A stretch of DNA of 40,620 bases from a virus: positions 1 through 40,620 of IMG/VR virus record IMGVR_UViG_3300042397_000463, one strand, 5' to 3'. Below are positions 1 through 40,620 of the stretch, piece by piece; within the stretch, counting starts at the first letter, position 1; the number at the start of each line of letters is the position of its first letter. The notes under the pieces are model-generated. The model was not told the DNA's origin and did no database searches. It saw nothing but the letters and a program-made list of their open reading frames with translations. A program made the position numbers and the translations under genes.

Positions 1-154
1 TGAAAGTTCTTAGCATTCAGTTTAAACTCATCTCTGATCTGCTTATTCAACATTCTTGATTGAGTAGATTTCTTTTGATTTTCTCTTGCTGTTTCTGAAG
101 TAATTAACTTTAGGTTTGCAAGAGAGTTAATGTTACGGGCTTTACCACCTGACA
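1..154 (-). CDS. Partial leftward gene, possible small terminase-like or DNA-binding protein
   Basis: The reverse strand has an ATG at 154-152 preceded by a good ribosome binding site (AGGAGA, complement of 161-166). The frame stays open for 51 codons to the left edge, so the C-terminus is missing. The visible part is basic and helical (begins MSGGKARNINSLANLKLI) with an EARENQKKS-like stretch. It resembles the N-terminal helix-turn-helix region of some small terminase-type phage proteins, but this is a weak resemblance. It is the only leftward gene on this side and is preceded by a copy of the GGTACCTAATA-type motif (190-205, reverse strand), so it probably starts another late transcription unit. 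Confidence 0.6.
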
Positions 155-181
155 TTCCATTCTCCTATTCTGTTCTTAAAA

Positions 182-194
182 GATAACAATTATC
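182..194. promoter_or_regulatory. 5-bp stem, 3-base loop hairpin
   Basis: GATAA-CAA-TTATC is a perfect inverted repeat with a 3-base loop. The early promoters of phage N4, used by its virion RNA polymerase, are hairpins with 5-7 bp stems and 3-base loops. The resemblance is architectural only, since this stem is AT-rich and a 5-bp repeat can occur by chance. It overlaps the reverse-strand motif at 190-205. Confidence 0.35.
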
Positions 195-205
195 TATTAG
201 GATCC
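190..205 (-). promoter_or_regulatory. Phage promoter-like motif, site E (leftward)
   Basis: On the reverse strand this reads GGATCCTAATAGATAA, identical to the motif at 17332-17347 in 14 of 16 positions (TA to AT in the GG..CC core). It points toward the leftward gene that starts at 154. It is one of five such sites, each placed ahead of a gene or RNA on its own strand. Confidence 0.55.
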
Positions 206-255
206 GACTAGCGAGAAATATACACGAAATTAATTTTAATCCATAGGAAATAATC

Positions 256-753
256 ATGACACAAGCAAACACAAACACCATCATCAAAGACGTAGCCTTG
301 TTCTGGGCTAAGCTTGATAAACCTGTATCACCTTTTGGTGTTGATCAGTATGAGTTACAGATTCAAGGTGACAAGAAACGTGAGAAAGAATTCTCTCAGT
401 TCGGTAAAGTAAAGCCTGTTGAAGGCGGTAAGATCTCTGTTAATCTTAAGAAGAAAGCCTTCAAGAAAGATGGTACAGATGCCGCCAAAGTTCGTGTAGT
501 AGACGCAGGTAAGAAAGAACTTGATCCAAAGTTGATTGGTAATGGTTCTATCGGTAATGTTATGGTGTACTGCTCGCCATACGAAATCAAACTTCCTAAC
601 GGTAAAGTAAGTAAGGCTGGTATTTCAACAATGTTAGTAGCTGTTCAAGTTACTGATCTTGTTCGTTATGAACGTAAATCTGAGAACTTTGTTGACTTCG
701 ATGTTGAAGGTACTTCTGTTGATACAGATGCGTCTGAAGAAGCAATGTTTTGA
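256..753 (+). CDS. Single-stranded DNA-binding protein, T7 gp2.5-like
   Basis: The 165-aa product is most likely the phage SSB that coats single-stranded DNA and coordinates polymerase and primase-helicase at the fork. Its size and basic, beta-rich body fit the gp2.5 OB-fold family. The C-terminus is strongly acidic and ends in a single Phe (DTDASEEAMF), the gp2.5 hallmark that contacts the polymerase and helicase. The ATG at 256 has an AGGAAA ribosome binding site. It is the first rightward gene, is followed by its own terminator (792-835), and so may be transcribed as a separate abundant message. The exact family is inferred from motif and context, not from a database search. Confidence 0.8.
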   Translation: MTQANTNTIIKDVALFWAKLDKPVSPFGVDQYELQIQGDKKREKEFSQFGKVKPVEGGKISVNLKKKAFKKDGTDAAKVRVVDAGKKELDPKLIGNGSIGNVMVYCSPYEIKLPNGKVSKAGISTMLVAVQVTDLVRYERKSENFVDFDVEGTSVDTDASEEAMF

Positions 754-768
754 GTTAGTGTAACTAAC
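754..768. promoter_or_regulatory. 6-bp stem, 3-base loop hairpin after SSB
   Basis: GTTAGT-GTA-ACTAAC is a perfect 6-bp inverted repeat with a 3-base loop, starting right after the SSB stop codon. It has no U-tract, so it is not a standard terminator. It shares stem size and loop length with the hairpin at 182-194 and with N4 early promoters. It could equally be an RNA-stability element. The function is unknown. Confidence 0.35.
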
Positions 769-791
769 GAAAATCTCTCTAAATTATAATT

Positions 792-835
792 ATCCCTTGT
801 GATAGTCCTTAAATGGTCTGTCATGAGGGATTTTT
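792..835 (+). terminator. Rho-independent terminator after SSB
   Basis: ATCCCTTGTGA (792-802) and TCATGAGGGAT (821-831) pair at 9 of 11 positions across an 18-base loop and are followed by TTTTT (831-835). This separates SSB from the long small-gene operon. An in-frame GTG at 799 lies inside the first stem half, which argues against it being the start of the next gene. Confidence 0.6.
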
Positions 836-849
836 ATTCGAAAGTATAT

Positions 850-1050
850 ATGATTAAATCCGATGAAGATGATGAATTTGAACGTATTGAACGTGAAAAC
901 TCTATGAAAGGACAACCATACATATACGACAGTAAACGTAAATGGATTAGTATTGACAAGTCAGACTATCCTGATATCAGATACCAGACTGAAACCTTCT
1001 TCGCTGGTGTACAGTGGGCAGAAAACAAACTCAAGGAACTTAACTCATGA
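850..1050 (+). CDS. Hypothetical protein, 66 aa, acidic
   Basis: An acidic N-terminus (MIKSDEDDEFERIEREN) is followed by a mixed C-terminal part. I do not recognise a family. I chose the ATG at 850 because the longer GTG start at 799 lies inside the terminator hairpin. It is the first gene of the early operon and its stop overlaps the next start (ATGA at 1047). Confidence 0.6.
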   Translation: MIKSDEDDEFERIERENSMKGQPYIYDSKRKWISIDKSDYPDIRYQTETFFAGVQWAENKLKELNS

Positions 1051-1415
1051 AACTCAATAAAACACAACTGAACTACGCTCTCTCTCGTTTGTCTGAAAAG
1101 ATCAATCAAAAACGTGATGCTGAAACACCTGACTATATTAGTTCTAAAAAGCATGATCCAAAAGAAATCTACAAGTTCTTACTTGCTCATAACGTTGATC
1201 TTGTTGATGAATCTAAGTTCGTAAACACATGGGGTATTCGTGATCTAGGTGAAGTACTTGTTTTCCCTGAAAACTTTGATAAAGCACACGAAGACAACAT
1301 AAAACAACGTGAAGCAGTACGTGCTAAGTATGAAGCTATCCAACAATCAATGATGGATAAACTATATCTCTGTGACGAAGCTGAAGAAGCCCTCGAATTT
1401 ATCAACTCAATCTAA
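1047..1415 (+). CDS. Hypothetical protein, 122 aa
   Basis: The start overlaps the preceding stop by four bases, implying coupled translation. The protein is predicted to be largely helical and charged, with a C-terminal acidic helix (CDEAEEALEFI). No catalytic motif, membrane segment or family is recognised. Confidence 0.7.
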   Translation: MKLNKTQLNYALSRLSEKINQKRDAETPDYISSKKHDPKEIYKFLLAHNVDLVDESKFVNTWGIRDLGEVLVFPENFDKAHEDNIKQREAVRAKYEAIQQSMMDKLYLCDEAEEALEFINSI

Positions 1416-1425
1416 AGGACAAATA

Positions 1426-1716
1426 ATGAAAAACCTAAACGAATTCTTTCCAACAAAAGTCCAATTTGAAGTTAAAATTGTTACTGAAGTACCCGCAGAA
1501 TACTACGATGCTAAAAACTGGGAACAAGGTATCGGTGTTTATTACCACGAAGAAAAAGATTGTATGTACTTCGTAAACAAGTACTCAGTCGATACTATCT
1601 GGAATCCATCACAGAAAGGATTATTTGAAGTAATTGAAGATACATTCCACTCACCTAAAGTTGAAGAAGATCTGTTGTTACGAGCTATTGCCGCTATGAA
1701 CGGTCATCGTATATGA
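1426..1716 (+). CDS. Hypothetical protein, 96 aa
   Basis: The ATG at 1426 follows an AAAGGAC ribosome binding site. A GTG 54 bases upstream in the same frame would overlap the previous gene and lacks such a site. The sequence is rich in aromatic residues and has no motif I recognise. Its stop overlaps the next start (ATGA at 1713). Confidence 0.65.
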   Translation: MKNLNEFFPTKVQFEVKIVTEVPAEYYDAKNWEQGIGVYYHEEKDCMYFVNKYSVDTIWNPSQKGLFEVIEDTFHSPKVEEDLLLRAIAAMNGHRI

Positions 1717-1943
1717 GTAATGATGGCTTTGAATTAGAGCAATGCATCATGGAATGTTGGCAAGTGTGTGAAGATCTGAAAAAATTCGACATAGATCGAC
1801 AAACACTGGCTAACTACTATGAAGCCAAATTCAATAAACTCTGGGAAATCTTTGAGGAACTAACCCATGAACGATACTTTAATAATGTTGCCAGAAAAAC
1901 ACCGTCATTCAATCCGTATGATAATGAAAGTGAGACTTCATAA
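1713..1943 (+). CDS. Hypothetical protein, 76 aa
   Basis: The N-terminal half contains EQCIMECWQVCEDLKKF, a helical pattern seen in small early proteins of several marine phages, but no function is known to me. The last 77 bases are shared with the next gene in another frame, an unusually long overlap for this operon. Confidence 0.6.
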   Translation: MSNDGFELEQCIMECWQVCEDLKKFDIDRQTLANYYEAKFNKLWEIFEELTHERYFNNVARKTPSFNPYDNESETS

Positions 1944-2121
1944 GCTTGAAGGTGACTTGTCATTCTGCAAAGATATGATAGCATTACACTGGAATAACTC
2001 TGATCCAGCTAAGCCTCACAGTATTACAGCATTCAAACTGCTTAATCACTACAAAGACTATGCTCGTAAGCTTCGTAAAGAACTTAAAACTATCCGTTCA
2101 ATTCTACAGGTAATGAAATGA
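1867..2121 (+). CDS. Hypothetical protein, 84 aa
   Basis: The ATG at 1867 has a GAGG ribosome binding site nine bases upstream, which supports this start despite the 77-base overlap with the preceding gene. Internal ATGs at 1918 and 1924 have no such site. The product is basic and helical. The stop overlaps the next start (ATGA at 2118). Confidence 0.55.
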   Translation: MNDTLIMLPEKHRHSIRMIMKVRLHKLEGDLSFCKDMIALHWNNSDPAKPHSITAFKLLNHYKDYARKLRKELKTIRSILQVMK

Positions 2122-2357
2122 GTCAATATCACCACTGGTATTATACTGATAATGCAGACTTTGAATGCACTATCGAAGTTGAAGTAGGAAGTATCTGTCA
2201 AATCCGTGATGAAAAAGGAGGTTATGAGCCAGACTATTCTGACGATATCTATGTAACCGAAGTAAAACACAAAGGTACTGATATCATTGACGTCATCCAT
2301 CCAGATGTACTCAAAGATATCGTGTCTCAATTCGTTGAAGTAAATTCCTCACTCTGA
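2118..2357 (+). CDS. Hypothetical protein, 79 aa, acidic
   Basis: A small acidic protein with a beta-rich middle (CTIEVEVGSICQI) and many Asp/Glu residues. Coupled to the preceding gene by an ATGA overlap. No family is recognised. Confidence 0.65.
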   Translation: MSQYHHWYYTDNADFECTIEVEVGSICQIRDEKGGYEPDYSDDIYVTEVKHKGTDIIDVIHPDVLKDIVSQFVEVNSSL

Positions 2358-2365
2358 AAGTCCAT

Positions 2366-2809
2366 ATGCAAAATCCATTAAGCGAGTACCGTAATCACCT
2401 GTTTGCTACTCACGACAACCTTGATGAGTCGTTTTCATACTTACACAGTATGATGAGTACACTGTCTAACTCAGATAAGATGGGTGTTAACACAGCTGTC
2501 TGTTGTTTAATCAACACTCTTGCTAAAACAATTGATGAAGTATATCACCCCAGTAAAAACATGTCTATTGCCTCTCTCGTAGACAAATACCTTGATGACA
2601 AACTTGCCGCAACAGTTGAAGAAATCATAAGTGATCGTATCTATAGTGCTATCGAGCAATATATGTCAGAAGAATTTGATATCTGTGACTATGATGATAA
2701 CATCGATTGGGATGATCGTATCAGCTCTAACATTGACAGGTCTATGATTCAAGAACTTGTTGAAGAGTCAATTAAAGAAAACATCACATTCGAGGTACGT
2801 GTATCATGA
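2366..2809 (+). CDS. Hypothetical protein, 147 aa, acidic
   Basis: The protein is helical and acidic, especially around residues 100-130 (DICDYDDNIDWDDR). No family is recognised. Translation begins eight bases after the previous stop and ends in an ATGA overlap with the next gene. Confidence 0.65.
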   Translation: MQNPLSEYRNHLFATHDNLDESFSYLHSMMSTLSNSDKMGVNTAVCCLINTLAKTIDEVYHPSKNMSIASLVDKYLDDKLAATVEEIISDRIYSAIEQYMSEEFDICDYDDNIDWDDRISSNIDRSMIQELVEESIKENITFEVRVS

Positions 2810-3039
2810 ACCAACCCGAGTCAAACGGATACTTTGTATTCGTCAAACAAGGTTACGATCGAGCCTACTATTGTGTGGCAGGTCGTGATATCAAACTGGA
2901 AGATGCAGTCTGCTATCTATTCCAGAATGAAGCCGCTAAAGTATGTACAACAATGAACATGGAACTTAACGATGAACTCCGTCAAAAAGAAACGCTCGAT
3001 GAATCCAGAAGTACTAGCCAAGGGAAAAGCAGCTCTTGA
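2806..3039 (+). CDS. Hypothetical protein, 77 aa
   Basis: The N-terminal 50 residues look like a compact alpha/beta protein. The last 22 residues are Ser/Lys/Glu-rich and overlap the next gene by 68 bases in another frame, so they may be an overprinted tail. No function is recognised. Confidence 0.6.
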   Translation: MNQPESNGYFVFVKQGYDRAYYCVAGRDIKLEDAVCYLFQNEAAKVCTTMNMELNDELRQKETLDESRSTSQGKSSS

Positions 3040-3268
3040 ACAATGGCGTAAAGAAAAAGCTTATGCACAAAAGAAAGGTGGTAAGTTCCTTGAAGCATGG
3101 AATGAAGAACAAGAGCTAAAGAAAGCTCAAAAACGTACTTCACCATTACAAGCTATAAAGAATTTCTGTAATGACTGTGTAGGAGGTATTCGTACAGACA
3201 TAACCAACTGTACTGCCAAACAATGTTCTCTGTATATCTATCGTCCATACAAGAAAGGTGAAGAGTAA
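2972..3268 (+). CDS. Small four-cysteine, probably zinc-binding, phage protein
   Basis: The C-terminal part has the cysteine pattern FCNDCVGG...NCTAKQCSLYIYR (Cys-X2-Cys ... Cys-X4-Cys). This pattern recurs in small early phage proteins and is likely to bind zinc. The N-terminal half is a Lys/Glu-rich helix. The start is uncertain: ATG 2972 follows GGAAC, while ATG 2999 would give an 89-aa product. The biological role is unknown. Confidence 0.65.
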   Translation: MNSVKKKRSMNPEVLAKGKAALEQWRKEKAYAQKKGGKFLEAWNEEQELKKAQKRTSPLQAIKNFCNDCVGGIRTDITNCTAKQCSLYIYRPYKKGEE

Positions 3269-3498
3269 TGACACCAAACATCATAGAATACAACCCAGAA
3301 GACTTTAAAAATATTCTTGTAAAAGATTATAAGTTTATTAAAGAACCTGAAAGGTCTGAATGGGTATGCTACATGTTCGGTGCTAGTGCTGGTAATGGTA
3401 TTAGCTATCGACCACTTAAAGATAAACAACCTAACTGGTTTGTTCGTTATATGATGAAAATATGTTTTGATTGCACATGGGTAAAGGATAAACAATGA
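3268..3498 (+). CDS. Hypothetical protein, 76 aa
   Basis: Starts within a TAATG overlap and ends in an ATGA overlap with the next gene. It contains aromatic residues and three cysteines but no recognisable motif. Confidence 0.65.
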   Translation: MTPNIIEYNPEDFKNILVKDYKFIKEPERSEWVCYMFGASAGNGISYRPLKDKQPNWFVRYMMKICFDCTWVKDKQ

Positions 3499-3641
3499 AC
3501 GAATATTGCTTTCAAGTAAGTCGTACACGAACTGTCTGGGTTTGTGCCATTGATGAAGAAGAAGCTGAGTCTAAAGTCTATGAAGAAATCGGTTATGATC
3601 CCGATGAAATGGAACTTGTTGACGTAAACTTTGATATCTAA
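3495..3641 (+). CDS. Hypothetical small acidic protein, 48 aa
   Basis: A 49-codon frame beginning MNEYCFQVSRTRTVWVCAID fills the gap between two genes, with an ATGA overlap at its start and the next ATG two bases after its stop. An N-terminal beta hairpin followed by an acidic helix (DEEEAESKVYEEIG) looks like a genuine folded small protein. The function is unknown. Confidence 0.6.
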   Translation: MNEYCFQVSRTRTVWVCAIDEEEAESKVYEEIGYDPDEMELVDVNFDI

Positions 3642-3642
3642 T

Positions 3643-3864
3643 ATGGAACTATACAAACTACCCAGAGGCTCTCACTTCAGACTAATCGGTGACACCCAAA
3701 TACCGCCTGAAGCAAGACACCCTAATCTTGATAAAACATACAAGCTAATCAACATCGATGGTATGTACTCTTATTGTCTTGATGAAAATAAAGATGTGTA
3801 TCACTTTGCTGCATGGGCTGACGTTACTGAGGTAAACAATGATAGCGTACAAACTGTTTCGTAA
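3643..3864 (+). CDS. Hypothetical protein, 73 aa
   Basis: The ATG at 3643 lies just after the preceding stop. A TTG further upstream in frame would overlap that gene and is less likely. The residues look like a small beta-rich domain (GSHFRLIGDTQIPPE...YKLINIDGMYSY). No family is recognised. Confidence 0.6.
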   Translation: MELYKLPRGSHFRLIGDTQIPPEARHPNLDKTYKLINIDGMYSYCLDENKDVYHFAAWADVTEVNNDSVQTVS

Positions 3865-4138
3865 ACGTAAAGACGGTACCTATGGTCCACTGTTTATTAA
3901 TCGTAAACAAAAGCTTACTACTAATGTATGGTACTTTGCCGAAGATCATAAAACAAAAGGCTATAAGCATCGTCCTGGTTGGCATGCATGTGCTAAACCT
4001 ATTGCTCCACACTTATCTAAGAAAGGTCGTGTATGGTGTAAAGTAATTATAAATGATCTTGAACGTCATCAAAGACCTGAATCACAAGGTGGTCTCTGGT
4101 TTACAGCTAATGTACTTAAAATTGTAGAGGAACTATGA
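3839..4138 (+). CDS. Conserved phage protein of unknown function, 99 aa
   Basis: The N-terminus (MIAYKLFRKRKDGTYGPLFI) and the RPGWHACAKPIAPHL segment match a conserved small phage protein family that I recall only as hypothetical. Basic overall, with conserved Trp and His residues. It overlaps the preceding gene by 26 bases and the next by four. The GGTACCTATGG inside it encodes the KDGTYG turn and is probably not a functional copy of the promoter-like motif. Confidence 0.7.
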   Translation: MIAYKLFRKRKDGTYGPLFINRKQKLTTNVWYFAEDHKTKGYKHRPGWHACAKPIAPHLSKKGRVWCKVIINDLERHQRPESQGGLWFTANVLKIVEEL

Positions 4139-4284
4139 GTTCAACACTAATCGCAATCATCGGTCTCGTATACTTAGCTGTATGCGTTGATCTGTTCTTT
4201 AAAGGCAGTACAGGTCTAAGCATTGCTTTCCTAGGTTATGCTATCGGTAATGTAGGTCTATACTTGGAGACAGTAACCAAATGA
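4135..4284 (+). CDS. Small membrane protein, 49 aa, two predicted TM helices
   Basis: The frame starts in an ATGA overlap and ends in an ATGA overlap with the deoxyribosyltransferase-like gene, so it fills the gap exactly. Residues 4-22 (TLIAIIGLVYLAVCVDLFF) and about 27-44 are hydrophobic, giving two likely membrane spans. The function is unknown. It could act on the host membrane. Confidence 0.55.
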   Translation: MSSTLIAIIGLVYLAVCVDLFFKGSTGLSIAFLGYAIGNVGLYLETVTK

Positions 4285-4688
4285 GACAACGAACAGTATA
4301 CTTAGCGGGTCCAATGGAACATGTGTCTGTTGACGAAGCTAAAGGTTGGCGTTCAACTGCCACACACCTGCTAGCTCCAACGTGTAAGATTCTTAATCCG
4401 TGCAGACGTCTTCATGCATTCGAAAAGAAATACATGAAGCGTATCTTTGAGTTAGATCTTCGTGATATCCGTGAGTCTGACTTAATCTTAGCTAACCTAG
4501 ATAATCCATTAGTACCTAAACACGGTACTGCTATGGAAGTCTTCTATGCTGCTTATATATTGAAAATCCCTGTTGTAGCATTCAAAGCTAGCGACTCAAC
4601 AATCCATCCATTCTTTGAATCCCTTGTCACTGAATGGCGTTCAACTGTAGATAAAGCCTGTGATACAATTCTCTCGGAGTACTTATGA
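4281..4688 (+). CDS. Nucleoside 2-deoxyribosyltransferase-like protein
   Basis: The 135-aa protein has the family's marks: an N-terminal YLAGPM (7-12), a WR about ten residues later, the ESDLILANLD strand (65-74), and KHGTAMEVFYA (80-90), in which E86 is the likely nucleophilic Glu. Such enzymes cleave or exchange the base of deoxynucleosides or deoxynucleotides. In a phage they would fit host nucleotide salvage. The length is typical of the short phage/DUF4406-type members, whose substrates are mostly unknown. It is coupled on both sides by overlaps. Confidence 0.7.
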   Translation: MRQRTVYLAGPMEHVSVDEAKGWRSTATHLLAPTCKILNPCRRLHAFEKKYMKRIFELDLRDIRESDLILANLDNPLVPKHGTAMEVFYAAYILKIPVVAFKASDSTIHPFFESLVTEWRSTVDKACDTILSEYL

Positions 4689-4750
4689 TCGGTCTGTTAA
4701 CAATCATCGTAATTTACACAATCTGGTACAGAGTTTCATTTAAGGATTAA
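4685..4750 (+). CDS. Possible 21-aa membrane micropeptide
   Basis: A 22-codon frame (MIGLLTIIVIYTIWYRVSFK..) starts in an ATGA overlap. GGAG lies at a good distance upstream, and the frame ends one base before the next gene. It is almost entirely a single hydrophobic helix with a basic C-terminus. Its tiling fits the operon, but a frame this short cannot be proven from sequence alone. Confidence 0.45.
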   Translation: MIGLLTIIVIYTIWYRVSFKD

Positions 4751-4751
4751 T

Positions 4752-4994
4752 ATGCCATACATCACCCAAGAAGACCGTCAATCAAACCACATGTTGCAGT
4801 ATGAGCCACGTACTGCAGGTGAATTAAACTTCATGATTACTACGTTCATTCGTGACTACTACAATGCAATGCCTTGTTATCAATCCATCAACGACATCGT
4901 TGGTGCACTTGAAGGAGCTAAACTAGAGTTCTATCGTAGGGTTGCCGCCCCTTATGAAGATATCAAAATCAACCTAAACGGAGATGTATACTGA
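4752..4994 (+). CDS. Conserved phage protein of unknown function (DUF6899-like)
   Basis: The MPYITQEDR start, the AGELNFMIT segment and the C-terminal GAKLEFYRRVAAPYEDIKIN block match a small conserved phage family that I recall as DUF6899. The 80-aa length is typical. AAGGA precedes the start, and the stop overlaps the next start (TGATG). No biochemical role is known. Confidence 0.7.
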   Translation: MPYITQEDRQSNHMLQYEPRTAGELNFMITTFIRDYYNAMPCYQSINDIVGALEGAKLEFYRRVAAPYEDIKINLNGDVY

Positions 4995-5404
4995 TGAGTA
5001 CAGTAATAAGCGATCAACGTGCTAAAGAAATCTTAGCATCATGGGATAACGAAGACTTCTTTGATATTAAAGCCCGACAATACCTTGAGAAAGAACGTGA
5101 AGAAATGGAAAAAGGATGGTCTGAAGTGTTCGGTCAAGAATACAACAAGGAAATTGATATGTATGAAAACAAAGATCACATCAACCCTAAGCACTACAAG
5201 AACGTAGCCGCAGGTAAACAATACATGGAACTCATGGTTGACATGCTTGCGGGTAAGTCAGGTGTAGAAGCTCACTTGTTCGGTCAAGTGTATAAGTACC
5301 TGATGCGCTGTGGTAATAAAGACCAAGAAGTCCAAGAATTAAACAAAGCTCTGTGGTATCTGCAAGCACTCATCAAGTTTAAAACTGAAGGTAAAGTTCT
5401 GTAA
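4994..5404 (+). CDS. DUF3310-family phage protein
   Basis: Residues about 60-130 carry the family pattern: HINPKHYKN, a Gln-X-Met-Glu, the Q-KYLMRCG-KD segment, and QELNKALWYLQALI. DUF3310 proteins are common in phage replication regions and are sometimes labelled nucleotide kinase-like, though the function is unproven. The N-terminal 55 residues are acidic and helical and look like an extension. Start within a TGATG overlap. Confidence 0.8.
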   Translation: MSTVISDQRAKEILASWDNEDFFDIKARQYLEKEREEMEKGWSEVFGQEYNKEIDMYENKDHINPKHYKNVAAGKQYMELMVDMLAGKSGVEAHLFGQVYKYLMRCGNKDQEVQELNKALWYLQALIKFKTEGKVL

Positions 5405-6019
5405 ATGAACCACATCAAGACGGTCAAACGTTTTGTCGCTGGAAGTCATAAGTTCTTCGACATCTATGAATGCACTGTAGATGAAGTAGATACTTATACT
5501 TCTAGTACTGGCAAAGCAATGGTTAAAGTATCCATTGAAGGTAAAGAGTATAACGGTCTCCATAACAAATGGGTCTATGAATACTTATGCGCCAACGAAG
5601 GACAGCCATCCTTTGTAGTCTTCTGGAAAGCCCCTAAAGGTGATCCTATGGTAGCCTACGTTAAAGAGATATGGCAAAATCACATTGATGGTACTCCACA
5701 AGAGACTGTCTATTTAGCTTCTGATGAAGAGGCTCACAAACAAGAAGGTGAATCCTTCCTGTACATGTGGGTTAATAAAGATACCGATAAGAAGTACATC
5801 GGTAAACATCGTGGTAAACCTGATGACGGTTATGTATGCTCATCTGAAAGCTTTATGACTGAGTATAACGAGTGTCCATCAAGGTTTATACGAACAGTAT
5901 TAGCTTATGGTAGCGATCAAGAAATGCTTGAGTTAGAAACTATCTTGTTGTTACAACTAAAAACCCGTATGAGTCCTCTGTACTACAATCTTTCAAACAA
6001 TCTTAATAAGGAAAACTGA
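5405..6019 (+). CDS. GIY-YIG nuclease-like domain fused to an unknown N-terminal domain
   Basis: Residues about 118-200 resemble a GIY-YIG fold: an FLYMWVNKDTDKKYIGKHRG start (a diverged GIY and a clear YIG), an Arg in RFIRTVLA, and a Glu in LELETILLL as the likely metal ligand. Residues 1-110 form a separate, beta-rich domain I do not recognise. The protein could be a free-standing homing-type nuclease or a structure-specific one. It lies in-line in the operon, coupled to both neighbours, and does not obviously interrupt another gene. Confidence 0.65.
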   Translation: MNHIKTVKRFVAGSHKFFDIYECTVDEVDTYTSSTGKAMVKVSIEGKEYNGLHNKWVYEYLCANEGQPSFVVFWKAPKGDPMVAYVKEIWQNHIDGTPQETVYLASDEEAHKQEGESFLYMWVNKDTDKKYIGKHRGKPDDGYVCSSESFMTEYNECPSRFIRTVLAYGSDQEMLELETILLLQLKTRMSPLYYNLSNNLNKEN

Positions 6020-6276
6020 TGGCTAAATCAAATGCTGTTAAACATGATTTCACTATCAAGCTTGGTGGTCAAAACTATGAGATTCAACTAAGCCCTAGCA
6101 CTAACTATGGTTGGTTTGAACACAATGAACTTGGTGACGAGTCAGGTGGAGGTCTCTGGTTTGATCGTGGTATGTTCTTAATTGACTACGATGGGGTATA
6201 TGAATTACCTTTTGAAGTTAAAGATACACTAGTCAGGTTTGGTTATATCGATCCACTGGAGGCAGAGCAATGGTAA
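6019..6276 (+). CDS. Hypothetical protein, 85 aa
   Basis: The start lies in a TGATG overlap with an AAGGAAA ribosome binding site. A compact beta-rich protein with DESGGGLWFDRG in the middle. No family is recognised. The stop is overlapped by the next start. Confidence 0.65.
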   Translation: MAKSNAVKHDFTIKLGGQNYEIQLSPSTNYGWFEHNELGDESGGGLWFDRGMFLIDYDGVYELPFEVKDTLVRFGYIDPLEAEQW

Positions 6277-6473
6277 TGATCGAGATTGATGACGATACTG
6301 AAGACGCTATTGTATGTGCCAGCTTGCTTAAAATGTATAAACATTTAAACAATGAGCGTAGCTACAAATACTTGTTTAGTGTTGACTCACATGAAAACCT
6401 AGTGCAAGTACATATACTCCGAGACGCAGTCAAAAGAGTATACGAGTACTATAGCACGGATAAACTTGAATAA
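6270..6473 (+). CDS. Hypothetical protein, 67 aa
   Basis: The N-terminus is acidic (IEIDDDTEDAIV), followed by helices. Small phage proteins with this type of start are common but unassigned. It is the last gene before a 48-base gap that carries promoter-like site A. Confidence 0.65.
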   Translation: MVMIEIDDDTEDAIVCASLLKMYKHLNNERSYKYLFSVDSHENLVQVHILRDAVKRVYEYYSTDKLE

Positions 6474-6492
6474 AATCAAGCTAACCGCAGAC

Positions 6493-6508
6493 GGTACCTT
6501 ATAGATAC
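6493..6508 (+). promoter_or_regulatory. Phage promoter-like motif, site A
   Basis: GGTACCTTATAGATAC lies in the only sizeable gap (6474-6521) of this part of the operon, 14 bases before the next start codon. It matches site C at 14 of 16 positions. Confidence 0.6.
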
Positions 6509-6521
6509 ACACGGAGAACCT

Positions 6522-6686
6522 ATGAAAAGATACGTTGTAACTTGCTGTTTCGAAATCAATCATGATGAAACTATGGCTGACATTGATACTGTCATCCATG
6601 AGTTTGTCAGAGAAGACTTCTTAGATCACTATAACGGTGAAATGTTTTATGTAGTACAAGCAGAGGAAATCAATGAACAGAGATAA
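6522..6686 (+). CDS. Hypothetical small protein, 54 aa
   Basis: A 55-codon frame (MKRYVVTCCFEINHDETMAD..) has GGAG seven bases upstream and follows site A. An N-terminal beta strand and acidic helices suggest a folded small protein. It overlaps the MazG-like gene by 14 bases. The function is unknown. Confidence 0.6.
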   Translation: MKRYVVTCCFEINHDETMADIDTVIHEFVREDFLDHYNGEMFYVVQAEEINEQR

Positions 6687-6951
6687 AGCGTATACAATGT
6701 ATACAACAGCTGAAGAATGTAATGAGGTCTCTCAAAACATTATGAAGATACTTAGGTTTGGTCTTGATACTGTTTATCCAGCTGATGGTAAAGAAAGTAA
6801 TCGAGATAAACTTGAGGAAGAAATGGGTCAATTAATGTTTTGTCTTAATCACTTGATCGACGACCTTGGTCTGAATGAAGACAACATTATGGCGGCTTAC
6901 AATCAGAAAGCTAACACATGGTTAAAATGGAAAGCCTATTATGTTAATTGA
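6673..6951 (+). CDS. MazG-like nucleotide pyrophosphohydrolase
   Basis: The 92-aa all-helical protein carries the EExxE motif (E14-E15-C-N-E18 in AEECNEVSQ) and a second acidic cluster, KLEEEMGQLMF, where MazG-type enzymes bind magnesium. MazG proteins hydrolyse (d)NTPs or, in some phages, possibly ppGpp. Here it stands next to dCMP deaminase, in the nucleotide section. The second motif departs from the classic ExxD, so the substrate is uncertain. Confidence 0.7.
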   Translation: MNRDKAYTMYTTAEECNEVSQNIMKILRFGLDTVYPADGKESNRDKLEEEMGQLMFCLNHLIDDLGLNEDNIMAAYNQKANTWLKWKAYYVN

Positions 6952-7102
6952 TACGTCTCAAGAGGGTGTAGTACGAGTTACTATTGACTTCTTTGTTCCA
7001 CTTACAGATGAACTTGAGTATAAGCTTGACTATATTCTGGATAGCATAGCTGAACTCGAGCATGACTACGATAAGGAGATTGAACTTGAAATCGCAAAGT
7101 GA
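6941..7102 (+). CDS. Hypothetical small acidic protein, 53 aa
   Basis: A 54-codon frame (MLIDTSQEGVVRVTIDFFVP..) starts 11 bases inside the MazG-like gene with GGAAAG as ribosome binding site. It has a beta strand followed by a long acidic helix. Its last codons contain AAGGAG, which serves as the ribosome binding site of the dCMP deaminase gene. Confidence 0.55.
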   Translation: MLIDTSQEGVVRVTIDFFVPLTDELEYKLDYILDSIAELEHDYDKEIELEIAK

Positions 7103-7541
7103 CTGGGATCTATTCTATATGAGGATTGCTGACTTAATATCTCAGCAGTCTTATGCAGAAGATCGTAAGGTAGGTGCTATTGTTGTTAAAAATGATAACA
7201 TCATTTCATTCTCATACAACGGTACACCAAGAGGTACAGACAATAATACCCAAGTACATGAGGTACTCCATGCAGAAGCCCAAGCTATCTCCAAAGTTAC
7301 ACGTTCTAATCAATCTACTGTTGGTGCTACTCTATATAGCACTCTTTCCCCTTGTATTGATTGCGCTAAGCTTATATACGCTGTTGGGATTCATCGAGTG
7401 GTTTTTAGAGACCCTTATAAGTGCTCTAAAGGGATAGAATTCCTTAAGAAACAAGGAATTATAATCAACAACACACAACTGCATGAAGCATTCATTGACC
7501 CAATGTTGCTGATTAACACAGGACTATACAACAATGAATGA
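7086..7541 (+). CDS. dCMP (deoxycytidylate) deaminase
   Basis: The zinc-dependent deaminase motif is complete: LHAEAQAI (H62 ligand, E64 proton shuttle) and SPCIDCAK (C90 and C93 ligands). The substrate loop FSYNGTPRGTDN resembles dCMP deaminases, which make dUMP for thymidylate synthesis. I chose the TTG at 7086 because AAGGAG lies seven bases before it. An in-frame ATG at 7062 would add eight residues but has no such site. No thymidylate synthase is visible in this window, so the product probably feeds a host or out-of-window enzyme. Confidence 0.85.
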   Translation: MKSQSDWDLFYMRIADLISQQSYAEDRKVGAIVVKNDNIISFSYNGTPRGTDNNTQVHEVLHAEAQAISKVTRSNQSTVGATLYSTLSPCIDCAKLIYAVGIHRVVFRDPYKCSKGIEFLKKQGIIINNTQLHEAFIDPMLLINTGLYNNE

Positions 7542-7734
7542 AACAACTCTAATCTTAGTAATAACTGTGCTTGGTTTAGGTGCATACAACTGGCACCTCC
7601 ATACAGTCATTCAAGGACTTAACGAGCAAATCGATAACTTCCTTGAGATGGTCATGGAGATGGCTAAAGAGCTTCAAGATCTTGGATCACCTAACGTGAA
7701 AGTATTAGATGCAAAAGAAAAAGAAGAGCTATGA
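7534..7734 (+). CDS. Single-pass membrane protein, 66 aa
   Basis: Residues 4-18 (TTLILVITVLGLGAY) are a probable membrane anchor. The rest is an acidic helix (about 25-50) that could form a coiled coil. The function is unknown. Its start overlaps the deaminase stop. Confidence 0.6.
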   Translation: MNETTLILVITVLGLGAYNWHLHTVIQGLNEQIDNFLEMVMEMAKELQDLGSPNVKVLDAKEKEEL

Positions 7735-8203
7735 CAGACCTAAAAATATCCGTGTGACAGTTGCTTGTTTACCTGACTCTGAAAATGAAGTAAGACAATT
7801 ATTCTTTGATTGTCTTAACGATTACAGTAAACGTTTCAAAGTACCTATTACGGATAAAAAGTTTGTAGTTCATATATGCTTAATTGAATACGAAGAAAGC
7901 AATATCGAGCAAGGATTAACTATCTACAATGAAGCTGATAAAAGAATTCTTATTCAGCTGAGAGACCCACTCTTAAACGATTGGGGTACAAGCCACTATG
8001 TCATGGATAAGTTTATTAATATTCTTTGCCATGAAATAGTGCATGCATGCCAGTACTTATGTAACCGTAAGATACCTAAATTCAACAAGCTAGACTACGA
8101 TAAAAAAGATTTAAGAGAGCAATATTTCTTTGATCCTTCTGAGATGGAGGCTCGTATGCTCGAAGCCCCATACACATGCTTTTACGGAGATAAACTTGTA
8201 TGA
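7709..8203 (+). CDS. Putative HExxH zinc metallopeptidase, 164 aa
   Basis: Residues 107-113 read CHEIVHA, an HExxH zinc site (H108, E109, H112). DPSEMEARMLE (142-152) offers a downstream Glu as third ligand, as in minimal gluzincin or SprT-like folds. The N-terminal 100 residues are alpha/beta. The target is unknown. Placement directly before the DNA polymerase suggests an early intracellular role rather than lysis. The start is uncertain: the ATG at 7709 overlaps the previous gene by 26 bases and lacks a clear ribosome binding site. Confidence 0.65.
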   Translation: MQKKKKSYDRPKNIRVTVACLPDSENEVRQLFFDCLNDYSKRFKVPITDKKFVVHICLIEYEESNIEQGLTIYNEADKRILIQLRDPLLNDWGTSHYVMDKFINILCHEIVHACQYLCNRKIPKFNKLDYDKKDLREQYFFDPSEMEARMLEAPYTCFYGDKLV

Positions 8204-10047
8204 GTAAACTAAGGCTATGTGTAGATATTGAGACCAATGGTTTTATTCCAGATGTAAATAAGATCTGGTGTCTTGTTGCTGTTGATTCAGACAACGGGAA
8301 TGTCTACTCATTCTCAGACTATGACGATGAGCTACCAAGCTTGTCTGAAGGTCTTGACTTCATATCTAAGGCTGATATAGTCTTCGGTCATAACATTATT
8401 GGTTATGACTTAGTAGTACTAGACTATATCCTTGGATTTAAACTACCAAACACCGTTAAGGTGATTGACACATGGATTTTATCCCAACTAAACCAGTATA
8501 AGCGTGAGCATAAACATGGTCTTGAGGGATGGGGTGCCAAGTTAAACTATCCTAAGCTAGACTTCACTGAATTTGATAACTACAGTAAAGAAATGCTTAC
8601 ATACTGTATCCGAGATGTTCAACTAAACGTAAAGGTATACAAAGTATTAACTGAAGAAGCCACTAACTTAATTCGTAAGTATCCTCTGTACAAGAAGGGT
8701 ATCGAGGTTGAGACTGAGTTTGCTAAGATTGAAGCCGATATCCGAAGTAAAGGATGGATGTTTGATATGGCTAAAGCTCAGACACTTCTAACCGAAATCA
8801 ATAACAAGTTAGATGCTATTGAGATGGTACTCGAACCTAAAATTGGAATGAGGTGTATCAAGACAGATGGAAAAGACGAATTCAAAGAACCCGCTTGGCG
8901 TAAAGACGGGTGCTATACGGTCGCCACAGTTAAACACTTTAATTTACCACAAGAGTCAGGAAGAACTACGAGACCTATTGAAGGACCGTACTGCAGAATC
9001 TCCTTTGAACAAGGAAAAGTTGGATCAATCGAAGTCGTAAAAGACTGGTTGTATTCTATTGGATGGGTACCTGATGAATGGAATGTGGAAAAAATCAATG
9101 GTAAATTTGTTAACAAGTCTCCTAAAATCACTGAGTCTTCGCTTCAGAAGCTTGGGACAGATGCTATGCTGGTATCTGACTACTACACCATTAGAAGTCG
9201 TAAAGGCATTCTTGAAGGATGGATTAATGAAGTACGTAACAGCAAGGACAATCGTTTACATGGTCGCATGTGGACTATTGGTACTCCTACCTTTAGGTGT
9301 AGACATGAAGTTGTTGCTAATCTCCCTAGTGTTGACTCTGTTTATGGGAAAGAAATGCGTGGACTACTTATATCCGAACCCGGAACTACCATTGTCGGTG
9401 CTGACTCAGCTGGAAATCAGATGCGTGGTCTTTGTCATTATATACGCAACGATGATTTTACTAATGAGGTAATCAATGGAGATGTCCATCAACGAAATGC
9501 AGACGCTCTTGGTACTAGCCGTAAGCTTGCTAAGCCTTTTCTTTATGCTTTTCTTTTTGGGGGTGGTGATGGTAAGCTTGGTCTCATTCTTACGGGCAAG
9601 ACGGATGCAAAGACGGGTAAGCTTGCTAAAGAAAAGTTTGAAAACTCAATACCCGGATTAAAAGATCTTAAGGATAATCTATCAAATCTATTTGATAAGA
9701 CGTCTAATATCTTCGGTAAAGATAAAGCTTTTATCAGAGGTATTGATGGCCGTATGGTATTCGTAAGCTCTCAGCATCAAGTACTTAACTACCTATTACA
9801 AACTGCTGAGGGTGTCAGCTGCAAAGCTGCAGCGGTATATCTCAGAGACAAACTAAAAGAACGTAACATACCACACTACTTTGTTCTCCACTACCATGAT
9901 GAGGTTGCTGTTGTAACTAAAGATGAGTATGCAGAAGAGGTAGCTGAATTATCTATCGAAGCATTCACCGAAGCACCTAAGTGGTTTGGTATCGAGTGCA
10001 TGGGTGGTGATGCACACACAGGTAAAACATATGCAGAGGTACACTAA
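8200..10047 (+). CDS. DNA polymerase, family A, T7 gp5-like
   Basis: The 615-aa replicative polymerase joins a 3'-5' proofreading domain to a polymerase domain. Exo I is DIETNG (D9, E11), Exo II GHNIIGYD (63-70), and Exo III Y135-x3-D139. Polymerase motif A is GADSAGNQMRG (D402), motif B RKLAKPFLYAFLFGG (R441, K445, Y449), and motif C HYHDEV (H566, D567). Y449 corresponds to T7 Tyr526 (the 762 position of E. coli Pol I), the residue usual in virulent phages. At the T7 Glu480 position there is Gln407, an altered steric-gate residue. It is shorter than T7 gp5 (704 aa). Whether it uses the phage thioredoxin as a clamp is not visible. Confidence 0.95.
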   Translation: MSKLRLCVDIETNGFIPDVNKIWCLVAVDSDNGNVYSFSDYDDELPSLSEGLDFISKADIVFGHNIIGYDLVVLDYILGFKLPNTVKVIDTWILSQLNQYKREHKHGLEGWGAKLNYPKLDFTEFDNYSKEMLTYCIRDVQLNVKVYKVLTEEATNLIRKYPLYKKGIEVETEFAKIEADIRSKGWMFDMAKAQTLLTEINNKLDAIEMVLEPKIGMRCIKTDGKDEFKEPAWRKDGCYTVATVKHFNLPQESGRTTRPIEGPYCRISFEQGKVGSIEVVKDWLYSIGWVPDEWNVEKINGKFVNKSPKITESSLQKLGTDAMLVSDYYTIRSRKGILEGWINEVRNSKDNRLHGRMWTIGTPTFRCRHEVVANLPSVDSVYGKEMRGLLISEPGTTIVGADSAGNQMRGLCHYIRNDDFTNEVINGDVHQRNADALGTSRKLAKPFLYAFLFGGGDGKLGLILTGKTDAKTGKLAKEKFENSIPGLKDLKDNLSNLFDKTSNIFGKDKAFIRGIDGRMVFVSSQHQVLNYLLQTAEGVSCKAAAVYLRDKLKERNIPHYFVLHYHDEVAVVTKDEYAEEVAELSIEAFTEAPKWFGIECMGGDAHTGKTYAEVH

Positions 10048-10901
10048 TGATTGAATCAGATGATCAATTCGATGTGGCAATCATTGATGCAGATAGTATT
10101 CTGTATCAGATTGCTCACATGCAACCGTCCCCTGCGTTATGTCGTAAAGCTCTTGACGATAAGATGAAAGAGATTATGACTAACACTGGGTCTATCAACG
10201 GTGCAGTGTTTATTAAGGGTCAGAATAACTTCCGATACCAAGTAGATGCTGCCTACAAAGGTAATCGTAAAGATACTATCGAACCTGAAGTTAAAGATCG
10301 TATTGAAGAGTTATACGAGTATGCTAAAGAGTTTGCTATACAAGCAGACGATGGTGAAGCAGACGACTACTGTGGCATTGCCGCTGAAATAGCTCTTCAA
10401 GAAAATAAACGTTATGTTGTATGCCACATAGATAAAGACTTAGACTGTATTCCTGGGTGGCACTATAACTTTCGTAAAGAAACAATGTACTACGTTGAAC
10501 CTGAAGACGGTTATAGATTCCTTATGATGCAGATCTTAACAGGAGATGCAACAGATAATATCCAAGGCTTAAGAGGGGTAGGACCAAAGACAGCTGAAAA
10601 GCTAATTAATGGTGTACCTAATAACCTCTTGTGGTCAAGGGTTATTGACATCTGGAAGGAAAAATGTGGTGATAATTGGCAACCTCTCTTTTTGAAATGT
10701 GCTAACTGCATTTACATTAGAGAGACTGCTCTTGACTTAATGCCACTCTCATTTGAAGAACTTAAGGAACGACTATCTTGGACAACGACTACGGACACTG
10801 GTACCCTCTCACAGACAGACCAGACAACGCCTTTGGATTCATCTACTACATCGGAAACCTTGAAACAGGAAGACGATACATCGGAAGAAAGCAACTCATA
10901 A
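10047..10901 (+). CDS. 5'-3' exonuclease (flap endonuclease family), T7 gp6-like
   Basis: FEN-type metal ligands and DNA-binding elements are present: IIDADSILY near the N-terminus, QADDGEADDYCG, HIDKDLDCI, and GDATDNIQGLRGVGPKTAEKL, which is the helix-three-turn-helix. The enzyme removes RNA primers and degrades host DNA. The last 40 residues are a Thr/Ser/Asp/Glu-rich tail. They overlap the next gene by 124 bases in another frame and look like a late extension rather than part of the fold. The start is in a TAATG overlap with the polymerase. Confidence 0.9.
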   Translation: MIESDDQFDVAIIDADSILYQIAHMQPSPALCRKALDDKMKEIMTNTGSINGAVFIKGQNNFRYQVDAAYKGNRKDTIEPEVKDRIEELYEYAKEFAIQADDGEADDYCGIAAEIALQENKRYVVCHIDKDLDCIPGWHYNFRKETMYYVEPEDGYRFLMMQILTGDATDNIQGLRGVGPKTAEKLINGVPNNLLWSRVIDIWKEKCGDNWQPLFLKCANCIYIRETALDLMPLSFEELKERLSWTTTTDTGTLSQTDQTTPLDSSTTSETLKQEDDTSEESNS

Positions 10902-11212
10902 GTGTATCAAGAAAACTTAAATCAGGATCAACAAGACGAACTGTTACACGCAAGGAGTCTGATTGGCGTAGCTATCAGTCCAGCTGCAGAGAACTTCTTA
11001 ACGATATTGAAAAGTACGGACCTGAGGCTTTTACTTTTGTTATCTACAAGTGGTGCTTCGGAGCAGGAGATCTTACGTACAGCGAGGTACATGAGCAATG
11101 GCAATGTGAAGTTTTGTCAAGACATGAACTTCCTAATGGAGAGCGTGTCTGGTACAACGGTAACATCGGAGCTGTAAAATTTTTAAAACCAAAACAGTAT
11201 GAAGAAGAATAA
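10778..11212 (+). CDS. GIY-YIG family endonuclease, SegE-like
   Basis: The domain starts at residue 19 with GFIYYIGNLETGRRYIGRK, a good GIY-YIG N-terminus. Then come ESDWRSYQSS, the RELLNDIEKYG helix and a Glu in the YSEVHEQ region. This is the form seen in SegE-like phage nucleases of about 140 aa. The start is a TTG with AAGGA about ten bases upstream, since the frame has no ATG. The first 41 codons overprint the exonuclease C-terminus. It could be a mobile homing-type nuclease placed between exonuclease and primase genes. Confidence 0.7.
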   Translation: MDNDYGHWYPLTDRPDNAFGFIYYIGNLETGRRYIGRKQLISVSRKLKSGSTRRTVTRKESDWRSYQSSCRELLNDIEKYGPEAFTFVIYKWCFGAGDLTYSEVHEQWQCEVLSRHELPNGERVWYNGNIGAVKFLKPKQYEEE

Positions 11213-11360
11213 TAGACCTATTAAACCAATTGAAAAAGAAATCCCTTCACTTAAGGATGACTTTAAAAATCAATTTAAACGTAAGAAAGAAACACAGCAA
11301 GAAGCTAAAGATCGTAGACAACGTATCAGAGAGTATCAAGAAGACCGAGACTGGAACTAA
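11199..11360 (+). CDS. Hypothetical small basic protein, 53 aa
   Basis: A 54-codon frame (MKKNNRPIKPIEKEIPSL..) overlaps the end of the GIY-YIG gene by 14 bases and ends three bases before the primase start. It is Lys/Arg-rich and predicted to be one long helix. There is no clear ribosome binding site. Coupling to the upstream gene is plausible. The function is unknown. Confidence 0.5.
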   Translation: MKKNNRPIKPIEKEIPSLKDDFKNQFKRKKETQQEAKDRRQRIREYQEDRDWN

Positions 11361-11363
11361 TAT

Positions 11364-12968
11364 ATGTCAAGATGGATTCATACCGCTTGTCCCAAGTGCG
11401 ATTCATCAGATGCCTTCTCATATAAGGAGAATGATGATTTCGGATATTGCTTTTCATGCTGTAAGTCAGCACCAACAGACCCAAATTTTAAACCAACTGT
11501 TTATCACAAAGAAAATTACGATATGCACACTATAGAGGAGATCAGAGAGTATGACACAAGAGGCTTTCAAGAAAGAGGAATCACCAAGACAGTATCAGCT
11601 CATTACGGGGTTAAAGTTTCCTATGCTGAGGATGGCACTATTAGTAGCCATTTTTACCCTTATACTAAAGACAACGGTATCGTTGCTTACAAGGAGCGTA
11701 AGCTTCCTAAAACTTTTCTTATTCACGGTGACTTCAAAGGTGTGCAACTCTTTGGTCAAAACGTTTCAACGGGTGGTAAGCGCATTATCATCACGGAAGG
11801 AGAGCTAGACGCACTAGCTGTAGCACAGGCTCAACATGATAAGTATGGTAGGTTCTACCCAGTAGTAGCCTTGCCATCAGCATCTGCTACATCAATGATC
11901 CTTGAACAACGTGAGTGGTTACGTAACTTCGATGAAGTCGTACTCATGTTTGATCAAGATGAACCCGGAAAGAAAGCTACAGATCAAGCCGCTAAGATCA
12001 TTGGATATGATAAGGTTAGGGTAGCATCACTACCTGAAAAAGATCCATGTGACGTACTAATTAAACATAGCTCTGCTACCCTGATGAACTGTATCTTTGA
12101 TGCACGTACATTCAGTCCAGCAGGTGTTGTTAAAGGTGAGGCTATTTGGGAACAATTCAAACGTAAGAAAGAAACTACCTCTCTTCCTTATCCTGAATGT
12201 TTAAAGACTCTCAACGACAAGCTACATGGTATGCGCTTAGGTGAGATTGTATTGTTCACCTCAGGTACAGGCTCAGGTAAAAGTACAGTCATTAAAGAGA
12301 TTGTACTTGAAATCCTAGCTAAGACAACTAATATGATCGGTATGGTGTCACTCGAAGAATCCATTGGTGACTCTGCTGAAAAGTTTATTGGTATGCAGTT
12401 ACGTAAGAACCTTCTGACACATCAAGTAACAGAAGAAGATATGTATGCTGCTCACCAACAAGTGTTCGGTGATGAACGCTTAGTACTGCTTGATCACCAA
12501 GGCTCTGTAGGAGATGAGTCTCTTATAGACAAGCTTGAACACCTAGCCTTGATGGGTTGTAAGTATATTATCCTTGACCACATCACTATTGCTGTGTCCG
12601 AGGGTGCTAAGGGTCGTACAGGTAATGAAGCAGTTGACTCAGTCATGAGTGATCTACTTAAGATCTGTAAGAAACATAATGTCTGGTTAGGTGTTGTGTC
12701 TCACTTGCGTAAGGGTGAAAAGCCTTTTGAAGAGGGTCACTTGCCATCTATCGATGACATCAAAGGCTCAGGCTCTATTAAACAAATTTCATTCGACATC
12801 ATTGCTTTTGCTCGCAACATGATTGCTGAGACAGAACAGATGCGTAACACAATTAAGCTTCGTGTATTGAAGTCTCGATTCACGGGTATGACAGGTGACT
12901 GCGGTAATACTAAGTATGACTCAGACACAGGTCGCTTAATGCAAACTACTTTTGTTGACTTTAAATAA
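11364..12968 (+). CDS. DNA primase-helicase, T7 gp4-like
   Basis: The 534-aa bifunctional enzyme is close to the T7 gp4 length. An N-terminal zinc ribbon has CPKC (9-12) and CFSC (29-32). The TOPRIM primase domain has TEGELDA (E145) and FDQDEPG (D197, D199). The RecA-type helicase has Walker A SGTGSGKST (300-308), SLEES with the likely catalytic Glu (331-332), and Walker B YIILDH (D405). It should unwind the fork and make primers for the phage polymerase. It lies between the nuclease genes and the RNA polymerase. Confidence 0.95.
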   Translation: MSRWIHTACPKCDSSDAFSYKENDDFGYCFSCCKSAPTDPNFKPTVYHKENYDMHTIEEIREYDTRGFQERGITKTVSAHYGVKVSYAEDGTISSHFYPYTKDNGIVAYKERKLPKTFLIHGDFKGVQLFGQNVSTGGKRIIITEGELDALAVAQAQHDKYGRFYPVVALPSASATSMILEQREWLRNFDEVVLMFDQDEPGKKATDQAAKIIGYDKVRVASLPEKDPCDVLIKHSSATLMNCIFDARTFSPAGVVKGEAIWEQFKRKKETTSLPYPECLKTLNDKLHGMRLGEIVLFTSGTGSGKSTVIKEIVLEILAKTTNMIGMVSLEESIGDSAEKFIGMQLRKNLLTHQVTEEDMYAAHQQVFGDERLVLLDHQGSVGDESLIDKLEHLALMGCKYIILDHITIAVSEGAKGRTGNEAVDSVMSDLLKICKKHNVWLGVVSHLRKGEKPFEEGHLPSIDDIKGSGSIKQISFDIIAFARNMIAETEQMRNTIKLRVLKSRFTGMTGDCGNTKYDSDTGRLMQTTFVDFK

Positions 12969-15170
12969 ATGAATCCATTAAATTATCTTACTGAACGTGT
13001 ATCGAAGGTTGTCCCCAACTCAGATAAGATCTACAATGAGGGTGCTCGCCTTCTAGCACACTATCCAACATGGGAGTACGAACTTGAAAGGTTTATTAAC
13101 GAGTCGTGGGATACTTTACTTCGCTACTGTATCAGAAATAAGAATGCAACACATTCTGCCTCTGTTAAACTCACTTTCGCATCTGACCTTATCGGAAAGC
13201 GAATTGCTAGAGCTATCGGAGCTGATGAGACAGACATCAAAACAACTCTATCTCTTGGAGACTTACTGCTCGAAACTTTCCTCCAAGACGGACTGATTGA
13301 TATCTTCAGAGAATATGCTGGATACAAAGCCCCATACATGGTACGCATTGTTAATCAAGCAGATGAAATTAAACCAACACTGATTGGTACTTCATTCGAA
13401 CCTCTGTTACCTATTGCTGGACTCTACAGTCCACTAACCAAAGAACCCTTTATTAAAGGCTGGACTAACTCTAAGTTGTTCCATGAAAACCTTAATAAAA
13501 CCTTTGTTAATTCCCTTGAGACTCTTCGTCAACAACCATGGCAACTTAACCTTCCTGTGTTAAGTGCTATGCAAGCACAAAAGCCTAAGGAAATCTTAGA
13601 GTTAGTTGATGAGGATGGTGTCATCAGGGAATACAACATTCACCATGAAAACCTAGACTTACCTAAAAACTTGTTCCATACAGACAAGACTAAATTCCTT
13701 GGTAAGAAAGACCCCAAGCTACAACGTATGATGAGTAAGTACTTCGAGTACACTCAGGTACTTAAGAAAGCTGAGATGATTGGCGACAAAACATTCTATC
13801 AGGAAGTCTCTTGTGATTACCGTGGTCGAGTGTACTACGCAGAATCATTTTTAGAGTTCCAAGGTAGTGACTTGGCTCGTAGCCTGTTCTTGTTTGCTAA
13901 TAAGAAGAAGGTTACTGAACGTGGTTTATTCTGGATCAAGGTGCATACAGCAGCTTGCTTTAATAAATCATTTATTATTGGTAACATCCCAAGCTACTTT
14001 ACCACAGACTACAAGGCTTACTTAACTGAGGAAGGTCTTGACACTATATCTGTAGATAAGATGACACTGGAAGATCGAGTTGCATGGGTAGATAACAACA
14101 TAGAGTTTATCTATCAGACTGCCCGTACTAAACATATTCATCCTGACGCTGAGAAAGCCTATAGCTTCTTAGCTTGTTGTAATGAATTGTTAGGTTACAA
14201 AAGATCTGTCATGGAAGGTAAACCCTTTATGTCTGGTCTGCCTATACCTATCGATGGTAGTAATAACGGTTGGCAACACTTAGCGGCTATGTCTAAAGAC
14301 AAACAAGCAGGTACGCTAGTGTCACTTGTTCCTACACCTATCCAGAAAGACTTTTACGTAGCAGTAGCCAAAGAACTTATCAGTATTATGCCTGAGTACT
14401 TTGAAGCTAAAGATATGCCTATGAAACATATCCGTAAGGGTATAGCTAAACGAGGCTCAATGACTCGTGCTTATAGTGCAGGTAAACTTCGTATCGCAAA
14501 GAATATGTACGATGACTGTCACGTAGAAGGTTATACTGTTAAATATAACATTACTGAAAATGAGTGTGATATACTAGCAGGTAACCTAATCAAGGCTATT
14601 AACACTGTCTGTGCAGGACCACTTAAGACAACCAAGTATTTACAGAAGATTGCAGAACATGAACTTAACTCAGGAAGAAATCAACTTTCGTGGACAACCC
14701 CATCAGGGTTCCCAGTGGTATACAAGGCTTACTTACAGCATGAACGGAAACAAAGAGGAACTATCAAAGGTATCCAAGGAAATAAAGACGGAAGGGTCAT
14801 GCACGTTATTAAGGTTGACGTACTTAACAAAGAAACTGGTGAACGTGTTCCTTGCAGACGTTCCTTTGCTTCTGGTATCAGCCCTAACGTTGTTCACTCA
14901 TATGATGCTGCTCACATGGCAAATACTATCGTCAGCTTTAACGGCTCTTTTGGAGCAGTCCATGATAGCTTTAGTACACATGCGGATGAAGTTGATTTCC
15001 TTCAAGAAGTAACTAAGATGACCTTCATTGCACAGTATGATGTGGAAAACTTCTTTAATATCATACAAGATACTCTTATGAATAATAAGGATAACTTCAC
15101 TTTTAACCAACCTGAGCTGGGTAACCTAGTACTCAGTGAGGTTATGGAATCTAAATACTTCTTCTGCTAG
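12969..15170 (+). CDS. Single-subunit RNA polymerase, T7 family
   Basis: All polymerase motifs are intact in 733 aa: DYRGR (283-287), motif A PIDGSNNGWQH (D429), motif B with K494 and AYSAG (Y502), the T-helix GISPNVVHSYDAAH, and motif C VHDSF (H665, D666). The protein is shorter than T7 RNAP (883 aa), mainly in the N-terminal and inter-motif regions. It presumably recognises phage-specific promoters, for which the GGTACCTAATA-type motif is the best candidate. The start directly follows the primase stop. A second, diverged polymerase-like protein is encoded at 19003-22563. Confidence 0.95.
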   Translation: MNPLNYLTERVSKVVPNSDKIYNEGARLLAHYPTWEYELERFINESWDTLLRYCIRNKNATHSASVKLTFASDLIGKRIARAIGADETDIKTTLSLGDLLLETFLQDGLIDIFREYAGYKAPYMVRIVNQADEIKPTLIGTSFEPLLPIAGLYSPLTKEPFIKGWTNSKLFHENLNKTFVNSLETLRQQPWQLNLPVLSAMQAQKPKEILELVDEDGVIREYNIHHENLDLPKNLFHTDKTKFLGKKDPKLQRMMSKYFEYTQVLKKAEMIGDKTFYQEVSCDYRGRVYYAESFLEFQGSDLARSLFLFANKKKVTERGLFWIKVHTAACFNKSFIIGNIPSYFTTDYKAYLTEEGLDTISVDKMTLEDRVAWVDNNIEFIYQTARTKHIHPDAEKAYSFLACCNELLGYKRSVMEGKPFMSGLPIPIDGSNNGWQHLAAMSKDKQAGTLVSLVPTPIQKDFYVAVAKELISIMPEYFEAKDMPMKHIRKGIAKRGSMTRAYSAGKLRIAKNMYDDCHVEGYTVKYNITENECDILAGNLIKAINTVCAGPLKTTKYLQKIAEHELNSGRNQLSWTTPSGFPVVYKAYLQHERKQRGTIKGIQGNKDGRVMHVIKVDVLNKETGERVPCRRSFASGISPNVVHSYDAAHMANTIVSFNGSFGAVHDSFSTHADEVDFLQEVTKMTFIAQYDVENFFNIIQDTLMNNKDNFTFNQPELGNLVLSEVMESKYFFC

Positions 15171-15172
15171 AC

Positions 15173-15188
15173 GGTACCTAATACCAGA
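15173..15188 (+). promoter_or_regulatory. Phage promoter-like motif, site B
   Basis: GGTACCTAATACCAGA lies in the 41-base gap between the RNA polymerase and ribonucleotide reductase genes, three bases after the RNAP stop. The first 11 bases are identical to site C. Overall match is 12 of 16. Confidence 0.6.
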
Positions 15189-15211
15189 CAACAATTAACA
15201 ACAAGGAACTC

Positions 15212-17089
15212 ATGAACTCTTATCAACAACTTATCGCCAAGTCCCGTTATGCCCGTTACCTACCTGAAGAAAAACGTAGGGAAAATTGGGATGAAACATC
15301 TGCCCGTTGGGTATCTTTCTTTCAAGAACAACTTAAAGATAAAGTAAATAAGGATGACTCTATCTGGGGTCTCCTAGGAAACAGCATTAATAACTTAGCA
15401 GTGCTTCCTTCTATGCGATCTATTATGACCGCTGGTGAAGCTCTTAGACGAACACACGTTGCAGCCTATAACTGCAGTTACCTTCCTGTTGATAATCAAC
15501 GTTGCTTTGATGAAGCTATGTATATCCTCTTGTGTGGTACAGGAGTAGGCTTCTCTTGTGAACAAAATTATGTTAACCAGTTACCCGTTGTTCCTACAAT
15601 GGTTGAAGCTACTGGCTACACTATTGTAGTAGCTGACTCTAAAGAAGGTTGGTGTGAAGCTTATAAAATGCTTATTGGAATGTTGTATGAGGGTATCATT
15701 CCTAAATGGGATGTGTCGCTCGTTCGTCCAGCAGGTGCGCCACTTAAGACATTCGGCGGTCGTGCCTCAGGTCCGGGTCCACTGATTGACTTGTTCCAGT
15801 ATACAGTAGATAAGTTTAAAGCTGCTGCAGGTCGTAAGCTTAAATCTATTGAAGCACACGATATCATGTGTAAGATCGGTGAAGTAGTTGTGGTGGGTGG
15901 TGTACGTAGGTCAGCCATGATTTCTCTTGGTGACTTGGGTGACTATGATCATGCCACAGCTAAAGCAGGTGCATGGTGGGAAAACCATGGTGAACGTGCA
16001 TTGGCTAACAACTCAGCAGTGTACAACAGTAAACCTTCTATCGGTGAGTTCATGAAGGAATGGTTAGACATTTACAACAGTCACTCAGGTGAACGTGGTA
16101 TCTTTAACCGTGAAGCTTCTCAAGTACAAGCCGCTAAGTGGGGTCGCAGAGATCCTAAGGTTGACTACGGTACTAACCCTTGCTCAGAGATTATCCTGAA
16201 GCCATATCAGTTCTGTAACTTGTCTACAGTAGTAGTGTCTCCTGAAGATACTGTTGAGTCACTCAAGACTAAAGTTCGCTTGGCTACTATCATGGGTACT
16301 ATGCAGTCTACACTGACTGACTTCCCTTACCTTCGTGATGTATGGCGTACTAACACCAACCAAGAACGTCTCTTGGGTGTGTCTATGACTGGTATCCTTG
16401 ACAACCCTTATCTTCGTGGTAGTACTCACTATCCACTAAGAGATCTTCTTGAAGAACTTCGTGATGTAGCTCGTGAGACTAACAAAGAGTGGGCAGCTAT
16501 CTTGGGTGTACCTGAGTCAGCCGCTATTACTTGTGTTAAGCCTGAGGGTACTGTGTCACAACTTACACAGACATCCAGCGGTATCCATGCTGGACATGCT
16601 AAGTACTACATCAGACGTATTCGTCAGGATAAGAAAGATCCATTGACTCAGTTCTTGATCTCTCAAGGTATCCCTAATGAAGACTGCGTTATGAAGCCTG
16701 ACCAGACTACTGTGTTTAGTTTCCCACAACACTCACCAGGATTTACTCGTGAAGATCTTAATGCTATCGAGCATTTAAATATCTGGTTGACATATCAGCG
16801 TTACTGGTGTGAGCATAAACCCTCAGTAACTATCTCAGTTAAAGACCACGAGTGGATGGAAGTAGGAGCATGGGTATATGAACACTTTGATGAGTGCACT
16901 GGAATTAGTTTCCTTCCTGATGATGGCGGTACTTATCGTCAGGCTCCATACGAAAACATTGACTTATCCGTTTACCATCGTCTTGTTGACACCTTACCTG
17001 CTATTGAATGGGATCTCTTTGTGGAAGATCGTGACAATGTAGAAGGTGCTCAGACACTTGCTTGTACAGCTGGAGGATGTGAGATTTGA
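15212..17089 (+). CDS. nrdJ: Ribonucleotide reductase, class II (adenosylcobalamin-dependent)
   Basis: The 625-aa protein reduces ribonucleotides to deoxyribonucleotides using a B12-generated thiyl radical. The active site NPCSEI carries the radical Cys324 and Glu326. C88 and C335 (CNLS) are positioned as the redox pair. The C-terminal CTAGGCEI (C618, C623) is the swinging arm recharged by thioredoxin. Size and single-chain form fit monomeric class II enzymes of aquatic phages. The gene directly after it encodes thioredoxin, its natural electron donor, and they overlap by four bases. Dependence on B12 implies a host that makes or imports it. AAGGA precedes the ATG. Confidence 0.93.
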   Translation: MNSYQQLIAKSRYARYLPEEKRRENWDETSARWVSFFQEQLKDKVNKDDSIWGLLGNSINNLAVLPSMRSIMTAGEALRRTHVAAYNCSYLPVDNQRCFDEAMYILLCGTGVGFSCEQNYVNQLPVVPTMVEATGYTIVVADSKEGWCEAYKMLIGMLYEGIIPKWDVSLVRPAGAPLKTFGGRASGPGPLIDLFQYTVDKFKAAAGRKLKSIEAHDIMCKIGEVVVVGGVRRSAMISLGDLGDYDHATAKAGAWWENHGERALANNSAVYNSKPSIGEFMKEWLDIYNSHSGERGIFNREASQVQAAKWGRRDPKVDYGTNPCSEIILKPYQFCNLSTVVVSPEDTVESLKTKVRLATIMGTMQSTLTDFPYLRDVWRTNTNQERLLGVSMTGILDNPYLRGSTHYPLRDLLEELRDVARETNKEWAAILGVPESAAITCVKPEGTVSQLTQTSSGIHAGHAKYYIRRIRQDKKDPLTQFLISQGIPNEDCVMKPDQTTVFSFPQHSPGFTREDLNAIEHLNIWLTYQRYWCEHKPSVTISVKDHEWMEVGAWVYEHFDECTGISFLPDDGGTYRQAPYENIDLSVYHRLVDTLPAIEWDLFVEDRDNVEGAQTLACTAGGCEI

Positions 17090-17340
17090 AGCTACTTAAA
17101 TTTTCTGCAGCATGGTGTCAACCATGTAAGCAACTAGATAAGGTTCTTAAAGAAGCCTTACCTGAATACCCTGAGATTGAACTAATTAATATGCCTATCG
17201 AGGATAATAAAGATTCAGTATCATACTACGGTATTCGTTCAGTACCTACAATGATTATTGTAGATAGTAATGATCAGGTATTACGTACATCAGTAGGATT
17301 TGATGCTAATAAGGTAAGACCTTTCTTAGCAGGTACCTAA
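17086..17340 (+). CDS. Thioredoxin/glutaredoxin-like protein
   Basis: The 84-aa product has the active site AAWCQPCKQL (WCxPC) and the conserved cis-proline region RSVPTMI. It is shorter than E. coli thioredoxin (about 108 aa), as is usual for phage versions. Translation starts at a TTG overlapping the reductase stop (TTGA), with GGAGG upstream, so the two are co-translated. It most likely reduces the class II reductase. A role as a polymerase processivity factor, as host thioredoxin has in T7, is possible but unsupported. Confidence 0.88.
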   Translation: MKLLKFSAAWCQPCKQLDKVLKEALPEYPEIELINMPIEDNKDSVSYYGIRSVPTMIIVDSNDQVLRTSVGFDANKVRPFLAGT

Positions 17341-17347
17341 TAGATAA
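17332..17347 (+). promoter_or_regulatory. Phage promoter-like motif, site C
   Basis: GGTACCTAATAGATAA spans the last codons of thioredoxin and ends exactly where the first tRNA begins. It is used here as the reference copy. It would drive the tRNAs and the genes after them. Confidence 0.6.
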
Positions 17348-17422
17348 AGCGGGGTAGCTCAGTAGAAGAGCGATGGACTCATAATCCATAGGTCAGGGGT
17401 GCGACTCCCTTCCCCGCAACCA
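17348..17422 (+). tRNA. tRNA with CAU anticodon (Met, initiator Met or Ile2)
   Basis: It folds as a cloverleaf: acceptor GCGGGG/CCCCGC plus an A-A mismatch at position 1-72, D stem GCTC/GAGC, anticodon stem ATGGA/TCCAT with loop CTCATAA, T stem AGGGG/CCCTT, and an encoded CCA. The D loop (AGTAGAA) lacks the usual GG, and the T loop (TGCGACT) has G where T55 is expected. The two changes would together remove the normal elbow contact. The unpaired first position recalls initiator tRNAs, but the three G-C pairs of initiators in the anticodon stem are absent. CAU could also be lysidine-modified Ile2. Confidence 0.8.
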
Positions 17423-17429
17423 TCGGTCC

Positions 17430-17449
17430 GACTCTACCGTTACGGAGTC
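17430..17449 (+). other. Hairpin in the spacer between the two tRNAs
   Basis: GACT...CCG-TTA-CGG-AGTC forms a 4+3 bp stem with a three-base bulge in the 41-base spacer. It could guide tRNA processing. There is no U-tract, so it is not a terminator. Confidence 0.3.
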
Positions 17450-17463
17450 ACAGACATAATGAC

Positions 17464-17537
17464 AGTGGTATAATTCAACTGGTAGAATCGAGGATGTATA
17501 AGCTTCGGAATGTGGCGTTCGAATCCCACTACCACTC
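17464..17537 (+). tRNA. Atypical tRNA, isotype uncertain
   Basis: The acceptor AGTGGTA/TACCACT (7 bp), D stem ATTC/GAAT with a normal AACTGGTA loop, and a T loop TTCGAAT are all good. The T stem GTGG-G/CCCAC pairs fully only if C17516 is bulged. The anticodon arm is irregular: either a GAGG/CTTC stem closed by A-G with loop TGTATAA (UAU anticodon, no U33), or CGAGG/CTTCG with a 9-base loop centred on GTA after a U. Tyr would normally have a long variable arm, which is absent. No CCA is encoded. It may be a functional odd tRNA or a decaying one. Confidence 0.6.
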
Positions 17538-17555
17538 TCTAATCAAGGACACAAC

Positions 17556-17888
17556 ATGGCTAAACAAAAACACCCCAGATATTATTCAAGGAAATTCCTT
17601 AATAAAAGCAAGGGTACAGCGTTAATAGAATCAAGCGTAGATATCAGCCCATACTCTATGGACGGTACTATCTGTATATCTGACTGCTATCGTAAGGTAG
17701 AGCTTGATATGCACATATATGATAAGAAATCTTTAAAAGAAAAGTATGATAAATTAGAATTACTAATTAAAGAATTAACTTTATTTAAAGACTTTATTGA
17801 TAATAATGCCGACTATTATTTTGAATTAAAGAAAAATAATAAACCAACTAGTCTAGCCGCATTATTAAGCGAGGAAGATGATGATTAA
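17556..17888 (+). CDS. Hypothetical protein, 110 aa
   Basis: It follows the tRNAs with an AAGGA ribosome binding site. The N-terminus is basic (MAKQKHPRYYSRKFLNKSK), the middle is beta-rich and a helix follows. The C-terminus is acidic (SEEDDD). No family is recognised. Confidence 0.65.
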   Translation: MAKQKHPRYYSRKFLNKSKGTALIESSVDISPYSMDGTICISDCYRKVELDMHIYDKKSLKEKYDKLELLIKELTLFKDFIDNNADYYFELKKNNKPTSLAALLSEEDDD

Positions 17889-18078
17889 TAAACACGATAT
17901 TGAGGACTTGTGTCCTGACTACTATAAAACCCCTGAAGAAATCCTATATGACGACAGAGCCTATTGGTACGATATTGAGCTACAAGGCTTAAAATTACCT
18001 GAGGTATGGGGTAAGTATATCCTAGGTGAAAACGTTAAGTCCTACGAGTTTAACCTTAGTAAAGGCTATTATGGGTAA
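17878..18078 (+). CDS. Hypothetical protein, 66 aa
   Basis: An acidic, Tyr-rich small protein that overlaps the previous gene by 11 bases. The start could be 17878 or 17881. No motif is recognised. Confidence 0.55.
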   Translation: MMINKHDIEDLCPDYYKTPEEILYDDRAYWYDIELQGLKLPEVWGKYILGENVKSYEFNLSKGYYG

Positions 18079-18280
18079 AGGTAGTAGTAGACGTAGAGAG
18101 AATGAACAGCTGGTAAGAGACAATTGGGATGCTATATTTGGTATTAAAAAGAACCCTGAGACTCTGCAGGAACATGTCTGGAATGATAAGGTAAGAGCAT
18201 ATCAGTCAGATATTGAAAAGAAATTAATTAAAGGAAATGAATATGAGCTGCCAGAAAAAGCTAAAGACACTTATCAGTGA
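18071..18280 (+). CDS. Conserved small phage protein, 69 aa
   Basis: The ATG at 18071 has AAAGG five bases upstream and gives MGKGSSRRRENEQLVRDNWD, an N-terminus shared by small phage proteins of unknown role. The longer frame from 18026 lies inside the previous gene and is less likely. Basic N-terminus, helical remainder. Confidence 0.6.
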   Translation: MGKGSSRRRENEQLVRDNWDAIFGIKKNPETLQEHVWNDKVRAYQSDIEKKLIKGNEYELPEKAKDTYQ

Positions 18281-18671
18281 TAACTTTATTGTGTATTTTA
18301 AAACACATGTTTATCACTTAAATATTACAGGTCCAAACTTTCCTCAATACCATTCTTTATTTCAAGAAGTTTATGAATATCTGCTTGAAGCGCATGACGG
18401 TTTAAACGAACAATGCCGCCAAATGGGTGGTATGTGTATGACTAATTTAAAAGAATATGCTGAAGAGTCTAACTTTACTTTAGAAAACAAAGCTAAGACA
18501 GATATTGCTATGTTGTCTGACTTGGCAGGGTCTTTAGAAGACATCTTAACTGTCTCTCAAATGCTTTATGATGAAGCAAGTAAAGAAAGTCATGGTGCTT
18601 TAGAAACATACATTGGTGACTATATGACTGGTGTATCTAAACTTAAATGGAAATTGGAGTCATGTAAATGA
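18243..18671 (+). CDS. Dps-like ferritin (DNA protection during starvation)
   Basis: The 142-aa protein matches the Dps four-helix bundle. All four ferroxidase ligands of the intersubunit type are visible: H25 (VYHLNITG), H37 (QYHSLF), D52 and E56 (AHDGLNEQ). Length is slightly below typical Dps (about 160). Dps proteins oxidise and store iron, detoxify peroxide, and some bind DNA. Here the basic N-terminal tail is short, so DNA binding is uncertain. The ATG at 18243 is favoured over 18237 because AAGGA lies seven bases before it. It is next to last in the rightward module and so may be expressed late. Confidence 0.75.
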   Translation: MSCQKKLKTLISDNFIVYFKTHVYHLNITGPNFPQYHSLFQEVYEYLLEAHDGLNEQCRQMGGMCMTNLKEYAEESNFTLENKAKTDIAMLSDLAGSLEDILTVSQMLYDEASKESHGALETYIGDYMTGVSKLKWKLESCK

Positions 18672-18946
18672 AGAGCTATAATCTACAAGCATTAAGGGGT
18701 AATCCCTATGATGATAAGGAATTTCAATCTGATATGAGTGAAGTAGGTATTAATATTCCTGATAATCTCTTATACAAAAAAGAAATTGGACCTTATGTTA
18801 TCAATGAAATCTATAAACAAAATCTAACAGGATTAACTGAAGTTAAAAACGTTAATACTGGTTTTAATTATACACAAGAAGAAGCAGCAAAAGCAGCTGA
18901 TGAATATCGCAGTGATGCGCTTAAACTATATAACAGTTTAGTTTAA
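18668..18946 (+). CDS. Hypothetical protein, 92 aa
   Basis: The last rightward gene, coupled to the Dps-like gene by an ATGA overlap and ending at the terminator. It has a mixed composition and an Ala-rich C-terminal helix (EEAAKAADEYRSDALKLY). No family is recognised. Confidence 0.65.
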   Translation: MKSYNLQALRGNPYDDKEFQSDMSEVGINIPDNLLYKKEIGPYVINEIYKQNLTGLTEVKNVNTGFNYTQEEAAKAADEYRSDALKLYNSLV

Positions 18947-18995
18947 AAAAAAAAAATAACCCCTACTAGGATAATTCCTAATAGGGGTTTTTTAT
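18945..18995. terminator. Bidirectional terminator between converging modules
   Basis: ACCCCTACTAGGA (18959-18971) pairs with TCCTAATAGGGGT (18976-18988) at 12 of 13 positions around a TAAT loop. A run of T follows (18988-18993), and a run of about 13 A precedes it. The element therefore has a U-tract on both strands and should stop both the rightward and the leftward transcripts. Confidence 0.9.
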
Positions 18996-19002
18996 TTGTT
19001 AA

Positions 19003-22000
19003 TTAAGTAAAGAAATAAATTTCACCGTTAAGTGCTCTATTCCTAATTTTCATTAAGGCATTTTTGCGGTTGTTATTTAAATCCTTAGTCCACTTTTTAA
19101 ACTTTTCAAATACATTAAACTTTGAAGCCATAGACTTATAAAGGATATTAACTTGAGCACGAGTAAGTACTACCGTGTCAGGTCTATTCTCAGGTAATAT
19201 ATAACCAGAACGACTATCCATTAGCCTGTCTTTAAATGTTTTCTCAGGTATAGTAAGCTTATCACCTGCTTTTTCTTTTTCTAAAATGTATTTTAGATTA
19301 CGATCTAATACAGTAAACATACCTTTATAAGGTGATTTGTCGTTAATAACAATTGTATTACCTTGCTTAGAAAGTTCTTTATCTATCTCAGCCATTTGCA
19401 GGTTGTAATCTTCTTCGAATTTACCAGTCATATCCCAAGATAAAATACGAGGAACAATAATGTTATTAGCTACGTACAATGTCATAAGATAGCTGTCAGC
19501 ATCTAAGATAAAGTTATCAAATACAGGAGACATATTAAGCATTTGGAATGGATCTTTATCACCATTAATATAACGCATAGTCTCAAGCATTACCATTGAC
19601 TCTCGATATTGACCCATAACAGGACCAATACCGTTACGTGCTGCTGTTCCTGGACCTGGAGGTTCAATGTTAGCACCATCAAAGCCTTTAGTGCCTTTAT
19701 CTTTAGCCTTAGCTTCAGGATCTAAAGGCATAAAGCCTTTAATTTTACGTTTAATATTAGCATAGCGACTAGATATTTCTATTTCTTGGTCTGTATCGTA
19801 CACACCTGACTTACCAATACTAATTCTTTCGTTATGAAATCCTAATGGCGCTGGAACACGACCAAACATTTGCATAAGTTCTACAATTTGTTTGGGCAAA
19901 GCATATTGCCAGCTATCACCAGATGCATTTAAGGTTTTAAAATAAATTTCATTAAGTTCTTCAACAAGTTTTTTGTAATCATTGTTGTAATGCTTTAGCA
20001 TTTCATCTTTAAAGGATGGGTATTCATTAAGAAAAGCCATAGCTTCTTCAAAGTGATACATCATTGGCTTACCGTAGTCAGTAGTCAACAATACCTTTTT
20101 ACCAAAAGCCTTATTAAAGTTTTTGTCACCTTCAAACTTAGCAAAAGCCGCCTTCCAAGCTCTTAGCTTTTCTTGATCTGATGCACCAAAAGCAGAATCT
20201 AATCCTTCTTTTACAGCGACTTCAGTAAAGAAAGCTCTAGGGTCTTTACCACCAGTAACATCCTGCCACTGCTTGTCTGTCATGGTGTCCCATATCAAAC
20301 CAACTCGTGTGAGAATATTTTCTTTGCCAACGTCCATAGCCAAGAATGTTCTTCCAGCTGAATTCATATCAATAGCTACAGTAGTTCTAGGAGTAAAAGG
20401 TTTACCTTGTTCCTTAGAATCCATATAGGCAGCTGCATCTAGGAAAGCCTGTAACGTATAGCCATAATCATCTCGCCCTGAATTGTTCAACCAAGTAAGC
20501 ATAGCATTACGTTGGGGTTCAGTCATGTTCTGAGTGTATTCAGGTTTAATTAGACTTGCATCACCGGGTATTTTCTTTACGCCTTTGTTGTATTGGTCAT
20601 CAACTGCTTTAGCAACACTAAGTATTTCATTAACAATTTCTCTATTAGAATTAGGAACTAATGATCTTAGTTGGCGACCAATACTAGCTGCATTCATAAT
20701 AAATGCGGGAGAAACTATACTAAGCATTTCAGGAATAGTCATATTCTCTGTTTTAAAACCAGTACCTGCGTATTTACCCACATCTAAAGCTCTACCAAGA
20801 ATAGCTAGGAAAGATAATTCCCTTTCTGCTGGAGTAAGTTTAAAGTCTCTTCCTCTAACTTTACTTCCAATTTTATTCCAAAAGTCTGTTGCCTTTTCTT
20901 TGCTAATACCTTTTGTATGGTAAGTAGTATCATTAACCAACATAGGTTTTGCATTGAAAACCATTAGTGCACGGGTTAATTTGTTACGTTGTTCAGCAAA
21001 GTCTACTGCATCTTGGTATAAACGATGTGTTGAGTAGTCATCCCTGTACTTAGTAAAGTTAGGACTACCATCAGCCATAAAACCAGCTTGATGGAAGAAC
21101 TCGCTTGCTAACAAATTAAGTTTACTTTTTAAAGAACCCTTTTTATCTGAGCTATCATCAGGAAGTTTAGCATCTTCAAGATCTTCATTACTTATCTTAA
21201 AATAAGGTAACATATCTATATTACCTTCAACGGGTACTCCGTTGTTATTAATCTGAGATAGCAACATCTTAAACATATTAAGAGCGTGAAAACCTTTAAT
21301 AGAAGAAGACAACTTACCAATGCTACCAGCAATACGCTTACCCTCATCAACTTGAGTAAGCGGTTGATATCCGGGTTTCTTAATGTCTCCAGGACGAATG
21401 TTACGGCTAGCACCAACAAGTTCACCCGTATCACTTACAGGAACTTTTTGGGATCTGGCAGACAATCTACCTGTAATAGCATACTCTAGCTCTTTAGTGT
21501 CCCTATAGTAATCTAAACCCTTAGTAGTTGGTACAACTGCCATCACACCTTTAACATTAATTTCGGTTAAAAAACCTGCATCAATTTCAGCTTGAGTGTA
21601 AAAAGCACCAGACTCTACATTAGAAATCCTAGATTGAGGTAGAGTTGACTGGTCTAAAGGTCTTCCTTGTTCGTCAACTGAATTGCGAGTCTTTCTAAAC
21701 ACATTAGCTACACGACCAGTAGCTGTTTCATAAGACTCTCTGGTAAGAAGACCACCAACATATTTAACTGTAAGTGGACCTTCTTCTCCATCACCGCTTA
21801 ACAAAGAATTAATACTGGTAAGAGTGTCATTAGAATCTTCATCAAAGAAATCTGCTTCTACAATTTCAGAATCTTCTTGAGATCGAGGTTTCATTCGTTT
21901 AGCATTGCCAACAGCAAGAGGCATCAAAGTAGTCATTGCCAATGTGCCCATGTTAGCTGCTGTACGAGTCGTAACACCATAAGCATCGGCAAGTCTTGAT

Positions 22001-22563
22001 AAACCGTTTTGAACTTCTCCTGAGGGTGTTTTAATTTCCATATTAGCTAAAGACAAACCAATATCTTTAGAAGCACGTAATGGTGAAGCAGCTACGGTAG
22101 GCTTCATAACACCGTCACCAATAGCGGCATTAAGGTCATCCACTGTTTTCATACGAGTTAATTGTGCAAGAGATGTTACTCGTTGTTGCTGTGCTTCAAC
22201 TTCCTCTTGCCTTAACTGCATCATTTGATCGTAAGGCAATACATTACCTTGGCGATCCATAATAGACCTACCTGCTCCAGCACCTTCATCAGGGTATATA
22301 TCGCTGTTGTCTGCAATATATTGTTGCTCTAGATCATCATCTTGAAAAAGATTTCTTTCTCTACTATAATAATCAATATCCTCAGGAGATGCTGTTTCTT
22401 CTTCAGCACTCATACCTGTGTATGCTATTGGGGGAGGAACCTGTTGATCCTCTGATATATTTATTGAAGGTACTTCTGTTTCTGAAATACGTTCTCTTAG
22501 GAATTCTGATCCAACACCCTCTGGAACACCAGATGGGCGGGGTACGTTAACAAATTTAGACAT
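19003..22563 (-). CDS. Putative virion RNA polymerase (diverged single-subunit RNAP), 1186 aa
   Basis: The central and C-terminal part carries single-subunit RNAP signatures. Motif A is AIDMNSAG (D732, Gly five residues later, as in T7 D537/G542). Motif B has K818, K822 and DYG (Y830, G831), with the 12- and 8-residue spacing of T7 R627/K631/Y639 and N4 R666/K670/Y678. A T-helix-like GIGPVMGQYRESM lies at 978-990. Motif C is PVFDNF..DAD (D1016; His811 of T7 is Phe1015). Distances D732-Y830 (98) and Y830-D1016 (186) are close to T7 (102, 173). RGR at 570-572 may be the upstream RNA-binding motif. The first 250 residues are acidic, low-complexity sequence. It is the last gene of the virion operon after two other giant proteins, as expected for an injected polymerase like N4 gp50 but a third of its size. 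Alternatively it is an ejection protein with chance motif matches. Confidence 0.65.
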   Translation of the reverse strand: MSKFVNVPRPSGVPEGVGSEFLRERISETEVPSINISEDQQVPPPIAYTGMSAEEETASPEDIDYYSRERNLFQDDDLEQQYIADNSDIYPDEGAGAGRSIMDRQGNVLPYDQMMQLRQEEVEAQQQRVTSLAQLTRMKTVDDLNAAIGDGVMKPTVAASPLRASKDIGLSLANMEIKTPSGEVQNGLSRLADAYGVTTRTAANMGTLAMTTLMPLAVGNAKRMKPRSQEDSEIVEADFFDEDSNDTLTSINSLLSGDGEEGPLTVKYVGGLLTRESYETATGRVANVFRKTRNSVDEQGRPLDQSTLPQSRISNVESGAFYTQAEIDAGFLTEINVKGVMAVVPTTKGLDYYRDTKELEYAITGRLSARSQKVPVSDTGELVGASRNIRPGDIKKPGYQPLTQVDEGKRIAGSIGKLSSSIKGFHALNMFKMLLSQINNNGVPVEGNIDMLPYFKISNEDLEDAKLPDDSSDKKGSLKSKLNLLASEFFHQAGFMADGSPNFTKYRDDYSTHRLYQDAVDFAEQRNKLTRALMVFNAKPMLVNDTTYHTKGISKEKATDFWNKIGSKVRGRDFKLTPAERELSFLAILGRALDVGKYAGTGFKTENMTIPEMLSIVSPAFIMNAASIGRQLRSLVPNSNREIVNEILSVAKAVDDQYNKGVKKIPGDASLIKPEYTQNMTEPQRNAMLTWLNNSGRDDYGYTLQAFLDAAAYMDSKEQGKPFTPRTTVAIDMNSAGRTFLAMDVGKENILTRVGLIWDTMTDKQWQDVTGGKDPRAFFTEVAVKEGLDSAFGASDQEKLRAWKAAFAKFEGDKNFNKAFGKKVLLTTDYGKPMMYHFEEAMAFLNEYPSFKDEMLKHYNNDYKKLVEELNEIYFKTLNASGDSWQYALPKQIVELMQMFGRVPAPLGFHNERISIGKSGVYDTDQEIEISSRYANIKRKIKGFMPLDPEAKAKDKGTKGFDGANIEPPGPGTAARNGIGPVMGQYRESMVMLETMRYINGDKDPFQMLNMSPVFDNFILDADSYLMTLYVANNIIVPRILSWDMTGKFEEDYNLQMAEIDKELSKQGNTIVINDKSPYKGMFTVLDRNLKYILEKEKAGDKLTIPEKTFKDRLMDSRSGYILPENRPDTVVLTRAQVNILYKSMASKFNVFEKFKKWTKDLNNNRKNALMKIRNRALNGEIYFFT

Positions 22564-22566
22564 TGA

Positions 22567-25500
22567 TTAGTCTCCAAGTTCTTTCTGTAAATATTTCGCA
22601 AAGGCGGGAGATGTTCCAACAATAGGAAGCAGCCTTGCACCTCTCTCGATTTGCTTACCTTCAGGTGCAGATAAAGCATTATCGATTTTGTTAATAAAGG
22701 AAAGTTGAGGGGATTGTTCAGAAAGATTCTGCCAAGCTTGAGCCGCAACACCTTTATATTTACTGTTATCAGGGATTAAAGGATCCATTGTATCCCAAAT
22801 ACGCTGACCAGTTCCTAGTAAACCTGTTTGGGATACTAGACGTTGAAATTGTTTTTCATCTTTTAACCACTCTGGTGGTGATTCACCATACTTAATTAAA
22901 TCTTTAATATACAAAGCAAGCATTGACAAAGCAATCATCATAGCAATTGTAGCAGCTGCATTCTTTTGGTCTTCAGAACCTGCTTTTCCTAAGTCACCAA
23001 TAAGTCTTGGTAAAAGGTTTGCTGTGAATGTTGATGTATAACCTTGGAATTGGGTAAACAAACTAAAGTAAGGGTCACTATAAAACTTAGGTCTATTCAA
23101 TTGTGAAGGCATAACAACAGCTTCATTTACAAAATTGTAAACAGCTAATTGCATATTGTCATTAAATTTATTTTGATTTAAAGTGCTGTCATCGTTAATA
23201 GATGTCATAAAGTTTATATCAATACCTAGTCTAACTAAGTGATCTCTTGCATCATTAACCTGTTGATCTGTGTAAGATAAATCATTATTTTGAACAACAT
23301 TTAGCCAGTTATTAATTGCATCTGCTGCAATACCTAGTCTAGCATTTCTAGTAATAGTAGTAACAGAAGTAAGACCTGTTAGTTTAAAGAAACCTTCTGT
23401 CCATTTCTGATAATAGTTAGACATAATATCAACACGGTTAGCAGTGTTACCTTCTCTTAAATAACCTGCTCTAGACAAAGAAGATCTATGAGCAACCTCT
23501 TTAATTTGAACTCGATCAGTCATAGCATTACCGATATCTCTCATATAAGCAGACATTTCTTTGCCAGCAGATGTAAGTAATATTCTAAAAGCTTTAATTG
23601 ATTGTGGTCTATTTAAGTTCCTAAATATCTGTGCAAACTCTACCGTAGAACTCACTGCAGCTAAAGGTAGAGCAGTAATAGTAGATAAGAAATTAACAGT
23701 ACCTAATGCACCTTTAATATAAGGATTAGTAATAGGATGGAAATTACCTGAGCGCATACTGAGAAAATCTTTAATTTCTTTAGCTATAAAGGAAGCAGTA
23801 ACATTATCAATAGTACCTTTGTTTACGGATGCTTGTATTAAGGAAGCTAACTTAGCACCATCTTTACCAATAATATTTTTATTAACATTAATAGCAGCAG
23901 CTTTACTTGATAAAGAATAAGCATTGTTTAATATATCATTAGATAAATACTTAGCAAACCTAGCTCTGTTTCCTGGCTCGTTTAAAGCTTTAATAAGAAC
24001 ATCTTTGTCTTTTAAACTAGCAGTTACTTCAGTAAAAGGATTAATATCATCATTAAATACGTCATCAATAGTAGTATTATCTCTGTTGTTCATTAAAGAA
24101 TTAGCAATTTCTCCTGCTTCTTTTGCAGAAACTTTTAATCCTACTTCTAAATCCTTAAGAAACTCTTTATACTTTTTAGTAATAATAGTTTTGTCAATAG
24201 GCGACTGCTCTAAAAATGATTTAAAAGTTAAAGTAGAACCTGTTGCATTGTTATAACCGTTAATAAGATTAGTAATCTTACCAGCATATTCGGACAATTG
24301 CTCTTTGTATTGATTATTAACTCCGAAATTAATACCTAAACTATTAGCTAATTCATTAGCTGTTTGGTCAGGGTAAAGATTCATATTATAAGAAATACGT
24401 TCTAAACCATCAATAACTTTTGGATCATTAAACAAACTATTAATTTGAGTTTCATTTAAACCTTTAAACTTACTAAGCATTTCTTCTTTAGTACCGAAAT
24501 TACTAAATATCTTAGCACTCAAAAGAGCTTGGTGTTCATCAATAGATCTACCATTAACAGGTCTTCCATAACCTAAGAACGTAGCAAGAGAACCCATATA
24601 CTCGTCAGCATGTTGCATGTTCTTCATAATGGTACCACTGTATTTACCAAACAAAGAAACAATACCCTTATCAACCCACCAAGATCCCGTCTTAGCGGAT
24701 ATACCTTCTGTCTGTCGCTTAGAAGTTTCTAACAAAGCAAGCTCTTCAATAGTCTTATTGTTTTCAGGTTTACCAAATGTTTCTAATTGTATTTCAGCAG
24801 CAGAAGGAATGTTACCACGCTCTTTATTCATCTTCTCTCTAAATGCAGAATCACTAGTAATTTCTGTAGGTGATATTCTATTTGTTAATGTAGAAACAGT
24901 AGTGCTACCACCACTCATAACCCCACCAAGCAAGCCACCACCAACAGCCGCATTAAGCATTCTGTTCTTTAATTTATTTTGTTCTGCACTATCTGTAGGT
25001 AAAGACAATGTAACTTCTTCGCCTAAATAACCAGCTAATTCTTGTAATGATTCTGTAACTGATTCAGTTAAACCACCAACAGCAATAGACTTACCAATAG
25101 CTTTTGGTCCTAAATTTGACTTAATAGTAGCAACTCTTAATGCTTCACCTACTTCTTTAGTAGCTTCTTTTAAACTGTTTTTAATTAATTGTTCTGCTGC
25201 TTCATCACCAATGCCTTTAAGCATTAGTTCTTTCTTAACCATTTGCTGAGTAGCTTGTTTAGTTATATCTAAACCCGGCTTAAAAATAAAACCAAGGGCT
25301 AACCTATCTAAAGCTGTTTGAGTTAATCCAGAAGCAATAGCAGCAGTAGCGTTTTTGTTTTCTTCTTTTTGGTTGTTCCAAGTATTACCAATATAAATTC
25401 CAGCAGGAATAGATAAAGATAAACCATAAGTTAATGGTGCAGCTAAAGTAGAAACAATAGTTGTTAACATCTGTGGAGCAGACACTGCAGCTTGACCAAT

Positions 25501-26367
25501 AGAAAAGTCAACAACTTTACCTAAAGTGTCTAATTTCCAGTCACCATTGTCATCAAAAGCCTCTGGCTGTTTTAAATAAGGTAATTTCTCTAAGTTATCT
25601 TGTACACTTCTTACGTTAGCACTACCAATGTCTCTTAACCAATCAACTCCAGTACGATCACCAATCATTTCAAGAGTTCCAAACAAACCCTTTTTAATTT
25701 CTTTACCACCAATACTTAAACCAGTACTAAGAGTAGTGTTTGTAACACCACGTTCATCCTCATCAGGTCTAACTAAAGAAGGTCCAACGAAATAATCAAA
25801 GTCTGCTTGATTAAATTGTTTGGCTGTTGTTGTTCTTAACTTAGAAAAAACTCTTTGGTTAGGGTACATTTCACCTATAAGGTTAGAATACATCTCATCT
25901 GCAATAGTAACTTTACCTTCTAATTCTCTTTGCCTACGATCTAATTTACCATAAGCTTCACTAGCTCTTTGTGAAGGAGTACTTTCTTTATAAAGATCAG
26001 TGTAACCTTTATATAACAACTCATTAGTTAAAGCTCTACCTCCTGAGTAGAGATCCCCTAGCTCACGACCATAAATATCTTTATTTCCACTTAGCTCAGG
26101 TGTTGTAAAACCACCACCTTTAATAGTATCAGCAATTAATTCAGATTGCGTATCAGCACCTAGTTGAGCACCTTTAATTTTGCCGGGTAAAAACTTAGCG
26201 CTCTCTCTAGTATTAATACCTTGTAAACGTAACGTTGAGTCAGGAAGGGAAACAGTATCAGCATCTTTTAATTTAATGCTGTCTGTTCCCGTATCCATAA
26301 CAGAGGGTTCAGGGATAGACTTTTCGTCTATTCCCATACCTATAAGTATTTCTTTAAGTCTATCCAT
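22567..26367 (-). CDS. Giant virion/ejection protein with N-terminal SNase-like domain, 1266 aa
   Basis: Residues 31-125 match the thermonuclease (staphylococcal nuclease) pattern: DADT (D35, D37, T38), LRLQGINTRE (R47, N52, T53, E55) and DIYGREL (R101), then a G-x-L-x-x-ELLYKGY helix. These correspond to D19, D21, R35, D40, E43 and R87 of the S. aureus enzyme, with only D40 changed, to Asn. The remaining 1100 residues are long helices with glycine-zipper stretches (about 470-490) and a hydrophobic segment (IAMMIALSMLALYI) near 1140. The C-terminal LPIVGTSPAFAKYL block recalls internal core proteins of T7-like phages. It probably enters the cell with the DNA. Flanked by the RNAP-like and the lysozyme-bearing proteins. 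Confidence 0.7.
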   Translation of the reverse strand: MDRLKEILIGMGIDEKSIPEPSVMDTGTDSIKLKDADTVSLPDSTLRLQGINTRESAKFLPGKIKGAQLGADTQSELIADTIKGGGFTTPELSGNKDIYGRELGDLYSGGRALTNELLYKGYTDLYKESTPSQRASEAYGKLDRRQRELEGKVTIADEMYSNLIGEMYPNQRVFSKLRTTTAKQFNQADFDYFVGPSLVRPDEDERGVTNTTLSTGLSIGGKEIKKGLFGTLEMIGDRTGVDWLRDIGSANVRSVQDNLEKLPYLKQPEAFDDNGDWKLDTLGKVVDFSIGQAAVSAPQMLTTIVSTLAAPLTYGLSLSIPAGIYIGNTWNNQKEENKNATAAIASGLTQTALDRLALGFIFKPGLDITKQATQQMVKKELMLKGIGDEAAEQLIKNSLKEATKEVGEALRVATIKSNLGPKAIGKSIAVGGLTESVTESLQELAGYLGEEVTLSLPTDSAEQNKLKNRMLNAAVGGGLLGGVMSGGSTTVSTLTNRISPTEITSDSAFREKMNKERGNIPSAAEIQLETFGKPENNKTIEELALLETSKRQTEGISAKTGSWWVDKGIVSLFGKYSGTIMKNMQHADEYMGSLATFLGYGRPVNGRSIDEHQALLSAKIFSNFGTKEEMLSKFKGLNETQINSLFNDPKVIDGLERISYNMNLYPDQTANELANSLGINFGVNNQYKEQLSEYAGKITNLINGYNNATGSTLTFKSFLEQSPIDKTIITKKYKEFLKDLEVGLKVSAKEAGEIANSLMNNRDNTTIDDVFNDDINPFTEVTASLKDKDVLIKALNEPGNRARFAKYLSNDILNNAYSLSSKAAAINVNKNIIGKDGAKLASLIQASVNKGTIDNVTASFIAKEIKDFLSMRSGNFHPITNPYIKGALGTVNFLSTITALPLAAVSSTVEFAQIFRNLNRPQSIKAFRILLTSAGKEMSAYMRDIGNAMTDRVQIKEVAHRSSLSRAGYLREGNTANRVDIMSNYYQKWTEGFFKLTGLTSVTTITRNARLGIAADAINNWLNVVQNNDLSYTDQQVNDARDHLVRLGIDINFMTSINDDSTLNQNKFNDNMQLAVYNFVNEAVVMPSQLNRPKFYSDPYFSLFTQFQGYTSTFTANLLPRLIGDLGKAGSEDQKNAAATIAMMIALSMLALYIKDLIKYGESPPEWLKDEKQFQRLVSQTGLLGTGQRIWDTMDPLIPDNSKYKGVAAQAWQNLSEQSPQLSFINKIDNALSAPEGKQIERGARLLPIVGTSPAFAKYLQKELGD

Positions 26368-26375
26368 GTTACCTC

Positions 26376-29300
26376 TTATTTTTTAAATGTATCCAAAGCA
26401 AACAATGCAAATGCAGTATTTCTATCTGAGTTCTTATATCTGTTTTGTATACCGTTAGTATTAGCAGCCCATACCTCTGCTAGCCTTGCTATCTCAGCAT
26501 CAGGTGTTGTGTTAGTTTTATTCTTAGAAACAAAAAGATTAGCTGAATCCCTAAGAGAAAGAATATCGTCAGCTGACATTAGCCTACCTGACTTTTTATC
26601 TAGGGTAACTAGCTTATCAGACAACTTACCACGCTCTCTAAATTCACCAGCAGCTAAATAAGGAGTAATATCTTTAGTGTTTTTAAAGGTACCAGACTCA
26701 ATATCATTTGCTAATTGTTCTGCTGCAATAGTAGTAATCTTTTCAATTTCGTTTTGAACAGCACGATCGTCTAGATTAACTTTACCCCTGAAAAAACTTT
26801 CAACTTGGCTAGCAGCTGATCCAGCAGTAACAAGCCCTTTTCTTTCTGGGTTAGCTTTACCTTTAACATTAGATGCACCGAAATAACTTTCGACAATTGG
26901 TTCAAATATATTTTTAGAAAGCTTTTCTGAAAACTCTTGAGCACGTTTTAACTTGGCTTGATTACCATATTTATTAGAATCCCATTTGTCTAAGAAAGAA
27001 CCTTGAGCCATCAAAGCATCAAAAGGAAAACTCTTATCCCCAATGCGAACCATTTGAACAGTTTGGCCTTTACTAGGACCAAATTGTTGAACTGTTTCGT
27101 ATACCCAAACAGGGTCTCCGGGCTTAAATACTTGACCATTAAGCTTAGTAGGTGTAGTAACAGTCATAAGTTCAGATTTACCATTACGAATAAACGATGT
27201 TCTTATTTGTGGTGCTTCACCCTTTTGACCGCCTTTAAACCAGTTGCGAACTTCCATAGCATCACGACCTTCTTTAACCATTGCTGATTCAAGTGCTTTG
27301 TTTTCTTCGCGAGTTATATCTTCTCTTCTTAATTCACGGTCTCTGGCAATACGTTTTTCAAGTAATTCTTCTTGTTGATTAAAACGTTTGTCTTGTTGTT
27401 CAGCCGCAAAAGCTTCAGCTTGACGTCTATCAGATGCTTGAAGTGTATTTAAACCAGCAACTCGTAAAGAACCACCAACAGATCCACCAGTTAACATACC
27501 GCCAGCAGCTAAAAGACCAAAGCGAACAAGTTCTTTATCGTTAAACAAACCTTTAGGTCCAAAAATACCTTCTAAGGCTTTAGCAAGAAATCCCTTTTTC
27601 TCTTCAGGTGTTCCCTGCATTTGTGTTGCTTGTCTAACTGCTTCACTAACAGTATCAAGTTCTTTTCTTGATTCTAAACCAAGAGTATTAAACCTATCAA
27701 CATTTTGTTTATTAGAAAGACCATTACCAACAAGTTCAGGGACTTCTGTTTGTGTTCCCTCTCCTAAAGCTATATTATAAGCTTGATCGCTACCAATAGC
27801 TTTTTCATTTTTTGAAATATCAATTGGTTTAGGCACTTCATTATCTACAGATACAGGTGCATTTGTAGTTGTAACTACTTTTTGTGCTGTTAAATTTTTA
27901 TTTAAATCAGGAGGAGCTACGTTAAAAATAGGTGCTCTAGTATCTGCTAATGTGGGTATAGGTTGGTTAGCTCTAGCCAAAACTTCTTTAGCTGCTTGAA
28001 TAACCCTTGGATTACTACTCGTAGCTAAGTCTTGTTTAGCAATTAATACTTCACGACCTGATGGTGGATTTGTATTAACAACAACCTCAGGTTTAACAAC
28101 AGCCAAAGGAGATGCTAAAGGAGATTGAGGTTCTTTAGTATCTAATGTACCAGCTTGAGCTGATGGGATAATAACATCAGTAGCCGCATCAGCAATTTTA
28201 CCAAGATCTTTAACCCTGTTAGACCACCCTTCTTGAAACTTTTTTTGTGAAGGATTATTCTTAACAATTTTGTCTACATATTTTTGTCGCTCTTCTAAGT
28301 ACTTAGCAGGGTCACCACCAGATCTTTCCAAAAATCTTTTAGCTGTACCTGAACCTTTATTAAATGCAGTATCAAAATGAATCTCTCTAAGAGCTGGATC
28401 TAATTTATCAATTTGATTTTTATCCCAATAGTCTCTCTTAGCAATCTCAATAGCTTGTTCCTTAGTAAGATTTTTAATATCTAAATCTGGATAAGCCCTT
28501 TGGCTAATACCATATTTTGTTGCACCGCCTTTATCACCCTTAACTTTGTGAAAAGCTTTATCTTCACTAGGATATTCTCTTTGAAATACTTTTTCAATAA
28601 TTGTATTAAAGTCAGAAGGTTGACTTGTTGGTTGAGCTAAAGGAGCTACAACAGGCGGTTTAGTAGGATCTTGACCTGCAATGTAATTAAGGAATCTATC
28701 AAGGTAAGATACCTTTTCTGAACCGTCTTGATAGCCAACAGCAGACTGCACTTGCTGAGGTACTACACCGTATGTACCATTAGCATAGTTAGCCTGAGCA
28801 GAAGAACCACGTTTAAAGTCGGGTACACTCATAGTACCATTCATAAATGAAGATCCGGGTACGTCTGGATGACGATAAGCTAACGATGGTACACTACTAG
28901 TACCGTCTGCATTATACATAGGAACATCTGAGTTACGTACGTCTACTGCACCGTCACGAAGCCTATTAGCTTTACGACCTTCTTCTACCATACGCTTAAT
29001 AGCTTTTTTGTTTTTAGGGTCTTGCGCTGCAGCACGAGGAATAACAGCCTCTCCAGGAGTAAGCATAGCAGGAACTGTGTCAGTACCTTGTGCCTTAAAT
29101 ATAGGGGATTGAGGCAAGCTACGTTGACCTTGTTTGAACATACCAGTACCCGCCATAGGATTCTGAGTTGGAATACCTAGCTTTTGTTTATTCATTCTAG
29201 GAGCTGGGATACCCATATCCTTAAGTTTAGCATTATTAACTTGTTCTTTATGACCTAAACCTTGATTAGCTTTTGCGGCTGCCTCTTGGAGTTTGATCTG

Positions 29301-29411
29301 ATGTAATTGTTGTTTACGCATTTCATCAAGACCCATCTTAGCTTCTTCACGAGCTTCTTTATTTTGGAACTTGAGATATTCTCTTTGTTGTTTACCTGAT
29401 AATGGTGCCAT
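26376..29411 (-). CDS. Giant virion/ejection protein with GH108 lysozyme domain, 1011 aa
   Basis: Residues about 268-405 resemble a GH108 peptidoglycan hydrolase: E279 in FQREYPS is the likely catalytic acid, followed by GDKGGATKYGIS (292-303) and the HFDTAFNKGSGTAKRFLE helix. The N-terminal 230 residues contain GTDTVPAMLTPGEAVIPRAA, a segment found in tail and tape-measure-type proteins, and repeated ADGTxSVP turns. The rest is helical and charged. By analogy with T7 gp16, it would locally open the cell wall during DNA entry. An alternative is a tail lysin that stays outside. Confidence 0.75.
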   Translation of the reverse strand: MAPLSGKQQREYLKFQNKEAREEAKMGLDEMRKQQLHQIKLQEAAAKANQGLGHKEQVNNAKLKDMGIPAPRMNKQKLGIPTQNPMAGTGMFKQGQRSLPQSPIFKAQGTDTVPAMLTPGEAVIPRAAAQDPKNKKAIKRMVEEGRKANRLRDGAVDVRNSDVPMYNADGTSSVPSLAYRHPDVPGSSFMNGTMSVPDFKRGSSAQANYANGTYGVVPQQVQSAVGYQDGSEKVSYLDRFLNYIAGQDPTKPPVVAPLAQPTSQPSDFNTIIEKVFQREYPSEDKAFHKVKGDKGGATKYGISQRAYPDLDIKNLTKEQAIEIAKRDYWDKNQIDKLDPALREIHFDTAFNKGSGTAKRFLERSGGDPAKYLEERQKYVDKIVKNNPSQKKFQEGWSNRVKDLGKIADAATDVIIPSAQAGTLDTKEPQSPLASPLAVVKPEVVVNTNPPSGREVLIAKQDLATSSNPRVIQAAKEVLARANQPIPTLADTRAPIFNVAPPDLNKNLTAQKVVTTTNAPVSVDNEVPKPIDISKNEKAIGSDQAYNIALGEGTQTEVPELVGNGLSNKQNVDRFNTLGLESRKELDTVSEAVRQATQMQGTPEEKKGFLAKALEGIFGPKGLFNDKELVRFGLLAAGGMLTGGSVGGSLRVAGLNTLQASDRRQAEAFAAEQQDKRFNQQEELLEKRIARDRELRREDITREENKALESAMVKEGRDAMEVRNWFKGGQKGEAPQIRTSFIRNGKSELMTVTTPTKLNGQVFKPGDPVWVYETVQQFGPSKGQTVQMVRIGDKSFPFDALMAQGSFLDKWDSNKYGNQAKLKRAQEFSEKLSKNIFEPIVESYFGASNVKGKANPERKGLVTAGSAASQVESFFRGKVNLDDRAVQNEIEKITTIAAEQLANDIESGTFKNTKDITPYLAAGEFRERGKLSDKLVTLDKKSGRLMSADDILSLRDSANLFVSKNKTNTTPDAEIARLAEVWAANTNGIQNRYKNSDRNTAFALFALDTFKK

Positions 29412-29420
29412 AGTATTTCC

Positions 29421-30254
29421 TTAAAATATTTTTAGCTTCTTAGCTAAAAGCCCTGCACCAATAGCCCAACCTACGGGGTTAGATGCGAGAGCCGCCATAG
29501 CCGCACTGCCTCCAGCGCCTAAAGCACCACCTAAACCAGCGGCACCTGTACCAGCGCCTAGCGCACTAGCAGCAGCACCGCCCTCAGCTAAAGCAGCACC
29601 AGTAGTAGCCGCATTTGTTAATGCTGCAGCACCTGCTGAACCACCCATACCACCAAGAGCCATATCTGTAGCTGCTGCTTGAGAAATAGCTTGAGCTTCC
29701 GCTAATGGTCCTGCCATTTTATATGCGTTATAACCTGCTGTAATACCCTTATCAGCCGCATCAACACCTTTAGTCATAGCCATAGAAGCTAATTGTTGTT
29801 GTGTTTGATCAGGGACACGACCCAAAGCTTGTTCAGTAGACGGTCTAATCTCTGCCGCCATAGGTGCTACAGACTTACTATTAACCCAATCCCATGGATC
29901 ATCTACACCAGTAGTACCCATAGCATAACCGGGAACACTTGTTGTACCGTCAGCGGCTGCATACATAAATGAATTATCTTCTACTGGAGCAGAAGGTGTA
30001 GCTTGGTTACTTATTGATGTTGGTGTTTCTGATGAATACACATTACCATAAACAATAGGAGTACCCATAGCAGTCTTTTGTGGTTGCATTGGTCCAGCAC
30101 CTTTACCACCACCCATAGAAGGTTGAGTAGGCATAACAGCAGGACTCATCATACTAGCGTCTGGTTGATTTGCCATATTAAATACACTAGGAGCAGATTG
30201 TGGTTGTCCTTGTTGAGGAGCAACTGAAGTTGGCATACCTTGTGATCCAGCCAT
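29421..30254 (-). CDS. Virion protein, Gln/Pro-rich N-terminus and Ala/Gly-rich C-terminus, 277 aa
   Basis: The N-terminal 80 residues are Gln/Pro/Met-rich and probably disordered. Residues about 98-118 carry AADGTTSVPGYAMGTTGV, the same turn motif as in the 1011-aa protein. The last 90 residues are Ala/Gly-rich and amphipathic, ending in GWAIGAGLLAKKLKIF, a likely membrane-active helix. This suits a small ejection protein that helps form a channel. I know no exact family. Its start overlaps the stop of the 293-aa gene. Confidence 0.6.
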   Translation of the reverse strand: MAGSQGMPTSVAPQQGQPQSAPSVFNMANQPDASMMSPAVMPTQPSMGGGKGAGPMQPQKTAMGTPIVYGNVYSSETPTSISNQATPSAPVEDNSFMYAAADGTTSVPGYAMGTTGVDDPWDWVNSKSVAPMAAEIRPSTEQALGRVPDQTQQQLASMAMTKGVDAADKGITAGYNAYKMAGPLAEAQAISQAAATDMALGGMGGSAGAAALTNAATTGAALAEGGAAASALGAGTGAAGLGGALGAGGSAAMAALASNPVGWAIGAGLLAKKLKIF

Positions 30255-31135
30255 TATTTACCTCCAGTCGCTTGTTGTCTTGCAGGGTTACCATAGATAG
30301 TTGAAGCATAACGCTGAAGACCTTGCCAACCTGCGTCAAGACCTTGTTGATCAATACCACGTTGCTCACCACCAAGTTTAGCAATGTTACCAACACCTGT
30401 GTTAACAATGTTAGCACCTGTTGTAGCACCGCCTTGAAGAGCTTGTTCAGCCGCAAGACGAGTGCTGACATCACTTGACCTAAGATTAGCCAAGTTAGTA
30501 GCAGCATTAAGAGTACCTGTTTGAGTACCTGCCAAAGCTTGTTCAGCGGCAAGTCTATTTTTAAACATATTGTTTTCATATTCAGCATCAACCTTAGCAA
30601 GTTGACCTGTAGTCTCAGCGTTCTGAGCACCTTGCATAACAGCTTGTCGTGCAGAACCTAATGTACCTGCTTGACCAAAACCAGTATTCAATCCTGAGAC
30701 TTTCTTTTGTGCGTCAAGTAAGATGCCTGACTTTTGAGCCGCAAGAGTCTCAGCACTAGGAGCCATAGCCATACCAGTAAGTCGTTTAGCTTGGTCAGCC
30801 ATAGAGCCTGTAGCACTACTAATCAAAGCTTCAGAGCCAGATGTATCAACACCAGTAGAAGCAAGGTTAGCTAAGCGACCTGATTGATCACTTAAAGCAC
30901 CAGCAGCACCTGTAGTTGTTGCACCAATAAGGTTAGCACCACCACCAAAAGCGTCTTGTTGAAGTCTAGATGCACCAGCTACTTTGCCCAGATCACCTGA
31001 CCTGTAACCAGCTTCAGCGGCATTACCAACATTTTTCAGATAAGGTTGTGCCCAATCAGGAATACTACTTACTGTACTAGTACCTCCACCACCACCGTAG
31101 TTCTTCTTTATAGAACCATTAATTTTATATTTCAT
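30254..31135 (-). CDS. Virion protein, Ala/Gly/Gln-rich helical, 293 aa
   Basis: A glycine run (NYGGGGGTS) precedes SIPDWAQPYLKNVG, a segment typical of small internal or ejection proteins in T7-like marine phages. The rest is long Ala/Gln-rich helices with two similar RLAAEQAL segments. No enzyme motif. The position before the giant proteins supports a virion or ejection role. An assembly scaffold for them is possible. Confidence 0.6.
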   Translation of the reverse strand: MKYKINGSIKKNYGGGGGTSTVSSIPDWAQPYLKNVGNAAEAGYRSGDLGKVAGASRLQQDAFGGGANLIGATTTGAAGALSDQSGRLANLASTGVDTSGSEALISSATGSMADQAKRLTGMAMAPSAETLAAQKSGILLDAQKKVSGLNTGFGQAGTLGSARQAVMQGAQNAETTGQLAKVDAEYENNMFKNRLAAEQALAGTQTGTLNAATNLANLRSSDVSTRLAAEQALQGGATTGANIVNTGVGNIAKLGGEQRGIDQQGLDAGWQGLQRYASTIYGNPARQQATGGK

Positions 31136-31551
31136 TCTAAATCCTTTCGCATTACTACGTAAGCTTCTTTAAATCCAGATACATACTTTGGTAGTACCTT
31201 TGCCCATCCTGGACGACCCCATTGTTCAATAGCTTTACAGCCAGAATCACGGGCAAATTGTTCCACTGTAGGGAACACCTTAGATTGTTCTTCAAAGTCA
31301 CTACCAGAAAAAGCAATGATGTGAAGTGTTTTATGTTGAGAGTATTGTAAGTATTGAGTAAGACCAACACCAATAATATTTAAACCATCATCTACTACCG
31401 CCCAACATTGAACGTATTCATTGAGGATCTTCTTAAGATAGTCTGTAAGTGATGATTCTCCTTGGCTATGCTCAATTACTTTACTCAGGTATACTGAGAT
31501 AACAGACCAATGTTGAACTGTTTGGTCGGGGGTTAGTAGAATTATTTTCAT
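31132..31551 (-). CDS. GNAT-like fold virion-module protein, 139 aa
   Basis: The core IIGVGLTQYLQYSQHKTLHI, then an EQFARDSGCKAIEQWGR helix and GWAKVLPKYVSGFKEAYVVM, looks like an acetyltransferase-type (GNAT) fold without a clear acetyl-CoA loop. Similar small proteins lie next to internal virion protein genes in T7-like phages. A GTG at 31575 would lengthen it by eight residues. I chose the ATG at 31551, five bases after the upstream stop, suggesting reinitiation. The function is unproven. Confidence 0.6.
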   Translation of the reverse strand: MKIILLTPDQTVQHWSVISVYLSKVIEHSQGESSLTDYLKKILNEYVQCWAVVDDGLNIIGVGLTQYLQYSQHKTLHIIAFSGSDFEEQSKVFPTVEQFARDSGCKAIEQWGRPGWAKVLPKYVSGFKEAYVVMRKDLE

Positions 31552-31556
31552 ATTAT

Positions 31557-31970
31557 TTATGGTGGTGTTGGCCACACTACGTTAAATGGGTATCCAGACT
31601 GCTCAGGTATATCACGAAGTTGTTGGCGATATACTGCCCAAGCTTCTTGTTGTTGTTGAGTTAAAGGTCCGTTAGGCAGCTGAGTCCAGTCAGAGTCAAC
31701 AAGTAATTTTTTTCTTTTGTCAAGAACGTCAATAATTGCTTCCCCCCTATCCGCTTCCCATTCTTTAGTATCATAATTAAAATAATACCAAATATTAGGT
31801 GGCTTTGGAATCTGAATAGGTATTTTATTTTCAATGTAGTAAGACTCTCTTAAATAACTACCATCAATATAATCTTGTATTTCTGTATCTAAGTTTAAAT
31901 ATAAAAGTTCTAAAGAACCATTAAATTGAGAGACTATTTCTCCATTAATTTTTTTGTAAATTGTGTACAT
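31557..31970 (-). CDS. Tail fibre assembly chaperone-like protein, 137 aa
   Basis: The C-terminal half has the tail assembly chaperone signature: LDKRKKLLVDSDWTQLPN, AWAVYRQQLRDI and GYPFNVVWPTPP. Such proteins help fold or attach fibres and are encoded just after them, as here, where its start overlaps the stop of the 1085-aa fibre gene. The N-terminal half (about 60 residues) is variable beta-rich sequence. Confidence 0.8.
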   Translation of the reverse strand: MYTIYKKINGEIVSQFNGSLELLYLNLDTEIQDYIDGSYLRESYYIENKIPIQIPKPPNIWYYFNYDTKEWEADRGEAIIDVLDKRKKLLVDSDWTQLPNGPLTQQQQEAWAVYRQQLRDIPEQSGYPFNVVWPTPP

Positions 31971-34900
31971 TATTTTTTATACTCTACAATAGTTATTTTA
32001 GCACTTAATGCTTTAGGCCTTTTTGTTTCATAATCCCCTCCATAAAAAGTATAAGGATAATATCCAATACTATAATCACTAGTTTCTAAATTAGCAAACC
32101 ATGAAGGGTAATTATTTAAAGGGTCTCTATAAGGTGGTGATCCTAAAACTGCTCTTATAGTATAAGTATGAGTTCCTGCGGGAGGGGTGTCAACTAAAAA
32201 GGAGCTAGATCCAATAAAAGTTGATCCTCGATATACTGAAAATGTAACAGGAATTATCCTACCAGCACCGGGAAGAAATGCTGTAATACCGTATAACGAA
32301 GTTGCTTCCCATTGAATTGTTACAAAACCTGTACCAGAAGATGTGTACGTTGCATTTAAGTAATTAATATCTGCTGCATTAACATTAGTTGGATCTCCAT
32401 CTGGAATAACTAAAGATTGTGGTGTACTAGCAGACAATGTTAAAAAGTTTGTAATAGCATTAGTATTAATATTACCTGTAGCAACTACGTTACCGTTAAG
32501 GTACATAGCACTACCATTGTAAGTAATATTAGTAGAATTATTACCTAAAGCAAATGTACCAGTGCTATTTAGTATACCACCTGATCCAGTCATTGTTGTG
32601 CCAGATACAGCAGGAGCACTACCTACCTGAAGTGAGTTTGTAAATACAGTACCGCTATTAATCTTATCAGCAGTAATTGTATTAGCCGCAATCTTACTTG
32701 CGTCAATAGTACCAGCACCAATGTTACCTGCAGTCAATACACCAATCTGTGCTGTACCAATAGCCGCACCTGAGATATATGTAGATATGTTACTACTTGT
32801 AATTGTGTTTAGCGTAGCAAAAGCGCCAGCACCAAGAGTTCCTAATGTAACACTACTATTAAGAATTCCAGCAGGAGCATTTGTTAAGTCTGTTTTAACA
32901 GCACCTATTCCAGCAGCAGAAACTGCTCCACCACCAGCACCAGAAATAGTACCATCCGCATTTAAAGTAATATTGCTATTTAGCCAACTATTGTTTGCAA
33001 TAATGTTTGTATAATTAAGACTAGTACCAGCACCAAGAATAATATTACCAGCAGCATCTTTAATTGTAAGATTTCTTGTATCAATATTACTTGGATAAAC
33101 AACCTGTCCATTAAGGCTTAATACTGAACCGTTAAATGTAACGTTAGTTGTTGCATTACCAAGTACAAACGTACCATTAGAATACAAGTGTGTGCCTGAA
33201 CCAGTCATTGTTGTGCCACTAAGAGTAGGGGCAGATCCAACAATAATTTCACCTGAAGTAATTGTACCCATGTTGGCTGTAATAGCCGCAAGATTTAAAA
33301 CCGTCATTTTGTCTGCAGTAACAGAACCAGCTGCAATCTTGTCTGCTATAATAGCACCAGCTTCAATCTTAACAGACGTAATAGCTTGAGCCGCAATAGC
33401 TTGAGCGCCAATAGTAAATGCCGCAATGTTAGCACCTGTAATAGTATTAGCAAAGATCTTGTCGCCTGTAATTGTTCCTGCTGCAATAGCATCTGCAACA
33501 ACAGCACCAGCAGCAATTTTACTTGCAACAATAGAGTTAGCCGCAATAGCATCTGCAGTAACAGAACCAGCGGCAAGCTTAACAGCTGTAATAGCTCCTG
33601 TTTCAATCTTATCAGAAACAATAGCACCAGCAGCAATCTTACTTGAAACAATAGAATTAGCTGCAATAGCATTTGATGTAACTGAATCAGCAGAAAGTTT
33701 GTTAGCAACAATAGCTCCAGCCGCAATAGTATTTGTTGTTACTGCGTCTGCGGCAATCTTACCTGCAACAATTGCATTAGCACTAATCTTATCTGACGTA
33801 ATAGCGTCTGCCGCAATCTTACTAGAAACAATAGAGTTAGATGCAATAGTGTTTGCTGTAACTGCATCTGCTGCAATCTTACCTGCAACAACTGCACCAG
33901 CTTCAATAGTAGTCGCTGTAACAGCATTAGCCGCTATCTTACCTGCAATAATTGCATTAGCCGCAATCTTATCTGATACAACAGAGTTAGCCGCTATTTT
34001 ATCTGCAACAACTGCATTGGCGATAATTTTGTCTGATGTTACTGCATTAGAACTAATTTTAGTTTCTGTAATAGCACCTGTACCAACCTTACTTTCTGTA
34101 ATAGCCCCTGCTGCAATCTTTAAATCGTTAACAGCACCAGTAACAAGTTGTGCTGTGTCTACTGTATCAGCATTTAACAATCCAGATAAAGGGCTTAATG
34201 CTGCTATATTAGTTTTAGCTGCAGTAACTGCTCCAGAAGCAATTTTAGTTTCAGTTACTGCGCCAGCAACTAAATTAGCCGCATTAACAGTATCAGCTTT
34301 AAGATTACCTAAAGTATTGTCTAATGCGGCAAGGTTTGTTTTATTAGCTGTAATGGCACCGTCAAGCACTTTAAGACTTGATACTGCGTTATCAACAATT
34401 TGAGCAGTGTTTACCGTGTCAGGATTAAGGTTACCTGTTAAAGGGCTTAAAGCAGCAATGTTAGTTTTTGCAGATGTAATAGCACCATCAAGTACTTTTA
34501 AATTACTTACTGCATTGTTAACAATTTGTGCTGTGTTTACTGTGTCTGGATTAAGAAATCCAGTAAGTGGGCTGAGAGCAGCTACGTTAGTTTTAGCCGC
34601 AGTAACTGCACCGTCAAGTAACTTTAAATTAGTTACAGCATTAGTAGCAATCTGAGCCGCAGATACTGTGTTAGGTCTTAAGTCTCCAAAGGCTTGATCA
34701 AGAGCCGCCACATTAATTTTTGTAGCAGTAACAGCATCACGAGCAATCTTAAGCTCGGTGACTGCATTATTCATAATCTCATTAAAAGAGATTGTAGATG
34801 GAGGAACAACAATATCTAAGTCAATAGCATTACCATCATCCTGTTTCCAATGATAGTCTGGAACAGAAGTATTAACAGCAAACTTAATCTTTCTACCACC

Positions 34901-35227
34901 AAGAATAAGGTAATACAAAAAGTTAATAGTACCAAATGGAAAGATAGACTTGTACCAAGTGTAGTCTGCTGGATTAGTCGATTCAGTAGATGTGCTACTA
35001 TTATAGATACCAAAGTAAAGCTTAAGAGTAGGTGTATTAGAAAAACCTGTGCCTACATTGTCATCAGCATATTTAACATGGATATACTGGTAAGTATAAG
35101 AACCCGGATCTCCAGCTGGGAGATCAGGATTTGGCTCAGTACCACCAGACAACCCATCAATATTTAAACTTAAATCAAACAAATAAGCATCAAGCTCTTT
35201 ATCCCCTGTAATAGGTGGATTAAACAT
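31970..35227 (-). CDS. Tail fibre protein with long repeat shaft, 1085 aa
   Basis: The N-terminal 170 residues form a beta-rich, presumably tail-attached domain. Five 42-residue repeats and then 27 uninterrupted 10-residue repeats ([A/S/T][I/V][V/T]xxKIAAx) follow, likely a trimeric fibrous shaft. After that come shorter beta-helix-like pieces, with a duplicated VGSAPxxSGTTMTGSG segment, and a C-terminal globular domain (about 900-1085) that probably touches the host. A chaperone gene follows. The repeats read on the opposite strand give long spurious frames, which I leave out. Confidence 0.85.
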   Translation of the reverse strand: MFNPPITGDKELDAYLFDLSLNIDGLSGGTEPNPDLPAGDPGSYTYQYIHVKYADDNVGTGFSNTPTLKLYFGIYNSSTSTESTNPADYTWYKSIFPFGTINFLYYLILGGRKIKFAVNTSVPDYHWKQDDGNAIDLDIVVPPSTISFNEIMNNAVTELKIARDAVTATKINVAALDQAFGDLRPNTVSAAQIATNAVTNLKLLDGAVTAAKTNVAALSPLTGFLNPDTVNTAQIVNNAVSNLKVLDGAITSAKTNIAALSPLTGNLNPDTVNTAQIVDNAVSSLKVLDGAITANKTNLAALDNTLGNLKADTVNAANLVAGAVTETKIASGAVTAAKTNIAALSPLSGLLNADTVDTAQLVTGAVNDLKIAAGAITESKVGTGAITETKISSNAVTSDKIIANAVVADKIAANSVVSDKIAANAIIAGKIAANAVTATTIEAGAVVAGKIAADAVTANTIASNSIVSSKIAADAITSDKISANAIVAGKIAADAVTTNTIAAGAIVANKLSADSVTSNAIAANSIVSSKIAAGAIVSDKIETGAITAVKLAAGSVTADAIAANSIVASKIAAGAVVADAIAAGTITGDKIFANTITGANIAAFTIGAQAIAAQAITSVKIEAGAIIADKIAAGSVTADKMTVLNLAAITANMGTITSGEIIVGSAPTLSGTTMTGSGTHLYSNGTFVLGNATTNVTFNGSVLSLNGQVVYPSNIDTRNLTIKDAAGNIILGAGTSLNYTNIIANNSWLNSNITLNADGTISGAGGGAVSAAGIGAVKTDLTNAPAGILNSSVTLGTLGAGAFATLNTITSSNISTYISGAAIGTAQIGVLTAGNIGAGTIDASKIAANTITADKINSGTVFTNSLQVGSAPAVSGTTMTGSGGILNSTGTFALGNNSTNITYNGSAMYLNGNVVATGNINTNAITNFLTLSASTPQSLVIPDGDPTNVNAADINYLNATYTSSGTGFVTIQWEATSLYGITAFLPGAGRIIPVTFSVYRGSTFIGSSSFLVDTPPAGTHTYTIRAVLGSPPYRDPLNNYPSWFANLETSDYSIGYYPYTFYGGDYETKRPKALSAKITIVEYKK
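33296..34105 (-). repeat. 27 tandem 30-base repeats coding for decapeptides
   Basis: In-frame within the tail fibre gene, from AITESKVGTG to SVTADKMTVL, 27 units of exactly ten residues run without a break. The DNA copies are imperfect, and the best conserved part encodes KIAA. Units also alternate between KIAA- and TIAA/AIAA-type. Confidence 0.85.
34106..34735 (-). repeat. Five tandem 126-base repeats (42 residues each)
   Basis: Directly upstream of the decapeptide array, five units share the plan A[V/I]T..KTN.AAL...G.L..DTV..AQ.V..AV..LK...G. Their ends are themselves decapeptide-like, suggesting that the short array arose from, or gave rise to, the long unit. Confidence 0.8.
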
Positions 35228-35229
35228 TA

Positions 35230-36753
35230 TTACCTCCTGTCTGCTGGTCTAACATCAAACGATATCATTGGTAGTCTCCAATAATCTGTTGATGTAATAT
35301 ATAAGTTCATTACACGACCATTAACTCTTGGGTCTACCTTGTAGCCCTGTGATTTTTGATTATTAGGTAGGAATGTAAATACATCCTCTGCGGTATATGT
35401 TGGTTCGTCAATATAATTGTTTTGACCACGTACTTTAATACTAATACTAGCTGTTGAAGATACTTTATCAAACAGAGGGTATATTGAGTTAATAAGGGAG
35501 CTAGCTGTTAAGTCTCCTGTATTAATTTTCTTTGATACATAAGAGTCATATGGAACAAAGGTAGTACCATTGTACATAAGGTAAGCATCATTAGTAATTA
35601 ATGTTTGTGTGCTGGTAGTTGTAAACAACAACTCTTGTTTAGCATAAACAAAAGTACTATTTAAATTCTGTGGAGCATTAAACGCATATGTAACGCTAGC
35701 TAATTGTCTCTTTGTCCATGTATTATTTTTATAATTAAAGATAAGAGCTTCGTTACATACTGTAGAAGATCCTTTAGGATAATTAATCCAGATCTCTTTA
35801 TAGAATGGATTACGTACTACGTGTACCTTATTGATTTGTGCTTTATTTAAATTATTAAAGAAATACTTTTTAATTCTGAAGTCAGCAATAGATTCAATAT
35901 TACCTGAACCATTGTGAATATAAATATCATTACGATCTACAACAAAATGGTTACCGTCAAACTCGCATACACAATCTGTACCGAGGATACCATAAGACTT
36001 TGAGTATGGAGTTACTTTAGATACTGTTCCAATAGACAATATATTAATACTGTCCTCAGAATAAATAAACATGTTACCTCTAAGGTCAAGCATATCTAGT
36101 ACTTGGGAAGTAGAGCTTAATTCAAACTCATCAGCTGTGTCTGTTGTAGTTCCGGGTTGCCATACTTGAGGGATATTACCTGTAGGTGCTTGAACAGACA
36201 CACGTACTGTTCCGGGAGCATAGGTTACAATACCGTCTTGTGTTAATGTTAAGTTAGCTGCAACAAGAGAATAATTAAACGATCTAATAACTCGAGCTGT
36301 TACAGTAAGACCTGCAACATAGTTCCATCCAGGAAGTGGTTGAAAGGTTGATCCTGCTGAAGGACTACCATAAAGGCAGTACAAAGGTGTTGTCTGACCA
36401 TTGTTTACAATAATAGCAAAGCCACCGTTAAATTGTGTACCTTGCCAATCACTGTTGTCATACACTACGTCTGCTGAAGTAAACATATTTGATGTATTAC
36501 CAGCAGCATCTACTCGAACGATAGCTCCATTCTTAGCAAAGATGTTATAACCTTGATCAGGTCTTTTCCAGTGAATACCATAGTTAGGAGCAATAGCTAC
36601 AGTCCTGTATGCTGCTTCTCCAGTAATTGTTTGTACTGCATTATCATCAAACCGAACATTGAGTACATCAGAAAAAACATTAGGAGGAACAATTAAAGGG
36701 GATAAGTCTGTGTTGAGACCTCCCTTACCTAGGTCTGTAATTGGTGTTGCCAT
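35230..36753 (-). CDS. Beta-propeller-like tail nozzle/hub protein, 507 aa
   Basis: The N-terminus (LGKGGLNTDLSPLIVPPNVFSD..NVRF) and repeated blade-like segments (GAIVRVDAAGN, GNMFIYSEDSINIL, NDIYIHNGSGN, NEALIFNYKNNTW) indicate a beta-propeller. This is the architecture of tail nozzle or hub proteins such as T7 gp12 and P22 gp10. It would close the tail tube below the portal. Promoter-like site D and AAGGA precede its start. Its stop lies two bases from the fibre start. Assignment is by fold impression only. Confidence 0.6.
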   Translation of the reverse strand: MATPITDLGKGGLNTDLSPLIVPPNVFSDVLNVRFDDNAVQTITGEAAYRTVAIAPNYGIHWKRPDQGYNIFAKNGAIVRVDAAGNTSNMFTSADVVYDNSDWQGTQFNGGFAIIVNNGQTTPLYCLYGSPSAGSTFQPLPGWNYVAGLTVTARVIRSFNYSLVAANLTLTQDGIVTYAPGTVRVSVQAPTGNIPQVWQPGTTTDTADEFELSSTSQVLDMLDLRGNMFIYSEDSINILSIGTVSKVTPYSKSYGILGTDCVCEFDGNHFVVDRNDIYIHNGSGNIESIADFRIKKYFFNNLNKAQINKVHVVRNPFYKEIWINYPKGSSTVCNEALIFNYKNNTWTKRQLASVTYAFNAPQNLNSTFVYAKQELLFTTTSTQTLITNDAYLMYNGTTFVPYDSYVSKKINTGDLTASSLINSIYPLFDKVSSTASISIKVRGQNNYIDEPTYTAEDVFTFLPNNQKSQGYKVDPRVNGRVMNLYITSTDYWRLPMISFDVRPADRR

Positions 36754-36767
36754 AAGATATCCTTTTT

Positions 36768-36783
36768 ATTACTAATAGGTACC
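36768..36783 (-). promoter_or_regulatory. Phage promoter-like motif, site D (leftward)
   Basis: The reverse strand reads GGTACCTATTAGTAAT in the 32-base gap between the endolysin stop and the start of the 507-aa gene. It points toward the tail and ejection genes. It matches site C at 12 of 16 positions, including all of GGTACCTA. Confidence 0.6.
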
Positions 36784-36785
36784 GA

Positions 36786-37244
36786 TTAAGTTTTATTATA
36801 TTCTTCTTCGGTTAATAGACCTGACTTGTATTTATTTGCAGGTCGGAAAATAGTTAGCTTTTGACCACGCATTTCAGGTGCAAAAGAAATATGAGTCCAA
36901 CGACCATACTCGTGAATCATCTGATCAAATTTAATTCCAGCGGCTTCAATAGCTTTGCATACTGCTAATGGATTACCGTAAGACGATGTGAAGTCAATAG
37001 CCCAACCATCCATGTGAGAGGATACTCGTGATCCACCTACAGCTACGTTTACTTCAGGTAGCCTAAGCCAAGAGTTTACGCTGATAGGTTTACCGAGTAC
37101 AGCACGTATCTGTTGCATACCCTCAGCGGCTTTCTTCATGTTCTCAAGTTGACGTTCGTCTGGTTGATTGTTGATACCCATTCGAACAGCTGTGTCTGAA
37201 TGTGTAGCTTCTTCGAGTGTAAAGTTTTCACTTAGCTTTGTCAT
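36786..37244 (-). CDS. Endolysin, peptidase M15 family
   Basis: The 152-aa protein has the zinc site of M15 peptidases: SSHMDGWAIDF (H77, D84), a Glu in IHEYG (E112) and the third ligand in WTHISF (H118). These enzymes cut peptidoglycan cross-bridges. It lacks a signal peptide, so it needs the holin encoded just upstream, whose gene it overlaps by four bases. The N-terminal FTLEEATHSDTAVRMGI segment is typical of this phage endolysin type. Confidence 0.9.
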   Translation of the reverse strand: MTKLSENFTLEEATHSDTAVRMGINNQPDERQLENMKKAAEGMQQIRAVLGKPISVNSWLRLPEVNVAVGGSRVSSHMDGWAIDFTSSYGNPLAVCKAIEAAGIKFDQMIHEYGRWTHISFAPEMRGQKLTIFRPANKYKSGLLTEEEYNKT

Positions 37245-37648
37245 TTCTTAACCTTGTCTGCAATCTTTTCCATAGTGCGTCCACCAAAGTAAAACGACAT
37301 AACTAACATACCCCATTGACCTAGTAGTTCTACATAGGCTCCACGGGTTTCGTAATCAAAAATTGATGCAATAGCAAAGCCAGAGTAAGCTGTTAACAAG
37401 AATACTAAAGTTAGTGGTCGGATATTCTTAGACATCCATGAGTCACTCACCATATCAGCTTGCATACGTTGAGTGAGATTATTTTGTTCGGTCTCATATA
37501 GTTTAGTTTCATTAGCCATCTTAGCTAACTCACCATCATGAGCCATCTTTTGTAGCTCTAATTGAGCCTTAGCTTTTTGTTCGGGGTCTGGGATAAGCTT
37601 ATCAATGAGCTTACCACCTACGTTTAACAGGGCATCTAGTCCTAGCAT
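37241..37648 (-). CDS. Holin, three-TM GTA/phage type
   Basis: The pattern LIDKLIPDPEQKAKAQLELQ, then SWMSKNIRPLTLVFLL, and finally GMLVMSFYFGGRTMEKIADK matches the '3TM holin' family known from gene transfer agents and phages. The 135-aa protein has a long charged N-terminal helix and two clear hydrophobic spans (about 76-95 and 110-124). It should release the M15 endolysin to the periplasm at lysis time. Confidence 0.85.
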   Translation of the reverse strand: MLGLDALLNVGGKLIDKLIPDPEQKAKAQLELQKMAHDGELAKMANETKLYETEQNNLTQRMQADMVSDSWMSKNIRPLTLVFLLTAYSGFAIASIFDYETRGAYVELLGQWGMLVMSFYFGGRTMEKIADKVKK

Positions 37649-37659
37649 ATGTTTCCCTT

Positions 37660-37902
37660 CTATGCGTATTTATCAAAGTGTGTTTTGTTATTAAATATTT
37701 CTATCTCAATAAGATTTTGTCTAGCTCTTTTGTTGTATAATTCTAAAGCTAGTTCATCAATGGCTTGTCTGATCTTATTAGCCCTAATTACTGCATCATA
37801 TTCAGACTGTAATCTTTCAACTCTTGTTTCAAAAGCAATTGATTTAACATCGTAAGGGGTAGGAAAAACAAAAGGATACCATTTATGTAATGAGGTAATC
37901 AT
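37660..37902 (-). CDS. Hypothetical protein, 80 aa, in lysis cassette
   Basis: A charged helical protein after a short N-terminal part (MITSLHKWYPFVFPTPYDV). It starts in an ATGA overlap with the upstream secreted protein and precedes the holin. No membrane segment or lipobox, so it is not an obvious spanin. Confidence 0.6.
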   Translation of the reverse strand: MITSLHKWYPFVFPTPYDVKSIAFETRVERLQSEYDAVIRANKIRQAIDELALELYNKRARQNLIEIEIFNNKTHFDKYA

Positions 37903-38192
37903 TTATTAACTTCTTTTTCAACAAGTTGTTGGTAAAGAAAAACTACCTTACTCCTTAATTCTGCGTTATCAGCAGTACCAGCCCATTCAGGTAAGTTATT
38001 CCATATTAATATTAAATCTTCTTTACTGCATTTATGACCTTTAAGGTCTAGCCATCTGTTGAGATGGATGTGTCGTTCTGATGGATTATGTATTGTCATA
38101 CCTAACCCATAGAACTCCACTGTAGAGCATCTAATCGTTTGAGAAGATGCTACTGATATCAACAATAGAAATGCAGCTATAAACCACTTCAT
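37899..38192 (-). CDS. Secreted small protein, 97 aa, in lysis cassette
   Basis: Residues 1-18 (MKWFIAAFLLLISVASSQ) are a typical cleavable signal peptide with an A-S-S-Q cleavage region and no lipobox Cys. The mature part has two Cys (CSTVEF, HKCSKED) that could form a disulphide. Location in the lysis region suggests a periplasmic lysis role such as a spanin-like factor, but it lacks the usual spanin features. Confidence 0.6.
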   Translation of the reverse strand: MKWFIAAFLLLISVASSQTIRCSTVEFYGLGMTIHNPSERHIHLNRWLDLKGHKCSKEDLILIWNNLPEWAGTADNAELRSKVVFLYQQLVEKEVNK

Positions 38193-38431
38193 TTTAAATG
38201 TAGCTTATTGTCTATAGCCAACCATATAGCACCAAAGAAAGCACCAACGATAATCACTGGTTTAACTGCTTTGGCAAACCATTCAAGAACAATAAATGCA
38301 CCTTGAGCAGCATTAAAAGCTTTAACAACTTCCTCTGTACTTTTATCTAGTTTATCTACTTTGGCTTCTAACAAAAGAAGTCGTTCATATATTTGTGAGT
38401 GGCTTACTTCTTGTTCTTGAATGATGTTCAT
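38189..38431 (-). CDS. Membrane protein with coiled coil, possible second holin, 80 aa
   Basis: A coiled-coil stretch (RLLLLEAKVDKLDKSTEEVV, about 17-36) is followed by an amphipathic region and one membrane span (PVIIVGAFFGAIWLAI, about 58-73). This resembles small phage membrane proteins beside holin genes. It may be a holin, antiholin or other lysis regulator. Its stop overlaps the next start. Confidence 0.6.
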   Translation of the reverse strand: MNIIQEQEVSHSQIYERLLLLEAKVDKLDKSTEEVVKAFNAAQGAFIVLEWFAKAVKPVIIVGAFFGAIWLAIDNKLHLK

Positions 38432-38434
38432 CTA

Positions 38435-38674
38435 TTATGCCTTTACTTCTACGTCTTGGATGTCAGGTTCTTGTTTAACTTCAAGGGCTTGCTTCAACAA
38501 AGCGAAGAAAGCATTTCTACCTACTTGTAATTGATCTACATTGAATCGTGCTGAATCAAGTTTACGATCTAAGTCTGAAACATGGTTAAGAAACATCTGT
38601 TGTTCTTGAGTCATGTCTTCATACTTGTATTCTACACCATCAATAGTTACGGGTGTCTTTTCATTTTTTCCCAT
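38435..38674 (-). CDS. Conserved small phage protein (DUF6447-like), 79 aa
   Basis: TIDGVEYKYEDMTQEQQ, then HVSDLDRKLDSARFNVDQLQ and GRNAFFALLKQAL match a small family common in marine phages that I recall as DUF6447. Helical, with no catalytic motif. Located after tail accessory genes and before the lysis genes. Role unknown. Confidence 0.7.
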   Translation of the reverse strand: MGKNEKTPVTIDGVEYKYEDMTQEQQMFLNHVSDLDRKLDSARFNVDQLQVGRNAFFALLKQALEVKQEPDIQDVEVKA

Positions 38675-38693
38675 TATTATTTTCCTTTAAATT

Positions 38694-38715
38694 GTCACTA
38701 AAATTAGGTAGTGAC
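38694..38715. promoter_or_regulatory. Perfect 7-bp hairpin in a late intergenic gap
   Basis: GTCACTA-AAATTAGG-TAGTGAC is a perfect 7-bp inverted repeat in the 78-base gap 38675-38752. On the reverse strand the loop and flank read TACCTAAT, the core of the promoter-like motif but without the leading GG. No U-tract follows on either strand, so an operator, a processed-RNA hairpin or a degenerate promoter is more likely than a terminator. Confidence 0.45.
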
Positions 38716-38752
38716 TTCCTATTTTAAAATATAATTTCAGCGTCTATTTAGT

Positions 38753-39337
38753 TTAATAGTATTCCGCAGTAAGAGTAATCAAAGATGCAGTAGCTACAAT
38801 GTTTGATCCCCCACTATTAGTAGAAATCTCTATAGTGTAGTCTGCTGTTGTAACGCCAAAACCGCTAGTACGCTGAACAAAAACTCCTTGAGTAGTATTT
38901 AACTGCAACCACCCAGTAGTACCCGTTGCCGAGTTACCTGCCCCACCAGAGAAAAATGTTCTTGTAAACCGAATCCAGTATCCCGACCCAACGCCAGTAG
39001 TTGTAGGTGTCGCCCAATTACCTGATTTGCCTGCACTAGCTTCAAGGGTAGCGCTCCAAGTACCATTAGAAAGAAAGTTTAGCTCTGCAGTAGACGGTTC
39101 ACCCCCGGCATAAGGTGTTGCGGCAAAAGGCTCGTTAGAAGTTACTGATGACAAAGAAATTGTTACAGCAGACTTACCCCAACCATCGGACATTGATATA
39201 GTTGTGCCACTTCCAGTCTTTTGAAACAAAGATCTAAGAGCAGAATCATTCATATCAATCGTAGCAGTAGCACTTCTACCTAACTCAGTATTTACTTGTG
39301 ATAAGGATATCGCTGATCCTGATGGGGGTAATGCCAT
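38753..39337 (-). CDS. Putative tail/fibre accessory protein, 194 aa
   Basis: The N-terminus PPSGSAISLSQVNTELG..ATATIDMNDSALRSLF..ISMSDGWGK is a repeated theme in tail fibre-associated proteins of aquatic phages. The C-terminal 130 residues are beta-rich, Gly/Thr/Ser-rich and Ig-like in pattern. It probably decorates the tail or binds a surface. AAGGA precedes the start. Confidence 0.6.
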   Translation of the reverse strand: MALPPSGSAISLSQVNTELGRSATATIDMNDSALRSLFQKTGSGTTISMSDGWGKSAVTISLSSVTSNEPFAATPYAGGEPSTAELNFLSNGTWSATLEASAGKSGNWATPTTTGVGSGYWIRFTRTFFSGGAGNSATGTTGWLQLNTTQGVFVQRTSGFGVTTADYTIEISTNSGGSNIVATASLITLTAEYY

Positions 39338-39353
39338 TTGTTAATCCTTAAAT

Positions 39354-39536
39354 TTAATTAGCTGATGGAGGTGGTGGTCGAATACCACTCTGTTGAGCTG
39401 ACTGAAAGTCTTGACCTAGTTTGCTTAACTTCATAAACAAATCAATGCACTCACCGAGTTGTCCGACAGACAACTGCTTCATAATGACGTTGAATTCCGC
39501 TACTGTTACTTCGCCAATATTAATTTTATCGTTCAT
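39354..39536 (-). CDS. Hypothetical protein, 60 aa, near tail genes
   Basis: A small helical protein (INIGEVTVAEFNVIMKQLS..) ending in a Pro-rich tail (GIRPPPPSAN). Similar small proteins are common beside fibre genes in aquatic phages, with no known role. The AAGAG upstream is a modest ribosome binding site. Confidence 0.55.
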   Translation of the reverse strand: MNDKINIGEVTVAEFNVIMKQLSVGQLGECIDLFMKLSKLGQDFQSAQQSGIRPPPPSAN

Positions 39537-39552
39537 ATATCTCTTCTTTTAT

Positions 39553-39906
39553 TTAAGGGGTTGTTGGAGTAGGTTCTGGAGGTGCCCATGGTAGGGTTGG
39601 CTCCGTCACCGGATCGATTTTGTCTGCAATTTGTTTTGCAATTTGTGCGTTAACATGCTCTTCATAAGAGCCTGTAACTACTGGTTGAATCCAGCTTAAA
39701 ACAATTTCTTGTGTAAGCTGGTCATAAGGAATAAAGTCGGTTTGCTCAGGATTAGGGTCTAGGGGTGTTGCACCACTAAATGTTCCTGTGTTTCCGTTTT
39801 CATCCGTGCCTGTTTTTGTCCAATAAGTTTGAACTACATAGTCAGTTTCAGTACCAACTCGTGTAACTTTCATGCCTGTTACGGCCCATGTATATGTAAT
39901 TGCCAT
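39553..39906 (-). CDS. Conserved tail-region protein (DUF7936-like), 117 aa
   Basis: The start MAITYTWAVTGMKVTRVG..DYVVQTYWTKTGTDENGNTGTFSG matches a family I recall from phage fibre regions (DUF7936-type). The N-terminal 60 residues are beta-rich. The C-terminus is helical with a Pro/Thr-rich end. Probably a fibre accessory. Function not established. Confidence 0.65.
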   Translation of the reverse strand: MAITYTWAVTGMKVTRVGTETDYVVQTYWTKTGTDENGNTGTFSGATPLDPNPEQTDFIPYDQLTQEIVLSWIQPVVTGSYEEHVNAQIAKQIADKIDPVTEPTLPWAPPEPTPTTP

Positions 39907-39908
39907 GA

Positions 39909-40620
39909 TTATTCCTTAATCAAGTTGTTAATAAGAGCTTCTAAATGAGCTACCTTAGATTTTAATTCAACGACTTCTTTTGCAAGTTCTACAGCAGAAA
40001 CCATAGCGGCATTGCCATATGCGACTGCAAGATGTGGCCCTTCGTCTAAAACAGTTTCAGGCAAAACAGTCTGGAGGCTTTGAGCGCTAACACCTGCCTG
40101 CCTTGCACCCGTATCAGTTCTAGTATAAGTGCCGCTCTTGACTTTGGCTAGGGCTTCAACAAACCCTGTGCATACATCTGACCAGTCTGTTTTTAAGCGC
40201 TCATCAGAATAGGCGGTGACATTGCCTTTTGCAATAAAGTCAGAGCTGCTACGAAAAATGAAATTGCAGTCAGCAGATGTTGTTCCAAAATGCATGCCTA
40301 TACTATCGGAACCACCATAACCCCCACTGCCTTGAAAATACGACATTCCATAACTATCAGCATTTCCAAAACTCCAAATGCGATTTCGGCCTGATTGATA
40401 CCCTGCATTTTGAAAGCCGCCTCCAGTGCCAGATGAAACAGTGCCTGCGCTTGAAAGAGATAGTCCTGAACTGCTTGGGTCTAAGTAATAGCCTGTGTCG
40501 TTGGCGTCATAGAAAATAGTGCCGTCTACACGAGCGCCAAAGTAAGCGCCTTTGTTGCAGTACACCCCGTACGCCGAATTGGTCGACGAAGTGCCAATAC
40601 CCATGCAATCATTTGCAAGC
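39909..40620 (-). CDS. Tail fibre C-terminus with S74 intramolecular chaperone (partial)
   Basis: The frame stays open through the right edge (codons for LANDC precede the ATG at 40604), so this is the C-terminal 237 residues of a longer protein. The last 110 residues hold the S74 self-cleaving chaperone: AYSDERLKTDWSDV with the Ser/Lys dyad, RTDTGARQAGVSAQSLQTVLPE, then a coiled coil (VVELKSKVAHLEALI). This domain trimerises fibres and endosialidases and then cuts itself off. The part before it is Gly/Ser-rich, with the FYDANDTGYYLDPSS motif common in such fibres. Confidence 0.85.
   Translation of the reverse strand, partial: LANDCMGIGTSSTNSAYGVYCNKGAYFGARVDGTIFYDANDTGYYLDPSSSGLSLSSAGTVSSGTGGGFQNAGYQSGRNRIWSFGNADSYGMSYFQGSGGYGGSDSIGMHFGTTSADCNFIFRSSSDFIAKGNVTAYSDERLKTDWSDVCTGFVEALAKVKSGTYTRTDTGARQAGVSAQSLQTVLPETVLDEGPHLAVAYGNAAMVSAVELAKEVVELKSKVAHLEALINNLIKE

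Follow-up and report, generated by a model that had tools for sequence, protein, structure and literature searches.

Virion-packaged single-subunit RNA polymerases (ssRNAPs) are treated as a hallmark of the Schitoviridae, with a size of about 3500 aa, and the late genes of N4 still require the host RNA polymerase (RNAP). A virion RNAP (vRNAP) and a T7-like RNAPII are known to occur in one phage, N4 (PMC4496689), and two RNAPs have also been reported for schitovirus R22Y (PMC11705849). Two T7-like RNAPs, gp014 and gp033, occur in Lactococcus phage KSY1 according to the passages on KSY1 in PMC11476376; its virion is phi29-like, unlike that of the phage examined here, and those passages do not put gp033 forward as a virion protein. 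The vRNAPs of N4-like reference genomes range from 2842 to 3820 aa, and the survey concerned dropped candidates of <2500 aa (PMC10654107), so compact vRNAPs would have been filtered out. Putative vRNAPs of 2083 aa and 2270 aa have been reported for R22Y, which was compared with a schitovirus (PMC11705849), and for StenR_269, where the assignment was assumed from size, absence of cysteine and helix content only (PMC10747016).

The 40,620-nt window (the whole stretch of viral DNA that was analysed) encodes P0001 (coordinates 19003–22563, minus strand; 1186 aa), a proposed compact virion-type ssRNAP. The ORF runs from an ATG at 22563 down to a stop codon at 19003 and is the final gene of the minus-strand late block. 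It is preceded by the genes for P0003 (26376–29411, minus strand; 1011 aa), an ejection-type protein with a GH108 lysozyme-like domain (PF05838, E 1.3e-15), and P0002 (22567–26367, minus strand; 1266 aa), a virion/ejection-type protein matching phrog_6958, virion structural protein (E 1.8e-29), with a weak SNase-like domain at the N-terminus (E 0.0018, below the cut-off). This gene order bore out an earlier note on this DNA, in which P0001 was said to adjoin two giant ejection-type proteins. A terminator hairpin with a 14-bp stem (18958–18989, strand unassigned) lies where the early/middle and late operons converge, and an intracellular T7-type RNAP, P0004 (12969–15170, plus strand; 733 aa), was identified by PF00940 (E 1.9e-55) and phrog_414 (E 4e-99).

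Motif A of P0001 (DMNSAG) contains the predicted catalytic D732 (codon 20368–20370, minus strand; modelled strand 729–733) with Gly at +5. Motif B comprises K818, K822 (codon 20098–20100, minus strand; modelled O-helix 814–831) and Y830-G831 with spacings of 12 and 8, and the predicted catalytic Asp of motif C is D1016 (codon 19516–19518, minus strand; modelled beta hairpin 1011–1014/1017–1020). Y830 (codon 20074–20076, minus strand) is equivalent to T7 Y639 and to N4 Y678, which is invariant in the N4 vRNAP alignment. The A-B and B-C distances are T7-like at 98 and 186, whereas those of N4 are 119 and 273, and GIGPVMGQYRES is located at about residues 978–989. The motif positions and spacings given in the earlier note were exact.

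In an alignment of 34 homologues spanning three clades, with ~14–16% identity between clades, R514, R531, D732, R776, Y830, K832, G972, Q985, N1000, D1016, N1033 and N1034 were invariant, and position 822 was K or R throughout. D732, K822, Y830 and D1016 were each present in 62 of 62 scorable sequences from a further 63 distinct homologues, one of which is a gapped fragment. Two other residues singled out earlier were not conserved, as position 818 varies (K, S, D, A, N, T or G) and the CRP-7-like clade has Asn in place of Gly at motif A +5. At motif C, two clades have HD and that of P0001 has FD, the residue following D1016 is S, A or N but never E, and the residue four before K822, equivalent to T7 R627, varies. 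In the DX2GR region the Arg alone is invariant (R514, 34/34), the P0001 clade reading DYxxxR, and the N4 vRNAP likewise deviates with TX2GR (PMC4496689). Conservation across homologues confirmed that the P0001 ORF is real and that its motif set is more than chance, and motifs A, B and C with their conserved Asp/Lys/Tyr/Asp agree with membership of the ssRNAP superfamily.

P0001 alone gave no useful match in Pfam, PHROGs, PDB sequences or phage tblastn searches, and no match to phrog_2206 with hmmscan. Using hhalign, the P0001 family matched T7-type RNAPs (E 6.5e-7, 423 columns), with the DX2GR-like, A, B, pre-C and C blocks all in register, and the N4 vRNAPs (E 5.1e-5, 772 columns). The T7-type RNAP-homologous part covers residues 476–1058 (19390–21138, minus strand), and the N4 mini-vRNAP alignment covers residues 270–1149. 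The positive control, T7-type RNAPs against N4 vRNAP, gave 2.4e-9, while negative controls gave 0.12 (DNA polymerase), 0.36 (primase), 0.73 (RNR) and 0.24 (a neighbouring protein), and shuffled or reversed profiles 0.4–0.97. Alignments built from one clade only, or run against a single N4 sequence, were insignificant, indicating that clade breadth is needed for the signal. The match to a narrow P0004-only family was weak (0.03), although an alignment with the single P0004 sequence placed the motifs in register. AlphaFold2 models of two family members (pTM 0.75 and 0.85) predicted a right-hand fold related to T7/mtRNAP, and in Foldseek searches of the PDB all of the best 50 matches listed for both models were ssRNAPs (best E 1.2e-13 and 5.4e-15; N4 mini-vRNAP, 2po4, 3.2e-9). 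The profile and structure searches both retrieved ssRNAPs, and together with motif conservation they upheld the earlier proposal of a second ssRNAP in this phage. Judged from sequence profiles and modelled folds, P0001 is a highly divergent ssRNAP distantly related to the polymerase domain of N4 vRNAP and to T7-type RNAPs.

Among the closest described counterparts is N4 gp50 (phrog_2206; mini-vRNAP 2PO4), which has the ssRNAP fold with motifs A, B (12/8) and C, closes a late operon convergent with early/middle genes, and is cysteine-free and next to two cysteine-free ejection proteins, in a genome that encodes a second T7-family RNAP. However, P0001 is about a third of the length of gp50 (3500 aa), corresponding approximately to the polymerase domain without the ~1000-aa N-terminal and ~1400-aa C-terminal parts, and the sequence similarity is at profile level only. 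Complete homologues are about 1130–1370 aa, outside the about 2800–3800 aa of N4-type vRNAPs. The putative vRNAPs of StenR_269 and R22Y, which are also large virion-module proteins (that of StenR_269 lacking cysteine), are about twice as long, and the small size of P0001 was rightly called unusual, given that described vRNAPs have 2083–3820 aa (PMC10654107, PMC11705849, PMC10747016). T7-type RNAPs (PF00940, including P0004) share the superfamily, fold and similar motif spacing with P0001, but P0001 is encoded in a late/ejection module, lacks cysteine, is missed by PF00940 and is ~300 aa longer than T7 RNAP.

No cysteine is present in P0001, P0002 or P0003, nor in any of N4 gp50/51/52 and CRP-7 gp33/34/35, and 49 positional homologues contain 11 Cys in 58,451 residues; full-length intracellular T7-type RNAPs have 5–14 each. 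Position, gene order and the absence of cysteine shared with the N4 ejection proteins circumstantially place P0001 in the virion/ejection module, and to that extent the placement proposed in the earlier note stands.

If P0001 were an ejection protein of the usual kind whose motifs match by chance, the failure of the single-protein searches would be accounted for, but the folds predicted by AlphaFold2, the conservation of the catalytic residues and the controlled hhalign results refute this, and its probability is negligible. Scarcely more credible is that P0001 belongs to the family-A DNA polymerases or to the TV-Pol/primase-like polymerases. The palm is common to Pol A and ssRNAPs, and Pfam DNA_pol_A gave weak matches to 6 of 34 family members, the best with E 0.0019. 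However, motif A lacks the steric-gate Glu at +5, motif C lacks HDE, hhalign against the DNA polymerase family of this phage gave only 0.12, and the best 50 PDB matches listed were all ssRNAPs for both models; a DNA polymerase identity was rejected on these features of motifs A and C and on the Foldseek results. A virion/ejection protein of ssRNAP descent that has kept the fold and lost polymerisation is also improbable. Very fast divergence (14–16% identity between clades), the variable residue 818 and the Gly to Asn change in one clade would fit such a protein, but D732, K/R822, Y830 and D1016 are present in about 96 scorable sequences without exception, as expected if catalysis has been retained.

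An alternative in which P0001 is an active ssRNAP working late within the cell, without being injected, in late-late transcription or replication priming, is unlikely, though less so than the preceding explanations. P0001 closes the late operon, and expression timing alone does not prove packaging. However, its neighbours are ejection-type virion proteins both in the window and in CRP-7, all three lack cysteine like the three ejection proteins of N4 whereas the intracellular RNAP of the same phages contains 7–14 Cys, the gene order is that of N4, whose packaged vRNAP is the product of the equivalent gene, and a T7-type promoter-like site already precedes the late genes. It is likely that P0001 is a compact virion-packaged ssRNAP that is injected for the early genes, with the T7-type RNAP acting afterwards.

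T7-type promoter-like sites precede middle and late genes of the window, and no early gene. They were found before the middle genes (AGACGGTACCTTATAG; 6489–6504, plus strand), the ribonucleotide reductase gene (15169–15184, plus strand), tRNA-Met and gene 17556 (17328–17343, plus strand), and the late structural gene 35230–36753 and operon ending with P0001 (36772–36787, minus strand; counterpart present in relatives L124–L126). A further site in the divergent region faces leftward genes (194–209, minus strand) and is kept in relatives L114, L117, L119, L122 and L123. The early gene cluster (256–6473, plus strand), which the injected polymerase is proposed to transcribe, has no same-strand site of this type. 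The early intergenic regions of the window and ten relatives showed no enrichment of N4-type 3-nt-loop hairpin promoters, and a hairpin at 754 was rejected as it is not conserved in relatives. With no N4-type hairpin promoter found, early transcription via host sigma-70 promoters is conceivable. Sigma-70-like sites were, however, rarer than in shuffles (40 versus 58.8, sd 7.5), and as candidates fell below the chance count.

We infer that P0001 would be made late, as the closing product of the structural operon, packaged together with the two giant cysteine-free ejection proteins and injected with the DNA. With enzymatic activity and early-promoter specificity also inferred, it would then transcribe the early cluster and read on into the gene for the T7-type RNAP, which would take over at AGTCGGTACCTAATAG-type promoters to transcribe the middle and late genes. 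If P0001 is virion-injected, such phages could begin gene transcription without the host polymerase. A wider proposal, somewhat less likely than not, is that a widespread lineage of aquatic podophages outside the Schitoviridae transcribes its whole genome without host RNAP. Only two single-subunit enzymes would then be used: a compact injected vRNAP, recognising a new type of early promoter that is not a hairpin, would read the early genes, and a T7-type RNAP both the middle and the late genes.

The P0001 family comes from water-borne phages of roughly 60 kilobases that also encode a T7-type RNAP; of the 12 large contigs identified by means of the family, 11 carry this RNAP. No relatives were found among 84,980 cellular genomes scanned. 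In the cultured Roseobacter podophage CRP-7, gp33 (QBQ72826, 'hypothetical protein') is a syntenic homologue (RNAP, convergent gp33/gp34/gp35) that has the blocks of motifs B and C and the pre-C block, but it belongs to another clade, is about 15% identical to P0001 and carries Asn at +5 of motif A. In the source paper, gp33 goes unmentioned in the passages that deal with CRP-7 (PMC6918029). As capsid, portal and terminase genes fall outside the window, they were compared in CRP-7, where the portal belongs to phrog_1216, common to N4, whereas the MCP is SU10_MCP/phrog_1328 (phrog_1357 in N4) and TerL is phrog_2 (phrog_38 in N4). The N4-type capsid/portal/terminase set is thus not reproduced and, as judged via CRP-7, the lineage appears not to be Schitoviridae.

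The earlier suggestion that no phage had been described with an injected polymerase alongside an intracellular one of the T7 family is not supported, as N4, R22Y (PMC11705849) and KSY1 (PMC11476376) precede it. The combination of both polymerases is already known from N4; what is new is the compactness and the apparent non-Schitoviridae lineage, including cultured CRP-7, and possibly host-RNAP-free transcription throughout. A polymerase-domain-sized enzyme could plausibly serve as an injected vRNAP, and the family offers a small single protein for studying injection and early promoter recognition, with cultured CRP-7 allowing direct tests of packaging, rifampicin resistance and early promoters.

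The absence of cysteine is suggested as a simple marker of ejected polymerases. It also fits other virion proteins, such as the 31970–35227 product and the N4 MCP, which likewise lack cysteine. KSY1 gp033 is a further lead (820 aa, no Cys; gp014 has 10 Cys), although it was rejected as a homologue of the P0001 family, the hhalign match (E 0.03) being not significant.

Searches of Pfam, PHROGs, PDB sequences and annotated phages with a single query, P0001, the 1186-aa product of the minus-strand gene at 19003–22563, gave no relative, and its only matches were two environmental contigs, 90% identical. Syntenic genomes were therefore located with the T7-type RNAP as the query, and the last late gene was taken from each and from the cultured Roseobacter podophage CRP-7, which has the identical arrangement. 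The 49 positional homologues fell into three clades, joined at BLAST E < 1e-10, and aligned at motifs A, B and C of P0001, clade 3 carrying the textbook single-subunit RNA polymerase (ssRNAP) motifs DDGNQNGIFLQ (A), KxPLMQNxYGK (B) and VHDSxIxT (C). D732, Y830, D1016, R514, R531, R776, K832, G972, Q985, N1033 and N1034 were present without exception in 34 aligned sequences, and position 822 was K or R. New scans yielded 63 further distinct homologues, some on contigs overlapping the first set, and D732, K822, Y830 and D1016 were each found in 62 of 62, one fragment being gapped. The earlier note had named loss of these residues in homologues as grounds for refutation, and its reading withstood this check. 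K818, which the note also assigned to motif B, is not conserved.

The profile of the 34-sequence alignment matched that of 21 T7-type RNAPs (E 6.5e-7 per single comparison, as for all profile values here; 423 columns), with a DX2GR-like block, motifs A and B, a pre-C block and motif C in register, and that of eight N4-type vRNAP domains (E 5.1e-5; 772 columns). The known relationship between T7-type RNAPs and N4 vRNAP, used as a positive control, gave E 2.4e-9. As negative controls, the neighbouring ejection protein and three families of the phage itself (DNA polymerase, primase and RNR) gave E 0.12–0.73, and reversed and column-shuffled profiles 0.4–0.97. AlphaFold2 models were obtained for P0001 (mean pLDDT 73.8, pTM 0.75) and a clade 3 homologue, L050 (84.6 and 0.85), and for each the best 50 Foldseek matches listed from the PDB were all ssRNAPs. 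Yeast mtRNAP was matched at 1.2e-13 and 5.4e-15, respectively, T7 and human mtRNAP were also matched, and the P0001 model matched N4 mini-vRNAP at 3.2e-9; TM-scores were moderate (0.3–0.55), in line with what flexible enzymes of several domains should give when only one state is predicted. In this family motif A +5 is Gly or Asn, and the motif C Asp is not followed by Glu, which favours an RNA polymerase over a DNA polymerase. P0001 is almost certainly an ssRNAP, and residue conservation, controlled profile comparison and two predicted folds bear out the proposal of a second such enzyme in a phage that encodes P0004, the T7-type RNAP at 12969–15170 on the plus strand (PF00940, E 1.9e-55).

The pairing of an injected with an intracellular polymerase, of which the earlier note knew no described case, is not new, since N4 pairs its vRNAP with a T7-like RNAPII (PMC4496689) and Lactococcus phage KSY1 has two T7-like RNAPs (PMC11476376). 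The second RNAP of KSY1, gp033 (15987–18449, 820 aa), contains no Cys versus 10 in gp014, and may be a virion RNAP, here in a virion of phi29-like type. The size of P0001 is indeed unusually small for a vRNAP, as reference vRNAPs are 2842–3820 aa, and candidates below 2500 aa were removed in a vRNAP survey (PMC10654107). In the open-licence papers searched, no compact vRNAP was described from outside Schitoviridae, and gp33, the CRP-7 counterpart of P0001, is unmentioned where the source paper treats CRP-7.

We infer that P0001 quite probably acts as an injected early polymerase. Three giant genes close the minus-strand block (26376–29411, 22567–26367 and 19003–22563), encoding P0003, P0002 and P0001, and P0001 is the last gene of the late operon, as is gp50 in N4. 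All three products lack cysteine, as do their CRP-7 counterparts, and the positional homologues contain 11 Cys in 58,451 residues, compared with 5–14 in every full-length T7-type RNAP examined alongside them. The three N4 proteins that PMC12633501 describes as ejected, gp50, gp51 and gp52, have no Cys in 4294 residues, while most other N4 virion proteins checked contain it. Absence of cysteine is suggestive but not specific, a few other virion proteins also being without it. The portal family phrog_1216 is common to CRP-7 and N4, linking their virion modules distantly; however, the capsid protein and terminase of CRP-7 differ from those of N4, and by these markers CRP-7 does not fit in Schitoviridae. 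P0003 (1011 aa) includes a GH108 lysozyme-like domain (E 1.3e-15) that plausibly serves local cell-wall penetration at ejection. P0002, an ejection-type protein of 1266 aa, has a weak N-terminal SNase/endonuclease-like domain (residues 45–143, E 0.0018), also its best-matching region against CRP-7 gp34, and is possibly an injected nuclease.

Five sites in the window match a 16-base motif, AGTCGGTACCTAATAG, against an expectation of 0.95 from shuffled sequence at an equal cut-off. Sites on the plus strand precede the middle genes (6489), the RNR gene (15169) and tRNA-Met (17328), and those on the minus strand precede a late structural gene (36787) or face leftward in the divergent region (209). 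All five point toward downstream genes, with similar positions in relatives. As its 3' half resembles T7/SP6-class promoters, AGTCGGTACCTAATAG is probably the promoter of P0004. No plus-strand site precedes the early cluster at 256–6473, and the early genes would therefore need an enzyme other than P0004 in this partly predicted transcription programme. Sigma-70-like sites were below chance in the window, and N4-type hairpins were not enriched. If the late genes truly depend on P0004, the phage would be unlike N4, in which host RNAP transcribes the late genes (PMC12633501).

The early and middle genes lie on the plus strand (256 to 18946), include those for a Pol A DNA polymerase, primase-helicase, T7-type RNAP and ribonucleotide reductase (Pfam/PHROGs), and converge on the late block of the minus strand; a terminator hairpin lies between the two at 18958–18989. 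As the largest relatives retrieved via the same RNAP are 58–64 kb, the 40,620-base window, an IMG/VR virus record, is probably an incomplete genome. tRNA-Met(CAT) was located at 17348–17422 on the plus strand, within 17341–17555, and a second tRNA-like stretch, with no ARAGORN call, lies downstream near 17470–17540 on the same strand. A 1085-aa cysteine-free protein encoded at 31970–35227 on the minus strand, with many degenerate repeats (NAVTxxKIAAxAI...) and no match in Pfam, is likely a tail fibre. Whereas the window has a single intact RNR gene after the RNAP gene, the adenosylcobalamin-dependent RNR of CRP-7 (26553–29171) is annotated inside the late region as two pieces with a gene in between, possibly owing to interruption by an intron or insertion.
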